Origin: Tianweitania populi
GTDB lineage: Bacteria; Pseudomonadota; Alphaproteobacteria; Rhizobiales; Rhizobiaceae
NCBI RefSeq assembly: GCF_014652875.1
Contig: NZ_BMZQ01000001.1
Coordinates: 62,001-126,000 of the forward strand
Reading direction: 5' to 3'
Length of the DNA: 64,000 nt
Shown here: positions 1 to 64,000 of the stretch, piece by piece
Position numbering within the stretch: position 1 is the first letter of the stretch
Layout: every line of letters starts with the position of its first letter
The notes under the pieces: generated by a model
What the model saw: the letters and a program-made list of their open reading frames with translations, nothing else
Databases searched by the model: none
Told to the model about the DNA's origin: nothing
Position numbers and translations under genes: made by a program

Positions 1-372
1 GCTGCCGCAGCCGTAGCGGTTCAATAATTGCTTGCCTGTGTATGCCGTTCAGCTTGTTGCGGCTTCGGCGAAGATGCGGCTGCGGTTTTCGCGCCGGCTT
101 GCCTTTACACCCCATGCCGCAGAGCTTCAGGTGAAGCCTGATGCAGCAAACATCAAACCGTGCAAACGTTGGCGGCTCAGGTGTTCAATCGAAGTAAGCG
201 ATGTCGAATGCGTTTCTATGAGCCTGCAAGCATGGAGGAGGTTCCCTCTCAAGAAAATAACATAACATATGTTAAAGCCGTATATAATGATGTGGGTAGG
301 AGAGGTTGAAGCATATCGACACGCTTTATTAGTTGAACTTATATCGACTGAATGCGGTCGTAGGGAGAAATC
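1..372. other. Noncoding leader before the Crp/Fnr gene
   Basis: I see no convincing gene here; the short reading frames on both strands have low-complexity, unnatural translations. The stretch contains a perfect 12-base palindrome, TAACATATGTTA, at 263-274, about 100 bases before the next start codon, which could be a regulator site. A ribosome-binding sequence AGGGAG at 362-367 precedes the TTG start of the next gene. Confidence 0.5.
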
Positions 373-1089
373 TTGTCCGACTTTTTTGTCCAAAAATTGC
401 GACATGGCGCTTCTCTGTCCGAAGACGACGAACGGGCGCTTCGCGCGCTTTGCATGAATGTCGACAAATTCGACCCCCAAAACGATGTGACGATGGAAGG
501 CGATAAGCCAAAAAGCATCAAGCTTGTGCTGGAAGGCTGGGCGTGCCGCTACAAGCTCCTCGAAAACGGCAAAAGGCAGATCATCTCACTGTTTCTACCC
601 GGCGACATGTGTGAGCCCTACATGACGCTGCCGCAGTTCATGGATCACTCGCTTGGCACGCTCACACCGGTTACGGTCGCGCGCGTGTCGCCGGAGGTTA
701 TCAAGGCCGTCGCACGTGAAAGGCCGCAAATCGAAAAAGCGTTGTGGTGGGATCTCTTGCTCGCCATGGCGATGGGACGCGAAAGCATTGTGACCCTCGG
801 GCGGCGTTCGGCCTCTGAGCGGTTGGGTCACCTTTTCTGCGAGCTGCATGTTCGGCTGGACAAAGTCGGGCTGGTGGATGGGCTTGGATATGAGATGCCG
901 CTCACCCAGTCTAATCTTGGCGATTTGCTTGGCATGTCGACCGTGCATGTCAACCGCTCACTGCAAGAGTTGAGGGCGGCAGGCCTGGTGACCATGCATG
1001 GCCGGCGTGTAACGATCCTTAATCTGGAAGGTTTGCGATCAACGTCACTCTTCGATCCCACCTATTTGCAAAGCTACACACAGGCCTAA
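373..1089 (+). CDS. Crp/Fnr family transcriptional regulator
   Basis: A 238-residue cyclic-nucleotide-binding-fold regulator. The N-terminal half carries the beta-roll (FLPGDMCEPYMTLPQ region). The C-terminal half carries a helix-turn-helix of the Crp type (TQSNLGDLLGMSTVHVNRSL, residues about 177-196) followed by the wing GLVTMHGRRVTI. The usual N-terminal cysteine cluster of oxygen-sensing Fnr is absent, so it is unlikely to sense oxygen through an iron-sulfur cluster. The start is TTG with AGGGAG a few bases upstream; the first ATG at 454 would cut into the domain. The gene lies just before an HWE kinase and CheB-like genes and may regulate them. Its ligand is unknown. Confidence 0.85.
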   Translation: MSDFFVQKLRHGASLSEDDERALRALCMNVDKFDPQNDVTMEGDKPKSIKLVLEGWACRYKLLENGKRQIISLFLPGDMCEPYMTLPQFMDHSLGTLTPVTVARVSPEVIKAVARERPQIEKALWWDLLLAMAMGRESIVTLGRRSASERLGHLFCELHVRLDKVGLVDGLGYEMPLTQSNLGDLLGMSTVHVNRSLQELRAAGLVTMHGRRVTILNLEGLRSTSLFDPTYLQSYTQA

Positions 1090-1142
1090 GTGAACTTTCG
1101 TGCGTTCGGGTTGTTTGGACGGTTCACTAAGAGGGGTTCTTC

Positions 1143-1823
1143 ATGACTGCGTTTGAAGACGCTAAGCAGCGCGCGGAACTTGAAGCAGACAATGCGCGGT
1201 TGCGTCGGCTGCTTGATCAACGTGACGCGCCGGGCGAACTAAGGCACCGGCTTGCCAATACCTTGGCGATGCTGAGGACCATCATCCGCAAATCAGCGGA
1301 AACCAAGCGCGACCTCGACGCCTATGTCGGGCATATCGAGGACCGCATCTCCACGGTAGCGCATGTCCATGCTGCCGTTGACAAGCATGGTGGCGTCGAG
1401 CTTCAAAGCCTCTTAGCCAACGAGTTGCTCCATTACGGAGCGAAGGAAGGCGAACAAGTCAAACTGGATGGGCCGTACCTGCTGCTGGAGCCCACGGCAG
1501 GGCAGGTCTTCGCGCTTGCTGTCCACGAATTGGCAGTGAACGCCGTGGAGCACGGTGCTCTGGGTATGGGCGAAGGCCGCGTCGATGTCGCGTGGAAGGT
1601 CGATCGCGACGGCGACGAGATGTTGGTCACCTTCACGTGGAAGGAAAGCGGTCAGACGGGGCTAAGCGAAGGTCGCCATAAAGGCTTTGGCACGGAAGTG
1701 CTGACGCAAATGTTGGCCTATGAAATGAAGGCGACCACGGCGCTCGCCGTGGAGGCCGATGGCCTCCGCTGCACGATCCGTCTTCCCCTGCCGCCTCGCA
1801 TCGGCTCGGTTCGAGAAGCTTGA
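1143..1823 (+). CDS. HWE-family sensor histidine kinase, soluble, no sensor domain
   Basis: A 226-residue kinase core. The phosphoacceptor box is HRLANTLAMLRTIIR with His about residue 35. The N-box AVHELAVNAVEHGAL lies near residues 126-140. TWKESG and the glycine box HKGFGTEVLTQML follow. His in the N-box plus the W-x-E motif defines the HWE subfamily, common in rhizobia. There is no transmembrane segment and no PAS domain, only a short coiled N-terminus, so signal input must come from a partner protein. GAGGGG precedes the ATG. The family phosphorylates single-domain response regulators, and one is present at 6963-7328. Confidence 0.85.
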   Translation: MTAFEDAKQRAELEADNARLRRLLDQRDAPGELRHRLANTLAMLRTIIRKSAETKRDLDAYVGHIEDRISTVAHVHAAVDKHGGVELQSLLANELLHYGAKEGEQVKLDGPYLLLEPTAGQVFALAVHELAVNAVEHGALGMGEGRVDVAWKVDRDGDEMLVTFTWKESGQTGLSEGRHKGFGTEVLTQMLAYEMKATTALAVEADGLRCTIRLPLPPRIGSVREA

Positions 1824-1904
1824 GGCTCAGAGCCTGACGACACTGGCGGCAGGTCTTGAGGAACCTGTGTGCGCCCATACGAACCGTTCAGGAAGGACTA
1901 CCGA

Positions 1905-2910
1905 ATGACAGCACCGGCCAAAAAGGACATTGTCGCGATCGGCGGTTAGGCCGGCAGCGGCGCGGTGCTGCGAAAGCTGATCGGTCAACTGCCGCAGGAT
2001 CTGGCGGCAAGTGTGTTCATCAGCACCCATATTCCGGCAAATTCGCTCGGCCACCTTTCGGATAGGCATTTCCAATGCCGCCGGGCGAAAAGTGTCACAA
2101 GCGCTGGATGGTCAGCCGATCGAGCGAGGCCAGATCCATGTCGCCGCACCGGATCGCCATCTCCTGCTGATCGGCGACACGATCCGGCTGAGCATGGGGC
2201 CGCGCGAGAACATGGTCCGGCCGGTGATCGATCCGACGTTCCGCTCGGCCGCCTTGTCGTTCGGCTCGGGTGTTGTGGGTGTGGTGCTGACCGGCATGCT
2301 CAATGATGGCGCATCCGACCTTCATGCGATCAAGGCCTGTGGTGGCACGGCGGTGGTCCAGCATCCGCTCGATGCCGAGGCAGATGAAATGCCGCTCGCG
2401 GCCTTGCAGAGCGTCGATGCCGATCATGTCGCGTCGGCCGATGATCTCGGCAGGGTCATTGCGGGCATTGTGGGCGAGAGCACGGACGGATCTCAATGTT
2501 TGTCCGACGAGTTGCAGCTTGAAGTCGATATCGCGGCTGGTCGAAGGCTGGGCAGCGCCAATCTGCTCCAGATCGCCGAACCCAGCGCCCTGTCCTGCCC
2601 GGATTGTCACGGCGTTTTGTCGGAAGTGCGCGGTTCGCGACCGCTTCGCTTCCGGTGTCAGATCGGTCACGGTTACACGGCCGAAGCGCTTGCCTCGCAT
2701 ATCACGGAAGTGGACGAGGCGATCAGGGTTGCGATGCGCGTGATGGAAGAGCGCGTGACCCTTGTTGATCGCATGGCCCGTGATGCCCGCGACACCGGCC
2801 GCCCCACGGTCGCCGAGCTTTATGAAACTCGGGGAGAAGAATATCGACGCTACGCAGCGACCCTCAGGCAGGCCGCCATTCTTTCGCTGCATCACGGTCG
2901 CTCGACCTAA
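1905..2910 (+). pseudogene. CheB-like protein-glutamate methylesterase, broken
   Basis: A full-length CheB catalytic domain (about 335 codons) can be read only across two lesions. Reading from ATG 1905, the segment KKDIVAIGG is followed at 1947-1949 by TAG, where the family has the nucleophilic serine (GG-Ser-AG); TCG to TAG is a single-base change. The frame continues as AGSGAVLRKLIGQLPQDLAA to about 2062, where a +1 shift moves the rest into another frame beginning near SNAAGRKVSQALDGQP. That distal frame holds PDRHLLL, the LTGMLNDGASDL aspartate motif and a zinc-ribbon-like C-x2-C-HG segment near residue 195. The enzyme cannot be made in active form. A distal fragment (2011-2910, 299 residues) remains open. 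Confidence 0.75.
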
Positions 2911-3006
2911 GAAGATATCTGACGGACGCGCTTCTTACGGCCGGCAGAAGCGATTAGCATTGCTAGTGCCTTTGACCTTTGACTCGCAGCTGAAACAGAC
3001 CGTCCC

Positions 3007-3204
3007 ATGCAGAAACAGTTGACGCCAACCGAGGCCGCCGACGAACAAGAGACCATTGCAGTGGTCGGGATCGGCGTCTGCGCGCTCTCGCTTCGCTCGT
3101 TCGAACAGGTCTTTGCCGATATCGATCCTGAACTTGGCACGGCTTATCTCGTCGCCGTGCGCCAGCAGGAGGGCTTGATGTCGGCACCGTCGTTGAGGTG
3201 CTGA
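3007..3204 (+). pseudogene. N-terminal CheB fragment of a CheB-CheR-PAS hybrid, frameshifted
   Basis: The 65-codon frame starts with an acidic N-terminus and EQETIAVVGIG, which matches the first strand of the CheB domain in CheB-CheR hybrids. The expected ASAGG nucleophile motif reads VCALSL instead, so the active site is lost. After LVAVRQQEG the frame runs into nonsense, but the frame continued at 3174 reads LDVGTVVEVLKRQVSMPV, as expected for the domain. A one-base loss near 3172-3174 therefore separates this fragment from the following one. Confidence 0.65.
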
Positions 3205-5588
3205 AGCGACAGGTTTCCATGCCTGTCAGCATAGCGGCCGACGGCGAGCTTTTAAAGCCCAACCAGGTTTTCGTCGGTGGCCCCGACGACATGATCACGA
3301 TCGAGGATGGCCACGTCCATATCCGGCCGGCTGCCGAGCCTGTCGGCCAGCGCGGCACGATCGATTCCATGCTGATCTCGATCGCCGAACATGCCCATGA
3401 CCGCGCCATTGCCGTGATCCTGTCCGGCCTTGGTAGCGATGGCACGGCGGGCGTAACCGCAACCAAGAAGTTCGGCGGCTTGTCGATCGCGGAACTGGCG
3501 AAAGATGAAGCGGAGGCCAGCCAAGCTGCGGTCGGGCCGCTTGGTGCTGCCGATCTCCAACTGCCCGCCGACGAGATCGCCCAGCACATTCTTCTTTACG
3601 CCAGGAATCTGTCTCAGCTCATCGAGACCGGCGCGGATGATGAAATTTCGGCCGATCTTGAAGGGCAGATCACGCAGATCACCACCATTCTGCGCAACGT
3701 CACCAGCCACGACTTTCATGGATACAAACGCGGCACCTTCACCCGGCGCGTTCACCGCCGCCTTCAGGTTCTGCAAATCGAAACCGTCGAAGCCTATGTC
3801 GAAAGGCTGCGCGCCGACCGTGAGGAAGTGCAGAACCTTTTCCAGGATCTGCTGATCGGCGTCACGCAATTCTTCCGCGACCCAGCCGAGTTCGAAGCAC
3901 TTGAGCAGGAAATGCCGCGTTTGTTCGAAGGCAAGGAAGCCGGCGACCAGTTTCGCGTCTGGGTGCTGGGCTGCGCCACCGGCGAGGAAGCCTATTCGAT
4001 CGCCATCCTGCTGCGCGAGCATATGGCGACGCTCGACCATCCGCCGGAAGTCCAGATTTTCGCAACTGATCTGGATGCGCGCGCCCTTGGCCTTGCGCGG
4101 GCTGGGCGCTATTCCAGCACCATTGCCGCGCATGTGCGGCCCGACCGCCTGTCACGATGGTTCGTGCGCGAGGGCGACACCTATTGCGTATCCAAAGAGT
4201 TGCGCGAGATGTGCATCTTCTCGCCGCACAACGTCGTCAAGGACGCGCCCTTTTCGCGCATCGACATCCTGTCTTGCCGCAATCTCCTGATCTACCTCAA
4301 CGGCGACCTGCAAAACCGCGTCATTCCGATCTTTCACTTTTCGCTAAGGCCGGGAGGCGTGCTGTTTCTGGGTTCGTCCGAGAACGTCACGCGCCACGCC
4401 AAGCTGTTCGCGCCGGTTGACCGTAAGAACCGCGTGTTCCGGCGTTTGGAAACCGCGACCCGCATCATTCCGGATTTTCCGCTCAGTCCGCGCACCCGCA
4501 GCATCGATCCTCAGATCATGGCGCCCTTGTCGGGGCTGCCGGCACCGCGGCTGACCAGCTCGATCAACCGCCAGGCTGAAGCGGTCGCGGAGCGCTATGC
4601 GCCGGCCTATGTCGTGGTCGATACGCATGGAGACGTGCTGCATTTCTCGGGCCGAACAGGGCGGTATTTTGAACCCGCCGCCGGCGCTGCCACGCTCAAT
4701 CTTCTGAGCCTCGCGCATCGCGACCTTCGCCTCGATCTTCGCTCCGCGCTGCACCGTGCCACCGCCGAAGGAACACGCATCGAGGTGCCGCGCGTCGTGA
4801 TCCGCCAGGATGATCGCGCTTACGCCGTCAACGTCGTGATCGAGCCGCTGGGCAACGGAGACGTGACGTCCCTGATCGTCCTGTTCCAGGATGCCGGGCA
4901 GGTGGCGGAAAGCAGTTCCAAGGGCGATGGTGGGTGGTTGACGGCCGACGAACATGTCCAGCGCCTCGAAACCGACCTGCGCGTTACGCGCGACCGCCTC
5001 CAGGCCACGATCGAGGAATTGGAGTCGACCAATGAGGAACTGAAATCCTCCAATGAGGAATATCAGTCGATCAACGAGGAATTGCAGTCGGCCAATGAGG
5101 AAATGGAGACCTCGAAGGAAGAGCTCCAATCAGTCAACGAGGAACTGCAGACCGTCAATGGCGAACTCGGTCATCGCGTTTCGGAACTCGGCCGCACCAA
5201 TTCCGACCTGAAGAACCTGCTCGAAGCGACCCAGATCGCAACGGTCTTCCTCGACAACGATCTGCGCGTGCGCAACTTTACGCCGGCGGCGACCGAGATC
5301 TTCCACCTGCTCGATACGGATGTCGGCCGTCCGCTCGACCATGTCGTTTCCCGCGTTGCTTATCCCGAACTGCAGGACGATGTCCGCCGTGTTCTGAAGA
5401 CGCTGTCGGTGGTGGAACGCCAAGTGAGCGATCCCGCTGCCGGGCGTCATTTCACAGCGCGTGTGCTGCCTTACCGCAGCGTCGACAATTACATCAGCGG
5501 CGCCGTGGTCACCTTCATGGACCTCACCGTCGCTTACAAGGCGGAAGCTGCACTTCGTCAAAGCGAACAGCGCTTGCGTCTGGCTTGA
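3198..5588 (+). CDS. CheB(remnant)-CheR-coiled coil-PAS hybrid protein, both ends frameshifted
   Basis: A 796-residue frame opened by an accidental GTG. It holds the rest of a CheB domain (VILSGLGSDGTAGV near residue 74), then CheR helices, then a CheR methyltransferase domain with the SAM motif WVLGCATGEEAYSI and the SCRNLLIYL segment. A coiled coil of repeated (S/T)NEEL heptads (about residues 595-665) and a PAS domain follow. In intact relatives this continues into PAS-PAS-HWE kinase. Here the frame stops at TGA 5586-5588 directly after RLRLA, where loss of one T from a T-run shifts into the next frame. Hybrid CheB/CheR proteins of this type couple methylation chemistry to two-component signalling. 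Activity of the split product is doubtful. Confidence 0.7.
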   Translation: MLKRQVSMPVSIAADGELLKPNQVFVGGPDDMITIEDGHVHIRPAAEPVGQRGTIDSMLISIAEHAHDRAIAVILSGLGSDGTAGVTATKKFGGLSIAELAKDEAEASQAAVGPLGAADLQLPADEIAQHILLYARNLSQLIETGADDEISADLEGQITQITTILRNVTSHDFHGYKRGTFTRRVHRRLQVLQIETVEAYVERLRADREEVQNLFQDLLIGVTQFFRDPAEFEALEQEMPRLFEGKEAGDQFRVWVLGCATGEEAYSIAILLREHMATLDHPPEVQIFATDLDARALGLARAGRYSSTIAAHVRPDRLSRWFVREGDTYCVSKELREMCIFSPHNVVKDAPFSRIDILSCRNLLIYLNGDLQNRVIPIFHFSLRPGGVLFLGSSENVTRHAKLFAPVDRKNRVFRRLETATRIIPDFPLSPRTRSIDPQIMAPLSGLPAPRLTSSINRQAEAVAERYAPAYVVVDTHGDVLHFSGRTGRYFEPAAGAATLNLLSLAHRDLRLDLRSALHRATAEGTRIEVPRVVIRQDDRAYAVNVVIEPLGNGDVTSLIVLFQDAGQVAESSSKGDGGWLTADEHVQRLETDLRVTRDRLQATIEELESTNEELKSSNEEYQSINEELQSANEEMETSKEELQSVNEELQTVNGELGHRVSELGRTNSDLKNLLEATQIATVFLDNDLRVRNFTPAATEIFHLLDTDVGRPLDHVVSRVAYPELQDDVRRVLKTLSVVERQVSDPAAGRHFTARVLPYRSVDNYISGAVVTFMDLTVAYKAEAALRQSEQRLRLA

Positions 5589-6985
5589 CCGTTGGCGGCT
5601 TGGCCAGCTGGGACTGGAACATGCTGACCGGCGTGATCAACTGGTCCGAAGCGCATTACAGGATGGAAGGCTATGAGGTCGGGGAGGTCGTTCCGACTTA
5701 CGAGACATGGATCGCGCGCGTCCATCCCGACGATCGGGCATCGACCGAAAAAGCCCTATCAACGGCACGCGACAAGCATACCGATTACGAGCACGGCTTC
5801 CGCTCTCTTCACCCCGATGGCACGATCCGCTTCCTGTATGCGCGCGGCATCTTCTTCTACGACGCGGACGGTCAGCCTGTTCGCATGATCGGCATCATGG
5901 AAGATGTCACCGATGCGCGGTCGGCGGAAGAGAGGCTGCGGGCGAGCGAGGAGCAGTTCCGCCAGTTCGGCGAAGCGTCTTCGGACGTGCTGTGGCTGCG
6001 CGACGCCGAAACCCTCCAATGGGTTTATCTGACGCCTGCCTTCGAGACGATCTATGGCCTGGATCGCGAGCAGGCGACCAGCGGCAACGATCTGCGCAAC
6101 TGGGTCGAACTCATCCTGCCGGAAGACCGCGAGCACGCCATTGGCGAGATCCGCCGCGTCAGGAAGGGCGAGCGGGCGGCGTTCGAATATCGCGTCCGCC
6201 GTCCTGTCGACGGACAGATCCGGTGGTTGCGGAACACGGACTTTCCGATCTTCGATGCCGACGGCACCGTGCGGCAGATCGGCGGCATCGGGCGTGACAT
6301 CACCGATGAACGTGCGACGGCCAAGCGCATGGAGGTCCTGGTCGCCGAGCTTCAGCACCGCACCCGCAATCTCATCGCCGTCGTGCGGTCGATGGCCGAC
6401 AAGACCCTGCGAAGCAGCGGCGACCTCTCGGATTTCAGAAGCCGCTTCCGTGAGCGGTTGGATGCGCTGGCGCGCGTGCAAGGCTTGTTGTCTCGCCTGA
6501 AGGAAGGTGATCGCGTAACCTTCGACGAGTTGATCCACACTGAGCTTGCGGCCCATGGCGTGACGGAGGGCCATTACGGCTCGACCATCGTGGAAGGCCC
6601 GGCGGACGTGCGCCTGCGCTCCATGACGGTTCAAACCCTAGCAATGGCCTTGCATGAACTGGCCACGAACGCCGTCAAATACGGTGCCTTGGGGCAAAGC
6701 TCCGGGCAGCTGACGATCACTTGGTCGCTGGAACCGTCAGGCCCAGGGAACAAACCGTGGCTCCACATAGATTGGCGTGAGACTGGGATCGTGATGCAGC
6801 CACCGGGTTCGGCTCCGCGCGGTTCGGGTCAAGGTCGCGAACTGATCGAGCAGGCACTACCCTATCAGCTCGATGCCAAGACCTCATACAAGCTTTTGCC
6901 TGATGGAGTTCATTGCACGATCTCGGTGCCGGTTTCCGCCACCACCTTGGAAGGTAACGAGCATGAATCAAGCGACCCTGCGTGA
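5585..6985 (+). CDS. PAS-PAS-HWE histidine kinase (C-terminal part of the hybrid)
   Basis: A 466-residue frame overlapping the previous stop. It has two PAS domains (WDWNMLTGVINWS near residue 8, and FRQFGEASSDVLWLRDAET near 127), each ending in a G-I-x-x-D-(V/I)-T-D PAC motif. The HWE kinase core has H-box LQHRTRNLIAVVRSMADKTL, N-box ALHELATNAVKYGAL and IDWRETG. Similarity begins at the first codon, with no room for a proper start, so this is the natural continuation of the 3198-5588 frame. It might be expressed by translational re-initiation at TTG 5585 and function as a soluble PAS kinase. It overlaps the response-regulator gene by 23 bases. Confidence 0.75.
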   Translation: MTVGGLASWDWNMLTGVINWSEAHYRMEGYEVGEVVPTYETWIARVHPDDRASTEKALSTARDKHTDYEHGFRSLHPDGTIRFLYARGIFFYDADGQPVRMIGIMEDVTDARSAEERLRASEEQFRQFGEASSDVLWLRDAETLQWVYLTPAFETIYGLDREQATSGNDLRNWVELILPEDREHAIGEIRRVRKGERAAFEYRVRRPVDGQIRWLRNTDFPIFDADGTVRQIGGIGRDITDERATAKRMEVLVAELQHRTRNLIAVVRSMADKTLRSSGDLSDFRSRFRERLDALARVQGLLSRLKEGDRVTFDELIHTELAAHGVTEGHYGSTIVEGPADVRLRSMTVQTLAMALHELATNAVKYGALGQSSGQLTITWSLEPSGPGNKPWLHIDWRETGIVMQPPGSAPRGSGQGRELIEQALPYQLDAKTSYKLLPDGVHCTISVPVSATTLEGNEHESSDPA

Positions 6986-7328
6986 CTGCCGCATCCTCGT
7001 GGTGGAAGACGAATATATGCTGGCCGATGAGTTGCGAAGCGAGTTGCTCGATGCTGGCGCGATCGTGCTTGGCCCTGTCGGCACGATTGAAGATGCGCTC
7101 GAACTGATTTCGGCCGAGACGGCGATGGACGGCGCGATCCTCGACATCAATCTGCGCGGCGAAATGGTCTTTCCCGCCGCCGATTTGCTGACACAGCGCA
7201 ACGTGCCTTTCGCCTTCGCCACGGGCTATGAGGACTCGGCCATCCCCGATCGTTTCAAACAGATCACCCGCTGTGAAAAGCCGGTGGACCTGAACCGGAT
7301 CACCCAGGCGCTGCGGCAGGTGGCGTGA
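6963..7328 (+). CDS. Single-domain response regulator (CheY-like)
   Basis: A 121-residue receiver domain. The acidic pocket is VVEDEY, the phosphoacceptor aspartate lies in GAILDINLRG, the switch Thr/Ala region is FAFATGYED, and the conserved lysine is in CEKPVDL. There is no output domain. The ATG at 6963 lies inside the 3' end of the HWE kinase gene, which implies translational coupling and a cognate pair. Such stand-alone receivers commonly serve as phosphate sinks or partners of HWE kinases. The phospho-signal's destination is not visible in the window. Confidence 0.88.
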   Translation: MNQATLRDCRILVVEDEYMLADELRSELLDAGAIVLGPVGTIEDALELISAETAMDGAILDINLRGEMVFPAADLLTQRNVPFAFATGYEDSAIPDRFKQITRCEKPVDLNRITQALRQVA

Positions 7329-7484
7329 CCATCATCCGTGATGCGCAGGACTGGTCTGCCACAGCGATCCTATGATCTCGCGCTGAGGCACTTCGGTGGC
7401 CTCGGCCTGTTCCTTTGGTCTGCCTCTGCACCATAGAGGAGTATGATCCAGACGCACGAGGTCTTGGCGACTGGCTGCCAGAAC

Positions 7485-8294
7485 TCAGTGCTCTACGATG
7501 TTGGCGGGTGGATCTGTTTCGACCTCGAGACTAGTGAGCAGCCGCAGCTTGATGTCGACAAAGGCCGGGTCGCCACGGTGGCGGGGTTTGGGAAGCGGGA
7601 TGTCGACGATATCGGCGATACGGCCCGGGCGCGGCTCCATGACGACGACGCGATCGGACAGAAAAACGGCTTCCTCGACATCGTGCGTGACCATCAGCAT
7701 GGTGATGCGCTCATGTTTCCAGATGCGCAGCAGCTCGGTTTGCAGCTTTGAGCGCGTGAGGCTGTCGAGGGCACCTAGTGGCTCATCCAGCAGAAGCACC
7801 CGGGGTTGCGGGGCCAGGCTGCGCGCGATGGCAGCGCGCTGCGACATGCCGCCCGAGAGTTGGTAGGGAAACGCGCGCTCGAAGCCGGCGAGACCGACAA
7901 GGGCGATCAAGTCGCTGACCCGCTGCTGCCGCTGCTGTGTTGTCAGCCCCGACTTGTGCAAACCGAGATCGACGTTCTGCTCCACCGTCAGCCAAGGCAG
8001 CAAACGGTGATCTTGAAACAGGATGCCGCGCGACAGGGAAGGGGCGGCAACCTTATCGCCTTCAACCGAGACCGTGCCGCGATCGGGCTGGTCGAGCCCG
8101 GCCAGCATGCGCAGCAAGGTCGACTTGCCGCAACCGCTCGGACCGATCAGACTGACGAACTCCCCTTCTGCCACGGTTAGCGAAACATCCCGCAACGCAG
8201 GAACGTCGGCGCCGGCCGTCGTGAAGGTGCGCGACACGCCCCGAACCTCGATGGCGACTGCTTGTTCAGGATGAGACAAGGCTGCCAGGCTCAT
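7485..8294 (-). CDS. ABC transporter ATPase, SsuB/TauB/NrtD type
   Basis: A 269-residue nucleotide-binding subunit with Walker A GPSGCGKSTLL, signature LSGGMSQRAAIARSL, Walker B VLLLDEP and a switch histidine in MLMVTHDVEEA. It belongs to the nitrate/sulfonate/taurine importer group, which matches its two permeases and periplasmic protein upstream. Its ATG overlaps the ferredoxin stop codon (ATGA at 8291-8294). It is the last gene of a six-gene minus-strand operon. The transported solute is not determined; aliphatic sulfonates are the common substrate of this group. Confidence 0.9.
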   Translation of the reverse strand: MSLAALSHPEQAVAIEVRGVSRTFTTAGADVPALRDVSLTVAEGEFVSLIGPSGCGKSTLLRMLAGLDQPDRGTVSVEGDKVAAPSLSRGILFQDHRLLPWLTVEQNVDLGLHKSGLTTQQRQQRVSDLIALVGLAGFERAFPYQLSGGMSQRAAIARSLAPQPRVLLLDEPLGALDSLTRSKLQTELLRIWKHERITMLMVTHDVEEAVFLSDRVVVMEPRPGRIADIVDIPLPKPRHRGDPAFVDIKLRLLTSLEVETDPPANIVEH

Positions 8295-8623
8295 GGATTG
8301 CGGTCCTCGAACATGCGGTAGGTGGGGTCGGTATGGGTTCCGCGAGGCTTGGCATTGCTCCAGCCCATCGCGCGGGCAAAGCCACCCATCAAGCCTGCCT
8401 CGATCAGGTCCTGTTCGACAACCGGATCATCCGCATCCATGATGGGCGAAACATAGAGCGCATCGGTGGGACAGTAGAGTTCGCACAGGAAGCAGGTCTG
8501 GCAGTCCGCCTTGCGCGCAATTACCGGCGGCTTGTTTGGCACGGCATCGAAGACGTTGTCCGGACAGGCCTTTACGCAGATGTTGCATTCGATGCAGCGG
8601 GTATCACTCACGAGCTCGATCAT
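8291..8623 (-). CDS. 2[4Fe-4S] ferredoxin subunit
   Basis: A 110-residue protein with two cluster motifs near the N-terminus, CIECNICVKACP and CQTCFLCELYCP, and a tail of about 50 residues without cysteines. It is translationally coupled (ATGA) to the flavoprotein upstream and the ATPase downstream. Position and size suggest it is the electron-transfer partner of the flavoprotein, much as AprB partners AprA or iron-sulfur subunits partner fumarate-reductase-type flavoproteins. It is not obviously AprB itself. The two together are probably a soluble oxidoreductase acting on the imported solute (inference). Confidence 0.88.
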   Translation of the reverse strand: MIELVSDTRCIECNICVKACPDNVFDAVPNKPPVIARKADCQTCFLCELYCPTDALYVSPIMDADDPVVEQDLIEAGLMGGFARAMGWSNAKPRGTHTDPTYRMFEDRNP

Positions 8624-10191
8624 GGCCGGCTTTCCTGCCGTTTTGCTCGTGAGGACCCCGCCCAGATCGCGCCAAGGCCACCCGAAAGGATGCTGCCGCT
8701 TTGCTCCGGATCAGTGCCTGGGATGTCGACTCGCCTTTGAATGCCCCGCGTCTCCTTCCGCTGACGGGCACTGGCATTGATCCAGCGGGCCGTGGCCGCC
8801 ATGGCCAGGATTTCCCGTGCCCTGATGGGATCGATCCGGTGCTGCAGATCCAACGCGTCTTGCCAGACCGTGTCGAGCGCTGCTGCCGACGCGTTCAGCC
8901 GGTCGGCTGTGCGCCAGAAGCCCCGATCCAGCGGTAGTGTTTCAGCCTGGATGGCGATGACAACTTCGTTTGCGTCAGCCTGTGCTGAACCAACGGCTCG
9001 TAAGTCCGCACCGCCGGCACCACGTGAGATGCGCTTGGCCTGCATCAAGCCGATCTTCATCGCGAAATTGGCGGCATTGACGCCGGACCACCGCCCCGTT
9101 GCGACGGCCCAGGAAGAGTTCGGACCACCGCCACCGCTTGACGCGCCAGCCATCGCTTCACGAGAGGCCGCATCGCCAGCCGCAAAGAGGCCGGGGATTT
9201 CTGTTGCAGTATCGTCGCCGACGATGAGGCCGCCATTGCCGCGAACGGTGCCTTCATAAAGCAGGCCGACTTCGAAACGCTGCGTGAAAGGATCGATGCC
9301 TTGCCGATCGAAGGGCATGAAGACATTGGGTTGGCCCCGCATGCCCGATTGGACCCGAGGCGAGGCTTTATCAAGAACCGCAAAGACCCGCCCGTTCTTC
9401 AGTCCAGCTGCAACTGCATCCTGCCGATCGCCTTTGCCACCGATGATCGTGCCGGCTTCATCGGTGAAGGTCGCCCAATAATAGACGATGCCCTTGGTCA
9501 CCGAGCAATGAAGCGGTGCGATGCCGTATTGCCCGGTGAAATCCATACCAGAGAAGCTGGCTCCGGCTTCTGCAGCCATCAGGTAACCGTCGCCAGTGAG
9601 GTTGCGGGTGCCGAGCGCGCCGGACAGAAAGGCGCAGCCGCCCGACGCGATCACAACCGCGCCGGCTTTGACCTGCCAGCCTTCACCATCCACGCGCCGC
9701 ACGCCACGGGCACCACTCACGATGCCATCTGACGTCAGCAGCTCAAGCGCCGGACTCTGGTCGAGGATGGTGACGCCGTTCTTGATCAATCGCTGACGCA
9801 GAAAGCGCAGATAATCCACGCCGCGCATCGATCCGCGCCAAGGCGTGCCATCCTCGATGGTGGGAAAGCGATAACCCCAGTCGGCAAGCCGGTTAAGCTG
9901 GATGTAGGTTTCTTCCAGAACGCGGTCGACCACATCTGCGCGCACCAGGCCAAGGCCTTTCGCCTCGCGCTGGGCAATCGCCTTGTCGCGTGGAGCCCCT
10001 GGTGCCGCGTCGATGATCGAGGAATTACCGGCAGCCGTTGCTCCAGACGTACCGACATAGCCCTTCTCGGCGAGGATAACGGTGGCGCCTGCTTCGCGAG
10101 CACACAGGGCCGCCCAGCACCCGGCTGGTCCCCCGCCGATAACAAGAACGTCGGCTATCAGGTTCTGGCTGCTTTGGCTGGATGCGGTCAT
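8620..10191 (-). CDS. FAD-dependent oxidoreductase, fumarate reductase/AprA-like flavoprotein
   Basis: A 523-residue FAD_binding_2 flavoprotein. The N-terminal dinucleotide site is VLVIGGGPAGCWAALCAREA, then GTSGATAAGNSSI, and a C-terminal FAD contact LFAAGDAASREAMAGAS. I place the start at ATG 10191 because it forms an ATGA overlap with the permease stop at 10188-10190; a longer frame runs upstream inside the permease gene but looks like noise. It is followed directly by a 2[4Fe-4S] ferredoxin. The domain architecture resembles dissimilatory APS reductase alpha and fumarate reductase flavoproteins, but the transporter context points to an organosulfur or related solute. The reaction is unknown. 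Confidence 0.85.
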   Translation of the reverse strand: MTASSQSSQNLIADVLVIGGGPAGCWAALCAREAGATVILAEKGYVGTSGATAAGNSSIIDAAPGAPRDKAIAQREAKGLGLVRADVVDRVLEETYIQLNRLADWGYRFPTIEDGTPWRGSMRGVDYLRFLRQRLIKNGVTILDQSPALELLTSDGIVSGARGVRRVDGEGWQVKAGAVVIASGGCAFLSGALGTRNLTGDGYLMAAEAGASFSGMDFTGQYGIAPLHCSVTKGIVYYWATFTDEAGTIIGGKGDRQDAVAAGLKNGRVFAVLDKASPRVQSGMRGQPNVFMPFDRQGIDPFTQRFEVGLLYEGTVRGNGGLIVGDDTATEIPGLFAAGDAASREAMAGASSGGGGPNSSWAVATGRWSGVNAANFAMKIGLMQAKRISRGAGGADLRAVGSAQADANEVVIAIQAETLPLDRGFWRTADRLNASAAALDTVWQDALDLQHRIDPIRAREILAMAATARWINASARQRKETRGIQRRVDIPGTDPEQSGSILSGGLGAIWAGSSRAKRQESRP

Positions 10192-10961
10192 GTCGACGGT
10201 GCTCGCCATTTGAAGGCTCGTCGCGAGGCAAAAGCGAGAAGGCGGTTGAGAGCGAAGCCGACAAGGCCGATGGCGAGGATGCCGACGATCACACCGTCCA
10301 TCGAGCCGCGCATCCGGGATGCTGCGAGGATGATGCCGAGGCCGTCTCCTGCGGAGATGAAGTATTCCGCGCCGATCGTGGATAGCCAGGCGGTTGCGAC
10401 GGCCAGCTCCAGTCCTGCCAGGATCGAGGGGGCTGCGGCAGGCAGGATGATCCGGCGAATGGTCTGCCAGCGGGAAAGCTCCATTACCCGGCCAACTTCG
10501 AGGTAAGGCAGAGGCACGCCGCGGCAGCCGGCTTCGACATTGACGACGGTCGGGTAAAACGCACCGATCGCGATCAGGGCGATCATCGTCTGGCCGCCGA
10601 TGCCCAGCCATGCGGTCAGCAGCGGCATCCAGGCAAAGACAGCGATCTGCCGCAAGGCGTGGAAGGTCGGACTGATGACACGCCCAGCGGCTGAGGACAG
10701 GCCAATCAGCAGGCCGATCGCCAGACCTGAAGCCGCGCCGAGCGCGAAGCCGATCAGCAGGCGCAGCAGGGTGGCGGTTGTTCCGGCCAGCAAGGTGCCG
10801 TCATTGACGAACTGCGCGATCGCGGCGCCGATGCGGCTGAAGCTGACGAAAATATAGTTGTTGCCGAGCCCGTTCGCCGAAACGACCCACCAAGCCAACA
10901 GGATGGTCGCCGGCAGCACAAGACCGCGCAGGTCGAGGCGAGTGCGGGTGCGCATGCTCAT
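10188..10961 (-). CDS. ABC transporter permease, SsuC/TauC type (second)
   Basis: A 257-residue inner-membrane permease with about six hydrophobic segments. The cytoplasmic EAA-type loop is around YLEVGRVMELSRWQTIRRI, matching BPD_transp_1 family members of nitrate/sulfonate importers. The start ATG at 10961 overlaps the stop of the first permease (ATGA), preferred to the ATG at 10982 further inside the neighbour. It probably forms a heterodimer with the product of 10958-11803. The downstream gene begins inside its stop codon. Confidence 0.88.
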   Translation of the reverse strand: MSMRTRTRLDLRGLVLPATILLAWWVVSANGLGNNYIFVSFSRIGAAIAQFVNDGTLLAGTTATLLRLLIGFALGAASGLAIGLLIGLSSAAGRVISPTFHALRQIAVFAWMPLLTAWLGIGGQTMIALIAIGAFYPTVVNVEAGCRGVPLPYLEVGRVMELSRWQTIRRIILPAAAPSILAGLELAVATAWLSTIGAEYFISAGDGLGIILAASRMRGSMDGVIVGILAIGLVGFALNRLLAFASRRAFKWRAPST

Positions 10962-11803
10962 CCGGCCGACCGTGCTTGCCAAAGTGTGAGATGCTTCTCA
11001 GCACGCAACATCAGTCGGTCGAGCGTCCAGCCGATTAGGCCGACAAGGATCATCGTGACGATGACGACGTCGAGATAAAACAGCTTGCGGCCCCAATTCA
11101 TGAGGTAGCCTATGCCCGACGAGGAGGCGATCAGTTCCACCACCACAAGCGCCTGCCATCCTTTGGATAGAGCGAGGCGGAAGCCGGCGAACAAGGAAGG
11201 AAGAATGGCCGGAATGATGACCTTGCGCAGGGTCTGGCCGCGAGGCAGTTCAAGGACCCGGGCGACTTCCAGGTAGCGTTGCGGCAGCGCGCGGGTGCCC
11301 TCGTAGCTTGTGACAAGCAGCGGGAAGAAACAGGTCTTCGCGATCATCGCGAATTTCAGCGACTCGCCGACACCCAGGATCAACATCAGGAATGGCAACC
11401 AGCCAAGTGTCGGCACCAGCCAGATCATTCGGATCGTCGGCCCCACATAGGCCTCGAAGCTCTCGGAGCGCGCCATCATCACGCCGCATGCCAGACCGAG
11501 ACTACCGCCAATCGCCAGGCCGACAAGCACGCGCATGAAGCTGATGCCGACTTCGGCAAAGATCTGCCCCGATCCGAACAGCTCTGTTGCAGACTGGAGC
11601 ACAAGCGCCGGTGCTGGAAGGATCAGCGGCGAAACCCATGCGTAAGCAGCAGCGGCTTGCCAAAGCGCAAGGATGAAAAGCGGCAGGATAAGTGCTGCCG
11701 CCCAATTGACGCCTGCTAAGCCGACTGCTTTCCCACGCATGCGAAAGCGCGACCTCAGGGAATGAGGCAGCGCGGCAGTCTCGCGGAGGCTCTCGATAGT
11801 CAT
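10958..11803 (-). CDS. ABC transporter permease, SsuC/TauC type (first)
   Basis: A 281-residue membrane permease of the same family as its downstream neighbour. A basic cytoplasmic N-terminus is followed by a hydrophobic segment (LILPLFILALWQAAAAYAW) and an EAA-type loop containing RYLEVARVLELPRGQTLRKV. It lies 52 bases after the substrate-binding protein gene. Having two different permease genes in one operon suggests a heterodimeric channel, whereas typical SsuABC systems use a homodimer. Confidence 0.88.
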   Translation of the reverse strand: MTIESLRETAALPHSLRSRFRMRGKAVGLAGVNWAAALILPLFILALWQAAAAYAWVSPLILPAPALVLQSATELFGSGQIFAEVGISFMRVLVGLAIGGSLGLACGVMMARSESFEAYVGPTIRMIWLVPTLGWLPFLMLILGVGESLKFAMIAKTCFFPLLVTSYEGTRALPQRYLEVARVLELPRGQTLRKVIIPAILPSLFAGFRLALSKGWQALVVVELIASSSGIGYLMNWGRKLFYLDVVIVTMILVGLIGWTLDRLMLRAEKHLTLWQARSAG

Positions 11804-11855
11804 ACGGCGTCCCGATCAGGCAATGCTTGGAAGGCGCAGCCCGGTCCTTGAATGC

Positions 11856-12935
11856 TCAGGCAGAAACGCTGCCGTCAGCCTTGCGGTTTGGCCAGGTCTT
11901 CTGAAGACCAAGCTCCGCAATGCCCTTGTCGATGAAGCTGCGATCGACCCAGCTCTTCAGGTCGACATCGCTGCGGATCAGCTTGTTCTCGTTTGCAAAG
12001 TCGATGCCGCCCTGGAACTGCGACAGGAAATAGTCGTCGATGACGGGTGTCAGTTCTTCGCCTAGGGCGACGCCGGCCAGATCCTTCTCCAGCGCGGCAC
12101 GGTTCTCGCCGGCCTTCTCGTAAAGGGACAAGACGGCCGCGAAATTCTCCGGCTGTGCCGCGAACTGCGCGGCCTTGAGATAGGCGTTGACGACGCGCTG
12201 CGTTGTTTCCGGATATTTGGCAGCGAAATCTTCGGTGACGGAGAAGCCACCGAAGTTGTTTGCAGGGCTGATCTGGCCCTTCGACGTATAGATCAGCTTG
12301 GCATTGCCGTCCTCGGCAAGCTTCAGGAAGCCGGCACCACCCCAGCCGATGTCCACAGCACCCGATGCGATCGCGCCGATCTCGTCACCACCTTCAAGAT
12401 CGAAAAGCTCGACGTCGGACTCTTTCAAGCCGTGCTGCTCAAGCACCCGGATGAAAGCGAGGTGCGGTGCCGTTCCCCGGCCGATCGCGGCGCGGAGACC
12501 TTTGAGGTCAGCGACCGTCTTGACGTCCAACCCGTTGCGAACCACGAGATAAGAATGACCGATGCCGACCGAGGCAAGCAGCTTGGTCGGCAGGCCACGT
12601 GACTTGCCGGTGATGTGCGGGAAGCCGCCATAGCGCGCAAAGTCGACCTGACCATTGGCAATGGCTTCGTTGATGGCCGGGCCGCTGCCGGCAGGATAGG
12701 TGAAGGTGAGTTCGACATCGTCTTTCTCGAACTCCTTGGCCAAAAACCCGCCGGAATGGGCAATTCCAAGAATGCCGGTGGTGAAGGGTTGGCCATAATC
12801 CGCCGGATTGCCGAAGAATCGGATTTGCTTGGGCAAAGTCTCGGCTGCGGAAGCACGGCGCCCGGTCGCAGCAACGGCGATGCCTGCGGCTCCGACCTGA
12901 AGAAAACGCCGGCGATTAAAGGAAACTAGGGTCAC
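11856..12935 (-). CDS. ABC transporter substrate-binding protein, SsuA/TauA/NMT1 type
   Basis: A 359-residue periplasmic protein. The N-terminus has a twin-arginine-like signal (FNRRRFLQVGAAGIAVAATG) ending near ASA-AE. The mature part has the SsuA/NMT1 pattern: FAKYGG-like VDFARYGGFPHI, LKGLRAAIGRGTAPH, and a hinge with GGDEIGAIASGAVDIGWGG. It is the first gene of the minus-strand transport and oxidoreductase operon. The upstream region has an inverted repeat at 12954-12974 that may be a control site. The bound ligand cannot be read from the sequence. Confidence 0.88.
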   Translation of the reverse strand: MTLVSFNRRRFLQVGAAGIAVAATGRRASAAETLPKQIRFFGNPADYGQPFTTGILGIAHSGGFLAKEFEKDDVELTFTYPAGSGPAINEAIANGQVDFARYGGFPHITGKSRGLPTKLLASVGIGHSYLVVRNGLDVKTVADLKGLRAAIGRGTAPHLAFIRVLEQHGLKESDVELFDLEGGDEIGAIASGAVDIGWGGAGFLKLAEDGNAKLIYTSKGQISPANNFGGFSVTEDFAAKYPETTQRVVNAYLKAAQFAAQPENFAAVLSLYEKAGENRAALEKDLAGVALGEELTPVIDDYFLSQFQGGIDFANENKLIRSDVDLKSWVDRSFIDKGIAELGLQKTWPNRKADGSVSA

Positions 12936-12953
12936 AAATGCACTCCGCGGATT

Positions 12954-12974
12954 TGTCTATGAGATTAGTAGACA
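12954..12974. promoter_or_regulatory. Inverted repeat upstream of the ABC/flavoprotein operon
   Basis: TGTCTA, nine bases, TAGACA: a 6+6 inverted repeat lying 19 bases before the start codon of the substrate-binding protein gene. It could be an operator or promoter element; no regulator gene is adjacent. The remaining stretch 12975-13225 shows no gene. Confidence 0.35.
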
Positions 12975-13225
12975 TTCAATCGAAGCGCTTCGTCAACGCC
13001 GCTCCCCATAGCGGACAGAGTGGTCGAAAACGAACAATCCCTGGATAGTCGAGGGCGCGAAAAACTTGTTCTGCTGCTGGCGGAGGGTAGAAAATACACT
13101 TGGCCGCCAGGCGTGCATGAGAGGAGGAATAATTTTCCTCTCCTACATGATACTTCGATGTTTGTAGAACTGCGGGTAAAAACAGGAGAGATTAGGAAGG
13201 GGCGCGAACTTTGCTCGCTGGAGGC

Positions 13226-13975
13226 CTAGAAGAGGCTGGTCTGATCGGGCTGGCTCTGCGCCGGTCCGGTGAACTCGCCGCGGCGGGTAAGCTCGGTTTG
13301 GGCGGTGAAACGGATGTCCGTGTCGCGATCCCTAGCGAAGGCTTGCAGCACATCCGAGGAGAGCCGGTTCCAGGACTTTCCACGCTCGGGTCCAGCGGGC
13401 ACGCGCGGCAGCAGACCAGGTTCCCTGCTCCAGGCGATGAGCTGCTCGGCGGATGCCTCGTTCAGCATATCGCGCAGATGGTGCGCGGTAACATAGGCGT
13501 CCGGCATGGCTCGATGGGCTGGCAGGCCGATTTCACGAACAAGCCCTTCGGGCATGCGCTGGTAACGCAGCATCTGGTTGGAAAAGCGAGGAAGATGCGG
13601 CCATAAACGCAGCGCGCATTTCCAGGTGCAGATCCAGTCGGCGTTCCCGGTGAACCTCGGCGTGCAATAGCGCTGCTCGAAGGCAGCGCGATGGGCAGCA
13701 AGGGCAAGGACACCCTTCTCGGGCCGCAGAACGCTGGATGCGATGGTCTTCCAGAACGGCGCATCGGCGACATCGGCATCGATGATGTGGTGAACAGCCA
13801 TGGTGTCAGGCAGGATCGGACGACCCGGATTAACCAGCAGCGCGCCACGCTCCTCATTGACATGCCAGCGCCCATCGCTGCCCTGTGCAACATCCTGCCA
13901 GCCGATCTCGCAGACATGATGCGGACCGTTTCCGGCGGTCTCGAGATCAATCACGCGAATGGGTGGCAAAGGCAT
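13226..13975 (-). CDS. DnaQ-like 3'-5' exonuclease (exonuclease X type)
   Basis: A 249-residue DEDDh-type exonuclease. ExoI motif VIDLETAG is at residues 9-16; a later aspartate-containing segment and the ExoIII motif HRAMPDAYVTAHHL (about residues 152-165) supply the remaining metal ligands and the catalytic histidine. The C-terminal third contains LSSDVLQAFARDRDTDIRFTA and ends in TSLF. It stands alone between two unrelated operons. Expected activity is degradation of single-stranded DNA ends in repair or proofreading; the real substrate is unknown. Confidence 0.85.
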   Translation of the reverse strand: MPLPPIRVIDLETAGNGPHHVCEIGWQDVAQGSDGRWHVNEERGALLVNPGRPILPDTMAVHHIIDADVADAPFWKTIASSVLRPEKGVLALAAHRAAFEQRYCTPRFTGNADWICTWKCALRLWPHLPRFSNQMLRYQRMPEGLVREIGLPAHRAMPDAYVTAHHLRDMLNEASAEQLIAWSREPGLLPRVPAGPERGKSWNRLSSDVLQAFARDRDTDIRFTAQTELTRRGEFTGPAQSQPDQTSLF

Positions 13976-14267
13976 CAGCCTAAGCTAGGCAGCCTTCGTA
14001 AGATCACAACGCGATCAAGCATAAATTGTCAGCGCTTTGCGTGAGCGGTGTCAGGTCTGGACGGATCCAGAACATTCGCGATCTCTGCGCATACCGCACG
14101 AACTTAGATCGCGGCAGTGTTTGCCACGTGGCCGGGCACATCGGCGATACGCCCAGCATCTTCACCGTTCCTGCTTTGCGTCAACAAGAGCAGCCAAGTC
14201 GCAACTTATCAACGGGAGGGTGCGTAGGATGTGCTCATTGAGCATCCCGGCATGAGTTGCCAAATGC
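13976..14267. other. Intergenic stretch, nothing recognised
   Basis: These 292 bases between two minus-strand genes carry only short reading frames with unnatural translations. I see no hairpin terminator with a T-run, no repeat and no RNA gene. It presumably holds the promoter of the exonuclease gene at its left end and the 3' end of the FadR-type regulator at its right. Confidence 0.4.
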
Positions 14268-15011
14268 TCACTTGGCTTGAATGTCGTTGGCGCCATCCTG
14301 CGTGCCGTTGAAGCCGCGATAGCGGCGGTGGCTGCGGGTCAAATGCGCCTGCATGGCCTTCCTGGCGCCTTCGACGTCGCCGGAGCTGATCGCATCGCAG
14401 ATCGCGCGGTGCTCCACCACTGTGTTGTGAATGTAGTCACGCGTGATGAGTGATGGATGCAGATTGCGCGAAAAGGTCTGCTGCGGCATGATTTTTCGGC
14501 TCATGACACTGAAAAATTCGGTGAAAGCGGAATTGTTGGTCGCTTCTGCGATCGAACGGTGGAAGGCGAAGTCATGGTCGTCGAGACCCTCTTCCTCCTC
14601 GACGGCTGCTTCGAACTGCTTCAGGGCATCCCACATATTCGCTTCCTGAGCCCAGGACCGACGCTGAGCTGCGAGCCCGGCCGCATGCACTTCAAAGGCC
14701 ATGCGCAACTCCAGTAGATCCAGAAAGGGGAGCGACAAGCGAGCCAGAGGATCCAGCACCGAGGCGTGTGGTTCGGCAGCGGCAGCCTTGCTGTGGTCGC
14801 GAATGAAGATGCCAACGCCGTGGCGGGCATCCAGAACACCTTCGGAGCGAAGCGAAGCAACGGCCTCGCGGATGACCGTACGGCTGACACCCAGCTGGTC
14901 GCCCAGTTCGGCTAGCGTCGGCAGTTTATCTCCGGTCTGCAGTGTCCCATCGCTGATCAGGGCTTTGAGACTGTCGATCGTGCGTGAGGTCAGAGATTTC
15001 AATCTGTTCAT
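14268..15011 (-). CDS. FadR-subfamily GntR transcriptional regulator
   Basis: A 247-residue regulator. The N-terminal winged helix has LPTLAELGDQLGVSRTVIRE followed by AVASLRSEGVLDARHGVGIF. The all-helical FCD effector domain has FEVHAAGLAAQRR and DHDFAFHRSIAEATNN, with histidines that usually bind a metal and a carboxylate ligand. It is transcribed away from the ridA-transporter-hyuAB operon across a 416-base region, and probably controls that operon. GATAATATCA occurs twice in this region and could be its operator (inference). Confidence 0.88.
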   Translation of the reverse strand: MNRLKSLTSRTIDSLKALISDGTLQTGDKLPTLAELGDQLGVSRTVIREAVASLRSEGVLDARHGVGIFIRDHSKAAAAEPHASVLDPLARLSLPFLDLLELRMAFEVHAAGLAAQRRSWAQEANMWDALKQFEAAVEEEEGLDDHDFAFHRSIAEATNNSAFTEFFSVMSRKIMPQQTFSRNLHPSLITRDYIHNTVVEHRAICDAISSGDVEGARKAMQAHLTRSHRRYRGFNGTQDGANDIQAK

Positions 15012-15427
15012 CCGGCGGTGACGCTCATTGATCGCTTGATATCGCTCACTGATCGGCTGCGCAAGATAGCATCACTGCGGAAGAGATAATATCATTAAGG
15101 TGCCACGGGTGAACGCTCTTAATGTGTGCGCACATCATCCCCCTCTGCCGTATCTGCAGGCGTTCTTTCTTATCCCCTGTGCAGGAAAAAACCTCTGGAA
15201 AGTTCGCACCCCCTTCCACTTTACACAAGCTGAAACGGAAAAGAAATGTTTGATAGCAATAGGATAAGAAAGTTTTGTTGAGCCGTATGGTGCGAGCAAC
15301 TCTCGTACAGATCAGCCTTGACAACTCGTATTATATCCGCAAATTTACCGTCATAAGAAAGGCAAGTGATAATATCACATTGATCTCCAAGCATGCTTGG
15401 AGACTGAGCCTACAAAGGGAACATGCA
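15012..15427. promoter_or_regulatory. Divergent control region between FadR-type regulator and ridA operon
   Basis: AT-rich compared with its surroundings. It contains GATAATATCA at 15085-15094 and again inside GTGATAATATCAC at 15366-15378, and a perfect 20-base palindrome at 15384-15403. The two copies of GATAATATCA lie near the regulator gene and near the operon start respectively, the arrangement expected of a repressor acting on both promoters. No supported gene is present. Confidence 0.55.
15384..15403. promoter_or_regulatory. Perfect 20-base palindrome upstream of ridA
   Basis: TCTCCAAGCATGCTTGGAGA reads the same on both strands. It ends 24 bases before the ridA start codon and just downstream of GTGATAATATCAC. 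As DNA it could be a dimeric regulator site. In RNA it could form a leader hairpin, though without a loop the centre would have to open. No T-run follows, so a terminator is unlikely. Confidence 0.6.
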
Positions 15428-15895
15428 ATGGGACTTGTCTCATCCAGGATGGCGGAGCTTGGTCTGAGCCTGCCTGAAATCACCTTGCCGAGCGGGACCT
15501 ATGTGCCGTTCAGATTGAGCGGGCAGACGCTTTACATATCAGGACAAGTTCCTCGCATCGATGGTGTGGACGCTTATCTCGGGGTGGTCGGTCAGGATAT
15601 GGATGTTGCTGAAGCCTACCAGGCTGCCAGAGTTTGCGCGCTCAATCTGCTTGCAAGAGCCGCTTCTGCCTTGGATGGCGATCTCGATCGTATTGCGGCG
15701 GTCTTGCAACTGCGTGGTTTCGTCAATGCCATCCCCGCCTTCAAGGATCATCCAGCGGTTATCGATGGTGCTTCCGATCTTCTGGTTGAAGTGCTCGGAG
15801 AGAAGGGAAGGCATGCGCGTACCGCCCTTGGAGCGGGCTCCTTGCCACGCGGTTTCGCGGTCGAGGTCGATGCCATTTTTGAGGTTCAGCCCTAA
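15428..15895 (+). CDS. RidA/YjgF/UK114 family protein
   Basis: A 155-residue member of the RidA superfamily, of the longer (about 150-residue) subgroup. Recognisable parts are LYISGQVPRIDGV, the helix AARVCALNLLARAASALDGD, and the end motif HARTALGAGSLPRGFAVEVD, which includes the arginine that binds enamine/imine intermediates in active members. The ATG at 15428 has AAAGGGA a few bases upstream. It is the first gene of an operon with an amino-acid transporter, HyuAB and an aminotransferase, so it probably clears a reactive imine or hydrolyses a cyclic intermediate made in that pathway (inference). Confidence 0.85.
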   Translation: MGLVSSRMAELGLSLPEITLPSGTYVPFRLSGQTLYISGQVPRIDGVDAYLGVVGQDMDVAEAYQAARVCALNLLARAASALDGDLDRIAAVLQLRGFVNAIPAFKDHPAVIDGASDLLVEVLGEKGRHARTALGAGSLPRGFAVEVDAIFEVQP

Positions 15896-15938
15896 AGGGC
15901 CGAGCCGTTTCAGCTGATTTCTACGAAGCGAGAGATAG

Positions 15939-16679
15939 ATGTCTGAAAACGCCATCCAGATGAGCGCCGTCAACAAGTGGTACGGTCCGCTCCATGTTCT
16001 CAAGAACATCGATCTGAGCGTCAATCGAGGCGAGCACATCGTGTTGTGCGGCCCGTCCGGCTCGGGCAAGTCGACGCTCATCCGCTGCATCAACCACCTT
16101 GAGGAAATCCAGGAAGGTACGATCGACGTCAACGGGACGCGTCTCGGACATACAGGTGCGAATGTCGATCATATTCGCCGCGATGTCGGCATGGTGTTCC
16201 AGCAGTTCAACCTGTTCCCCCATATGACGGTGCTGGAGAACTGCATGCTGGCGCCGCGCCGCGTACACAAGGCGTCCAGCGCGCAGGCCAAGGAAAAGGC
16301 CATGCACTTCCTGGATCGGGTTCATATTGCGGAGCAGGCGAACAAGTATCCGGCACAGCTGTCCGGCGGCCAGCAGCAGCGCGTGGCCATCGCGCGCGCA
16401 CTTTGCATGGGCCCCAAGATCATGCTGTTCGATGAGCCGACATCCGCCCTTGATCCGGAAATGGTCAAGGAAGTGCTGGATACGATGATCTCGCTGGCCG
16501 ATGACGGCATCACCATGATCTGCGTGACGCATGAAATGGGCTTCGCCCGTGCGGTGGCGCATCGCGTGATCTTCATGGATCGCGGCGAGATCATCGAAAG
16601 CGCGCCGCCCACCGAGTTTTTCGGAAATCCCAAGCACGAACGCGCCAAGGCCTTCCTCGGCCAGATCCTCAGTCACTGA
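15939..16679 (+). CDS. Polar amino-acid ABC transporter ATPase (GlnQ/HisP type)
   Basis: A 246-residue ATP-binding subunit with Walker [19 protein letters not shown], signature [16 protein letters not shown], Walker [15 protein letters not shown] and switch [13 protein letters not shown]. All features fit the PAAT family that imports polar amino acids or opines. It lies 43 bases after ridA and is followed by its two permeases and a binding protein. The solute is presumably an amino acid or hydantoin-like derivative given HyuAB downstream. Confidence 0.92.
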
Positions 16680-16721
16680 CGCGAAAGAGAGATCGTACGG
16701 GCACAAGAAAAGGCAGCGCGC

Positions 16722-17390
16722 ATGCAACACACATTCGATTTTGCCCCCGTTCTGGACGCTTGGCCGGCGCTGCTGCAAGGCGCACTCCAGACACTGAAGA
16801 TTTCCGGCATCTCGATGGCGCTGGGGCTGTGTCTCGGCATCATCTTCATGCTGATGCGCATGAGCCCTGTCAAAGCCGTCTCGGCGGTAGCGCTCGCCTA
16901 TATCGAGGTGATCCGCAACACGCCGTTCCTGGTGCAGGTCTTCTTCATCTTCTTCGGCATGCCGTCCCTGGGCATCACGCTGACGGCGGAACAGGCAGCC
17001 ATCCTGGCGATGACGCTCAACTGCGCAGCCTATTCGGCGGAGATTGTGCGTGGCGGCGTGGAGTCGATCCGAAAAGGACAGATCGAGGCGGGTCGTGCGC
17101 TTGGGCTCCATACGTTCGATGTCTACCGCTACATCATCTTCCGGCCGGCCATCCGCGCGGTTTATCCCGCTTTGTGCAGCCAGTTCATTCTGATGATGCT
17201 GAACTCCAGCCTGGTGGCCTCGGTCTCGGCGGAAGAGCTGACCTATGTCGGCCAGAGCATCGATGCGGAAACATTCCGCAGCTTCGAGGTCTATTTCGTC
17301 CTCGGCGTCATCTATCTCGCTTTGTCGCAGTTCTTCTCCATCGTTCTGCAGCTCATCGGCAAAGCCTACTTCTCTTATCCGACAAAGTGA
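16722..17390 (+). CDS. Polar amino-acid ABC transporter permease (HisM/GlnP type)
   Basis: A 222-residue membrane protein of the HisMQ/GlnP group. Hydrophobic segments begin at about residue 24, with the motif YIEVIRNTPFLVQVFFIFFG typical of this family and the EAA-like loop EAGRALGLHTFDVYRYIIF. It is paired with a second permease starting 10 bases after its stop, implying a heterodimeric channel. Confidence 0.9.
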   Translation: MQHTFDFAPVLDAWPALLQGALQTLKISGISMALGLCLGIIFMLMRMSPVKAVSAVALAYIEVIRNTPFLVQVFFIFFGMPSLGITLTAEQAAILAMTLNCAAYSAEIVRGGVESIRKGQIEAGRALGLHTFDVYRYIIFRPAIRAVYPALCSQFILMMLNSSLVASVSAEELTYVGQSIDAETFRSFEVYFVLGVIYLALSQFFSIVLQLIGKAYFSYPTK

Positions 17391-17400
17391 GTTCGAGCCG

Positions 17401-18051
17401 ATGATCCGCAGTTTCGGTACCTCAGAATTCCTGTTCATCCTGGAAGCGGCAAAATGGACGATCCTTATGTCCGTTCTGGCCTTCATCGTTGGCGGCAGCG
17501 GCGGCCTGATGGTTGCACTCGCCCGCACGAGCAACAGCAAGGTGCTGCGTTGGGCAGCCACGGTCTACATCCAGATCTTCCAGGGCACGCCGCTCCTGAT
17601 CCAGCTGTTCTTCGTGTATTTCGGCCTGCCGCTGCTCGGCATCAAGGTCGATGTCTGGGTCGCGCTGATCATCGGCCTGTCGCTTCATACCAGCGCCTTT
17701 CTGGGTGAGATCTGGCGCGGCAGCATCCAGGCTGTTCCTTCGGGCCAGAGCGAAGCAGCGCGGGCGCTTGGCATCGGTTATGTCAGCCTGATGAAGGATG
17801 TGGTGCTGCCTCAGGCCTTCCGCATCGGCCTGCCCGCCACGATTGGCTTCCTTGTCAACCTCATCAAGGGCACGGCGCTGGCCGCATTGCTCGGCGTGGT
17901 GGAACTCACTCGATCCGGCCAGTTGATGGCCAACATCACCTTCGAGCCGCTCAAGGTCTACGGCGCGGTCGGCTTCCTTTACTTCATTATCTGCCTGCCG
18001 CTGACCTACGCCAGCGGTCGGATCGAACGACGCCTGAATGCCGGACACTGA
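17401..18051 (+). CDS. Polar amino-acid ABC transporter permease (HisQ/GlnP type)
   Basis: A 216-residue permease paralogous to its upstream neighbour, with IQIFQGTPLLIQLFFVYFG and the EAA-like loop SEAARALGIGYVSLMKDVVL. I start it at ATG 17401, which follows GAGTTCGAGCCG; an open frame extends upstream but lies inside the previous gene. Together the two permeases and the ATPase form the membrane complex for the binding protein encoded next. Confidence 0.9.
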   Translation: MIRSFGTSEFLFILEAAKWTILMSVLAFIVGGSGGLMVALARTSNSKVLRWAATVYIQIFQGTPLLIQLFFVYFGLPLLGIKVDVWVALIIGLSLHTSAFLGEIWRGSIQAVPSGQSEAARALGIGYVSLMKDVVLPQAFRIGLPATIGFLVNLIKGTALAALLGVVELTRSGQLMANITFEPLKVYGAVGFLYFIICLPLTYASGRIERRLNAGH

Positions 18052-18083
18052 ATAAACCAAGAAACAAAACCAGAGGTAAGAAC

Positions 18084-18923
18084 ATGATCAAACAGCTTTT
18101 CTCTTTCGCAAAGCCCGCACTCGGCGTGGTCACCGCACTCGTCATGTCGGCATCCATGATGAGCGCTGCTCAAGCCATCACGCCGGAGGAAATCAAGGCC
18201 AAGGGTGTCGCCGTGGTCGGCGTGCAGATGGATCAATTTCCCTGGGGGTTCATCAACGAAAATGGCGAGAACGATGGTTATGACGTCGAAGTCGCCAAGC
18301 TCATCGCAGAGGAACTGGGGGTCAAACTGCAGTTCGAGCGCATCACCGGCCAGAACCGCATCCCCTTGCTGACCGGCGGCATGGTCGACTTCCTCGTTCC
18401 ATCCATGACCATCACGCCGGAACGCGCAAAGGTCGTTCAATATGTTCTGCCTTACTCCGCCAACGACATCACGGTCTGGGCGAAGACCGACGCCGACATC
18501 AAGGGCAATGAGGATCTCGGCAAGTTCGTGATCGGCGTCAACCGCGGCAGCGTGTTCGATCCCGTCCTCAAGAAGGCAGCGCCTGAAGGCACCGAGATCA
18601 AACGCTTCGATGACGACGCCACCACCGTGCAGGCGCTGTTGTCCGGCCAGGTCGATGCCATCGTAGGCAGCTTGACCTATGGTTTGGTGATCGAAAAGAC
18701 CGGCAACGCCGAAAAGTACAACCGCAAGTACAAGCTCGCCGACAATTTTCAGGGCATGGCCGTTCGCAAGGGCGAGCAGGAGATGCTCGACTTCCTGAAC
18801 GATTTCGTCACGCGCCGCACGGCGGATGGTTCGCTCGATACGCTCTACAAGAAGTGGATCGGCCTCGATCGTCCGAAGCTGCCCACCACGCTTGAAGGCA
18901 TCGACTTCACCGGCAAGCAGTAA
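18084..18923 (+). CDS. Amino-acid ABC transporter substrate-binding protein
   Basis: A 279-residue periplasmic binding protein of the SBP_bac_3 family. The signal peptide runs from MIKQLFSFAKPALGV through a hydrophobic core to AQA. Family landmarks are PWGFINENGENDGYDVEVAK, the ligand-contacting ITPERAKVVQYVLPY, and GNEDLGKFVIGVNRGSVFD. It belongs with the ATPase and permeases just upstream. A GC-rich hairpin follows at 18933-18953. Confidence 0.92.
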   Translation: MIKQLFSFAKPALGVVTALVMSASMMSAAQAITPEEIKAKGVAVVGVQMDQFPWGFINENGENDGYDVEVAKLIAEELGVKLQFERITGQNRIPLLTGGMVDFLVPSMTITPERAKVVQYVLPYSANDITVWAKTDADIKGNEDLGKFVIGVNRGSVFDPVLKKAAPEGTEIKRFDDDATTVQALLSGQVDAIVGSLTYGLVIEKTGNAEKYNRKYKLADNFQGMAVRKGEQEMLDFLNDFVTRRTADGSLDTLYKKWIGLDRPKLPTTLEGIDFTGKQ

Positions 18924-18932
18924 TCGCATCCG

Positions 18933-18953
18933 GCGGGCGCACATCGCGCCCGC
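18933..18953 (+). terminator. Hairpin between binding-protein gene and hyuA
   Basis: GCGGGCGC, loop ACATC, GCGCCCGC: an eight-base perfect stem 10 bases after the stop codon, followed by a C/T-rich stretch and TTTTCC further on. It may stabilise the transporter mRNA or partly terminate before hyuA. Confidence 0.45.
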
Positions 18954-19086
18954 ACCCCTCTCTCAACTTTTCCAACCAACTTGAACTCGCGGCACTCATG
19001 ACCGCGGGAACCCTCACGCGCGCCTGAAGATCAACCTTCAGCGACCGCCTTAAACAACGATCTCATCTCGGGAGTTACGCATCAAC

Positions 19087-21174
19087 ATGACGACAGATGG
19101 TGAACTGATCAGGGTCGGCGTCGATATCGGCGGCACCTTCACCGATGTGGCGCTGGAGGTGGGCTCGGTGCTTCATTCGACCAAGGTCCTCACGGACTAC
19201 GCCTTTCCGGAAGCCGCGATCGTCAAGGGCATCCGCGAAGTGGTGGAAAAAGCCGGGATTGAAGTGTCGCAAATCGATACGGTGATCCACGGGACGACGC
19301 TGGCCACAAACGCACTGATCGAGCGCCGTGGTGCCAAGACGGCCTTCGTCACTACCAAGGGTTTCCGCGATGTCATCGAGATGCGCACCGAAAGCCGCTT
19401 TGAGCAATACGATCTCGACATCGTGCTGCCGGCGCCGTTGGTGGGACGTGCAGACCGCTTTGTGCTCGATGAGCGCATGGGTGCCAATGGCGAGCCGCTG
19501 AAGCCGCTCGATGATGCCGAAGTCGATACCTTGTGCGACAAGATCATCGCCAAAGGTTATGACAGCGTCGCGGTCGGCTTCATCCATTCCTATCTGAACG
19601 GCGCGCATGAACGCCGCTTCCGCGATCGCCTGTTGGCAAAGAAGCCGGACCAGTCAGTCTCCATCTCCTCGGAAGTCTCGCCACAGATGCGCGAGTTCCA
19701 GCGCTTCAACACGGTTTGCGCCAACGCTTACGTAAAGCCGCTGATGGCCTCCTACCTCAATCGTCTGGTCGGGCGTCTGCGCGAAGAAGGCCTGGTTTCG
19801 CCAGTCTTCATGATCCATTCCGGTGGCGGCATCATCAGCGTCGAGAGCGCTGTCGAGTTCCCCGTCCGCCTGCTAGAATCCGGCCCAGCCGGTGGCGCGA
19901 TCTTTGCCGCCCATATCGCTGCCAATCATAGCCTCGATCAGGTCGTGTCCTATGATATGGGCGGCACCACGGCCAAGATCTGCCTTATCGAGCAGCAAAC
20001 GCCCAAGACGTCCAAGACCTTTGAAGTGGCGCGCACCACGCGCTTCAAGAAGGGCAGCGGCATGCCGATCTCCATTCCGGTGATCGAGATGGTCGAGATC
20101 GGTGCCGGCGGCGGCTCGATCGCGACCGTGGATACGATGCGCCAGATCCGCGTCGGCCCGCACAGCGCCGGCTCCGAACCCGGGCCGGCCTGCTATGATC
20201 GTGGCGGCACGCACCCCACCGTCACCGATGCCGACGTGATCCTCGGCCGGCTCGATCCCGACAGCTTCGCCGGCGGCTCCATGAAATTGTCACGCACCGC
20301 CTCCGAAAGCGCGATGGATGCCGATATCGGCAGCAAGCTCGGTGCCGATGTCGCGACGGCTGCTTATGGTCTGAGCGAGGTCGTTGACGAGAACATGAGC
20401 AATGCCGCGCGCATGCATGCGGTGGAAAACGGCAAGGAACTGTCTGAGTTCACCATGATCGCCTTTGGCGGTGCCGCACCCGTTCACGCGGCACGGCTTT
20501 GTGAGAAGCTCGGCGTCAACGACCTGCTGATCCCGCCCGGTGCCGGCGTCGGTTCCGCCATCGGGTTCCTGCGCGCGCCCTTCGGTTTTGAATCGGTCCG
20601 CAGTGCCTACAGCCGCCTGAGCAAGTTCGAGGGTGCCGCCATCAATGCGGTGATCAACGATCTTGTCACGGAGGCCACGTCCTTCGTGCGCTCCGGCGCG
20701 CCTGACGCGGACCCTTCCCTCGAATGCACCGCTTACATGCGCTACGTCGGACAGGGCTGGGAAGTGCCGGTGGCCATCGACGTGCGCGACTACGCGGATG
20801 CCGATGCCGAGCTTTTCCGCAAGCTGTTCGATGAATGCTATGAGCGCTTCTTCGGCCGGGTGATCGATGGTCTCGATGTGGAAATCGTCAGCTGGTCGCT
20901 GCGCGCCAGCGCGGAAGCAGCACCGACGTCGCCTGCTGCCCCCGTCAGCAAACAGGCTGCAGCCGTTTCCAGCGAAACCCGCCAGATCTTCGACGTCCTG
21001 GAAGAGCGCTTCCTCGACGCCGCCGTGGTCGAGCGCTCGGCCATGAAGCCGGGTGACTGGGTAGCCGGACCGGCCGTCATCACCGAACGCGAAACCTCGA
21101 CCATCGTCACATCGAGCCGCGACGCCATCATGCAGGCAGACGGATGCCTGCTGCTGCGCGCCAAGGCCGCTTGA
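19087..21174 (+). CDS. hyuA: Hydantoinase/oxoprolinase family protein, HyuA subunit
   Basis: A 695-residue ATP-dependent ring-opening subunit. It opens with RVGVDIGGTFTDVAL, the phosphate-binding motif of the actin-like ATPase fold, followed by HGTTLATNALIERRG, SYDMGGTTAKICLIEQ and EIGAGGGSIA. The length matches HyuA/AcxA-like family members. With HyuB immediately downstream it should form an ATP-using amidohydrolase or carboxylase acting on hydantoin, 5-oxoproline-like or related substrates; the exact substrate cannot be read from sequence. The amino-acid transporter and aminotransferase in the operon suggest the product is an amino acid. Confidence 0.9.
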   Translation: MTTDGELIRVGVDIGGTFTDVALEVGSVLHSTKVLTDYAFPEAAIVKGIREVVEKAGIEVSQIDTVIHGTTLATNALIERRGAKTAFVTTKGFRDVIEMRTESRFEQYDLDIVLPAPLVGRADRFVLDERMGANGEPLKPLDDAEVDTLCDKIIAKGYDSVAVGFIHSYLNGAHERRFRDRLLAKKPDQSVSISSEVSPQMREFQRFNTVCANAYVKPLMASYLNRLVGRLREEGLVSPVFMIHSGGGIISVESAVEFPVRLLESGPAGGAIFAAHIAANHSLDQVVSYDMGGTTAKICLIEQQTPKTSKTFEVARTTRFKKGSGMPISIPVIEMVEIGAGGGSIATVDTMRQIRVGPHSAGSEPGPACYDRGGTHPTVTDADVILGRLDPDSFAGGSMKLSRTASESAMDADIGSKLGADVATAAYGLSEVVDENMSNAARMHAVENGKELSEFTMIAFGGAAPVHAARLCEKLGVNDLLIPPGAGVGSAIGFLRAPFGFESVRSAYSRLSKFEGAAINAVINDLVTEATSFVRSGAPDADPSLECTAYMRYVGQGWEVPVAIDVRDYADADAELFRKLFDECYERFFGRVIDGLDVEIVSWSLRASAEAAPTSPAAPVSKQAAAVSSETRQIFDVLEERFLDAAVVERSAMKPGDWVAGPAVITERETSTIVTSSRDAIMQADGCLLLRAKAA

Positions 21175-21186
21175 GGAGCTGAACCC

Positions 21187-22821
21187 ATGTCCAAGTCCTT
21201 GCTCTCCGATGTCCACATGCAGATCATGTGGAACCGCTTGATCTCCGTCGTGGAAGAACAGGCAGTCACGCTGATCCGCACGGCCTTCAGCACCAGCGTG
21301 CGCGAGTCCGGCGATCTTTCCGCCGGCGTCTTCAACCGCGCCGGCCTGATGATCGCACAGGCCGTCACCGGCACGCCCGGCCACGTCAATGCCATGGCTG
21401 AAGCTGTCGGCCACTTCATCAACGATATCGGCCGCGACAATATCTTTGAAGGCGATGTCTTCATCACCAACGATCCGTGGAAGGGCACCGGCCACCTTCA
21501 TGACTTCACGGTGGTTTCACCCAGCTTCCGCAACGGTCAACTGACCGGCTTCTTCGCCTGCACCGCGCATGTGGTTGATGTCGGTGGCCGCGGCTTCGGG
21601 CCGGACGCCAACGAAGTCTATGAAGAGGGCATCTTCGTCCCCATCATGAAGTTCGCGGAGCGCGGCGTGGTCAACAAGGACCTCGTCAACATCCTGCGCA
21701 ACAATGTCCGCGAAAGCCATCAGGTGGTGGGTGACGTTTATTCGCTGGCTGCCTGTAACGAGATCGGTCACCGCCGCTTGATGGACATGATGGACGAGTT
21801 CTATCTCGACGATCTCGAAGGTCTCGCCGAGTTCATCTTCAAGCGCAGCTATGACGCCACGATCGACGCCCTGAAGGATCTGCCGCACGGCACCTATTCC
21901 AACACCATGCGTGTGGACGGTTATGGCGACCCGATCGACATCGCAGTACGGATCGACGTTTATCCCGACCACATCCTGGCGGATTTCACCGGCACCTCGG
22001 CGCCCAGCCCGAAGGGCATCAACTGCCCGCTGATCTATTCGGCCGCTTATGCCTGTTACGGGTTGAAGTGTTCCTTGGCACCGGAAATTCCCAACAACCA
22101 TGCGTCGCTGTTACCTTTCAAGGTAACGGCGCCGACCGACTGCATTCTCAATGCACAGCGTCCAGCTCCTGTTTCCGTCCGTCACGTGCTCGGCCATCTC
22201 GTGCCCGATGCCGTTCTAGGCGCCGTCCACAAGATGCTGCCCGGCCGCGTTCCGGCGGAAGGCTCGGGCGCACTCTGGAACCTGCATGTCAGCGCTCGCC
22301 CTCTTACCGGCGAAAAGGCGCCGAAGGATGGCGGACAGCGCGCCGAAGTGCTGTTGTTCAACAGCGGTGGCGCCGGAGCGCGTTCCACGCTCGACGGCCT
22401 CAGCGCCACGGCGTTTCCCAGCGGCGTGCATTCCATGTCGATCGAGGCCACCGAGCATGTCGGCCCGGTGATCTTCTGGCGCAAGGAACTGCGTGACGGG
22501 TCGGGCGGTGCCGGCCAGTTCCGCGGCGGCCTCGGGCAGGTGGTCGAAATCTCCCCGACCGAGGGCCACGAAATCTACTTCAACGCCATGTTCGATCGCG
22601 TCAAGCATCCGGCGCGCGGGCGTGAAGGCGGCGAGGATGGTGCTGCCGGAGCCGTGTTGCTCGATGACGGAACAGTGCTGCAGGCAAAGGGTCGGCAGCA
22701 TGTTCCAGCCGGACGCAGGCTCATCCTGGAACTGCCGGGCGGCGGTGGCTATGGGCCGGTCGAGAAACGCGAGCCGGAAGCGGCCAAACGCGATCGCGAC
22801 TACGATTACGTGCCCGCCTGA
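21187..22821 (+). CDS. hyuB: Hydantoinase B/oxoprolinase family protein, HyuB subunit
   Basis: A 544-residue HyuB-fold subunit. Landmarks are TAFSTSVRESGDLSAGVF, EGDVFITNDPWKGTGHLHD, FTGTSAPSPKGINCP, and the C-terminal glycine-rich LPGGGGYGPV near the end. It starts 12 bases after hyuA with GAGGAG upstream, so the two are made together. The tail (EPEAAKRDRDYDYVPA) is charged and probably disordered. It is the partner of HyuA. Confidence 0.9.
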   Translation: MSKSLLSDVHMQIMWNRLISVVEEQAVTLIRTAFSTSVRESGDLSAGVFNRAGLMIAQAVTGTPGHVNAMAEAVGHFINDIGRDNIFEGDVFITNDPWKGTGHLHDFTVVSPSFRNGQLTGFFACTAHVVDVGGRGFGPDANEVYEEGIFVPIMKFAERGVVNKDLVNILRNNVRESHQVVGDVYSLAACNEIGHRRLMDMMDEFYLDDLEGLAEFIFKRSYDATIDALKDLPHGTYSNTMRVDGYGDPIDIAVRIDVYPDHILADFTGTSAPSPKGINCPLIYSAAYACYGLKCSLAPEIPNNHASLLPFKVTAPTDCILNAQRPAPVSVRHVLGHLVPDAVLGAVHKMLPGRVPAEGSGALWNLHVSARPLTGEKAPKDGGQRAEVLLFNSGGAGARSTLDGLSATAFPSGVHSMSIEATEHVGPVIFWRKELRDGSGGAGQFRGGLGQVVEISPTEGHEIYFNAMFDRVKHPARGREGGEDGAAGAVLLDDGTVLQAKGRQHVPAGRRLILELPGGGGYGPVEKREPEAAKRDRDYDYVPA

Positions 22822-22835
22822 GGCCATCCATCCAC

Positions 22836-22857
22836 GAAGCCGCCCTCGGGCGGCTTC
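22836..22857 (+). terminator. Terminator-like hairpin after hyuB
   Basis: GAAGCCGCCC, TC, GGGCGGCTTC: a perfect ten-base stem with the centre two bases unpaired (a four-base loop if one pair opens), followed by ATTCTTGTT. It lies 14 bases after the hyuB stop and before the aminotransferase, so it could act as a partial rho-independent terminator. Confidence 0.6.
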
Positions 22858-22883
22858 ATTCTTGTTGCGAAGGAACATCCGCG

Positions 22884-24083
22884 ATGAACTATGAAAACCA
22901 AAGGTCGTCTGCCATCCAGGCTTCGCCGAGCATGGCCGTGTCCATGGCGGCGAAGAAGCTGCGGGCGGAGGGCCGCGACATCATCGACCTGTCGCTCGGT
23001 GAGCCTGACTTCGAGCCGCCCGCGCATGTGCTAGACGCCGCTTGCGATGCCGTGCGGGCAGGGGGCATCCGCTATGGTGCAGCGGCCGGCAATGAAGCGC
23101 TGCGCAAGGCGATTGCCGCCAAGTTCAAGCGCGACAACGGTCTGGACTACGCGCTGGACGAACTCACCATCGCCAATGGCGCCAAGCAGATCCTGTTCGA
23201 CGCCTTCCTGGCGACGCTGGAAGACGGCGACGAGGTCGCCATTCCAGCACCTTGCTGGGTTTCCTATGGCGATATCGTTTCGCTGCATGGCGGCAAGCCG
23301 ATCTATGTGCTGTGCGGGCCTGAAAGCGGGTTCAAGATTACGCCTGCCCAACTGGAAGCAACGATCACCCCGCGTACGCGCTGGCTGATGCTCAACTCGC
23401 CGTCCAATCCGACCGGCGCGATCTATTCGCAAGCTGAGTTCGAGGCCTTGGGCAAGGTTCTCGACAAGCATCCGCAGATCCTCGTCCTGTCCGACGAGAT
23501 CTATGAACACATCCTCCTGCGCGATGTGCCCTTCGTTTCGTTCGGCGAAGCCTGTCCGCGGCTGCGCGACCGCACGCTGATCGTGAACGGCGTCTCCAAG
23601 GCCTATGCCATGACCGGCTGGCGCGTCGGCTATGCGGCGGGACCGAAGGCGCTGGTTTCGGCAATCAACAAGATGCAGTCACAAAGCGTGACCTCGGTCT
23701 GCCCGGTGGCGCAGGCCGCGGCAACTGCGGCGCTCGAGGGGGACCAAGCCTTTGTCGCGGAAGGCACCGCCAAGTTCCGCCACCGATCCGATCTCGTAGC
23801 CAAGCAGCTCGCCGGGACCGACGGCATCGACTTCCTCGCGCCCGATGGCGCCTTCTACGCCTTCATCGGCGTGAGCAAGCTGATCGGCCGCATCACGAAG
23901 TCGGGCGTCGAACTGACCGATGACTCCGCCGTGGCACAGCTGCTCCTCAAGGAGTTTGGCGTGTCCAGCGTCCCCGGCACCGCCTTTGCAGCCCCCGGAT
24001 ATATCCGCCTGTCCATGGCAGCGTCGGAGGAGGAACTCGAAAAAGCCTGCGCTCGCCTGAAGGACATGGTTGCGTCGGTTTGA
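22884..24083 (+). CDS. Class I aminotransferase (aspartate/aromatic type)
   Basis: A 399-residue PLP enzyme of the AspC-type fold-I family. MAVSMAAKKLRAEGRDIIDL and GEPDFEPPAHV mark the N-terminus. NSPSNPTGAIYS, LVLSDEIYEHI, and the lysine in VNGVSKAYAMTGWRVGYAAG form the cofactor site; the arginine for the substrate carboxylate lies in PGYIRLSMAAS. It closes the ridA/transporter/hyuAB operon, though a hairpin precedes it. It would move the amino group from the product of the HyuAB reaction to a 2-oxo acid. Confidence 0.9.
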   Translation: MNYENQRSSAIQASPSMAVSMAAKKLRAEGRDIIDLSLGEPDFEPPAHVLDAACDAVRAGGIRYGAAAGNEALRKAIAAKFKRDNGLDYALDELTIANGAKQILFDAFLATLEDGDEVAIPAPCWVSYGDIVSLHGGKPIYVLCGPESGFKITPAQLEATITPRTRWLMLNSPSNPTGAIYSQAEFEALGKVLDKHPQILVLSDEIYEHILLRDVPFVSFGEACPRLRDRTLIVNGVSKAYAMTGWRVGYAAGPKALVSAINKMQSQSVTSVCPVAQAAATAALEGDQAFVAEGTAKFRHRSDLVAKQLAGTDGIDFLAPDGAFYAFIGVSKLIGRITKSGVELTDDSAVAQLLLKEFGVSSVPGTAFAAPGYIRLSMAASEEELEKACARLKDMVASV

Positions 24084-24093
24084 GCTAGGCGCA

Positions 24094-24113
24094 AACAAGG
24101 AAGCCTTGTTTTG
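24094..24113. terminator. Bidirectional terminator between convergent genes
   Basis: AAACAAGG, loop AAG, CCTTGTTT and one more T: an eight-base stem whose own arm gives a T-tract on both strands. It lies between the aminotransferase stop (plus) and the NAD-kinase-like stop (minus), where a terminator serving both directions is expected. Confidence 0.6.
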
Positions 24114-24160
24114 ATCATTGAAACAAGGCGTTTCCATTGCTTGAGCCCCCATTCGACAAC

Positions 24161-25060
24161 TCAAGCACCCTTCACCAGGTTGAGCGTCTTATCTGCCGCC
24201 GAAAGGTGAACAGTGCGGCCCCAGTCGAAGGCGATGCGGTCCTGTTCGATGCCGTCGGCGAAGATGACGCCGCCTTCGTTCATGCGCGACGTGACGGTGA
24301 GCGGCATATCGGTCAGCTTGCCCGCGCGCAGGGTCGTTGCCGTGGCGATGCTTGGAAAGGGCTCGCGGACCCAGAAGCCGACGGCGTGTTCTTCTCGGCC
24401 AAGGGTGAGCGCCAGATGCGTGCTTTCGGCGATCGAACGCGCCCAGCCCGTCGCGCCTGTTCCGGAAGCGACGATCAAGCCGCTGGAAGAGTGATCTTCG
24501 GCCGCTTCCGCCGTTTCGATGCGGTAGCGCGCGGATTGATGGCTGCCATGACCAACGAAGACCTCGTTGAGTGCCGTCAGCCGCTGCCCGTCATCCAGCA
24601 TGGCTTGCACCATCGTCCGGTGCTCGATCTCGACCGCTGCGTTGGCGCTTGCAACCAGAAGCCTGGCGAGGCGGTCGACCGCTACGCGGACCAGCACGCC
24701 GTCGTAAAGATCGGGTGCGGGATTGACCCCCAGCACAGGCTGGCCGTCAAGATACTTGGCGACATTGGCGACAAGGCCATCTTGGCCCACCGGCACGATT
24801 ACGTCATCGGACGCAAACTGGAAGCGATCGAGATCGGAGCGGCGAACAAGTGTCTGACGCCAGTCGGCTGGAACGCTCGCCCGCGCTCGGAGCAAAACCG
24901 CATGGAAGCGGTCATGCCGTGCTTCGACATCCTCGATGCGCTGGACACGCCTTTCAAGAAAGAAGCGGGCCTGACCGCGCGTCGCATGGCGCGCGATCAG
25001 GAGTTCGTAGTCGGTTTCGCGCGTCACGAAGACCGCGCGTGGGGTAAGCGCCCCGCCCAT
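24161..25060 (-). CDS. NAD-kinase-like protein
   Basis: A 299-residue protein with the ATP-NAD kinase fold at low similarity. VIVPVGQDGLVANVAKYL stands where NAD kinases have the GGDG motif, GVNPAP follows, NEVFVGHGSHQSARY matches the NE-x-x-(I/V) segment, and SGLIVASGTGATGWARSI matches the second NAD/ATP-binding loop. The first glycine of GGDG is replaced (V-G-Q-D-G), so activity may differ from classical NadK. It is the third gene after an NrtR-like regulator and an SPFH protein, with only three bases separating it from the SPFH gene. A role in NAD(P) metabolism is inferred. Confidence 0.75.
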   Translation of the reverse strand: MGGALTPRAVFVTRETDYELLIARHATRGQARFFLERRVQRIEDVEARHDRFHAVLLRARASVPADWRQTLVRRSDLDRFQFASDDVIVPVGQDGLVANVAKYLDGQPVLGVNPAPDLYDGVLVRVAVDRLARLLVASANAAVEIEHRTMVQAMLDDGQRLTALNEVFVGHGSHQSARYRIETAEAAEDHSSSGLIVASGTGATGWARSIAESTHLALTLGREEHAVGFWVREPFPSIATATTLRAGKLTDMPLTVTSRMNEGGVIFADGIEQDRIAFDWGRTVHLSAADKTLNLVKGA

Positions 25061-25063
25061 GGC

Positions 25064-26047
25064 TCAGCGTCCCGTGATCTGAACAGGCGCCTTGCGGAAC
25101 TCGCCAAGCACGGAAGCAAGCAGGTCCGGCGTCACGTTCAGATGTTCGATCGTATCAAGCTTGCCGGCAAGTTCCTGGGCGGCAAGGCCAAGCAGGATTG
25201 CAGGCGGCAGATCGCGATAGGTCGCAATGCGCTGGCTCTCCGCATCGGCCTTGGCGCCTTCCACCAAACGGATGCGCTCGGCCTCGGCCTGCGCCTCCAC
25301 CTGCCTGGCTTCGGCGACACCGGCGGCGCGATTGCGGGCATTCTCGGCTTCTTCGGCAATCAGCAGCTTTTCGCGCCGGGCAAGCTCGGTCTTCGTGGCC
25401 AACTCATTTTGTGCGATGGCGCGTTCCTTTTCGACCGCAAGAGCGCGGCGCTCGAAGGTCGCTTCATCCGCCTTCTGCTGGAGCGCTTCATAGGTCGGCG
25501 TCTGCAATGCGCGTTCGAGTTCGCTGGAGGGCGCGAGATTGGTGAGGCGCACTGACACCACGGCGATGCCGATCGAAATCAGGGCCGGATCCGTGCCAAG
25601 CACCACTTCGAGCGTTTCGCGCAAAGTCTCAGGTCCGGCATCCAGCAGGGCACGAACGGGTGCTTGCGCAAGGCGCTGCAGAACGGCCTGATTGGCGATG
25701 CCGGCGAGGCGCGCTTCGATCTTCTCGATAGGCTCGCCTTTAAGCTGGCCGGTGAAAAGGTCGATCGAGAAATCCACACGGGCGGCCAGCTTCTCTGGCT
25801 CAGCCACGTGCCAGCCGATCGTGCCTTGGACGGCCAGTGTCTGGAAGTCCTGCGAACGGCCGCGCACGAACAGCATCATTTCACGATCGTCCATGGGCAA
25901 CTCGGCGATGCTGGCGGTTTCGGGATTGAACCAGAACACCAAACCGCGTCCGCTGCGCTTGATCGTGCCCTTGCGGAAGTGAACGATGTGGCTGCTCGCC
26001 TCGCTTCTGAGCTGGGAAAGAAAGCCGAAGCTGCGGATGGTGGCCAT
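25064..26047 (-). CDS. SPFH/band 7 domain protein
   Basis: A 327-residue SPFH-family protein. I start it at ATG 26047, preceded by AAGGAG, four bases after the Nudix stop; an ATG upstream lies inside that gene. The N-terminal half is a band-7 fold (MMLFVRGRSQDFQTLAVQGT). The C-terminal half is a long charged coiled coil (EKERAIAQNELATKTELARR, EARQVEAQAEAERIRLVEGA) ending with LPPAILLGLAAQELAGKL. There is no clear transmembrane segment, unlike stomatin or HflK, so it is probably peripheral or cytosolic. Its coupling to NAD-linked genes is unusual. Confidence 0.85.
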   Translation of the reverse strand: MATIRSFGFLSQLRSEASSHIVHFRKGTIKRSGRGLVFWFNPETASIAELPMDDREMMLFVRGRSQDFQTLAVQGTIGWHVAEPEKLAARVDFSIDLFTGQLKGEPIEKIEARLAGIANQAVLQRLAQAPVRALLDAGPETLRETLEVVLGTDPALISIGIAVVSVRLTNLAPSSELERALQTPTYEALQQKADEATFERRALAVEKERAIAQNELATKTELARREKLLIAEEAENARNRAAGVAEARQVEAQAEAERIRLVEGAKADAESQRIATYRDLPPAILLGLAAQELAGKLDTIEHLNVTPDLLASVLGEFRKAPVQITGR

Positions 26048-26051
26048 GATG

Positions 26052-26786
26052 TCAGTCTCCTTGGGGCCTGTCATTGAAAAGGAAGAGCTCTGCGGGTCGG
26101 AAGGAGGTGCCTTCTTCCCGCGTGCCGGTTGGGCTGATCCAGCCCTTGTCCTGCATGCGCCGCCGAAAGGCCGGCTTGTTCAGCGCCCGCCCGCTGATGG
26201 CTTCATGCACGTCCTGCAACTGGCGCAGGGTGAACTGCTCGGGCAGAAGCGCAAAGCCGACGGGCGAATAATCGAGCTTGCCGCGCAGGCGATGGATCGC
26301 GGTTGCGAGGATCTCGGCATGGTCGAAGGCGAGTTGGAGGACTTCGTCATCCTCGTTGCGCACCGAGATCGCCACAGCATCTTCGTGGGAAAGCGGCGCC
26401 TCAATACGGGCAGGCAGAAGCGCCTTGTTTTGCCGTAAAGCAGCAGTGAAGGCCGCCTCGTTCAACAGCGCCAGATAGGCCACGCTGACGATGCGCATAC
26501 GCGGATCGCGATCCGGCGTACCGAATGTGTAGAGCTGTTCCAGATGCGCAGTTTCAATCCCGGCCTTGTCCTGCATGACGCGCAAGGCCGCCGCTTCCAG
26601 CGTTTCCCGTTCGCCAACAAAGCCGCCGGGTAGGGCCCAGAAACCTTCAAACGGTTGCGCGTTCCTTTGGAGCACAAGCACGGTTGGAGCCTGATTGCGA
26701 AGGCCAAGAAGAATGAGGTCAACGGTGACTGCCAGCTGGGGAAACGCGCTCGGATCATAGCTTGCAAGGAAGTCGTCCTGGGTCAT
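26052..26786 (-). CDS. Nudix-domain transcriptional regulator, NrtR-like
   Basis: A 244-residue protein with an N-terminal Nudix fold (residues about 15-150) and a C-terminal winged helix containing FTLRQLQDVHEAISGRALNK and FRRRMQDKGWI. The Nudix box reads GGFVGERETLEAAALRVMQD; the catalytic R-E-x-x-E-E positions are mostly substituted, as in NrtR regulators that bind ADP-ribose without hydrolysing it. It is the first gene of the Nudix-SPFH-NAD-kinase operon and probably controls it in response to an NAD-derived ligand (inference). Confidence 0.82.
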   Translation of the reverse strand: MTQDDFLASYDPSAFPQLAVTVDLILLGLRNQAPTVLVLQRNAQPFEGFWALPGGFVGERETLEAAALRVMQDKAGIETAHLEQLYTFGTPDRDPRMRIVSVAYLALLNEAAFTAALRQNKALLPARIEAPLSHEDAVAISVRNEDDEVLQLAFDHAEILATAIHRLRGKLDYSPVGFALLPEQFTLRQLQDVHEAISGRALNKPAFRRRMQDKGWISPTGTREEGTSFRPAELFLFNDRPQGD

Positions 26787-26940
26787 CGCTCACCCCCTAA
26801 TATACATTGTGAGCATTACTTAAACGCATATTGCATATATGTCAACGGGTATGATCGAACGTCTAGGCACGTACAGGCCTATGTCCACCTCCGCTGGATC
26901 GTGTTACGCAAGGGAAATTGGCGAACTGTGGCGGCGGGTG
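26787..26940. promoter_or_regulatory. Divergent promoter region between NrtR-like and LuxR-type genes
   Basis: An AT-rich core at about 26797-26860 contains TAATATACATTGTGAGCATT and overlapping partial palindromes such as GCATATTGC and CATATATG (26834-26841). NrtR operators are AT-rich palindromes of about 20 bases, so this core is the best place to look for one. The LuxR-type gene could alternatively start at ATG 26839 inside this region. Confidence 0.4.
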
Positions 26941-28662
26941 ATGGCCAAGCCAGATGAGACGTCCGAAATTATCGAGCGGATCTACGACGTTGCCGTCGAT
27001 CCCTCGCGCTATGAAGCGATGCTCGATGTTTGGGAGCAGCGCCTGTCCGTGCTTCGGCTGAAGGCGGATGAGGAAGCCAGCCTGCCGATCGAGGCCGATA
27101 CAGGCATCGAAGCCCATCTCGAACGCGCCGACATCTTTCTCCAGCGCTTGTTCGACCTTCAGGCGGATGCGGGGCGCTCTCCCCTCGACCTGGAAGCCAA
27201 GGCTGCCTTTCTGGTCGATCAAGCTCTGCGCATCGACAGCGTCAACGAGGCCGCCCGTGCGACGCTCGGGCTCGCGCCGGGAAGGGCGCTCGACGGCCTG
27301 CCGCTCCATTCTGATGATGTTGCCAAGCTGAAGGCTGCCATTCGGCGTCAGCTTCCGGCAAAGACGCCCGAGCCGACCTTGCTCCGCTTCACGTCAGCAA
27401 GCAGTGATCGGTCGATCCTGTTCCATGTCGCGCTCTATCTGCCGGGAAATGGGCAAACGCCGTTCGTTCTTGTGCGGACAACAGAACTCGGCTGGCCGAC
27501 GCATCTGTCCAAGACCATGCGCGAGGCGTTCAACCTGACTGCGGCTGAAGTGGAAGTGGTCCGCGCGCTGGCGGAAGGTCGCTCCTTGCGGGAGATTTCA
27601 GAGGAGCGTGGCCGATCCCTGGCAACGGTGCGGACGCAGATCAGCGCGATCCTGGCCAAGACGGAAACGCATTCGCAAACTGAGCTGATCCGGTTGACGC
27701 TCGGTCTCATGGATGTGGTTGGAACGATCCCGGCCTCGCGCAACGGATCTCTGGGCGCCTCCACGCTTCTGCCGATCCCTTTCCGGTCTCGCCTGACGCC
27801 GGATGGCCGCCGCTCCGACTGGATCGAGTTCGGTGATCCCGGTGGTCGTCCGCTCCTGTTCCTGCCCCTGGATTACGGAATGATCCGGTGGTCGAGACAG
27901 GCTGAAATTGCTGCCGAACAACGCGGCATCCGCGTCATCTCAGTTGTCCGACCGGGCTATGGCTTCTCGGCACCCTTGCCGGCCAAGGTCAGCTACCGGG
28001 AAGGGGTAGGCGCCGATTTGCGAGGGCTTCTCGATCATCTCGGCATCGAAAAGGCCGCAGCCCTCGTGCTGGGTGCCGATCTTCGCTTTGCCATGGCGCT
28101 TGCGCGTCTTGATCCCACGCGTTTGACCGGCATCTTCGGGTGTTCTGCAGCACTGCCGGTGGTGAATGCGCGTCAATATGAGCGCATGGGCAAATGGCAC
28201 CGCTTCATTCTTGCCAATGCGCGCTATGCGCCGCGGATCCTCCCCTTCCTCGTTCGCTCAGGCTTTGCGCTTGCCCGCTCGGTCGGCAAGGAAAGCTTCT
28301 TCCGGTCGGTGAATGCAAGTTCGCCGGCCGACCTGCGCACCTTTTCCGATCCCGAAATCCGCGCAGCCATCCTGCTGGGATCAGATATTTGCCTCAGCTC
28401 CGAGCATTCCGCACACGATGTTTTTGCTAGGGAGTGCATCGACAGCGAAAGTGATTGGGCCGATCTGGTTCGTGCCTGTTCTGTGCCAGTGCGCCTGTTG
28501 CAAGGGGCGGAAGACCCGCAAACACCAGCGCAAACCGTGCGCGAACTCATGCCGGTCTTCCCACATCTCGATATCGAAATTGTCGAGGATGCAGGCCAGT
28601 TGCTGTTCTTCCAGCATTGGCCCCGCGTGCTGGACGAACTGGAAACCATGCTCCCGAAGTAG
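26941..28662 (+). CDS. LuxR-family regulator with C-terminal alpha/beta-hydrolase domain
   Basis: A 573-residue protein from ATG 26941 (607 residues if started at 26839; the shorter form begins just before EIIERIYDVAVDPSRYEAML, where I expect the folded part to begin). The N-terminal PAS-like region is followed by a LuxR helix-turn-helix (FNLTAAEVEVVRALAEGRSL, then TVRTQISAILAKTETHSQTE) at about residues 195-250. The remaining 300 residues form an alpha/beta-hydrolase fold, with WIEFGDPGGRPLLFLPL and SVVRPGYGFS. The nucleophile elbow reads VLGADLRFA, with Asp for Ser, and the expected catalytic His near the C-terminus reads DAGQLLFFQHW, so hydrolysis is unlikely and the domain probably senses a ligand. 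Confidence 0.82.
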   Translation: MAKPDETSEIIERIYDVAVDPSRYEAMLDVWEQRLSVLRLKADEEASLPIEADTGIEAHLERADIFLQRLFDLQADAGRSPLDLEAKAAFLVDQALRIDSVNEAARATLGLAPGRALDGLPLHSDDVAKLKAAIRRQLPAKTPEPTLLRFTSASSDRSILFHVALYLPGNGQTPFVLVRTTELGWPTHLSKTMREAFNLTAAEVEVVRALAEGRSLREISEERGRSLATVRTQISAILAKTETHSQTELIRLTLGLMDVVGTIPASRNGSLGASTLLPIPFRSRLTPDGRRSDWIEFGDPGGRPLLFLPLDYGMIRWSRQAEIAAEQRGIRVISVVRPGYGFSAPLPAKVSYREGVGADLRGLLDHLGIEKAAALVLGADLRFAMALARLDPTRLTGIFGCSAALPVVNARQYERMGKWHRFILANARYAPRILPFLVRSGFALARSVGKESFFRSVNASSPADLRTFSDPEIRAAILLGSDICLSSEHSAHDVFARECIDSESDWADLVRACSVPVRLLQGAEDPQTPAQTVRELMPVFPHLDIEIVEDAGQLLFFQHWPRVLDELETMLPK

Positions 28663-28671
28663 GCCCTACGG

Positions 28672-29304
28672 CTAAGTTGCCAGCCAGGACAGGGCGATGA
28701 TGATCAGGATCATTCCGGTCATAACATCCAGCGTGCGCGAGGCTCGCCCATAAAGCTTCTTGACCGAAGGAAGGGAGAGCAGCACGGCCACCAGCCCGAA
28801 CCAAGACAGCGCCATCAGAAACACGCCGGCTGGCAAAACCGTATCGATCATCCCGATCTTTGCCGAATGCGCCGCCAAGGCGATGCTGGAGAAGAACGCA
28901 AAACTGATCGGATTGGTCAGTGCGGTCAGCAGACCGATTGTAAAGTGGTTGCCCTGTCGGGCCTGTCTCGTCGGCAAGCCGTTTGCTGCCTCGGCAAGAA
29001 GCGCCCGTCGAACCGTCCGCAAGCCGATCAAAAGCAGCAAGGCCGTACCGATAAAGGGACCGATGCTCCCAAGCGCCTGCGATACCCGCAAACTCGTCGT
29101 GCCGCGCAGGATAAGCAGGATCAGCAGGCTGGCGCCGCAGGCAAGTCCGATGGCGACTGTCGTTGCTTCCCGGCGCGAGGCGGAAAGGCTTGTCTGCGAA
29201 ACCACGGCAAAGCTCGGTCCAGGCGTGACAAGCATGGCTGCATAGGCTGCGGCATATCCAAGAAGGCTCGACGCCTCCGCCTGCACCGCCAAACTCTGCC
29301 ACAT
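28672..29304 (-). CDS. LysE-family amino-acid exporter
   Basis: A 210-residue integral membrane protein with about six hydrophobic segments. The family N-terminal motif is MLVTPGPSFAVVSQTSL (normally T-P-G-P) followed by GLACGASL; the mid-protein NPISFAFFSSIAL matches the conserved N-P-K/I region. It probably exports an amino acid or small metabolite across the inner membrane. It is convergent with the LuxR-hydrolase gene with only nine bases between them, and stands apart from the peptidase operon. Confidence 0.88.
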   Translation of the reverse strand: MWQSLAVQAEASSLLGYAAAYAAMLVTPGPSFAVVSQTSLSASRREATTVAIGLACGASLLILLILRGTTSLRVSQALGSIGPFIGTALLLLIGLRTVRRALLAEAANGLPTRQARQGNHFTIGLLTALTNPISFAFFSSIALAAHSAKIGMIDTVLPAGVFLMALSWFGLVAVLLSLPSVKKLYGRASRTLDVMTGMILIIIALSWLAT

Positions 29305-29457
29305 GATGCGTCGATCCTCCCCGATGTTGCCAGGGAGGATCGCGTCGCCGTCAATTCAGCGCATCATGCATTTGCAGTATGATGGTGTTTGTTGGAAGAT
29401 GAAGCCTAGAAGCAAGAACGCTTTGCTCGCTAGTTCACCCAAGTTGCGCAACGCGGC

Positions 29458-30656
29458 TCAGCTAAATGGCTGATCGATCGAAAGCGATGGCTCGGTGAAG
29501 AAGACTGGTCCAATGTCGGACATATAGATGATGTCTTCGAGCCGCACGCCGCACTCGCCGTAAAGGGCGAGCATGGGTTCGTTCGAGAACACCATGCCGG
29601 GTTCGAGCACGGTCTTGTTGCCGCGCACGATGTAGGGCTCCTCGTGCATGTCCATGCCCAGCCCATGCCCGGTGCGATGCGGCAGGCCTGGCACCTTGTA
29701 GTCTGGACCGAAGCCCGCATCGGTCAGAACTCCACGCGCGGCGAAATCGACCTCCTCGCAAGGGGTGCCTAGCTGTGCGGCGTTGAAAGCAGCGTGGTGC
29801 GCTTGTCGCTCCAGCGTCCAGAGTTCCCGCTGTCGCTCGGTCGGCGTGCCGAAAACATAGGTGCGCGTGATGTCGGAACAATAACGGTGAATGTGCGCAC
29901 CCAGATCGATAAGCACCATGTCACCGTTCTTGAGCGTCTGCGGGTAGGGCACGCCATGGGGGTAGGCGGTAGCCTCGCCAAACTGCGCGGCCGAAAAGAT
30001 GTGTCGCATTCCAAGCTTTGCGTGCGCGGCCGCGATGAAGTCCGTCACCTCCGTGGTCGAGATCCCTTCACGAAGCCCCTGCCAAACAGCCTTGTGGACG
30101 CGCAGGCTTGCGCTCATCGCGGCTTGAATGATGGCGATCTCCGTCGCCGATTTGATCTGCCGGCAAGTGGCGATGATCGCTTTCGCACTCCTGACCTTCA
30201 AGCGATCGCCGACCTGGTCGGTGATCGCGCTGGAGAAAACGAACGGCGTCATGGGGTCGAAGGCAAAGCTGTCGCCCTCGGCGCTCAAGTCGCAGAGAAG
30301 CTGGGCGACAAGCGAGGCGGGGTCTTCGTGTTCTTCCCAAACCGCGATCTGGCCTTCGATCTGGATCAGCGTCTGTGTCTTGGGTTCTTCGAAAGCCGGG
30401 CTGATATAGATCGGCTCCCCCGAGACAGGTATGATCGCGCCATGCAGACGCTCGCTCGCGCCGAGCGTCATGCCGGTGAAGTAGGTGAGGCTGGTTGAAG
30501 TATCGAGATAGGTCGCCTTGATCCCTTCCTCGCGCATCAGCCCCTGCAGCTTGGCAATTCGCGCTTTTAGCTCCTGCACGGAGATCGGCGCCACCGCTGC
30601 CGCAATATCCTCGAACTCGGCCAGCGATTGGTCGAACGACTTGTAAACAGGGGCAC

Positions 30657-30660
<4 letters not shown>
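29458..30660 (-). CDS. M24-family metallopeptidase (Xaa-Pro aminopeptidase-like)
   Basis: A 400-residue creatinase/pita-bread enzyme. The N-terminal creatinase domain (residues about 25-170) contains SLTYFTGMTLGASERLH. The catalytic domain has the metal ligands in VLIDLGAHIHRYCSDITRTY (Asp and Asp), a histidine in LPHRTGHGLGMDMHEEPYI, Glu in FSNEPMLALYG and Glu in VRLEDI. It would cleave an Xaa-Pro dipeptide or a related amide. Its ATG overlaps the pepT stop (30657-30660), and a peptide-binding protein gene comes first, so all three probably serve peptide use. Confidence 0.88.
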
Positions 30661-31895
<1,235 letters not shown>

Positions 31896-31933
31896 GGTTT
31901 ACTCGCATTGCAGGTTTCGCATCAGGCAGGGCA

Positions 31934-33535
31934 TCATTCCGCCAGATCGACGGTCTCGAACGTGTAGTCACCAAGCGGGCTCACCACAAAGCCTTCGACT
32001 TCCTTGCGCATGGGCACATAATGGGTGGAATGGGCGATCGTGAACCACGGCGCTTCCTTCTTGAACACTTCCTGCGCCTTTTCATAAGCGCGTGTCCGGG
32101 CGCCCATATCCGCGTTCACCTTGGCCTCTGCCACCAGCGACGAGAACTCCTCGTTGCACCAGAAGGCCCGGTTTGCACCGCCACTGCCGGCGCCTGCACA
32201 GGTCAGCAGTACCGAAAGGAAGTTGTCCGGATCGCCGCTCGCGCCCGTCCAGCCCAGGATTACGGCGCCGTCGCGTCCAGGCTCCATCGATTTTGCGAGA
32301 TATTCGCCCCATTCGAAGCTGACGATCTCGGCCGTGACGCCGACCTTGGCGAGATCGGCCTGCATGATCTCGGCCGTGCGGCGACCGTTCGGCATGTAGG
32401 GGCGCTGCGCCGACATGGCCCAGAGCTTCATCTTCAGGTCGCGGACGCCCTCTTCTTCCAGAATCTTCTTTGCCGCCTCGGGATCATACGGATCATCGAC
32501 GACACGATCATTGTAGGACCACATCGTCGGCGGGATTGGATTCTTGGCAGGCTGCGCACCTCCGAGGAACACGGAGTCCACGATGGCCTGCTTGTTCATC
32601 GCCATGTTCAAGGCCTTGCGGACCTTCGGGTTGTCGAACGGCGCCATTTGCGTGTTGTAGGCGAGATAGCCGACATTCAGGCCGGCTTCCTCCTCAATCT
32701 TGAGCTGAGGATCGGCCTTGATCCCCTCGATGTCGGCAGGCGCCGGGTAAGGCATGAGGTGACATTCGCCTGACCTCAGCTTTTGAAGACGCACCGCGGC
32801 GTCCGGCGTGATCGCAAACAGCAGATCGTCGACCTTTGCCTTCTCACCCCAGTAATCCGGGTTCTTCTGGTAACGGATTGCGGCGTCCTGCTGGTAGGCC
32901 ACGAACTTAAAGGGTCCAGTGCCGATAGGCTGGGTGTTGAAGTCCGGCTGCCTGCCAAGCTGTTGAAGCTGGTCGGCATATTCCTTCGACATGATCGACG
33001 TGAAGTGCAGCGCCACCGTCGACAGGAAGGGCGCTTCCGGACGGCTCAGCTTGAAGCGGACGGTGTGATCGTCGACCCTCTCGATGGCCTCGATCAGCGT
33101 GTCGAACTCCATCGAGTGGTAATATTCATAGCTCGTACCCGGCAGGTATTCGTGCCAGGGGTTCTTCGGGTCGCCCTGGCGTTCGAAGGTGAAAATGACG
33201 TCGTCCGCGTTGAACTCGCGGGTCGGCGTAAAGGTCTCGTTGGAGTGCCACTTCACACCTTTGCGGAGGTAGAACGTGTACGCCTTGCCATCTGGCGAAA
33301 CCTCCCACCGTTCCGCCAGGCTGGGAATGATCTCCGTTGTTCCCGGCCGGAAGTCGAGCAGGCGATTGTAGATGGGATGTGCCGAGGCATCGAAAGTCGT
33401 GCCGGCAGTATAATGCGAGGGATCGAAGCCCTCGGGGGATGCTTCCGAGCAATAAACAAACGTCTTCGAGAAGGCTGCTGTAGGCATCGCCATCGCTGCT
33501 GAAGCAAGCAGAATGCCAGCAAGGGTTCTGTTCAT
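31934..33535 (-). CDS. Dipeptide/oligopeptide ABC transporter substrate-binding protein (DppA-like)
   Basis: A 533-residue SBP_bac_5 periplasmic protein. The signal peptide (MNRTLAGILLASAAMAMPTAAFS) is followed by FVYCSEASPEGFDPSHYTAGT, very similar to DppA, and FTFERQGDPKNPWHEYLPGT. The C-terminus is LGDYTFETVDLAE. No matching permease or ATPase gene is in the window, so it must dock onto a transporter encoded elsewhere, perhaps a Dpp system. Placing a binding protein with two peptidases suggests capture and cytoplasmic breakdown of particular short peptides. Confidence 0.9.
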   Translation of the reverse strand: MNRTLAGILLASAAMAMPTAAFSKTFVYCSEASPEGFDPSHYTAGTTFDASAHPIYNRLLDFRPGTTEIIPSLAERWEVSPDGKAYTFYLRKGVKWHSNETFTPTREFNADDVIFTFERQGDPKNPWHEYLPGTSYEYYHSMEFDTLIEAIERVDDHTVRFKLSRPEAPFLSTVALHFTSIMSKEYADQLQQLGRQPDFNTQPIGTGPFKFVAYQQDAAIRYQKNPDYWGEKAKVDDLLFAITPDAAVRLQKLRSGECHLMPYPAPADIEGIKADPQLKIEEEAGLNVGYLAYNTQMAPFDNPKVRKALNMAMNKQAIVDSVFLGGAQPAKNPIPPTMWSYNDRVVDDPYDPEAAKKILEEEGVRDLKMKLWAMSAQRPYMPNGRRTAEIMQADLAKVGVTAEIVSFEWGEYLAKSMEPGRDGAVILGWTGASGDPDNFLSVLLTCAGAGSGGANRAFWCNEEFSSLVAEAKVNADMGARTRAYEKAQEVFKKEAPWFTIAHSTHYVPMRKEVEGFVVSPLGDYTFETVDLAE

Positions 33536-33940
33536 CTCGATATCTCCTCTGCCGACACCACGCCGCCGTTTGGTAACGTATCATCTACCGTCGGAGATGC
33601 TCTTTCCGCAACAAAAGCTATCCACAACGATGGTAATTGGCCGCATAGCGGGCGACTTGAGAGGCGTGGTGCGACTGATAAAGCCGCCAGGGAACGGCTG
33701 CGAAAAGCCGCCTAGATCCAGTCCCGCAAGCGCGACAATCTTCCATGGCAAGTGCCCATCTCAGCGCCAAATGCACGCAAAATATGCGGGTTGAGAGAAG
33801 CACTGAACAGGCTCATTTTTGAACTTTACAAATGGTATAAAGTGATAACAATAAAATCTTGATGCGCTTGCATGCGCCGGCCTGGAACATCTTTCCGGTC
33901 GGAGCGCGGATGCCGGCTCAGGAGGAACAGGAGGTCAGCA
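33536..33940. promoter_or_regulatory. Divergent control region before the imide/amide operon
   Basis: These 405 bases have no supported gene. The AT-rich part at 33811-33860 contains an inverted repeat, ACTTTA, nine bases, TAAAGT, at 33823-33843, and TATAAAGTGATAAC resembling -10 sequences. It is the likely promoter and operator of the plus-strand operon, and the GntR/HutC regulator at 47214-47984 is the obvious candidate to bind it (inference). The left end should carry the promoter for the peptide-binding protein gene. Confidence 0.5.
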
Positions 33941-34618
33941 ATGGAAACGTCATCGCTCACGGCACGCCAGCTTTTCGAGCATGCCAAGGCCAACCCGACG
34001 CGCAGGCGTTTCGGTTTCGGGCGTAAGCCGATGCTGATCAATATCGACCTTCAATGTGCTTACACTGCCGTCGGTGAGTTCGCGACGGCTTATGAGACCG
34101 ATCCCAAGCAGCTCGATTATGTGAACGCGCTGGCCGATCTGGCGCGGCAGAAGGGCCTTCCGATCACCTGGACCTATGTCGCCTACATGGATTCGGGCGA
34201 GGATTGCGGTGTGTGGGGAACGCGCACCGACACGCCGGACTCCTTGCAGAACATCAAGGTCGGCTCGCGCCGCGCGGAGTTCGATCCGCGCCTCAAGATC
34301 GACCATGTGAAAGACATCGTCATCAACAAGCGCATGGCGTCGCCGTTCCACGAGACGAACCTGCAATCTCTCATGGTCTGGCATCAGTGCGACACGGTGG
34401 TGATCACGGGCGGATCGACCTCCGGCTGCGTACGCGCCTGTGTGGTGGATGCGATTTCGCGCGGCTACCGGGTTGTGGTCCCGGAAGAATGCGTCGCCGA
34501 CAAGCATGAAAGCCCGCACTTCGCCAATCTCTACGACATTTCGGTGAAGTATGGCGACGTGATCCCGGTTGCCGAAGCGATCGCCTGGTACGAGGCGTAC
34601 CAGCCGGAGGCGCGCTGA
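33941..34618 (+). CDS. Isochorismatase-family amidohydrolase (N-carbamoylsarcosine/maleamate amidase type)
   Basis: A 225-residue cysteine hydrolase. The catalytic triad of the family is visible: Asp in MLINIDLQCAYTA, Lys in DIVINKRMASPFHETN, and Cys in ITGGSTSGCVRACVVDAISR. The start is ATG 33941, with AGGAGG about eight bases upstream. Family members hydrolyse C-N bonds in N-carbamoyl compounds, nicotinamide or maleamate. As the first gene of a long catabolic operon followed by two PuuE-like ring hydrolases, it most likely deaminates the half-amide they produce (inference). One base separates its stop from the next start. Confidence 0.88.
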   Translation: METSSLTARQLFEHAKANPTRRRFGFGRKPMLINIDLQCAYTAVGEFATAYETDPKQLDYVNALADLARQKGLPITWTYVAYMDSGEDCGVWGTRTDTPDSLQNIKVGSRRAEFDPRLKIDHVKDIVINKRMASPFHETNLQSLMVWHQCDTVVITGGSTSGCVRACVVDAISRGYRVVVPEECVADKHESPHFANLYDISVKYGDVIPVAEAIAWYEAYQPEAR

Positions 34619-34619
34619 G

Positions 34620-35567
34620 ATGGCCGCTGACGCAAAACCTATGCAATCCGATCTCGGTCTCTACGACTATCTGCCCTGGAACGAGCGACCGAAGATCGTC
34701 TGGCCGGGCAACAAGAAGATCGCCGTCTGGATTGCGCCGAACATCGAGTTCTATGAATACGATCCGCCGAACAATCCGACCCGCACCCCATGGGCGCGGC
34801 CGAACCCGGACGTGCTCCAATACTCGCACCGCGACTACGGCAACCGCGTCGGCTGGCAGCGGATGATGGCGGCGATGGATCGCGCCGGTTTTCGAGGTTC
34901 AGTGTCGCTCAACGTCGCGCTGTGCGACCACCATCCCGAGATCATAAGGGCATGTGCGGATCGCGGCTGGGAGTTCTTCTCTCACGGCATCTACAACACG
35001 CGCTACGTCTACAACATGACGATCGAACAGGAGCGGGAGATCATCCGCGACGCGTTCGATACGGTGCGCAAGCATACTGGTCAGGAGCTTGCCGGCTGGC
35101 TGTCGCCGGCGCTGTCGAACAATTTTTGGACCATGGACATCCTGTCGGAAGCCGGCATCCAGTATACCTGCGACATGTTCCATGACGACCAGCCCATGCC
35201 GGTCAAGGTCAAGAGCGGCAGACTGATCTCGATGCCCTATTCGCTCGAGATGAACGACGTCATCGTTTACAACACCCAGAAGGTGACGCCGCGCCATTAC
35301 GGCGAGATCATCAAGCGCCAGTTCGACCAGCTCTACAAGGAAGGTGCGGAAAGCGGCACGGTGATGTGCATCCCGCTTCATCCATACCTTGTCGGCCAGC
35401 CGCACCGCATCGATGCCTTTGCCGAAGCGATCGAATATATCGCTGGCCATGACGGCGTTTGGCAGACGACGGGTCGCGAGATCGCCGAAGCCTATCATGC
35501 ATCAGGCGCTTACGACGCCTTCAACGCCGCCATGGCGGCGCATAAGGCGGAAGGGGGATCACGCTGA
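34620..35567 (+). CDS. Polysaccharide-deacetylase-family (CE4/PuuE-like) amidohydrolase 1
   Basis: A 315-residue NodB-homology protein of the subgroup that includes PuuE allantoinase and cyclic imidases. SLNVALCDHHPEIIRACADR and WEFFSHGIYNTRYVYNMT match the conserved strand and metal-histidine region, and GWLSPALSNNFWTMDIL matches the GWLSPG segment. The classical T-F-D-D motif of chitin deacetylases is not present, as in PuuE. There is no signal peptide, so a cytoplasmic small-molecule substrate is expected rather than a polysaccharide. It starts at ATG 34620, one base after the amidase stop. Confidence 0.85.
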   Translation: MAADAKPMQSDLGLYDYLPWNERPKIVWPGNKKIAVWIAPNIEFYEYDPPNNPTRTPWARPNPDVLQYSHRDYGNRVGWQRMMAAMDRAGFRGSVSLNVALCDHHPEIIRACADRGWEFFSHGIYNTRYVYNMTIEQEREIIRDAFDTVRKHTGQELAGWLSPALSNNFWTMDILSEAGIQYTCDMFHDDQPMPVKVKSGRLISMPYSLEMNDVIVYNTQKVTPRHYGEIIKRQFDQLYKEGAESGTVMCIPLHPYLVGQPHRIDAFAEAIEYIAGHDGVWQTTGREIAEAYHASGAYDAFNAAMAAHKAEGGSR

Positions 35568-36490
35568 TGCCGCTGCCCGACAACTATCTCGAATACCCGC
35601 ATCGCCGCTACGGCATGGATCACGACCGTTATGATTGGTCGGACATGTTCCAGCGCAAGCCGATTGCCTGGCCGAACGGCGCGCGGATCGCGCTGTCCTT
35701 GGTCACGCATGTCCAGTATTTCCCGCTCGACATGCCGTCCAAGCCCTTCAAGGCGCCTGGCGCGCTGTCGATGCCTTATCCGGACTTCCGCTATTATACC
35801 AATCGCGACTACGGCAATCGGGTCGGCGTGTTCCGGGTGCTGCGTCTCCTGGCCGAAAAGGGTTTGAAGACCAGCTTCGCGATCAACGGCATCATCGCCA
35901 AGCGCTATCCGGCTTTGCTGCGCGCCGTTGTTGAAGGCGGCCATGAGATCGTCGCCCACGGCCTCGACATGGGCAAGGTGCATCATTCCGGCCTGTCCGA
36001 GGAGGAGGAAAACGCAATCGTGGTCGAAGCCCTGCGCCTCCTGCGCGAGGAAAGCGGGCAGGCGGTCACCGGCTGGCTGTCGCCGGGCCGGGCTCAGAGC
36101 TTCAACACGCCCGACATCCTTGCCCGCAACGGCGTCGCCTACGGCCTCGACTGGGCCAATGACGATCTGCCCTACGAGATGCGGACCGGGGCAGGGCCTT
36201 TGGTCGCCATGCCGCTCGCCTATGAAACCGACGATCGGGTTGTGGCGGACGAGTATTTCCAGTCCGAGCCGCAATGGGTTCAGCAGGTCAGGGATCGCTT
36301 CGACGTGCTTTACCGCGAAAGCGCTGAAGGCGGCGGTCGGGTGATGAGCCTGCCGCTGCATAGCTGGGTGTCCGGCATGCCTTACCGCATCGAGTATCTG
36401 CGGGAAGTCCTCGACTACATCCTTTCGCATGACGGTGTGTGGAACGCACCGGCTGGCGAGATCTGTGCGGCGTTTCGCGCGTCGAACTGA
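35567..36490 (+). CDS. Polysaccharide-deacetylase-family (CE4/PuuE-like) amidohydrolase 2
   Basis: A 307-residue paralogue of the gene just upstream, sharing (H/N)RDYGNRVG, GWLSP and (M/L)P(Y/L) features but otherwise divergent. It retains GGHEIVAHGLDMGKVHHSGL, closer to the PuuE metal-binding pattern, and GWLSPGRAQSFNTPDILARN. Its ATG overlaps the previous stop (TGATG). Tandem non-identical copies suggest two subunits of one enzyme or two ring hydrolases acting on related compounds. There is no export signal. Confidence 0.85.
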   Translation: MPLPDNYLEYPHRRYGMDHDRYDWSDMFQRKPIAWPNGARIALSLVTHVQYFPLDMPSKPFKAPGALSMPYPDFRYYTNRDYGNRVGVFRVLRLLAEKGLKTSFAINGIIAKRYPALLRAVVEGGHEIVAHGLDMGKVHHSGLSEEEENAIVVEALRLLREESGQAVTGWLSPGRAQSFNTPDILARNGVAYGLDWANDDLPYEMRTGAGPLVAMPLAYETDDRVVADEYFQSEPQWVQQVRDRFDVLYRESAEGGGRVMSLPLHSWVSGMPYRIEYLREVLDYILSHDGVWNAPAGEICAAFRASN

Positions 36491-36551
36491 GCTCGCATCA
36501 GGGTTTCGGCGCCAGCCTTTGCCAGCGCCGGACCTTCAAGTGGAGACGATC

Positions 36552-37958
36552 ATGGCAGCCAATGCCGCACCTCGCACGATGCTAGGCAAGATCTGGGATG
36601 AGCATGAGATCCTGCGCCATCCGGCCGGGCCGTCGCTGCTTTATATCGACCGGGACATGATCCACGAAGGCAGCTTCCATGCCTTCGCCGATCTCAAGCG
36701 TCGCGGCCTGAAACCGCGCCGTCCCAAGCAGATCTTCGGCGTTGCTGACCACTATGTGCCGACGCTCGGTCGGCGCTCGGAAGATGCCGCCAGCCCGGCC
36801 ATCGCCCGTATGATCGACACCTTCGACGAAAACATGGAATGGGGCGGTTTGCGCCATTTCGGCCTGACCAGCCGGGAGCAGGGCATCGTCCATGTCGTGG
36901 CACCCGAACAAGGCATCACGCTCCCAGGCCTGACGATCGTCTGCTCCGACAGTCATACGTCGACACAAGGCGCGCTGGGCGCGATCGCGTTTGGCATCGG
37001 TCAATCCGAAAACGCCCATGTGCTTGCGACGCAGACTTTGTGGCAGCTGAAGCCAAAGACCATGCGGGTCACCGTGAATGGGGTGCTGGGTCAGGGCGTC
37101 ACCGCCAAGGACGTGATGCTGGCGCTGATCGCCAAGATCGGTGCGGCCGGTGCGGGCGGCTATGCCATCGAGTTCGCCGGCCCGGTGGTCCGTAACTTCT
37201 CCATCGAAGCGCGCTTAACGCTGTGCAACATGTCGATCGAGGCCGCCGCCCGCTTCGGCATGGTTGCGCCCGATGAGACGACCTTTGCCTATGTCCGAGG
37301 CCGGCATTATGCGCCGTCCGAACAGGAATGGGATGCGGCGGTTGCGCATTGGCGCGAATTCGTCAGCGACCAAGGCGCTGTTTTCGACCGCGAAGTGGTG
37401 CTGGAGGGCGCCGAGATCGCGCCGATGGTAACCTGGGGCACAAGCCCTGAGGATGCCGTTGCGATCAACGGCCGCGTGCCGGACCCCACGATCTTCGACA
37501 ATGCCGACAAGCGCAAGTCTGCCGCGAAGTCGCTTGAATATATGGAACTGGCCCCCGGCACGCCGCTCGACGGGCTCAAGCTCGACAAGGTCTTCATCGG
37601 CTCCTGCACCAACAGCCGCATCGAGGATTTGCGCGCTGCAGCCTCCGTCTTGAAGGGTCGCAAAGCGGTGATCCCCGCAATCGTCGTGCCCGGATCGACG
37701 CAGGTGAAGGAACAGGCGGAGGTCGAAGGACTGGCCCAAACCTTCAAGGAAGCAGGCTTCGAATGGCGTGAGTCCGGCTGCTCCATGTGCGCGGCGATGA
37801 ACGGCGACGTGGTCGGTCCGGGCGAGCGCTGTGCCTCCACCTCGAACCGTAATTTCGTCGGCCGCCAGGGTCCAGGCGCACGCACGCATCTGGTCAGCCC
37901 CGCAATGGCGGCAGCCGCTGCCATCAGCGGTTGTCTCACCGATGTGCGGCGCATGTGA
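36552..37958 (+). CDS. Aconitase-family hydro-lyase large subunit (LeuC-like)
   Basis: A 468-residue protein of LeuC length. The [4Fe-4S] ligands are in FIGSCTNSRIEDLRAAASVL and ESGCSMCAAMNGD. VPGSTQVKEQ, HTSTQGALGAIAFGIGQSEN and GRQGPGARTHLVSPAMAAAA are also family landmarks. The start ATG 36552 follows GGAGACGATC. By sequence alone it would be called 3-isopropylmalate dehydratase, but leucine synthesis is an odd fit inside a catabolic operon between ring hydrolases and a transporter. The same fold serves citraconate/maleate and dimethylmaleate hydratases, which fits the C-C lyase downstream. Confidence 0.85.
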   Translation: MAANAAPRTMLGKIWDEHEILRHPAGPSLLYIDRDMIHEGSFHAFADLKRRGLKPRRPKQIFGVADHYVPTLGRRSEDAASPAIARMIDTFDENMEWGGLRHFGLTSREQGIVHVVAPEQGITLPGLTIVCSDSHTSTQGALGAIAFGIGQSENAHVLATQTLWQLKPKTMRVTVNGVLGQGVTAKDVMLALIAKIGAAGAGGYAIEFAGPVVRNFSIEARLTLCNMSIEAAARFGMVAPDETTFAYVRGRHYAPSEQEWDAAVAHWREFVSDQGAVFDREVVLEGAEIAPMVTWGTSPEDAVAINGRVPDPTIFDNADKRKSAAKSLEYMELAPGTPLDGLKLDKVFIGSCTNSRIEDLRAAASVLKGRKAVIPAIVVPGSTQVKEQAEVEGLAQTFKEAGFEWRESGCSMCAAMNGDVVGPGERCASTSNRNFVGRQGPGARTHLVSPAMAAAAAISGCLTDVRRM

Positions 37959-37971
37959 GGGAGCGGATCGG

Positions 37972-38586
37972 ATGAAAGCCTTCACCAGTGAGACATCGAG
38001 GTTCGTCGCCGTTCCCGGCGTGAACTGCGACACCGACCAGATCATTCCCGGCCGCTTCCTCAAGGCGGATCGTGCGCAGGGCTATGGCCAGTTCCTGTTC
38101 CACGACATTCGTCGCGATGAAAGCGGTGAACTCGACCCTGCCTTCCCCTTGAACAAGCCCGGTGCAGACAGCGCGACCATCCTGCTCGTCGAAGACAATT
38201 TCGGCTGCGGATCCTCGCGCGAAGGCGCGGTCTACGCACTGGTCGATCACGGCATTCGCGCACTGATCGCGCCGAGCTTTGGCGATATCTTCTACAACAA
38301 TGCCCTGAAGAACGGCGTCGTGCCGGTTCGTCTGCCGCTCGCGCTGTGCGACGCGCTTGCCGAACATCTCGCCGAGTTCCCGGATGCGGAAGTGACCGTC
38401 GACCTCGAAAAAAGCGAGGTGATCCTTCCAGCCAATCTGGGCACCCATCCCGTCAGCATCGATCCTTTTGCGCGCGAGGGCATCCTGCGCGGGCTCGATG
38501 AGATCGAGATGACCTTCACTTACGCCGAGCAGATCCAGGCTTTCGAACAAGCGCGGATTGCATCTCATCCATGGCTGGGTCGCTGA
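37972..38586 (+). CDS. Aconitase-family hydro-lyase small subunit (LeuD-like)
   Basis: A 204-residue swivelling-domain subunit. VPGVNCDTDQIIPGRFLKA, DNFGCGSSREGAVYALVDHG and FGDIFYNNALKNGVVPVRL are diagnostic of LeuD. The ATG at 37972 follows GGGAGCGGATCG, 13 bases after the large subunit's stop. It pairs with the LeuC-like subunit to hydrate a C=C bond next to a carboxylate. The substrate loop near the N-terminus differs between IPM, citraconate and homoaconitate enzymes but I cannot assign specificity by eye. Confidence 0.87.
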   Translation: MKAFTSETSRFVAVPGVNCDTDQIIPGRFLKADRAQGYGQFLFHDIRRDESGELDPAFPLNKPGADSATILLVEDNFGCGSSREGAVYALVDHGIRALIAPSFGDIFYNNALKNGVVPVRLPLALCDALAEHLAEFPDAEVTVDLEKSEVILPANLGTHPVSIDPFAREGILRGLDEIEMTFTYAEQIQAFEQARIASHPWLGR

Positions 38587-38634
38587 CGGACGAACCAGCG
38601 CAAATAAGCGCCGTCGAACAATGGGAGACTGTTT

Positions 38635-39849
38635 ATGAACTTCAGAATTGATCGCCGTGACCTCTTGAAAGCCTCTGGTGCGCTGGCCGTGACGCTCGCG
38701 ACACCGTCCATCCTGCGTGCACAAGGCGCCACCGTGAAGGTCGGCGTGCTCGAGCCGCTCACCGGCAACCTCGCTTACAACGGCACGCAGAGTGCGGCCG
38801 GCGCAAAGTTTGCTGCCGACAAGATCAACGCTGCCGGCGGCATCAAGAGCATGAACGGCGCTCAGATCGAGCTGGTCGTGGTGGATGCGCAAAGCCGCCC
38901 AGAAGTCGCCGCTTCATCGGTCGATACGCTTGCTCAGGCCGGTGTCGTCGCCTTTACCGGCGCAACGGCCTCCGCGCTCGGTCTGGCCTCCTCGCAAGCA
39001 GCCGCGAAATATGATCTGGCGCAGGTTTTCTCCATCGGCACCGCCGAGAATATCGTCCAGCGCGGACTTCCCAACGTGTTCCGCTTCACGCCGGGCGTGA
39101 ACAAGTGCACCAGCGTCGCGCTTGAAAACCTAAAGCTGTTGAACGAGGGCGCCGGCAACGTCGTGAAGACTGCGGCGATCGTCCATGAAGACGGCCCATT
39201 CGGTTCCAACATGGCGAAGATCATGGCTGCGGAGCTGCCCAAGCAGGGCATCGAAGTCGTGGAAACCATCTCGCATCCGACGCCGCATCGCGACTTTTCC
39301 AACATTGCGCTGCGCGTAAAGGCCTCGAAGGCCGATATCCTGATCCCGTCGAACTACATCAACGAATACACGCTGATGGCTCGTTCGCTGCGCCAGCAGC
39401 GCGTGGAACTGAAGGCGATCTATTCGATCCTCGGCGGGGCGGCCTCCAACATCAAGTTCGTCCGCGAAAACCAAGAAGTTGCGCAGTACGTCATGGACTG
39501 CAATCACTGGTACGATCCGAACAAGGAGGACTCGAAAGCCCTCGCTGCGGCGGCTTCCGCAGCGGGTCTGGATCTGACCTACGATGTCATGGTGTCCTAC
39601 GCCACGGTGCAGGTCATTGCCGATTCGCTGGAGCGCAGCGGCTCGGACGATCGCAAGAAGATGCTGGAAGCCCTTGCCGCCTCCACCTTCGACCAGTCGA
39701 TCATGCCTTATGGGCCTACCAAGTTCGTCAACGGCGACAACGTCAACTCACGGCCCGTGAACACGCAGATCCGTGGCGAAAAGATCGAGCTTGTGTTCCC
39801 CAAGGAATTCGCAAGCGCCGAGCCGGTGTTCCCGATCCCGGCCAAGTAA
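38635..39849 (+). CDS. Liv-type ABC transporter substrate-binding protein
   Basis: A 404-residue Peripla_BP_6 protein with a twin-arginine-like leader (IDRRDLLKASGALAVTLATP) cleaved near LRA-QG. The mature part opens with VKVGVLEPLTGNLAYNGTQS and has AVVHEDGPF-like AAIVHEDGPFGSNMAKIMAA. It starts a complete branched-chain-type transporter of five genes. Such systems also import aromatic acids, amides and urea, so the name does not fix the ligand; the flanking hydrolases suggest a cyclic imide or amide. A strong hairpin follows its stop. Confidence 0.9.
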   Translation: MNFRIDRRDLLKASGALAVTLATPSILRAQGATVKVGVLEPLTGNLAYNGTQSAAGAKFAADKINAAGGIKSMNGAQIELVVVDAQSRPEVAASSVDTLAQAGVVAFTGATASALGLASSQAAAKYDLAQVFSIGTAENIVQRGLPNVFRFTPGVNKCTSVALENLKLLNEGAGNVVKTAAIVHEDGPFGSNMAKIMAAELPKQGIEVVETISHPTPHRDFSNIALRVKASKADILIPSNYINEYTLMARSLRQQRVELKAIYSILGGAASNIKFVRENQEVAQYVMDCNHWYDPNKEDSKALAAAASAAGLDLTYDVMVSYATVQVIADSLERSGSDDRKKMLEALAASTFDQSIMPYGPTKFVNGDNVNSRPVNTQIRGEKIELVFPKEFASAEPVFPIPAK

Positions 39850-39860
39850 AAGCCGGCTCG

Positions 39861-39891
39861 AAGCTCCGGCGGGCAATCGTCGCCGGAGCTT
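39861..39891 (+). terminator. Hairpin after the Liv-type binding-protein gene
   Basis: AAGCTCCGGCG, loop GGCAATCGT, CGCCGGAGCTT, then TCATTTGC: a perfect eleven-base stem. Located 12 bases after the stop of the binding-protein gene and before the permeases, it is placed as an attenuating or 3'-protecting structure that would give more binding protein than channel. Confidence 0.65.
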
Positions 39892-39919
39892 TCATTTGCA
39901 ACTTTTTCGAGCGAACCTG

Positions 39920-40789
39920 ATGTCGAGTCTGATCTTGCCTGCCGTGTTGAGCGGCCTGATGATGGGGGCGGTCTATGCGCTGATAGCGCTGGGCCTGACC
40001 CTCATCTATGGCGTGCTCCATATCATCAACTTCGCGCATGGCAGCCTGCTGATGCTGGCACTGTTCGCGGTCTATTTCCTGAACTTCTATCTCGGCATCG
40101 ACCCATATCTGGCAATCCCGATCGTGCTGCCGGTCTTCTTTGCCCTGGGCTATGCGCTGCAGCGCGGGTTGATCTCGCCCATGAGCAGCGGCTCGGAACA
40201 GAACGTTCTTTTGATCACGCTGGCATTGTCGATGATCATCGACAATCTCGCGCTGTATTTCTGGACCTCGAACACCCGATCCGTCGACATCCCTTATGCC
40301 TATGACACGGTCGAGATCCTCGGCGCCTTTCTGCCGCTCGGCCGCGTTATCGCCTTTGGTGCGGCCTTGGCGGCAGCACCGCTTCTGTGGCTCTTTATGG
40401 CGCACACTCGCACAGGATCGGCGATCCGGGCGGTGGCGATCGAGAAGCGCGGCGCCGAGCTCGTCGGCATTGACGTCAACCACACCTATGCCGTCTGCTT
40501 CGGCATCGGCACGGCCTGTGTGGCCCTGGCGGCCTGCCTTCTTCTGCCGACCTTCTATGTCACGCCGCAGGTGGGCTACACCTTCGTGCTGGTCGCGTTC
40601 ACCACGGTTGTTCTCGGTGGAATGGGCAGCCTGCTCGGTGCGCTCATCGCCGGCCTGCTGCTTGGCGTGATCGAATCCCTTTGCGGTCTTTTCCTGGGTG
40701 AGAGCCTCGGCCAGATCGGCATCTTCGTCGCCTTTATCCTGATCCTTTTGTTCAAGCCGTCCGGTCTGCTGGGCAAGGTGGGACGCTGA
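39920..40789 (+). CDS. Liv-type ABC transporter permease (LivH-like)
   Basis: A 289-residue inner-membrane permease. The N-terminus LPAVLSGLMMGAVYALIALG and ILHIINFAHGSL-like VLHIINFAHGSLLMLALFAV are the LivH hallmarks; AIRAVAIEKRGAELVGIDVN is the cytoplasmic coupling loop. The start at ATG 39920 fits family length; the upstream open frame reads through the terminator hairpin and is not real. Its stop overlaps the LivM start by one base. Confidence 0.9.
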   Translation: MSSLILPAVLSGLMMGAVYALIALGLTLIYGVLHIINFAHGSLLMLALFAVYFLNFYLGIDPYLAIPIVLPVFFALGYALQRGLISPMSSGSEQNVLLITLALSMIIDNLALYFWTSNTRSVDIPYAYDTVEILGAFLPLGRVIAFGAALAAAPLLWLFMAHTRTGSAIRAVAIEKRGAELVGIDVNHTYAVCFGIGTACVALAACLLLPTFYVTPQVGYTFVLVAFTTVVLGGMGSLLGALIAGLLLGVIESLCGLFLGESLGQIGIFVAFILILLFKPSGLLGKVGR

Positions 40790-41769
40790 TGAAACTTCAG
40801 TCTGCTGGTCAAATCGCGCTGGTTGTCGCTGCCTGCGCCTACCTCCTCAGCGTTTACCTGATGTCCTCGCCGGTCTGGATCGGCTTCACGATCAACGCGC
40901 TCATCGTCGCGATTATCGCTCTGTCCTGGAACATCACCGGTGGCTTCGGCGGCATGTCCTCCTTCGGCCATGCCGCGCTTTACGGCACGGGCGCCTATGC
41001 ATCCGCGATCCTTCAGGTGCAGTTCGGCGTCAATGCCTGGATCGCGTTCGGCTTTGGCATCATTGCCGGCGCGGCGATGGGCGGCTTTATCGGGGCGCTG
41101 GCTTTCCGTTACGGTCTCAAGGGCTCCTACTTCGCCCTGGTGACGCTGGCTTTCGCCGAAGTGCTGCGCATCTGCGCCTCGTCGTTCGCCATCACCGGTG
41201 GCGGCAGCGGCTTGCAGCTGCGGCTCGACCCAGGCGTCGGAACGCTGCAGTTCCCGGATCGCACCGTGTTCTACACGATCCTTCTGGTTGTCGTGGCGCT
41301 TGTGATGCTCCTCACCTTGCTCATCAAGAAGTCCCGTTTCGGCGCCTATCTGGTCGCCATTCGCGAAAACGAGGATGCAGCCCGCGCGCTCGGCATCGAC
41401 ACCTACAAGATCAAGGTTCAGGCGATGGTGATCTCGGGCGCTTTCGGCGGCCTCGCCGGCGCTCTTTATCTTCAACTCTTCCTCTTCATCGACAGCACGG
41501 TTGTTTACGGCAGCGCCGTGTCGATCGAAGCGCTGATCGGCCCCATCATTGGCGGTGCCGGGACTGTCTGGGGACCGTTGATCGGAACGCTGGGCCTGCA
41601 TCTCCTGAGCGAAGGCGCCAAGCATCTCCTTCCAAATGCGCCGGGCCTCAACTTCGTGCTGTATGCCATTGTTCTGATCTGCGCGGTGCGTCTTCTCCCA
41701 CGCGGCCTGATGGGCCTGGCCGCCCTTTTTGGAACCTTCAACAGCCGGAAGGATGACGACCATGCTTGA
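40789..41769 (+). CDS. Liv-type ABC transporter permease (LivM-like)
   Basis: A 326-residue membrane permease with many hydrophobic segments. ALSWNITGGFGGMSSFGHAA is the LivM hallmark, and IRENEDAARALGIDTYKIKV is the coupling loop. It overlaps the start of the LivG-like gene by eight bases. It pairs with the LivH-like protein to form the channel. Confidence 0.9.
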   Translation: MKLQSAGQIALVVAACAYLLSVYLMSSPVWIGFTINALIVAIIALSWNITGGFGGMSSFGHAALYGTGAYASAILQVQFGVNAWIAFGFGIIAGAAMGGFIGALAFRYGLKGSYFALVTLAFAEVLRICASSFAITGGGSGLQLRLDPGVGTLQFPDRTVFYTILLVVVALVMLLTLLIKKSRFGAYLVAIRENEDAARALGIDTYKIKVQAMVISGAFGGLAGALYLQLFLFIDSTVVYGSAVSIEALIGPIIGGAGTVWGPLIGTLGLHLLSEGAKHLLPNAPGLNFVLYAIVLICAVRLLPRGLMGLAALFGTFNSRKDDDHA

Positions 41770-42494
41770 GGTCCGTAATCTTTCGAAGAGCTTCGGCGGG
41801 CTGCAAGCAGTCAGCGATGTTTCGCTGGATGTGCCGGAAGGATCGATCGTCGGGCTGCTCGGCCCTAACGGTGCGGGCAAGACCACTTGCTTCACCATGA
41901 TCGCGGGCTTCACCAAGCCCAATGCAGGCAGCGTGACATTCGAGGGCAAGGACATCACAGGCCTGCCGCCGCACCAGATCTGCGCACGCGGCATGATCCG
42001 CACGTTCCAGATCGTGCAGCCTTTTGCCGGGCTGACGGTGCAGGAAAACATCGCAGTCGGCGCTTATCTGCACCACCATGAGCGCCAGGAAGCCATGGCG
42101 CTCGCTCGCGACGTCGGCAAGCGGCTCGGCATGGGCAACATGCTCGATCGACCTGCATCTTCGCTCACCATCGCCGGGCGCAAGCGCCTGGAACTCGCCC
42201 GTGCCTTGGCCACTGGCGCCAAGCTGCTGCTTCTCGACGAGGTCATGGCGGGTCTGATTCCCTCCGAGATCAACGAGATCGTGGGCATTATCCGGCAGAT
42301 CCGCGAGGAAGGCCACACCTTCCTGATGATCGAGCACGTGATGCAGGCGGTGATGAGCCTCGCCGAAACGGCTTACGTCCTCAACCAGGGTAAGCTGATC
42401 GCACACGGACCGCCGCGCGACCTGGTCAAGGACGCTTCCGTTGTCGAAGCCTATCTCGGCCACGGCGCGGCCGCACGCCTGCAGGATGAACACC

Positions 42495-42502
<8 letters not shown>
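41762..42502 (+). CDS. Liv-type ABC transporter ATPase (LivG-like)
   Basis: A 246-residue ATPase with Walker A GPNGAGKTTCF, Walker B LLLLDEVMAGLIPSEI and TFLMIEHVMQAVM. I choose ATG 41762 because GGAAGG lies nine bases upstream, while ATG 41753 would have no room for a ribosome site. The ABC signature reads SLTIAGRKRLELARAL, with LTIAG for the usual LSGGQ, a known variation in LivG proteins. It overlaps both flanking genes by eight bases. Confidence 0.9.
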
Positions 42503-43196
<694 letters not shown>

Positions 43197-43248
43197 ATGC
43201 GCCGGACGCGCAATCACAGCCTGGCTCTACAATGAATTGGAGAACACC

Positions 43249-44142
43249 ATGTCCTTAACGCGCACAAAGCGCTTGCGGCAGGCGCTTGCAGGCAAGCGAG
43301 CTGTCATGGCTCCCGGCGTGGTTGACGCCATGTATGCCCGTCTCGTCGCGGAAGCAGGCTTCGAGGCCATGTATATGACCGGCGCCGGCACGTCGGCGAC
43401 CCGTCTCGGCTACCCCGATGTCGGCCTTCTCACCATGACCGAGATGGTCGACAACGCCACGCGCATCGCCGATGCCTCGGACGTTCCGCTGATCGCCGAT
43501 GCCGACAACGGTTTCGGCGGACCGCTCAATGTGCGTCGCGCAATCCAGCTCTACGAGCGTGGCGGGGTTGCCGCGATCCATCTGGAAGATCAGGTGCTGC
43601 CCAAGCGTTGTGGTCACCTTTCGGGCAAGCAGCTCGTTCCAGCAGCCGACATGGTCGCCAAGGTGAAGGCAGCCGTCGACGCCCGCATCGACCAGGACTT
43701 CGTGGTGATCGCGCGGACGGATGCCTTGTCGGTGGACGGCCGTGATGCTGCCTTCGACCGTGCTGAAATGTACCGCGACGCGGGTGCAGACGTGATCTTC
43801 ATCGAAAGCCCCGGTCCTGACGACCTCGCTCATATCGCGCCGCGCTTTCCCGGTATTGCGCTGCTTTACAACATGGCGACCTCCGGCAAGACGCCGTTCC
43901 TGAAGCGTGAGGAAATCGAGGAACTCGGCTTCAAGCTGATCATCTATCCGAACTGGCTGCTGCTTTCGGCGATGGAGGCCGCGCGCAAGACCCTCGAGAT
44001 CATGAAGACGGAAGAGTCGATCGCCTCGGTTGCCCCCAACGTCATGAGCTTCAAGCAGTTCTTCGACACGGCACGCATGGCTGAGGTTCAGGAGCTGGAA
44101 GCGCGCTACGGCACGCCGGAAAACAGCCGCACCGGCTACTGA
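43249..44142 (+). CDS. Isocitrate lyase/PEP mutase family C-C lyase
   Basis: A 297-residue alpha/beta-barrel enzyme of the 2-methylisocitrate lyase length class. Mg-binding residues lie in LIADADNGFGG and AIHLEDQ. The catalytic-cysteine motif is LPKRCGHLSGKQLV, which marks the lyase (C-C cleaving) branch rather than PEP mutase. VIARTDALSVDGRDAAFDRA and FIESPGPDD follow. Members cleave 2-methylisocitrate, 2,3-dimethylmalate or related hydroxy-diacids to pyruvate or glyoxylate plus an acid, and some decarboxylate oxaloacetate. Next to a LeuCD-like hydro-lyase, a substituted-malate lyase is the best guess. The start is ATG 43249 behind GGAGAACACC. Confidence 0.85.
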   Translation: MSLTRTKRLRQALAGKRAVMAPGVVDAMYARLVAEAGFEAMYMTGAGTSATRLGYPDVGLLTMTEMVDNATRIADASDVPLIADADNGFGGPLNVRRAIQLYERGGVAAIHLEDQVLPKRCGHLSGKQLVPAADMVAKVKAAVDARIDQDFVVIARTDALSVDGRDAAFDRAEMYRDAGADVIFIESPGPDDLAHIAPRFPGIALLYNMATSGKTPFLKREEIEELGFKLIIYPNWLLLSAMEAARKTLEIMKTEESIASVAPNVMSFKQFFDTARMAEVQELEARYGTPENSRTGY

Positions 44143-44150
44143 GGCTTTTC

Positions 44151-44169
44151 AAGGAGGCGCAGCGCGCCT
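44151..44169 (+). other. Intercistronic hairpin before the flavoprotein gene
   Basis: GGAGGCGC, AGC, GCGCCTCC: an eight-base perfect stem located 8 bases after the lyase stop. No T-run follows, so it is more likely an mRNA-processing or stabilising element than a terminator. Confidence 0.4.
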
Positions 44170-44194
44170 CCGCCCGTCGAACAAGAGGTTGATC

Positions 44195-45601
44195 ATGGCG
44201 CTTCTCAGTCCCGAAGGCGTAACGTTCGAATTCGAAGTTCCGGTTGTGGTGGTGGGCGCAGGCGCCTGCGGCCTCGTCGCCGCCCTGGCGGCCCATGATG
44301 CCGGGCAGTCTGTGATCATTTTGGAGCGGGACGAGAACCCGACCGGGTCGACCTCGCTTTCCGCGGGCCTGATCCCGGCGCCGTGCACCCGGCTTCAGAA
44401 AGAAGCCGGCATCGAGGACAGTCCTGAACTCTTTGCCGCGGACATCGTCGCCAAGACGCACGACCATACGCCCCACGATCAGGCGTTGGTTGCTGCCCGC
44501 GCTGCCGGGCCGATGATCGACTGGCTGATGGAAAAGCATGGTATCGAATTCGAGCTGGTGACCGGCTTCCTATATCCCGGCCATTCGCGACTGCGCATGC
44601 ATGGGCCCAAGAGCCGCACGGGCGCCGATCTCGAACAAGCCTTGCTGGCAGCCGTTTCCAATGCCGGCATCGACCTCATCACCGGCGCTTCGGTCGAGGA
44701 CATCTATGCAGACGCTTCAGGTCACGTCGTCGGCGTGCGCTGCCGCCGGTCTGATGGTGCAACCGAAGATCTCGGCTGCCAAGCGCTGATACTGGCCTGC
44801 TGCGGTTTTGCGGGCGATGCGCAGATGGTGCGCCAATACATTCCCGAAATTGCCGATGCCGAATGTTGCGGTCACCTGTCGAACACCGGCGATGCCGTGA
44901 AGTGGGGAACAGCACTTGGCGCGGCGACCGCTGACATGGGCGCGTATCAGGGCCACGGCTCGGTCGCCCATCCGCATTCCCTGCCGCTAACCTGGGCCGT
45001 GATCACCAAGGGCGGCATTCTCGTGAACAAGGATGGTCAGCGCTTCTCCAATGAAATGCGCGGTTATTCCGAGCATGGCGCCGAAGTGGCGGCGCAGCCG
45101 GATCACATCGCATGGGACATCTTCGGCGCGTCCGGCCATGAGGCTGCGGAAGGGTTTTATGATTATCGCGAGCTTCGCAAGCTTGGCGCGGTCAAGACGG
45201 CGGACACGGTGGAAGAGCTATCCGAGGTCACGGGGCTTCCGCTTTTTCACCTAAAAGCGGAATTTCAGGCCATTGAAGAGGCGATTTCTGCCGGAAAACC
45301 GGATCGTTTCGGGAGAAACTTCGCCCAAAGTGACGTCCTGAAGCCGCCTTTTTACGCCGTGAAGGTCAATGGCGCGCTGTTCCATACGCAGGGCGGATTG
45401 GTCATCGATGACCAGGCAAGGGTGCTGCGACAAGGCGGTGAGCCTTTGCCGAACCTGTTCGCCGGCGGCGGTGCCGCGCGCGGAGTCTCGGGTGATTCCA
45501 ACTACGGCTACCTATCGGGCAACGGTCTTCTGACAGCCACGACCTTCGGCAGGCTCGCCGGCATGAGCGCTGCACGAATTGCCGAAGCAGCTGACGCCTG
45601 A
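44195..45601 (+). CDS. FAD-dependent dehydrogenase, fumarate reductase/tricarballylate dehydrogenase type
   Basis: A 468-residue FAD_binding_2 flavoprotein. VPVVVVGAGACGLVAALAAH is the dinucleotide site, ERDENPTGSTSLSAGLIP the pyrophosphate loop, and LFAGGGAARGVSG and YGYLSGNGLL the C-terminal contacts. No heme or iron-sulfur motifs occur, so it resembles soluble enzymes such as TcuA that oxidise saturated di- or tricarboxylates to alkenes, or 3-ketosteroid dehydrogenases. In this operon it could introduce the double bond that the LeuCD-like enzyme later hydrates (inference). The ATG at 44195 is preferred to TTG 44189 six bases earlier. Confidence 0.85.
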   Translation: MALLSPEGVTFEFEVPVVVVGAGACGLVAALAAHDAGQSVIILERDENPTGSTSLSAGLIPAPCTRLQKEAGIEDSPELFAADIVAKTHDHTPHDQALVAARAAGPMIDWLMEKHGIEFELVTGFLYPGHSRLRMHGPKSRTGADLEQALLAAVSNAGIDLITGASVEDIYADASGHVVGVRCRRSDGATEDLGCQALILACCGFAGDAQMVRQYIPEIADAECCGHLSNTGDAVKWGTALGAATADMGAYQGHGSVAHPHSLPLTWAVITKGGILVNKDGQRFSNEMRGYSEHGAEVAAQPDHIAWDIFGASGHEAAEGFYDYRELRKLGAVKTADTVEELSEVTGLPLFHLKAEFQAIEEAISAGKPDRFGRNFAQSDVLKPPFYAVKVNGALFHTQGGLVIDDQARVLRQGGEPLPNLFAGGGAARGVSGDSNYGYLSGNGLLTATTFGRLAGMSAARIAEAADA

Positions 45602-45627
45602 TCCACAAACGCGACGAGGGAGGAAAC

Positions 45628-46401
45628 ATGAAGAAGGTTCTGGTGATCGTGCCTTTTCCGATGGGTGAGGAAGACCTCGCCCGGCGGCAGGCACAGATGA
45701 AGGCGGTCGATCTCGGGCCGGGCATCGAGTTCCACTACAAGGCGGTTCGGGTCGGGCCGAAGAACTATTCCAGCCAGCACGACATGGTGCTCGCGGATAT
45801 CTCCATCGTTGACGCCGGGCTCGACGCGGAGAAGGACGGCTTCGATGCGGTTTGCATCGACACGATGTCGGACAGCGGCATGGCGATGCTGCGCTCGGTC
45901 CTCACCATTCCCGTCATCGCGCCCGGCCGCCACGCCATGCTCGTGGCGCAGATGCTGGGGGAGAAGTTCTCGATCCTGATGATGTGGGATCGCTGGAAGA
46001 TGCTCTACACGAAAACGCTGGGCGAACTCGGCATGGAGCACAAATGCGCGTCCATGCGCTCCATCGGCGTGACGCCGGACAACAAGAGCCTCCTGTCCGG
46101 CAAGGAAGAAGAGGTGTTCCCGCTGCTACTCGACGCAGCAAGGAAGTGCGTGGAAGAAGATGGCGCGCAGGTGCTGATCCTGGGCTCCACCACCATGCAT
46201 GAGGCGCATGGCTGGTTGTCGAAGCAGATCGGCGTACCGGTGATCAATCCGGGACCGCTGACCTACAAGCTTGCCTCGATTGCGGTCGACCTCAAACTCA
46301 CCCACAGCAAGGCCACCTGGCCGACGCCGCTGGCGCCCAAGCACGAGATGATCCGCGCCATTGGCGCGGCAGGCGCGGCCTATCTGGAGGGACGCCCATG
46401 A
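45628..46401 (+). CDS. Asp/Glu racemase superfamily protein 1, cysteine-less active site
   Basis: A 257-residue protein with the two-lobed Asp/Glu/hydantoin racemase fold. AVCIDTMSDSGMAMLRSV aligns with the first catalytic-cysteine loop of hydantoin racemases (consensus A-C-F-G-D-P-G) but has Thr there. VLILGSTTMHEA aligns with the second (L-G-C-A-G-M) but has Ser. Both expected cysteines are therefore replaced. A Cys in AVCID is two residues away and may not substitute. Relatives include maleate isomerase and arylmalonate decarboxylase, so isomerisation or decarboxylation of a dicarboxylate is possible. AGGAGG precedes the start. Confidence 0.8.
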   Translation: MKKVLVIVPFPMGEEDLARRQAQMKAVDLGPGIEFHYKAVRVGPKNYSSQHDMVLADISIVDAGLDAEKDGFDAVCIDTMSDSGMAMLRSVLTIPVIAPGRHAMLVAQMLGEKFSILMMWDRWKMLYTKTLGELGMEHKCASMRSIGVTPDNKSLLSGKEEEVFPLLLDAARKCVEEDGAQVLILGSTTMHEAHGWLSKQIGVPVINPGPLTYKLASIAVDLKLTHSKATWPTPLAPKHEMIRAIGAAGAAYLEGRP

Positions 46402-47174
46402 CCCGCATCCTCGTCATCGTTCCCTTCGCGCTGGATGCCGAAGGCGTCAGGAACCGTGAAGCGCAATCCGGTTATGTGCCGCTGCCCGATGGTTGGGAAC
46501 TCATCTATCGCCCGGTGACCTGCGGCCCGACCTCCTTCATGTCGCCCCATGATTGGGGATTGATGGATCTCGCCATCTTCGAAGCCGGCTGCAATGCCGA
46601 AGCCGAAGGGTTTGATACCGTTTGCATCGACACGATGTCGGACAGCGGCATGGTTGCGCTACGCTCCGTGCTGTCGATCCCGGTCATTGGGGCCGGCAAG
46701 GCGTCCATGCTTTACGCGCTGACGCTTGGCGGGCGCTTCTCCGTTCTCGCGCAATGGGAGCCGGCGCTGCCGCGCTATCGCAAGGCCATCCGCGAATATG
46801 GCTTCGACCGGCAATGCGCTTCCGTGCGGAGCTTCGACCAGCCGCCGGACTTCTCCAACCTTCTCGACGGCAAGGAAGACAAGGTGTTCCCGCGCATGCG
46901 CGATGTCGCCATGCGCTGCATCGAGGAAGACGGCGCGGAGGTGATCTGCCTTGGCTCGACCACAATGCATCAGGCCGGCGAATACCTTGCCGCCAATCTG
47001 CCGGTGCCGGTCGTCAATCCCGGCCCGCTGACCTACAAGCTCATGGAAACGTTCCTGGCCCTCGGTCTCACCCATGGCCGCGACGTTTATCCGGCGCCGG
47101 TCGAACCGCGGCTCGACATGGTGCATGCCATGATGAAGGCCGGTGCTGCAGCGGAAAACGCGGCCAAGGGCTGA
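46398..47174 (+). CDS. Asp/Glu racemase superfamily protein 2, cysteine-less active site
   Basis: A 258-residue paralogue of the preceding gene, joined by an ATGA overlap. It keeps the same substituted motifs, CIDTMSDSGMVALRSVLSIP and ICLGSTTMHQAGEYLA, so the unusual active site is shared and not a random loss. The two differ elsewhere (for example SVLAQWEPALPRYRKAIREY versus SILMMWDRWKMLYTKTLGEL), suggesting heteromer subunits or two related substrates. It is the last gene of the long operon; the GntR regulator is convergent 39 bases beyond. Confidence 0.8.
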   Translation: MTRILVIVPFALDAEGVRNREAQSGYVPLPDGWELIYRPVTCGPTSFMSPHDWGLMDLAIFEAGCNAEAEGFDTVCIDTMSDSGMVALRSVLSIPVIGAGKASMLYALTLGGRFSVLAQWEPALPRYRKAIREYGFDRQCASVRSFDQPPDFSNLLDGKEDKVFPRMRDVAMRCIEEDGAEVICLGSTTMHQAGEYLAANLPVPVVNPGPLTYKLMETFLALGLTHGRDVYPAPVEPRLDMVHAMMKAGAAAENAAKG

Positions 47175-47213
47175 GCCTGTCCAGCTGTGCCGCCTGGTGG
47201 CCGGACCTGACGA

Positions 47214-47984
47214 TCAGGTCCGTCCCAGCGAAAAGTCCTTGCCGTCTTCGCGCTTAAGCGAAACGCGGTATTCGTAGCGGTCGGCGCAGTAGAAGATTTC
47301 GGCCGCGTAAAAGGGCTTCAATTCGGCATTGAAGAACAGGCGCTTGACCAGCATCAAGGGTGCCCCGACGGGTATCTCCAGATGCTTTGCTGCATAGTCG
47401 TCAGCAAGCGTCGCCGTCATGGTCTGCTCGACCTGTTCCACAGTGGCGCCCGCCTGCTGCACGAGATCGATCATGTTGGTTTTCGCCAGATCCTGACGCT
47501 TCAGCATCCCTCCAAACTCAGGCAGGATGTAGGCCGTGGACAGCGAGTAGGGACGGCGCTCCAAGAGGCGCACACGGACGGCGCGAACCAGTTCCGTGGT
47601 CGGTGCGATACCCATTTCTGCACAAACGCGAGGCGGCGCCTCGCCGTGATCCAGGCTGATCACCTTCAAGCGCGTACTCTTGCCGACGTCGTTCAGGTAA
47701 CTGAACAGGCTGTTGACGTTCGAGACAACGGCCTTGTTGAACTCGTCCTCCTTCGTGCGTTTGGTGACAAAGGTTCCGCGCCCTCGAGTACGGGTCACGA
47801 GCCGCTCGGCAGTAAGCATCTCCATGGCTTTGCGGATCGTGATGCGGCTGACCGAAAAGCTTTCCGACAGCTCCGCCTCGCTGGGGATCGCACGGTCGTC
47901 CGGATAATAGCCTTTGACGATCCGCTCCCGCAGCACCGCATAGATGCGATGGTAGAGCGGTGTAGGAGAATGCACTTGAACCAT
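47214..47984 (-). CDS. GntR-family regulator, HutC/UTRA type
   Basis: A 256-residue regulator. The N-terminal winged helix contains IPSEAELSESFSVSRITIRK and AMEMLTAERLVTRTRGRGTF. The C-terminal UTRA (chorismate-lyase-like) domain includes VCAEMGIAPTTELVRAVRVR and a ligand pocket around RRPYSLSTAYILPEFG. It faces the end of the 13-kb plus-strand operon and most likely represses it until an intermediate of the pathway binds. Its operator is expected near 33820-33845 and close to its own start. Confidence 0.88.
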   Translation of the reverse strand: MVQVHSPTPLYHRIYAVLRERIVKGYYPDDRAIPSEAELSESFSVSRITIRKAMEMLTAERLVTRTRGRGTFVTKRTKEDEFNKAVVSNVNSLFSYLNDVGKSTRLKVISLDHGEAPPRVCAEMGIAPTTELVRAVRVRLLERRPYSLSTAYILPEFGGMLKRQDLAKTNMIDLVQQAGATVEQVEQTMTATLADDYAAKHLEIPVGAPLMLVKRLFFNAELKPFYAAEIFYCADRYEYRVSLKREDGKDFSLGRT

Positions 47985-48663
47985 GGTGTCTCACTGAAAA
48001 CAGCGGGCAGGGCCGCTGTAGCGCTCGTTTAAGGCCGTGGATCCTTCAACGGGTTCCGCAAACGCCGCCGACAACCGCAATCCCTTGTTCGTTCTGCTTC
48101 CAGATCAATCCCCTGATCTGCCGTCTTGTCTTGGAAGAGCATCCTCGCGGCCCACCCTACCCAGCGAAGGTCAGGTCCTAATATCATATCTTTTATATCT
48201 TTTGGAACTGGCTTCGTGTCGGGCGGCGATCAATGCGCATCAAACCTGCGACGACTTGAACGCAAGCGGTCGTTCCAGACTGTTGATGGCGGCTTTCTTG
48301 CGAAATGGATTCGCTCCGCGGCGTTCGAAAAAATGCGTAATGAGCGGCCGATTGCTGCCACGGGATGGTACGTTTGCCCCATCGCCGGCCTTCGGCCGGC
48401 TGAGCACCAGAAGATCACTGCCGTCTTTTTCAGCGAGGTCGTTGCAGGGGATTCAGGTGCCAAAATGCAACCCGAAAGTCGACGGACTTGGCTTCCAGCC
48501 AGTCGCCGTCAGCTCTTACTGCGAACAAGTATCCGTCGTGTGTCAAAGATTAGCCGGGATGTTTTTCGATTTTCGAGTAGCGAAAACGATATCTCTAATA
48601 ATTACTGGAATAGCCAAGCGCTATAGTGCGGTCTCATAAAAACTAATCGGCCTTTATATTTTC
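47985..48663. other. Large gene-free stretch between GntR regulator and nap operon
   Basis: About 680 bases with reading frames up to 200 codons, but their translations are rich in Ser/Arg with no recognisable fold and the frames lack plausible ribosome sites, so I do not call a gene. TATCATATCTTTTATATC at about 48182-48199 is AT-rich and might be a promoter. A local inverted repeat, GGCCGGCCTTCGGCCGGC-like, lies at about 48383-48400. Decayed coding sequence is possible. Confidence 0.4.
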
Positions 48664-48683
48664 GCTTTGATCTAGATCAAAGC
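48664..48683. promoter_or_regulatory. FNR/NNR-type box upstream of napE
   Basis: GCTTTGATCTAGATCAAAGC is a perfect 20-base palindrome whose core TTGAT-CTAG-ATCAA (48667-48680) matches the consensus TTGAT-N4-ATCAA of Fnr, FixK and NNR activators. It lies 171 bases before the napE start. It implies induction of the nap operon by low oxygen or nitrogen oxides. The same core occurs before nirK. Confidence 0.85.
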
Positions 48684-48854
48684 CTCGCTGCGCTCGCCCT
48701 CTGCATGAGGGTGTGCTTACAATTTCATCACCATGACGCTTAATTCAGCGCTTTATTGTCGCGCTTTGCGCCAGAGCAATGACATCGCACGCTGTATTTT
48801 GTAGAGCCTGTATCAACCCACCCACTTCACCCCTTCTATGAACCGGAAGCAGGC

Positions 48855-49070
48855 ATGGTTGAGACAACAGATACGACGGAGCGCCCGTCCTTTCGCCAGA
48901 AGCGGCGCCGCGAGCTGCTGACATTCGTCGTTCTGGCATTTGGCATTTGGCCGCTCGTAGCGGTCGCCGTGGTCGGCACTTACGGCTTCTCCGTGTGGAT
49001 GTACCAGATCCTGAACGGCCCTCCCGGCCCGCATGAGATCGTTCGGGCCCAGCCGAATTCCGCCGAGTGA
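48855..49070 (+). CDS. napE: Periplasmic nitrate reductase, NapE membrane protein
   Basis: A 71-residue protein with a basic cytoplasmic N-terminus (RPSFRQKRRRELL) and one transmembrane helix (FVVLAFGIWPLVAVAVVGTY) followed by GFSVWMYQILNGPPGP, all standard for NapE. Its biochemical role is not established. It begins the napEFDABC operon, with an FNR-type box upstream. Confidence 0.92.
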   Translation: MVETTDTTERPSFRQKRRRELLTFVVLAFGIWPLVAVAVVGTYGFSVWMYQILNGPPGPHEIVRAQPNSAE

Positions 49071-49075
49071 CAGCC

Positions 49076-49576
49076 ATGCGTGACGTTGTCAGTACCCGGC
49101 GCGGGTTCCTGACGGGGCGATCCGTCAGGGCGCGGCCGATCTTTTATCCGCCAGGCGTGACCGATCGCTCCATCCGGGATTGCTCGAACTGCGGCGACTG
49201 CGCGGCTGCCTGCCCGACCAGCATCATCTCGATGCAGAACGGCGTTCCGGCGCTCGATTTCGATGCTGGCGAATGCACGTTTTGCGGTGAATGCGCGAAC
49301 CATTGCCCTGAGCCCGTGTTTCCGGCCGTGCGCGCGACGCAGTTTGCGCATCACGCGGTGATCGCGACGTCCTGCCTGGCCATGAACTACGTGGATTGCA
49401 TGGCTTGCCGTGACGCCTGTCCGACGGCGGCGATCCGTTTCAAGCCGCGTCTCGGCGGCCCCTTCGTGCCCTCTATCGAGGCCGATCCTTGCACCGGCTG
49501 CGGTGCCTGCATTTCGGTCTGTCCCACGCAAGCCATCACCATGACGGCGCGAACAACGGAAGCAGCCCATGCGTGA
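49076..49576 (+). CDS. napF: Ferredoxin-type protein NapF
   Basis: A 166-residue cytoplasmic iron-sulfur protein, with the N-terminal VSTRRGFLTGR and several cysteine clusters: CSNCGDCAAACP, CTFCGECANHCP, CMACRDACP and CTGCGACISVCP. It helps load the iron-sulfur/molybdenum centres of NapA before Tat export. I use ATG 49076, five bases after the napE stop; a GTG nine bases earlier is less likely. It overlaps napD by eight bases. Confidence 0.92.
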   Translation: MRDVVSTRRGFLTGRSVRARPIFYPPGVTDRSIRDCSNCGDCAAACPTSIISMQNGVPALDFDAGECTFCGECANHCPEPVFPAVRATQFAHHAVIATSCLAMNYVDCMACRDACPTAAIRFKPRLGGPFVPSIEADPCTGCGACISVCPTQAITMTARTTEAAHA

Positions 49577-49829
49577 CGCCGTGCATCATATTTCCAGCGC
49601 GGTGGTTGTCGTGCGGCCCGAGGCGGTGGAGCGCATCTCGGCCAGCCTTGGTGAACTCGAAGGCGTGGAAGTCCATGCCAGCGGAAACAACAAGATCGTC
49701 ACCGTGATCGAGGGACCGACATCCGGGTTCCTTGGCGACACGCTGATCCAGATTTCGGCCATGGACGACGTCATCGCCGCCCACATGGTCTTCGAACAAA
49801 GCATTGCAGAAGAAGGAGATGTCGCATGA
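49569..49829 (+). CDS. napD: NapA signal-peptide chaperone NapD
   Basis: An 86-residue NapD with the typical [20 protein letters not shown] start and [11 protein letters not shown] middle. It binds the twin-arginine signal of NapA and delays export until the cofactors are inserted. It overlaps both napF and napA by a few bases (ATGA with napA), fitting coupled synthesis with its client. Confidence 0.93.
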
Positions 49830-52327
49830 CGGCAGAACTCACGCGGCGTGACGTGCTGAAGGCACAGGCAGCCGCGATCGCGGCATCGACCGCAGGCATC
49901 GCCATGCCGGCCGCGGCACAGTCCGTGCCGGGCGGCGTGTCCAGCCTCGAAATCAAGTGGTCCAAGGCGCCTTGCCGCTTCTGCGGCACGGGTTGCGGCG
50001 TCATGGTCGGCGTCAAGGAGAACCAGGTCGTTGCGACCCATGGCGACATGGAAGCGGAGGTCAATCGCGGCCTCAACTGCGTCAAGGGCTACTTCCTGTC
50101 CAAGATCATGTACGGCAAGGACCGCTTGACGACGCCCATGCTGCGCAAGCGCAACGGCGTGTTCGATAAGGAAGGCGAGTTCGAGCCCATCACCTGGGAA
50201 GAAGCCTTCGACATCATGGCCGAAAAGGCCAAGAAGACGCTGAAGGAAAAGGGTCCCACAGCCGTCGGCATGTTCGGCTCCGGCCAGTGGACCATCCATG
50301 AAGGTTACGCCGCGACCAAGCTGATGCGCGCGGGCTTCCGTTCCAACAATCTGGACCCCAACGCCCGCCACTGCATGGCATCGGCCGCTTACGGCTTCAT
50401 GCGCACCTTCGGCATGGACGAGCCGATGGGCTGCTATGACGACTTCGAGCATGCCGACGCCTTCGTGCTGTGGGGCTCGAACATGGCCGAGATGCACCCG
50501 ATCCTGTGGTCGCGCCTGGCAGACCGCCGCCTTGGCCACGAGCACGTGAAGGTCGCCGTCCTTTCTACCTTTACCCATCGCAGCATGGATCTGGCCGACA
50601 TTCCGCTGATCTTCACGCCGGGCACGGATCTGGCGATCCTGAACTACATCGCCAACCACATCATCCAGACCGGCCGGGTGAACCAGGAGTTCATCGACAA
50701 GAACACCAAGTTCATGACGGCCACCGTCGACATCGGCTACGGCCTGCGTGATGACAACGAGCTTCAGACGAAGGCCAAGGGCGTTGCGACCGCAGCCGAG
50801 ATGGCGCCAAGCGACTTCGAGTCCTTCAAGGCGTTCGTTTCCGAATACACGCTCGACAAGGTCGCCGAGCTGACCGGCGCCGATCGCGGCTACCTCGAAC
50901 AGCTCGCGGAACTCTATGCAGACCCCAAGACCAAGGTGATGTCGCTTTGGACCATGGGCTTCAACCAGCATGTTCGCGGCGTGTGGGCCAACCACATGGT
51001 CTACAACATCCACCTTCTCACCGGTAAGATCTCCGAGCCGGGCAACAGCCCGTTCTCGCTCACCGGTCAACCCTCGGCCTGCGGCACGGCGCGCGAGGTC
51101 GGAACCTTCGCCCACCGCCTTCCCGCCGACATGGTGGTGACCAATCCGGAACACCGCAAGCACGCGGAAGAGCTGTGGAAGCTGCCGCACGGACTGTTGC
51201 CGGAAAAGCCCGGCTACCACGCCGTCCAACAGGACCGCATGCTGCATGACGGCAAGCTCAATTTCTATTGGGTGCAGGTCAACAACAACATGCAGGCAAC
51301 CGCGAACAACAGCAACGAGGCCTATAAGGGTTACCGCAACCCCGACAACTTCATCGTGGTTTCGGACGCCTATCCGACCATCACCGCAATGTGCGCCGAC
51401 CTCATTCTGCCCAGCGCCATGTGGGTGGAAAAGGAAGGCGCCTATGGCAATGCCGAGCGCCGGACCCATGCCTGGCACCAGCTCGTCAACGCACCGGGCG
51501 AAGCGCGCTCCGATCTCTGGCAGATGGTGGAGTTTTCCAAGCGCTTCAACACCGAGGATGTTTGGCCTGCCGACATCCTGGACGCGAACCCCGACTACAA
51601 GACCAAGACCTTGTACGAGGTGCTGTTCCAGAACGGGCAGGTCGATCGCTTCCCGCTGTCGGAAATCTCACCAGATTACGAGAACCGTGAATCCAAGGCT
51701 TTCGGCTTCTACCTGCAAAAGGGCATGTTCGAGGAATATGCCAGCTTCGGCCGGGGCCACGGCCACGACCTAGCACCCTACGACACCTACCACGAGGTGC
51801 GCGGCCTTCGTTGGCCGGTTGTCGACGGCAAGGAAACCAAGTGGCGTTATCGCGAGGGCTATGACCCCTATGTGAAGGCAGGCGAGGGCGTGAAGTTCTA
51901 CGGCCAGAAGGATGGCCGCGCCGTCATTCTGGCTGCGCCTTATGAGCCGCCGGCAGAATCGCCGGACGACGAGTTCAACTTCTGGCTCGTCACCGGCCGC
52001 GTGCTGGAACACTGGCATTCCGGCTCGATGACGATGCGCGTGCCGGAGCTCTACAAGGCGTTCCCCGGTGCACGTTGCTTCATGAACGGCGACGACGCAC
52101 GCCGGCTCGGCATCAACCAGGGCGCTCAGGTCAAGATCCAATCGCGTCGCGGCGAGATCATCAGCCGCGTCGACATCAAGGGCCGCAACCGCATGCCGCA
52201 TGGCGTGATCTTCGTGCCGTGGTTCGACGCCAGCCAGCTGATCAACAAGGTCACGCTGGACGCCACCGACCCAATTTCCAAGCAGACGGACTTCAAGAAA
52301 TGCGCAGTCAAGATTCTCTCAGCATGA
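49826..52327 (+). CDS. napA: Periplasmic nitrate reductase catalytic subunit NapA
   Basis: An 833-residue molybdopterin enzyme, the normal NapA length. The Tat leader is [20 protein letters not shown]. The [4Fe-4S] motif is [13 protein letters not shown] with the last ligand in GLNCVKGYF. The molybdenum-ligating Cys lies in [18 protein letters not shown]. It reduces nitrate to nitrite in the periplasm with electrons from quinol through NapC and NapB. No lesion is visible. The nirK product downstream would take the nitrite to NO. Confidence 0.96.
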
Positions 52328-52791
52328 TCGCGCGGCGTTGCTGGGCCCTTGCGGCAGTGGTCTTGTGCGTGCTGACGACGACGTTCGCACTGGCTCAGTC
52401 GGTGCCGGAACTCTCCGGCCAGCCGAACCCCATGGAAACGGCGGGCGCAAAGCCCATGCCAAAGTGGATCGTCGACGACATCCGCAAGATGCGCAACTAT
52501 CCTGATCAGCCGCCGATTATCCCGCATTCGATCGATGGTTATCAGCTGTCGGTGAACACCAACCGCTGCATGTCCTGCCACCGGCGCGAGATGACCGAAG
52601 GCTCGGGCGCGCCGATGATCAGCGTCACCCACTACATGACGCGTGAAGGCCAGATGCTGGCGGACGTTTCGCCGCGCCGCTACTTCTGCACGGCATGTCA
52701 TGTGCCGCAGGCGGAAAGCCGTCCTTTGGTCGACAACGTCTTCAAGGACATGAGCGATCTTGGCGTCAAGCCGGCGGGGGCTGAGCAATGA
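52324..52791 (+). CDS. napB: Periplasmic nitrate reductase diheme cytochrome NapB
   Basis: A 155-residue periplasmic cytochrome starting at an ATGA overlap with napA. The signal peptide ([20 protein letters not shown]) is followed by two heme-binding motifs, CMSCH and CTACH. It passes electrons from NapC to NapA. The C-terminus overlaps napC by four bases. An upstream extension of the open frame lies inside napA and is not real. Confidence 0.94.
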
Positions 52792-53483
52792 TCGGCTGGA
52801 TCAAGTCCATCCTTGTTTGGGCCTGGCGCATTGTTTCCACGCCGGCGTCCACTCTGAGCCTGGGCTTCCTGACGCTTGGCGGCTTTGTCGGCGGCGTCAT
52901 GTTCTGGGGCGGGTTCAACACCGCCCTGGAAGTGACCAACACGGAAGCCTTCTGCACGGGCTGTCATGAGATGCGGGCGAACGTCTATGAAGAAATGACG
53001 CGCACGATCCACTTCTCCAACCGATCCGGCGTCAGGGCTTCCTGCCCCGATTGCCACGTGCCGCACAACTGGACCGACAAGATCGCCCGCAAGATGCAGG
53101 CGTCGAAGGAAGTCTGGGGCAAGCTGTTCGGCACGATCAACACGCGCGAGAAGTTCCTCGATCACCGCCTGGAACTCGCCCAGCATGAATGGGCGCGATT
53201 GAAGGCCAATGACAGTCTGGAATGTCGAAACTGCCATTCCACCGCGGCCATGGACTTGAGCAAGCAGACAACGCGTGCGGCGGAAATTCACGAGCGCTAT
53301 CTTTTGTCCAACAAGGCAACCTGCATAGACTGCCACAAGGGTATCGCCCACGAGCTTCCCAACATGGAAGGCGTCGATCCCGGCTGGAAGGTTCCCGCCG
53401 AGCTGCAAGGCAAGACGGCGCATAGCGGCCTGACCGACACGGGACAACTCGCTGCCTATCTGGCTTCGAAAGAGATCGAATAA
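52788..53483 (+). CDS. napC: Membrane tetraheme cytochrome NapC
   Basis: A 231-residue NapC/NirT-family quinol dehydrogenase. One N-terminal membrane anchor ([20 protein letters not shown]) precedes four heme sites, CTGCH, CPDCH, CRNCH and CIDCH. It oxidises membrane quinol and reduces NapB. It ends the operon; no napG or napH is present, which is the usual rhizobial gene set. A hairpin follows the stop. Confidence 0.95.
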
Positions 53484-53490
53484 GTCAACC

Positions 53491-53519
53491 GGCGGGAGCT
53501 GCCCTCAGCAGCTTCCGCC
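53491..53519 (+). terminator. Hairpin at the end of the nap operon
   Basis: GGCGGGAGCTGC, loop CCTCA, GCAGCTTCCGCC: a twelve-base stem with one G-T wobble, eight bases after the napC stop. No clear T-run follows, but position supports a transcript end. Confidence 0.6.
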
Positions 53520-53746
53520 TCGTGGGACGAGCCTGGTTCGCCAAAGGTGCGGGCTCTGTGATCAAAGGTAGTCTGCTGAACTTCCTGACAGGGACGATTG
53601 ATCATCGCTGAGCCTCAGCAAGAATGCGGGGTAGCTGCGCAAGTTCAGCGTTGCATAAATGCCTCGCAAAAATTGGGCAGCTAACAAACATTAAGAAAAA
53701 GTTAAGTTACGTTGCAACCTGTGGACCTCCCCGACATTTGATCGGG

Positions 53747-54115
53747 ATGGAAAACGCTGCTGACAAACCGACTGCATTGATCGTGGATGATGAGGCACTT
53801 CTGCGCATGCACGCAGCAGAAGTTCTCGAAGAGAATGGGTATACAGTGCTGGAGGCTGCCACAGCCGATGAAGCACTTCAGATCCTTGCCACGACGAGGG
53901 ACGTCAAACTTCTGTTCACGGACATCGAGATGCCGGGCAAGCTCGATGGGCTGGAGCTTGCGCGCTGCGTTCACGACCGTTGGCCGCACATCCTTCTCGT
54001 TGTCACATCCGGTCGGCTGAGACCGGGTGACGAGGAGCTTCCCGAGCCGGGCTGCTTTATAGCTAAGCCGTACAAAGAAGCCGAACTGGTCACGAAGATC
54101 ACACATCAGGTCTGA
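53747..54115 (+). CDS. Single-domain response regulator (CheY-like) 2
   Basis: A 122-residue receiver domain: acidic pocket LIVDDEALLRMHAAE, phosphoacceptor in LLFTDIEMPGKLDGLELA, VVTSGRL, and the lysine in FIAKPYKEAEL. It begins at ATG 53747 preceded by GATCGGG; an upstream extension has no domain. No kinase gene is next to it. Its pattern (DIEMPG.LDG) is common in rhizobial stress or motility receivers. Between it and napC, 53520-53746, I see no gene. Confidence 0.85.
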   Translation: MENAADKPTALIVDDEALLRMHAAEVLEENGYTVLEAATADEALQILATTRDVKLLFTDIEMPGKLDGLELARCVHDRWPHILLVVTSGRLRPGDEELPEPGCFIAKPYKEAELVTKITHQV

Positions 54116-54152
54116 ATGCGCGCATCATTTCGATGACGCTTGGGAGGGAACT

Positions 54153-54329
54153 ATGTCCAACCTTCAGCTGGCGATAAAAATCGCTGATATCGCCAAGGAA
54201 GCCGACCAATCAGACACGCCCCTGGATGTGGAAACAGCTTCTTTGCAGCTTTTGGAAAGGCACCCTGAAGCGTCACAAACAGAGATCGAAGCAGCCCTTC
54301 GCGAAACCAGCGATACGGTTACCGGCTAA
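54153..54329 (+). CDS. Small hypothetical protein, 58 residues
   Basis: A short frame with a strong ribosome site, GGAGGG, seven bases before ATG. The predicted product (start MSNLQLAIKIADIAKEAD, end ALRETSDTVTG) is acidic, helical and soluble, with no cysteines or membrane segment. It begins 37 bases after the response regulator and could be co-transcribed. I do not recognise the family. Codon use looks natural. Confidence 0.5.
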   Translation: MSNLQLAIKIADIAKEADQSDTPLDVETASLQLLERHPEASQTEIEAALRETSDTVTG

Positions 54330-54413
54330 AAAAAGCCAGGCCAGAACGCGTCACCGCCGCCCTTCCCGAAAAGAAGAGCGGCGGCTAACGTCGAAAGACT
54401 ACCGGTCCCTTTG

Positions 54414-54815
54414 TCAGGCCGACTGTACGGCCTTTTCGATATCGGCCAGGGAATGCCCGGTCAGATCCTTCGCAACCTCGCCAGCCAGCTTCGCGCTCAG
54501 CGTCTTATGATAATGCTTGCGTAGTTCGCCGAGAGTTCTTGGCGCTGCGATCACGACCAGTTGGTCGAGAGATCCACCCAAAGCCTTCTTGTTGAGCAAC
54601 TCAGCGACGCCGGCGGCGAAAGAATCTTCTTCCTGCTGGCTGTCGTCGGGATTGGCCGAGCTGCTGGCATGCCCGGTTGAACCCTTGTTCTCGGATGAGA
54701 CGTCGCCTGTCTTTTGCTCGGTCAGCTTGAGCGACCCGGCATCGCCGGCGTTCTTGAACAGCTTCAGATGATTTCCATCCACGACCGCAACCAGAGCACC
54801 ATTGCGTAATTCCAT
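54414..54815 (-). CDS. Host-attachment family protein
   Basis: A 133-residue protein of the family annotated as required for attachment to host cells, first named in Agrobacterium and now related to the baeRF/eRF1-like fold. It starts at ATG 54815 with MELRNGALVAVVDGNHLKLF, has a central low-complexity acidic linker, and ends with LDQLVVIAAPRTLGELRKHY and LTGHSLADIEKAV, the conserved C-terminal block. Despite the name it has no signal peptide, so a cytoplasmic role is likely. Confidence 0.75.
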   Translation of the reverse strand: MELRNGALVAVVDGNHLKLFKNAGDAGSLKLTEQKTGDVSSENKGSTGHASSSANPDDSQQEEDSFAAGVAELLNKKALGGSLDQLVVIAAPRTLGELRKHYHKTLSAKLAGEVAKDLTGHSLADIEKAVQSA

Positions 54816-54986
54816 CGAAATCACCTTCCGTATTTGATTGAGCGGAGGTGAAACCGTTCTGAGCCGCAAAGGATCCGAACAGCTGAAAGCCGCCACGGGA
54901 TCCAACGAGGGCTTTGTACCCTTGAACCGCCGTCTAGCTCCCCGCCAGCTGCCTTGCGCCGGGGAAGGTCGAACGCTTCGTGATCC

Positions 54987-55652
54987 TCAACGCAGCCATT
55001 CGCCAAAACGCCTTTCGCCCTCCGGGCTGAAGCTGATGATACGCGAGTTCGGCAGCCGTCGTGCCCAGGACAGCGCGAAGAACCGATCGAGGATCAGCTT
55101 GCCGACTGTGCCCGCCAGATGATGCCGCCGTTGGCTCCAGTCGAGACAGGCGCGGCATTGCGGACGATTGCTGCGTGGCAGCTCCGCCTGCGTCACGCCG
55201 ATAACGGCAAGGTGCCGCCAGCCTTTCTCAGTCAAAGCCAAGCCGTCGTCCACCCAGGCATTTTCCTGCATGTGGTCGTAAAGCGCCACGCCCATTTCGC
55301 CTGCCAGATGATCGTAGCAGATGCGGGCTTTGCGCAGGCTGGGCTCTCTCGGACCTGTTCGCAGGGGCGGAACGGCGTCGGAGGAAAACACCATCAGCGC
55401 TTCCAGAAGCGCCGCGACATGCGCGCCCGCCAGCTTGAAATAGCGGTGGCGGCCCTGTGCTTCTACGCTGAGCACTTCGCCATCCACCAGCTTGGCAAGA
55501 TGGCTGCTCGCAGTCTGCTTGGTGATCCCGCCGAGGCTTGCAAGCTCGGTTGCGGTCAGCGCGCACCCGTCCATCAGGCCGAGCAGCATGGCGCTGCGGG
55601 CAGGATCGGCCACCAGAGCTGCGATGCGAGCGATGTCGGGACCATGCGTCAT
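54987..55652 (-). CDS. ArsR-family transcriptional regulator with C-terminal extension
   Basis: A 221-residue regulator. The winged helix contains PARSAMLLGLMDGCALTATE, then LASLGGITKQTASSHLAKLV and VEAQGRHRYFKLAG. About 120 residues follow, holding RICYDHLAGEMGVALYDHMQ and a CRACLDWSQRRHHLAG segment, as in the longer ArsR subgroup. I start it at ATG 55652, which is embedded in a perfect inverted repeat with the divergent operon's promoter. It most likely represses itself and the NIPSNAP/monooxygenase/GST genes. Confidence 0.85.
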   Translation of the reverse strand: MTHGPDIARIAALVADPARSAMLLGLMDGCALTATELASLGGITKQTASSHLAKLVDGEVLSVEAQGRHRYFKLAGAHVAALLEALMVFSSDAVPPLRTGPREPSLRKARICYDHLAGEMGVALYDHMQENAWVDDGLALTEKGWRHLAVIGVTQAELPRSNRPQCRACLDWSQRRHHLAGTVGKLILDRFFALSWARRLPNSRIISFSPEGERRFGEWLR

Positions 55653-55674
55653 GGTTCGATCATAGTCGAACCAT
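55651..55674. promoter_or_regulatory. ArsR-type operator, 9+6+9 inverted repeat
   Basis: ATGGTTCGA, TCATAG, TCGAACCAT: a perfect nine-base inverted repeat that covers the ArsR start codon and lies 45 bases before the divergent NIPSNAP gene. Its position makes it the probable binding site of the regulator encoded at 54987-55652. Confidence 0.7.
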
Positions 55675-55718
55675 TCATTGAAGCCAATCGCTAGTCTCGA
55701 TCCATCAAGGAGCCAGAC

Positions 55719-56042
55719 ATGATCACCTGCGTCATCACGTATGAAATCGACCCGAACCGCCGCGAGCTGTTCGAGATCTATGCCCGCAACTGGGGCCAAT
55801 GCATCCCACGCTGCGGTGCCGACCTGATCGGCTACTTCGCCCCACACGAAGGCTCGGCAACAAGGGCCTACGGCATCTATTCGATCGCGTCGCTGGCCGA
55901 ATACGAAGCCTATCGCGCGCGACTGGCTGCCGATCCCCTGGGTCGTGAGAACTACCACTTTGCGAAGCGAGAAGGCTTTATCCGCAGCGAAAACCGCCTG
56001 TTCGTGAAGCTCGCTTCCGCGCCGCACGGAGAGGGCGCATGA
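55719..56042 (+). CDS. NIPSNAP-family protein
   Basis: A 107-residue dimeric alpha/beta-barrel protein with MITCVITYEIDPNRRELFEI and LIGYFAPHEGSATRAYGIYS, typical of bacterial NIPSNAP members. Function is unproven; the fold often binds small hydrophobic ligands. It is first in a three-gene plus operon facing the ArsR regulator and overlaps the next gene by four bases. Confidence 0.85.
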   Translation: MITCVITYEIDPNRRELFEIYARNWGQCIPRCGADLIGYFAPHEGSATRAYGIYSIASLAEYEAYRARLAADPLGRENYHFAKREGFIRSENRLFVKLASAPHGEGA

Positions 56043-56383
56043 TCGCCGTGATCTTCGAAGCCGAGACCTCCGCATCCGGCAAGGCGGACTACCTGGACAT
56101 CGCCGCCCATCTCCGGCCATTGCTGGACGAGATCGACGGGTTCATCTCGATCGAGCGCTTCCAGAGCCTCACGGTGCCGAACAAGGTTCTGTCACTCTCG
56201 TTCTGGCGCGATGAGGCAGCGGTTGCGCAATGGCGCAACCTGCCGGACCATCGCAAGGCACAGGCAGCAGGCCGCGACCACGTCTTTGCAAACTATCGCC
56301 TGCGGATCGCCGATGTCCTTCGCGATTACGGCATGGCTGAACGCGAACAAGCTCCTGACGACAGCCGAGCGCTCCATTCCTGA
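56039..56383 (+). CDS. Antibiotic-biosynthesis-monooxygenase (ABM) domain protein
   Basis: A 114-residue ABM-fold protein: MIAVIFEAETSASGKADYLD, FISIERFQSL, LSFWRDEAAVAQWRNLPDHR. Relatives include quinol monooxygenases that work without cofactors and heme-degrading enzymes. Its pairing with NIPSNAP and a glutathione transferase suggests handling of an oxidised or electrophilic small molecule (inference). Confidence 0.85.
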   Translation: MIAVIFEAETSASGKADYLDIAAHLRPLLDEIDGFISIERFQSLTVPNKVLSLSFWRDEAAVAQWRNLPDHRKAQAAGRDHVFANYRLRIADVLRDYGMAEREQAPDDSRALHS

Positions 56384-56433
56384 TCTGCGGAGATCGTTGT
56401 AGATTTCGATGAGGCCAAGCACCGGAGACGAGG

Positions 56434-57078
56434 ATGACCATCACGATCACCGCTTTCGAAAGCTCTCCGGATCGAGGCCGAGGCTTGGCGCGCGACATGC
56501 GCGTGCGCTGGGCGATGGAGGAAGTCGGTTTGCCCTATGAGGTTCGCCTCGTTTCCTTCACTGAGATGAAGGAGCCCGCCTTCCTGAAGCTGCAGCCCTT
56601 CGGGCAGATCCCGACCTACGAGGAAGGCAACCTCGTTCTGTTTGAATCCGGCGCGATCGTCTGGCACATCGCGCAAACCCATGCCGGCTTGCTGCCGGAC
56701 AATGCTGAGGGGAGGGCACGAGCGGTCACTTGGATGGTCGGCGCGCTCAACACGGTGGAACCGCCAATCCTGGATCGCGAAACCGCCATACTGCTCGAGC
56801 GCGACAAACCCTGGCATACCGAGCGCTTGCCCATGCTCGATGAACGTGTGCGAAAGCGGCTGGATCAGCTTGCCCGCAGGCTCGGCGACGCGGAATGGCT
56901 GGACGGCGCCTTCAGCGCCGGCGATCTCCTGATGGTCACGGTTCTACGCAGGCTGGCGACATCGAGCCTCCTGCAGGATCACAACAACCTGCTCGCCTAT
57001 ATCGCCCGCGCCGAGGCACGCCCTGCCTATAAACGCGCCTTTGCCGATCAACTGGCGGTTTTCACCAGCCGTGCCTAG
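56434..57078 (+). CDS. Glutathione S-transferase family protein
   Basis: A 214-residue GST. The N-terminal thioredoxin-like domain includes MEEVGLPYEVRLVSF, FGQIPTYEEGNLVLFESGAI (the cis-proline and Glu-Ser glutathione-binding motif). The C-terminal helical domain includes WLDGAFSAGDLLMVTVLRRL, the N-capping motif. It probably conjugates or reduces a substrate using glutathione in the cytoplasm. It lies 50 bases after the ABM gene under the ArsR operator. Confidence 0.88.
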   Translation: MTITITAFESSPDRGRGLARDMRVRWAMEEVGLPYEVRLVSFTEMKEPAFLKLQPFGQIPTYEEGNLVLFESGAIVWHIAQTHAGLLPDNAEGRARAVTWMVGALNTVEPPILDRETAILLERDKPWHTERLPMLDERVRKRLDQLARRLGDAEWLDGAFSAGDLLMVTVLRRLATSSLLQDHNNLLAYIARAEARPAYKRAFADQLAVFTSRA

Positions 57079-57163
57079 TCGGCAACCATCGGCAGATCAC
57101 CGAACACAGAACACTTAGCCAAACGGCAAAGTTTCTCTTGCGTTCGATTCACGATCAGTATTA

Positions 57164-57181
57164 CTTAGCATTATGGCTAAG
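57164..57181. promoter_or_regulatory. Inverted repeat covering the second ArsR gene's start
   Basis: CTTAGC, ATTATG, GCTAAG: a perfect six-base inverted repeat whose spacer contains the ATG at 57173 of the small ArsR gene. A third copy of CTTAGC is at 57114-57119. This is a likely autoregulatory site. Confidence 0.55.
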
Positions 57182-57514
57182 CATGATACCGATCTCTCGT
57201 TGCTGTTCCACGCGCTCGCCGACCCGACCCGTCGATCGATGTTGACGAAGCTCGCTGAAACTCCGGTCAGCGTCACCGATCTGGCAGGCCCAACGGGACT
57301 GCGCCTTCCCACCGTGATGCGGCATCTGTCCGTGCTTGAGGAAGCCGGGCTGATCACCACAGCCAAGGATGGGCGGGTTCGCACCTGCGCCATCGTGCCG
57401 GAGGCTCTCGTTCCCGCCCGAACATGGCTCGATGAGCAACGGGCGCTTTGGGAAGCACAGCTCAATCGGTTGGATGCTTTTGTGATGCAGGCGATGAAAG
57501 GACGTGAGGAATGA
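57173..57514 (+). CDS. ArsR-family transcriptional regulator, short
   Basis: A 113-residue winged-helix protein with LFHALADPTRRSMLTKLAET, VTDLAGPTGLRLPTVMRHLS, VLEEAGLITTAKDGRVRTCA. It lacks the cysteines that sense arsenic or other metals. Its stop overlaps the start of an AHSA1/SRPBCC gene, a very common bacterial pair, in which the regulator controls its partner in response to an unknown ligand. Confidence 0.88.
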   Translation: MAKHDTDLSLLFHALADPTRRSMLTKLAETPVSVTDLAGPTGLRLPTVMRHLSVLEEAGLITTAKDGRVRTCAIVPEALVPARTWLDEQRALWEAQLNRLDAFVMQAMKGREE

Positions 57515-57975
57515 CTGACGAAAGCGAAACCACAGCGGAACGGACCATGGTGCTGCAGCGGATCATCCAGGCGCCGCGAGCGGCCGTCTGGGGTGTCTGG
57601 ATGAACCCGGAGACGCTGCCGCTTTGGTGGGGACCGGAAGGGTTTTCCTGCCGCACAAGGAAGATCGACCTGCGCAGCGGCGGCGAATGGATCTTCGACA
57701 TGATCGCGCCGGATGGCACGGTATTCCCTAACCACCACATTTACAACGACGTCCAGCCCGAAGAGCGTATCGGCTATGCGCTGCTATGGGGTGAGAACGG
57801 ACCCAAGCATGCCGATGCCCTCGTATCCCTGGAGGACGCGGGCGGTGCAACCAAGGTCACGCTGACAATGGTCTTCAGCACGGCCGCCGAATACCAGACG
57901 GCAAAAGGCTTTGGTGCCGAAGAACTCGGGCAGCAAACGCTAGCCAAACTCGAACGTTTCGTGTCTTCGCGCTGA
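57511..57975 (+). CDS. SRPBCC/AHSA1-like domain protein
   Basis: A 154-residue helix-grip protein: MVLQRIIQAPRAAVWGVWMN, LPLWWGPEGFSCRT, GGEWIFDMIAPDG, and the C-terminal helix LGQQTLAKLERFV. The fold encloses a hydrophobic pocket for lipids, polyketides or other small molecules. It is co-transcribed with the short ArsR regulator (four-base overlap). A long hairpin follows. Confidence 0.87.
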   Translation: MTDESETTAERTMVLQRIIQAPRAAVWGVWMNPETLPLWWGPEGFSCRTRKIDLRSGGEWIFDMIAPDGTVFPNHHIYNDVQPEERIGYALLWGENGPKHADALVSLEDAGGATKVTLTMVFSTAAEYQTAKGFGAEELGQQTLAKLERFVSSR

Positions 57976-57999
57976 CTTGCCGATCGGCCGCTGCATGAT

Positions 58000-58037
58000 C
58001 CGCCTGGGAGTTTGTTCCAGAACAAACTCCCAGGCGG
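58000..58037 (+). terminator. 38-base inverted repeat with 18-base perfect arms
   Basis: CCGCCTGGGAGTTTGTTC, CA, then its exact reverse complement. It lies 25 bases after the SRPBCC stop and 26 bases before the nirK FNR box. As RNA it is an extremely stable hairpin that should terminate or block transcription from the ArsR-SRPBCC unit into nirK. No T-run follows on the plus strand. Confidence 0.65.
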
Positions 58038-58062
58038 TCTCCAGGCCCACGCCCCGGCAAAT

Positions 58063-58076
58063 CTGATCTAGATCAA
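58063..58076. promoter_or_regulatory. FNR/NNR-type box upstream of nirK
   Basis: CTGATCTAGATCAA differs from the consensus TTGAT-N4-ATCAA only at the first base, and shares the whole TGATCTAGATCAAAG with the napE box. It lies 77 bases before the nirK start, a good distance for a class II activator site. It predicts joint control of nap and nirK. Confidence 0.8.
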
Positions 58077-58152
58077 AGAACCCTCCCGCAACGTCAATAA
58101 GGTCACGCCATCGCAACGAAAGACGTCGCGGACGTCTAAAAGGAGAACGACG

Positions 58153-59271
58153 ATGTTGACCAGGCGCGAAGCCCTCCGGGGCACGGGTGCCGGCGTGATG
58201 GCAGCCGCTTTGATTGCAGCGGTAGCCGCAACTCCTGCTTTGGCAGAGGCCAAGCCTGAGGCTATGGCCAACCTGGCAAGGAAGAAGGTCGACCTCGTTG
58301 CTCCGCCTTTCGTTCACGCCCATGAGCAGGTCGCGTCCGTCGGTCCGCAGGTCATCGAGTTCACGCTGACCGTCAAGGAACAACCGGTCGTCATCGATGG
58401 CGACGGCACGGTTCTGCAGGCCATGACCTATAATGGCTCGATCCCCGCGCCGATGATGGTTGTGCACCAGGGCGACTATGTCGAGCTGACGCTGGTGAAC
58501 CCTGAAACCAACGAGATGCCGCACAATATCGACTTCCACGCTGCCACCGGCGGTTTGGGCGGCGGTGCTTTGACCCGCGTCAATCCTGGCGAACAGGTCG
58601 TGCTGCGCTTCAAGGCCGATCGCACGGGCACCTTCGTGTACCACTGTGCACCGGAAGGCATGATCCCCTGGCACGTCGTGTCGGGCATGAGCGGCACGAT
58701 CATGGTTCTGCCCCGCGACGGCCTCAAGGATCATGAAGGCAAGCCGCTGACCTACGACACGGTGTTCTATGTCGGTGAAAGCGACTTCTACGTGCCGCGC
58801 GACGAAGCCGGCAACTTCAAGAAGTTCGACTCGCTCGGCGAAAGCTTCGCCGAAACGCTTGAAGTCATGCGCGGCCTCGTGCCCACCCACGTCGTGTTCA
58901 ATGGCAAGGCAGGCGCTTTGACCGGCGAGAGCGCCCTGAAGGCAAAGGTCGGCGAGAAGGTCCTGATCGTCCACTCACAGGCTAACCGGGACACCCGTCC
59001 GCATCTGATCGGCGGCCATGGCGATTATGTCTGGGAAGAAGGCAAGTTCGCCAATGAGCCTGCTCGCGATCTGGAAACCTGGTTCATCCGGGGCGGCTCG
59101 GCCGGAGCGGCGTTCTACACCTTCAAGCAGCCGGGCGTGTATGCCTATGTCAACCACAACCTGATCGAAGCAGCCGAACTCGGCGCGACGGCACACTTCG
59201 TGGTGGATGGCGACTGGAACGACGACCTGATGACCCAGGTCAGCGCGCCCGCGCCGATCGTCAACTTCTGA
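58153..59271 (+). CDS. nirK: Copper-containing nitrite reductase NirK
   Basis: A 372-residue two-domain cupredoxin that reduces nitrite to NO in the periplasm. The Tat-like signal ([20 protein letters not shown]) ends near LAEA. Type 1 copper ligands are seen in [10 protein letters not shown] (His), [17 protein letters not shown] (Cys, His, Met). Type 2 ligands are the His of EMPHNIDFH, the His of VYHC and the His of YVNHNL. All are intact. It is followed by nirV. Together with nap it gives nitrate to NO; no NO reductase gene is in the window. Confidence 0.97.
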
Positions 59272-59293
59272 CCCGTTCGGTCTGACGAACATG

Positions 59294-59321
59294 CGATGAC
59301 CCGCGCTCCAGCGGGTCATCG
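59294..59321 (+). other. Hairpin between nirK and nirV
   Basis: CGATGACCCGC, loop GCTCCA, GCGGGTCATCG: an eleven-base perfect stem 22 bases after the nirK stop and 18 bases before nirV. It has no T-run and may protect the nirK mRNA or lower nirV expression. Confidence 0.6.
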
Positions 59322-59339
59322 AACCTCATCGAGACCATC

Positions 59340-60221
59340 ATGAAACGCGCTTTCGCTCTGTGCGCCGTAGCACCGGTTGTTGCCCTCGCAGTTGCGGCCC
59401 TCGCATTGCCGGGCATCCGGGCTTCCGCCGAAGTCGATCCGCAATGGGCGGCGGAAGTCGTGGCAGTGGCGCCGGGCACCTTTGCTTACCGCCTGCCTGG
59501 CGAATATATCGCCGCCAATAAACCCACCGATGCGCCCTTGCGCCATATGGGCGTCGGGCGTGGCGTTCAGATCATGAAATATCAGGTGACGGCCGCCGAT
59601 TATGCGCGGTGTGTCACTGAGGCGCGCTGCAAGAAGGCGGATGGCAATCAGGCCGCCTCTGATCTCCCGGTCACCGGCGTCGACTTCCGCGACGCCAATG
59701 ATTATGCCGCCTGGCTCTCCGAAAAGAGCGGACAGCAATGGCGTCTGCCGAGTGACGCGGAGTGGGTCTATATGGCCGCCGAGCGCGTGCGCGACGATTC
59801 CCTCAAGCTGAACGGCGACGATGCCAATCCGGCTACGCGCTGGCTTGCGCGCTACCGCAAGGAGTCCGAGAACGCGGCACCTGATCCTCAGCCCAAGCCG
59901 CGCGGCAGCTTTGGCACAAACAGCAAGGGCGTTGCGGATATTGGCGGCAATGTCTGGGACTGGACCTCGACCTGCTACAACCGCTCAACCCTCGACGCCG
60001 GGGGCAGCGTAAAACAGAGCGTCGAAAACTGCGGCGTCCGCGTCGCCGGCGGCAAGCACCGCGCTTACATGTCCTTCTTCATCCGCGACGGCAAGAGCGG
60101 CGGCTGCGCGGCCGGCATGGCGCCGCACAATCTGGGCATCAGGCTGGTTCAGGAGCAGCCATCCTACCTGTCGAAGCTGAAGGCGTTGGTGGGCTGGAAG
60201 GCCGGCGCTCCCAGCGTCTGA
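59340..60221 (+). CDS. nirV: NirV, formylglycine-generating-enzyme-like protein
   Basis: A 293-residue exported protein of the FGE-sulfatase family commonly found next to nirK. A signal peptide (MKRAFALCAVAPVVALAVAA) is followed by LRHMGVGRGVQIMKYQVTAA, GQQWRLPSDAEWVYMAAERV, and GGNVWDWTSTCYNRS. It keeps the fold but its exact role in nitrite reductase maturation or NO metabolism is not established. It ends with KLKALVGWKAGAPSV. Confidence 0.88.
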   Translation: MKRAFALCAVAPVVALAVAALALPGIRASAEVDPQWAAEVVAVAPGTFAYRLPGEYIAANKPTDAPLRHMGVGRGVQIMKYQVTAADYARCVTEARCKKADGNQAASDLPVTGVDFRDANDYAAWLSEKSGQQWRLPSDAEWVYMAAERVRDDSLKLNGDDANPATRWLARYRKESENAAPDPQPKPRGSFGTNSKGVADIGGNVWDWTSTCYNRSTLDAGGSVKQSVENCGVRVAGGKHRAYMSFFIRDGKSGGCAAGMAPHNLGIRLVQEQPSYLSKLKALVGWKAGAPSV

Positions 60222-60243
60222 CGAGTGCCGGCGATCACAACCC

Positions 60244-60486
60244 TTAGCGCCAGCCAACCGTGCCATCGTCCCGGTTGCATCCGTAGGGTGGAACAGCGTT
60301 CGGGAAGTTCGCCTTGAGCCGTCCGCAGGCCCAATCGTTGAGCGGGCGGGGCGCGCGCGAGTTCAACTCGATTCCGACCTCATCATAGGGGCTCTCGGTG
60401 TTCGTGGCATAGGCGTAGAACCGCCAGCCCAGCGTTGCCGTTATGGCGATAACAATGGCGATCAGGATCGGCAAAATGCTTTTCAA
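60244..60486 (-). CDS. Small membrane-anchored hypothetical protein, 80 residues
   Basis: An N-terminal signal anchor (ILPILIAIVIAITATLGWRF) is followed by about 50 periplasmic residues with two cysteines (DWACGRLKANFP and PPYGCNRDDG) likely to form a disulfide, ending in GTVGWR. I do not recognise a named family. It is convergent with nirV (22 bases apart), 54 bases beyond the monooxygenase gene on the same strand. Confidence 0.65.
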   Translation of the reverse strand: MKSILPILIAIVIAITATLGWRFYAYATNTESPYDEVGIELNSRAPRPLNDWACGRLKANFPNAVPPYGCNRDDGTVGWR

Positions 60487-60540
60487 GGCGACCTCTAGGG
60501 CTGGATTGGCTCTGAACGCGTTCTGTATCGCGGAGCCGCT

Positions 60541-61761
60541 TTAGGCAAGCTGGGAGTTGGTGGTTGAGCCGGGCGCCTTCGGGTAAGGCGATAGATCCGG
60601 CGCTGTCGGTTCGCGCGAGAACAGCTTGCCTGCCCCCTTGCGCAGAGCGGGCTGGCTGGCGATCTTCAAGGCCGTGTGCAGAAGACCAATGCCCAAACGG
60701 CTTTGCGGGTTCATCAGCCGCGGACCGATCTTGGGTACGCCTTGTCCTTCCTCCACCATCGGACGCATGGCTTTCTCGTAGTTGGAAAAGGCCAAGGGAA
60801 AATCGTTCTGGCCGGCAAGTTCACCGGCAAGAACATAGGCGCCCGTCACCGCCAGCGTGGCACCGACGCCAGCAAGCGGCGTGGCGCACCAGGCCGCATC
60901 ACCCGTCAGCACGACGCGGCCTTTCGACCAACTGGGCATGCGAACCTGACGCAGGACGTCGAAGTAGAAGTCGTCGCTGTTGTTCATGCCGTCCAGCACG
61001 CGTTGGGCCTGCCAGCCGGCATCGCTGAACGTCTCCTGGAGAAAGGCTTTCTGCTGCGCGACGTCCCAGTCCTGTTCAACTTCCGGCGGCTTCTGGATCG
61101 ACAACATCGCACGCGTCGTACCGTGCGTGTCGGGGCGCAGCGAGATGCTCCGGCCGTTGGTGGCATTGTACCAGCGCCACATCCGGTCGTCGTCTGCTTC
61201 GCGCGGGATCGTAAAGTAGGCGATGGTCAGATCCATCCAGCGGGGATCGTTCTCGCCGGGAAACACCAGCTCCCGTGTTGCCGATCCCACGCCTTCGGCA
61301 ACGATCACGGCATCGAAGGACGCCGAACGGCCGCTGGCAAAGGTCACGTGCGCTGCGTCTTCGCCCGGTTCCATGGCTTCGATCCTGTCATCGAAGCGAT
61401 AGTCGGCAACCTCGCGTGTAGGCTCATATAGGAGACGTGCCAGATCACCGCGCAAGATCTCCATTTCCGCCGTTGGACCATCACCATCCATCTCGTCGGT
61501 GACGAACTCCGCGGCGACCTCTCCGTCGCTGTTCACCCACGCTGTGCCGGCTTCTCCCGTTCCATGATCGAGTGCGGTCTGCTCCAGACCCATGCGGCGC
61601 AACACTTCGCGCCCGACGCCCCGAATGTCGATGTTCTGACCGCCGTCCCGAAATTCGGGCGTGCGTTCAACCACCGTGACGTCGAAGCCTGAGTGGCCAA
61701 GCCAAAAGGCAGCAGTGTTGCCGGCGACGCTGGCGCCGGTGATCAAGATGCGACGGGGCAC
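60541..61761 (-). CDS. FAD-dependent monooxygenase (PHBH/TetX-like)
   Basis: A 406-residue class A flavoprotein monooxygenase. The N-terminal FAD site is ILITGASVAGNTAAFWLGHS, with GQNIDIRGVGREVLRRMG after it. The second motif is FDAVIVAEGVGS, and the GD motif is RVVLTGDAAWCATPLAGVGA. Such enzymes hydroxylate aromatic or polyketide substrates using NAD(P)H and oxygen. The first Gly-x-Gly reads G-A-S, a tolerated change in this group. The substrate is unknown. Confidence 0.85.
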   Translation of the reverse strand: MPRRILITGASVAGNTAAFWLGHSGFDVTVVERTPEFRDGGQNIDIRGVGREVLRRMGLEQTALDHGTGEAGTAWVNSDGEVAAEFVTDEMDGDGPTAEMEILRGDLARLLYEPTREVADYRFDDRIEAMEPGEDAAHVTFASGRSASFDAVIVAEGVGSATRELVFPGENDPRWMDLTIAYFTIPREADDDRMWRWYNATNGRSISLRPDTHGTTRAMLSIQKPPEVEQDWDVAQQKAFLQETFSDAGWQAQRVLDGMNNSDDFYFDVLRQVRMPSWSKGRVVLTGDAAWCATPLAGVGATLAVTGAYVLAGELAGQNDFPLAFSNYEKAMRPMVEEGQGVPKIGPRLMNPQSRLGIGLLHTALKIASQPALRKGAGKLFSREPTAPDLSPYPKAPGSTTNSQLA

Positions 61762-61940
61762 GGAGCCTCCGGGTCAACCCGTTCGTCAGATGATTCCATC
61801 GGGTCAGATTGGAGCATCGCCGGACAGGGTGCCAGTCCGGGCGAGGGGATGGGAGGGGCATCTTGCGGGAGAGTCAAGCATTGCACGCGGCGAAAGGTGC
61901 GTTGGCTGCTCTTGCTCAATGCTGCGCTTGCCGCTAGGAA

Positions 61941-62116
61941 AGCCTGGTGTCGGTTCGCGAAAGCGACGAACAGGGAATTCGAAGCGGGCTCATAGCCCGT
62001 TAAACGAAACTGCCCCCGCAACTGTAGGCGGCGAGCATGTCCGGAAAGCCACTGAGCCGAAAGGCTTGGGAAGGCCGGATCATGCGGCGACCCGCCAGTC
62101 AGGAGACCTGCCGGCA
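61941..62116 (+). ncRNA. Cobalamin (AdoCbl) riboswitch
   Basis: The region has the conserved blocks in order: GGTGTCGG with AGGGAATTC, the paired CGGGCTCATAGCCCG, CCCGCAACTGTAGGCG, GAAAGCCACTG (B12 box), GGGAAGGCC, and the closing CGACCCGCCAGTCAGGAGACC followed by TGCC, split here only for length. It lies upstream of a 41-codon frame and a chelate-type binding-protein gene, so cobalamin should reduce expression of that uptake system. Confidence 0.93.
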
Positions 62117-62161
62117 CACGGAAACGAAACAAGCCGGACGGGGTGTCCGGGGAGGTTGTCG

Positions 62162-62287
62162 ATGACGTTTGCCCTGCTGATAAAGCAGCTGCCGTGGATC
62201 CGTGCGCATGCCGGATGCCCTCATTGCCGTCCTGACCTGGAGTCTTCGCGCTGGCACCTGGCCTCAACGGAGATCCGCCCGTCATGA
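62162..62287 (+). CDS. Small ORF after the riboswitch, 41 residues
   Basis: The frame has a good ribosome site (GGGGAGG, six bases before ATG) and its TGA overlaps the ATG of the binding-protein gene (ATGATGA at 62284-62290). The product begins MTFALLIKQLPWIRAHAG and has a C-P-H-C motif in GCPHCRPD, then ESSRWHLAST. It could be a leader peptide coupling translation to the next gene, or a small metal-binding protein. I know of no family for it. Confidence 0.45.
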   Translation: MTFALLIKQLPWIRAHAGCPHCRPDLESSRWHLASTEIRPS

Positions 62288-63306
62288 TGATCAATCGCTC
62301 CCTGCTCGTGGCCGCCGGCCTCGGGCTTTCCACTTTTGCCGCGCAGGCTGAAGCCACCAAATATCCGCTGACGCTGGAGAATTGCGGCCAGACCGTCACC
62401 TTCGATCACGCGCCGGACAGCGCCGTCACCGTGGGTCAGGCGGCAACCGAGGTGCTGTATTCGCTGGGTCTCGGCGAAAAGGTGAAGGGCACATCGGTCT
62501 GGTTCACCGATGTTTTGCCGGAATACAAGGCGCTCAATGCCAAGGTCGAACGCTTGGCAGACAATGATCCAAGCTTCGAAAGCGTCGTCAACAAGCGGCC
62601 CGGTCTTGTTGCAATCCAGTTCGAATGGCATGTCGGCCCGCAGGGCATCGTCGCCACGCGCGAGCAGTTCCATGATGTGAAGATCCCGACCTATGTCATG
62701 CCCGCCGATTGTGTGGCCAAGGACAATTCGGTCGGCATCGATGGAACCCGCACGCAGCTGTTTTCCACCGACAGCATCCACAAGGGTGTGCGCGAACTGG
62801 CCGAAATCTTCGACGTGCAGGACAAGGGCGCGGCTCTCGTCGCCGATCTGAAGGCGCGGGAAGAGAAAGCGATCGAGCGCGCTAAGGCTGTTGCACGCGA
62901 CGATGTTTCCGCCGTGTTCTGGTTCTCCAGCGCAGAGATGAACATCGACCCATACGTCGCCGGCCGCAAGGGCGGGCCGGCCTACATGATGGAGAAGACG
63001 GGCATCCGCAACATCGTGGAGTCCGACGAGGAATGGCCGGTGGTTGGCTGGGAAACCATTGCCAAGGCAAACCCGACCTTCATCGTCGTCGCTCGGATGG
63101 ATCGTCGCCGCTTCCCGGCCGATGACGTCGAGAAGAAGCTCGAGTTCCTCAAGAATGATCCCGTTGCCAGCCAGATGGAAGCCGTCAAGGCCGGACGCAT
63201 CGTGGTCATGGACGGGCATGCGATGGATGCCACGATCCGTACGATCAACGGTATCGAGGTCCTGGCGGACGCTCTGGAAAAGGCCGATCTCACGAAGAAG
63301 AACTGA
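62284..63306 (+). CDS. ABC transporter substrate-binding protein, chelate type (BtuF/FepB fold)
   Basis: A 340-residue periplasmic protein of the helical-backbone (TroA/BtuF) class. The signal peptide (SLLVAAGLGLSTFAAQAEA) precedes KYPLTLENCGQTVTFDHAPD, the usual start of cobalamin and siderophore binders, followed by EKVKGTSVWFTDVLPEYKAL and FEWHVGPQGIVATREQF. The riboswitch 168 bases upstream points to a corrinoid or its cobalt precursor as ligand. Permease and ATPase genes are presumably beyond the window end. Confidence 0.88.
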   Translation: MMINRSLLVAAGLGLSTFAAQAEATKYPLTLENCGQTVTFDHAPDSAVTVGQAATEVLYSLGLGEKVKGTSVWFTDVLPEYKALNAKVERLADNDPSFESVVNKRPGLVAIQFEWHVGPQGIVATREQFHDVKIPTYVMPADCVAKDNSVGIDGTRTQLFSTDSIHKGVRELAEIFDVQDKGAALVADLKAREEKAIERAKAVARDDVSAVFWFSSAEMNIDPYVAGRKGGPAYMMEKTGIRNIVESDEEWPVVGWETIAKANPTFIVVARMDRRRFPADDVEKKLEFLKNDPVASQMEAVKAGRIVVMDGHAMDATIRTINGIEVLADALEKADLTKKN

Positions 63307-63349
63307 AAGCTGGCTGTCAGGCTTGCCCAAAGCGGCAAAGACAGAGTAG

Positions 63350-63367
63350 GTGATGTTATCACATTAC
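63350..63367. promoter_or_regulatory. Zur-like palindrome upstream of the second binding protein
   Basis: GTGATGTTATCACATTAC matches its own reverse complement at 14 of 18 positions and resembles the alphaproteobacterial Zur consensus, a GT-x-ATGTTATAACAT-x-AC type palindrome. It lies 12 bases before ATG 63379, just in front of the AGGAG ribosome site. It suggests zinc-dependent repression of the second paralogue, separate from the B12 control of the first. Confidence 0.55.
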
Positions 63368-63378
63368 GTGAGGAGACC

Positions 63379-64000
63379 ATGATTTCAGTTCGTTTGGCGC
63401 TTGCCGCCACCACGCTCGTCGTTCTTGGCCACCAAGCCTCGGCCGAGCCCACAAAGTACCCGCTCAGCCTCGACAATTGTGGCCAGGCCATCCGCTTCGA
63501 CCATGCGCCCGAAAGCGTGGTAACAGTCGGGCAAACAGGCACGGAAATGCTCTACGCGCTCGGTCTTGCCGAGCGTGTGAAGGGCACGTCCGTCTGGTTC
63601 AACGAGGTTCTGCCGGACTATAAGGAGGCCAACGCCAAGATCGAGCGGCTGGCCGAAAATCATCCCAGCTTCGAGAGCGTGGTCGCCAAGCGGCCGCAGC
63701 TCGTGACCAGCCAGTTCGAATGGCATGTCGGCCCCCAAGGGGTGACCGCCACGCGCGAGCAGTTCAGCGATCTCGGCATCCCCACCTACATCATGCCCGC
63801 CGATTGCGTCGGCAAGGACAATGACACCGGCGGCGACGGAACGCGTTCGACGGCGTTCACGATCGACAGCGTGTATCAGGCCGTGACCGAACTGTCGGAA
63901 ATCTTCGACGTGCAGGACAAGGGCGAAGCGCTTCTCGCCGACATGAAGACCCGCGAAGCCGCTGCCAGCGAAAAGGCGAAGGCGCTTGGGCTCGAAGGCA
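63379..64000 (+). CDS. ABC transporter substrate-binding protein, chelate type, paralogue 2 (partial)
   Basis: A binding protein cut off by the window end after about 207 residues. It is closely related to the gene upstream: signal peptide MISVRLALAATTLVVLGHQA, then KYPLSLDNCGQAIRFDHAPE, RVKGTSVWFNEVLPDYKEAN, FEWHVGPQGVTATREQF and EIFDVQDKGEALLADMK. The start ATG 63379 follows AGGAG. A Zur-like palindrome immediately upstream suggests a different trigger from its riboswitch-linked paralogue. No lesion is visible in the part present. Confidence 0.87.
   Translation, partial: MISVRLALAATTLVVLGHQASAEPTKYPLSLDNCGQAIRFDHAPESVVTVGQTGTEMLYALGLAERVKGTSVWFNEVLPDYKEANAKIERLAENHPSFESVVAKRPQLVTSQFEWHVGPQGVTATREQFSDLGIPTYIMPADCVGKDNDTGGDGTRSTAFTIDSVYQAVTELSEIFDVQDKGEALLADMKTREAAASEKAKALGLEG

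What the first reader, a model, noticed from the sequence alone, without database searches (positions are those of the whole stretch)
33941..47174. Candidate pathway for uptake and breakdown of a cyclic imide or amide, ending in C-C cleavage
Twelve same-strand, mostly overlapping genes combine a set I know of no description for: isochorismatase-type amidase, two PuuE/imidase-type CE4 hydrolases, a LeuCD-type hydro-lyase, a full Liv transporter, a KRCGH-type C-C lyase, a fumarate-reductase-type flavoprotein and two racemase-fold proteins. Known family chemistry orders them logically: import; ring opening to a half-amide; deamination to a dicarboxylate; dehydrogenation and/or cis-trans isomerisation; hydration; lyase cleavage to pyruvate-like products. 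A substituted maleimide or succinimide would fit. The substrate is my inference.
Basis: partly seen in the sequence, partly recalled or inferred. Interest (0 to 1): 0.78.

Follow-up and report, generated by a model that had tools for sequence, protein, structure and literature searches.

The report
Conserved operon for cyclic imide breakdown
A bacterial block of fourteen genes, kept together in many soil and plant bacteria, looks like a complete and apparently undescribed route for importing a ring-shaped nitrogen compound, opening the ring and cutting its carbon chain, although the compound itself is still unknown.

Summary
Window 33941-47174 carries 14 (not 12) same-strand genes: isochorismatase-type amidohydrolase (ICH), two PuuE-like CE4 proteins, LeuC, LeuD, a five-gene Liv-type transporter, an isocitrate-lyase-family (ICL) C-C lyase, an FAD protein and two racemase-fold proteins. 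In 61 fetched loci ICH-CE4a-CE4b follow each other in 60; the first 12 genes keep the window's order in 29, and 26 of those 29 genomes have both racemase-fold genes next. The genome has its own, better LeuC, so this pair is a catabolic paralogue. In some other lineages the core is tied to different hydratases and lyases, which supports "ring opening, deamidation, hydration, C-C cleavage"; 24 of 61 loci show no LeuC, so the core also serves other routes. The substrate (substituted succinimide/maleimide favoured; hydantoin or glutarimide possible) is inference. My ten searches of open-access papers gave no description.

The parts
33941..34618 (+). ICH: isochorismatase-fold amidohydrolase; proposed half-amide (or N-carbamoyl) hydrolase
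   Evidence: Pfam PF00857; best PDB hit 4l07 (isochorismatase-family hydrolase), best with a named reaction N-carbamoylsarcosine amidohydrolase; Asp36 74/74, Lys130 73/74, Cys163 74/74 distinct homologues
34620..35567 (+). CE4a: PuuE-like CE4 hydrolase; proposed catalytic ring-opening enzyme
   Evidence: N41, E43, E46, H122, H254 invariant in 84 of 84 distinct homologues
35567..36490 (+). CE4b: paralogue of CE4a; His, Gln and Pro in place of N41, E43, E46 but both His kept; proposed partner subunit or second hydrolase
36552..37958 (+). LeuC-type hydro-lyase large subunit, catabolic paralogue
   Evidence: PF00330; second LeuC in genome scores 825 vs 637 bits; 54% identity to it; three Fe-S Cys 49/49
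37972..38586 (+). LeuD-type small subunit
38635..39849 (+). Liv-type substrate-binding protein
   Evidence: PF13458
39920..40789 (+). Liv-type permease A
   Evidence: PF02653
40789..41769 (+). Liv-type permease B
   Evidence: PF02653
41753..42502 (+). Liv-type ATPase (LivG-like)
   Evidence: PF00005, PF12399
42486..43196 (+). Liv-type ATPase (LivF-like)
   Evidence: PF00005
43249..44142 (+). ICL/PEP-mutase family C-C lyase with KRCGH
   Evidence: PF13714; best PDB 2,3-dimethylmalate lyase 3fa3; KRCGH Lys, Cys and His 46/46 each
44195..45601 (+). FAD protein of the flavocytochrome-c/TcuA superfamily; proposed dehydrogenase next to a carbonyl
45628..46401 (+). RacA: Asp/Glu/hydantoin racemase fold, both catalytic Cys replaced (Thr79, Ser187)
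46398..47174 (+). RacB: paralogue of RacA with the same Thr/Ser replacements
47214..47984 (-). GntR-UTRA regulator, probable regulator of the operon
   Evidence: PF07702, PF00392; at the same end in L111, L112, L114 and L142; a more distant GntR lies upstream of ICH in L079, L081, L082, L083, L110 and L147

Best explanation
It is a catabolic operon for a small substituted cyclic imide (or similar N-ring), most likely a succinimide/maleimide-type ring. Import is by the Liv-type ABC transporter. The FAD protein probably desaturates next to a ring carbonyl (inferred). CE4a, perhaps with CE4b as partner, opens the ring to a half-amide, and ICH removes ammonia to give a substituted maleate-type dicarboxylate. 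The LeuCD paralogue hydrates or isomerises it to a substituted malate. The ICL-family lyase splits that into a 2-oxoacid (glyoxylate or pyruvate type) and a carboxylate. RacA and RacB are not classical racemases; their step is unknown. Shown: gene set, linkage, residue conservation, a better LeuC elsewhere in the genome, recurrent coupling of the core to hydratase plus lyase in part of the lineages. Inferred: the order, the substrate and every reaction.
For: Core consecutive in 60 of 61 loci; 12-gene block in the same order in 29 of 61, and both Rac genes next to it in 26 of those 29 genomes. Alcaligenaceae loci (L080, L081, L110) and G265 keep the set in another order. Core plus a shorter, DmdAB/HACN-size hydratase plus ICL-type lyase in L034, L106, L107 and L134. 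Core plus LeuCD plus CoA-transferase plus HMG-CoA-lyase-type gene in L133, L136, L139. A second, better LeuC is in the genome. ICH triad and KRCGH residues are conserved. HxnM, a published cyclic imide hydrolase of A. nidulans whose product goes to an amidase, is related to HpPgdA and PuuE (PMC9304392, passages). Rac and CE4a co-occur in 201 related genomes (7 and 7, overlap 6; the 60% identity line was set after seeing the hits).
Against: No substrate, expression or enzyme data. The closest named solved relatives of ICH, CE4 and Rac are ureide/hydantoin enzymes. 24 of 61 loci show no LeuC hit and 25 no lyase hit (7 of the 24 are under 8 kb), so the core can feed other routes. With all 11 CE4a genomes the overlap with Rac is 6 of 11. 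The order of steps rests on family chemistry.
Confidence: 0.5

Rival explanations
1. Hydantoin/ureide route: the substrate is a 5-substituted hydantoin or dihydropyrimidine; CE4a opens it to an N-carbamoyl acid, ICH removes the carbamoyl group, and LeuCD and lyase process the remaining skeleton.
For: Closest named PDB relatives are PuuE allantoinase, N-carbamoylsarcosine amidohydrolase and allantoin/hydantoin racemase. Nitrilase-family genes lie near the core in L099, L105 and L141. HyuAB-type genes are beside it in Salipiger, and a HyuB gene and an aminotransferase gene lie about 10-13 kb upstream in the window.
Against: An amino-acid product would need deamination, and no aminotransferase or deaminase lies in the operon itself. 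The racemase-fold proteins lack both Cys. LeuCD plus C-C lyase has no obvious role after a carbamoyl amino acid.
Confidence: 0.2
2. Glutarimide-type route: the core opens a six-membered imide to glutaramate and glutarate; other genes serve side products.
For: In Paracoccus (L070, L071, L077) and Ramlibacter (L093, L095) a trio of gene clusters lies beside the core, which in L095 are LysR, acyl-CoA dehydrogenase and CoA-transferase III; the dehydrogenase reads to me like glutaryl-CoA dehydrogenase (recalled; one search names no family over its cut-off). HxnM acts on 3-hydroxyglutarimide (PMC9304392, passages).
Against: LeuCD and an ICL-type lyase need a C4-dicarboxylate core, not glutarate; the trio shows in 3 of the 29 loci printed (some of them have little upstream DNA).
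Confidence: 0.15
3. Ordinary genes wrongly read: sugar deacetylases, leucine biosynthesis LeuCD and branched-chain amino acid uptake, next to each other by chance.
For: Pfam and NCBIfam names on their own; the operon LeuC passes the LeuC cut-off.
Against: Conserved linkage in dozens of genomes; separate, better LeuC; PuuE-like rather than NodB-like CE4.
Confidence: 0.03

Closest known systems
Eubacterium barkeri nicotinate fermentation, last steps: dimethylmaleate hydratase DmdAB and 2,3-dimethylmalate lyase (recalled)
   Same: LeuCD-superfamily hydratase followed by ICL/PEP-mutase-family lyase; the window lyase's best PDB match is a 2,3-dimethylmalate lyase, a fungal entry by recall
   Different: There the acid comes by a radical mutase and an isomerase (recalled); here it would come from imide ring opening and deamidation. 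The window LeuCD is of the long LeuCD type
Aspergillus nidulans nicotinate pathway HxnM (cyclic imidase) and HxnN (amidase), PMC9304392 (passages read)
   Same: PuuE/CE4-related cyclic imide hydrolase followed by an amidase
   Different: Six-membered hydroxyglutarimide giving 2-hydroxyglutarate; eukaryote; no linked hydratase and C-C lyase in the passages read
Cyclic imide metabolism with imidase and half-amidase (Blastobacter, Pseudomonas putida YZ-26; recalled, and titles seen in reference lists)
   Same: Imide to half-amide to dicarboxylate logic
   Different: No linked transporter, hydratase, lyase and FAD set in what I saw (titles only)
Methylcitrate cycle (PrpD, aconitase-type hydratase, PrpB lyase)
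   Same: Hydratase plus ICL-family lyase; MmgE/PrpD genes also accompany several of these loci
   Different: Lyase below the PrpB cut-off, 274.5 vs 354.4 bits; core is imide/amide hydrolases
Allantoin/hydantoin racemases (KpAllR, PfAllR, OpaE)
   Same: Same fold, Foldseek E 2.4e-15
   Different: Both catalytic Cys replaced by Thr and Ser in 38 of 38 distinct homologues; the double Cys-to-Ser mutant of OpaE keeps at most 0.3% activity (PMC12661438, passages)

Membership tests
Leucine-biosynthesis LeuCD | sequence match over the LeuC cut-off | tested here: met
   637 bits against cut-off 560
Leucine-biosynthesis LeuCD | is the genome's best LeuC copy | tested here: not met
   another LeuC scores 825 bits elsewhere; operon copy is 54% identical to it; function not assayed
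Aconitase/IPMI hydro-lyase | three 4Fe-4S Cys (positions recalled) | tested here: met
   49 of 49 at each position
ICL/PEP-mutase lyases | K(K/R)CGH catalytic motif | tested here: met
   Lys, Cys and His of KRCGH 46 of 46 each
Methylisocitrate lyase PrpB | NCBIfam TIGR02317 cut-off | tested here: not met
   274.5 vs 354.4 bits
2,3-dimethylmalate lyase | activity on 2,3-dimethylmalate | not testable with these tools
   only best PDB match
PuuE allantoinase | TIGR03212 cut-off | tested here: not met
   122.9 and 126.9 vs 424.6 bits
Cyclic imide hydrolase (CE4 type) | imide hydrolysis | not testable with these tools
   family resemblance only
Isochorismatase-fold amidohydrolases | Asp-Lys-Cys triad (recalled) | tested here: met
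   74/74, 73/74, 74/74
Fumarate/urocanate reductase | general-acid Arg and second carboxylate-binding Arg (roles recalled) | tested here: not met
   first Arg aligns with Tyr291 (49/49); second is in a gapped stretch with GYxSG, Tyr439 in 43 of 43 sequences aligned there; the two active-site His align
Asp/Glu/hydantoin racemase | fold | tested here: met
   AlphaFold2 pLDDT 82 from a 5-sequence alignment; Foldseek TM 0.76-0.78 to allantoin racemases
Asp/Glu/hydantoin racemase | two catalytic Cys | tested here: not met
   Thr79 38/38, Ser187 38/38; alignment to 3qvj
Maleate cis-trans isomerase | catalytic Cys pair | tested here: inconclusive
   the superfamily's Cys positions hold Thr/Ser, but no direct alignment to a maleate isomerase was made; such entries appear only lower in the fold list

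The most novel reading that the evidence does not exclude
The operon mineralises dialkyl-substituted maleimides or succinimides of the kind left by chlorophyll, heme or bilin breakdown (such as methyl-ethyl- or methyl-vinyl-maleimide), releasing ammonia and then cutting the dialkylmalate. RacA/RacB are a Cys-free branch of the Asp/Glu racemase superfamily with a new Thr/Ser chemistry on the imide. This would be a first genetic route for the last step of tetrapyrrole carbon and nitrogen recycling.
Probability: 0.08. Interest if true: 0.85.

Novelty: new variant of a known kind. Interest (0 to 1): 0.55.

Why it matters
It appears to be a widespread, plasmid- and chromosome-borne catabolic route with no description in the papers I searched. 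It gives a concrete gene set (core ICH-CE4a-CE4b plus hydratase plus lyase) to test against imides, and it shows a conserved Cys-free branch of a well-studied racemase superfamily, often kept in two paralogous copies, whose chemistry is unknown. Public annotations call the plasmid-borne relatives polysaccharide deacetylase, isochorismatase and isopropylmalate dehydratase, so the pathway is hidden.

Tried and rejected
Leucine biosynthesis for LeuCD: rejected, a better LeuC exists. Methylcitrate cycle for the lyase: below the PrpB cut-off; the genome's only other ICL-family gene found looks like isocitrate lyase. Racemase role for RacA/B: rejected on the missing Cys pair; maleate isomerase role: unlikely for the same reason, not aligned directly. 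Fumarate-reductase role for the FAD protein: weakened by the missing Arg pair. A ketosteroid-dehydrogenase-like Tyr mechanism is only a lead from recall plus weaker PDB hits. Substrate from neighbours: no neighbour outside the core was seen in all lineages; the acyl-CoA dehydrogenase trio, MmgE/PrpD, TRAP/Tct transporters, SDR and nitrilase genes each recur in only part of the loci (Pfam was run on chosen proteins of chosen loci, not on all). Plasmid pJE1 literature: two listings; in the one I opened (PMC13101465) the match is an unrelated vector. A Polaromonas plasmid paper (PMC6015842, passages) lists a racemase and a polysaccharide deacetylase on one plasmid without linking them. Promoter/terminator scan: nothing above the shuffles. 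My own ORF caller missed genes in some loci, so the counts rest on tblastn.
Full report
Observation. The window holds 14 plus-strand genes from 33941 to 47174: ICH, CE4a, CE4b, LeuC, LeuD, five Liv-type transporter genes, an ICL/PEP-mutase-family lyase, an FAD protein, RacA and RacB. A GntR-UTRA regulator gene follows on the minus strand. With my choice of starts, gaps between genes are at most 70 bases and 5 of 13 junctions overlap. The genome is 4.29 Mb. The nearest named relative found is Tianweitania aestuarii (CE4a 96% identical), and a same-genus genome has its match at the same contig coordinates.

Is the group real? A scan of public genomes with CE4a gave 61 loci. All 61 contain hits to ICH, CE4a and CE4b; in 60 of 61 these are consecutive hits in that order and strand (the exception, L106 Phenylobacterium, has ICH inverted), with gaps of at most 150 bases in 58 of the 60 (L095 and L099 have 208 and 457 between ICH and CE4a). 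In 29 of 61 the first 12 genes occur in the window's order with no gap over 105 bases, in Rhizobiaceae, Paracoccus, Defluviimonas, Microvirga and others. The racemase-fold genes lie beyond the fetched DNA of most loci, so I searched the genomes behind 47 of the 61 loci; 36 of 47 have a match. Of the 29 genomes with the 12-gene block, 26 have an intact RacA plus RacB pair right after it. The three without are L058 (none found), L059 (the locus stops 625 bases from the contig end) and L076 (pieces with stops). Alcaligenaceae loci L080, L081 and L110 keep the set with the FAD gene moved next to LeuD, and RacA-RacB follow the lyase in L080 and L081; L110 stops near its contig end. G265 has all 14 in a third order.

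What does not fit. 24 of 61 loci show no LeuC hit and 25 no lyase hit; 7 of the 24 are under 8 kb, but some of the others have about 10 kb on each side. In the ones I looked at, the core sits with CoA-transferase, acyl-CoA dehydrogenase, MmgE/PrpD, TRAP or Tct transporter, nitrilase or SDR genes in various mixes. So the core is the constant part and the hydratase-lyase end is one of its partners.

Independent coupling. In several lineages the core is joined to other versions of the same chemistry. L034, L106 and L107 have LeuC proteins of 428-454 aa, related to the window's at only 32-35%, together with an ICL-type lyase; the L107 and L034 large subunits and the 166-aa small subunit of L107 (LeuD/DmdB family) score best with homoaconitase/archaeal-type models. 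The Burkholderia plantarii plasmid locus L134 has a similar short pair plus lyase plus FAD protein. Sphingomonad plasmids L133 and L139 have core, LeuCD and ICL-type lyase, with a second LeuCD beside a CoA-transferase and an HMG-CoA-lyase-type gene. Acidiphilium L136 has core, LeuCD, FAD protein, CoA-transferase and HMG-CoA-lyase-type gene but no ICL-type lyase in the stretch. The lyases show at least two motif types: YNMATSG in the window type, mostly ANMVEGG in the others. Replacement of parts while the function is kept is what one expects of a pathway with hydration and C-C cleavage.

Presence across genomes. In 201 related genomes (own included), CE4a at 60% identity or more occurs in 7. 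Eleven pass E 1e-60; I dropped the 4 with 41-46% identity, a line drawn after seeing the hits. RacA/B-type proteins (E 1e-40) occur in 7, with 6 shared; Fisher p is 5.7e-10, not corrected for relatedness. In G020 the RacA gene sits with a Liv-type transporter and an MmgE/PrpD gene on another contig, and in G029 with an FAD and an MmgE/PrpD gene about 127 kb from the core, so linkage alone does not explain the co-occurrence. G311 has a Rac without such a CE4a, and G267 the reverse.

Parts in detail. ICH keeps its Asp-Lys-Cys triad. CE4a keeps N41, E43, E46, H122 and H254 in 84 of 84 distinct homologues. At the matching places the window's CE4b has His, Gln, Pro, His and His; among 70 distinct CE4b the second is Gln in 36 and Glu in 34, the first of the two conserved His is His in 45 and Asn in 20, and the last His is kept in 63. 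CE4b may thus be a partner or a hydrolase with a changed site; I do not know the catalytic roles of these residues. LeuCD: a separate LeuC scores 825 bits against 637 for the operon copy, so the leucine objection carries little weight. Lyase: best PDB match 2,3-dimethylmalate lyase; below the PrpB cut-off.

FAD protein. Its best matches are flavocytochrome fumarate reductases and urocanate reductase. The His pair aligns, but the general-acid Arg aligns with Tyr291 (49 of 49), and the second Arg falls in a gapped stretch where these proteins have GYxSG; the roles of those residues are from recall. A dehydrogenation next to a ring carbonyl is therefore my inference rather than dicarboxylate reduction.

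RacA and RacB. The fold is that of allantoin racemase (model pLDDT 82; Foldseek), but both catalytic Cys are replaced by Thr79 and Ser187 in all 38 distinct homologues at 45% identity or more, both paralogues counted together. More distant racemase-fold genes in sphingomonad and Variovorax plasmids do not follow this motif. Published work says the Cys pair is conserved across the superfamily and that the double Cys-to-Ser mutant of OpaE keeps at most 0.3% activity; one known enzyme has a Thr/Cys pair (PMC12661438, passages).

Mechanism. The best reading is import, possible desaturation, ring opening, deamidation, hydration and cleavage, for a substituted succinimide/maleimide-type ring. Hydantoins and glutarimides remain possible. 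[quoted passage not shown] This makes the boldest reading conceivable but not supported.

Literature. Ten full-text searches listed no description of this gene set; one search showed 20 of 123 papers. I saw listings, and passages of eight papers. The library is open-access only, so absence there is weak.

Noticed in passing
window 19087-22821: A hydantoinase B/oxoprolinase gene (21187-22821) preceded by a 695-aa ORF that may be its A partner (not scanned); hydantoinase/oxoprolinase genes also lie beside the core in Salipiger (L135) and about 11 kb from it in Acidiphilium (L136).
   Followed up: partly
window 29458-33535: Divergent block of M24 creatinase/prolidase-type, M20 peptidase and SBP_bac_5 genes directly upstream of the operon.
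   Followed up: no
L111:3722-5161: An MmgE/PrpD gene follows RacB in Tianweitania aestuarii (L111), Defluviimonas (L112) and Microvirga (L118) but has no match in the window; MmgE/PrpD genes recur in other core loci.
   Followed up: partly
L095:5400-8866 and L070:206-3534: LysR, acyl-CoA dehydrogenase and CoA-transferase III trio beside the core in both Ramlibacter and Paracoccus, resembling a glutarate module (recalled).
   Followed up: partly
L048:7624-19228: A Hyphomicrobiales locus combining an FAD monooxygenase, two arylmalonate-decarboxylase/EutA-like proteins, a CE4 protein, lyase, LeuCD and a distant ICH: perhaps a related pathway with a different front end.
   Followed up: partly
L123:3463-9308: In a Rhodoferax-type genome a separate block holds ICH, lyase, LeuC, LeuD, RacB and FAD without CE4 genes.
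   Followed up: partly
window 49826-60221: Molybdopterin oxidoreductase, multicopper oxidase and FGE-sulfatase-type genes downstream, perhaps a nitrate/nitrite respiration region.
   Followed up: no
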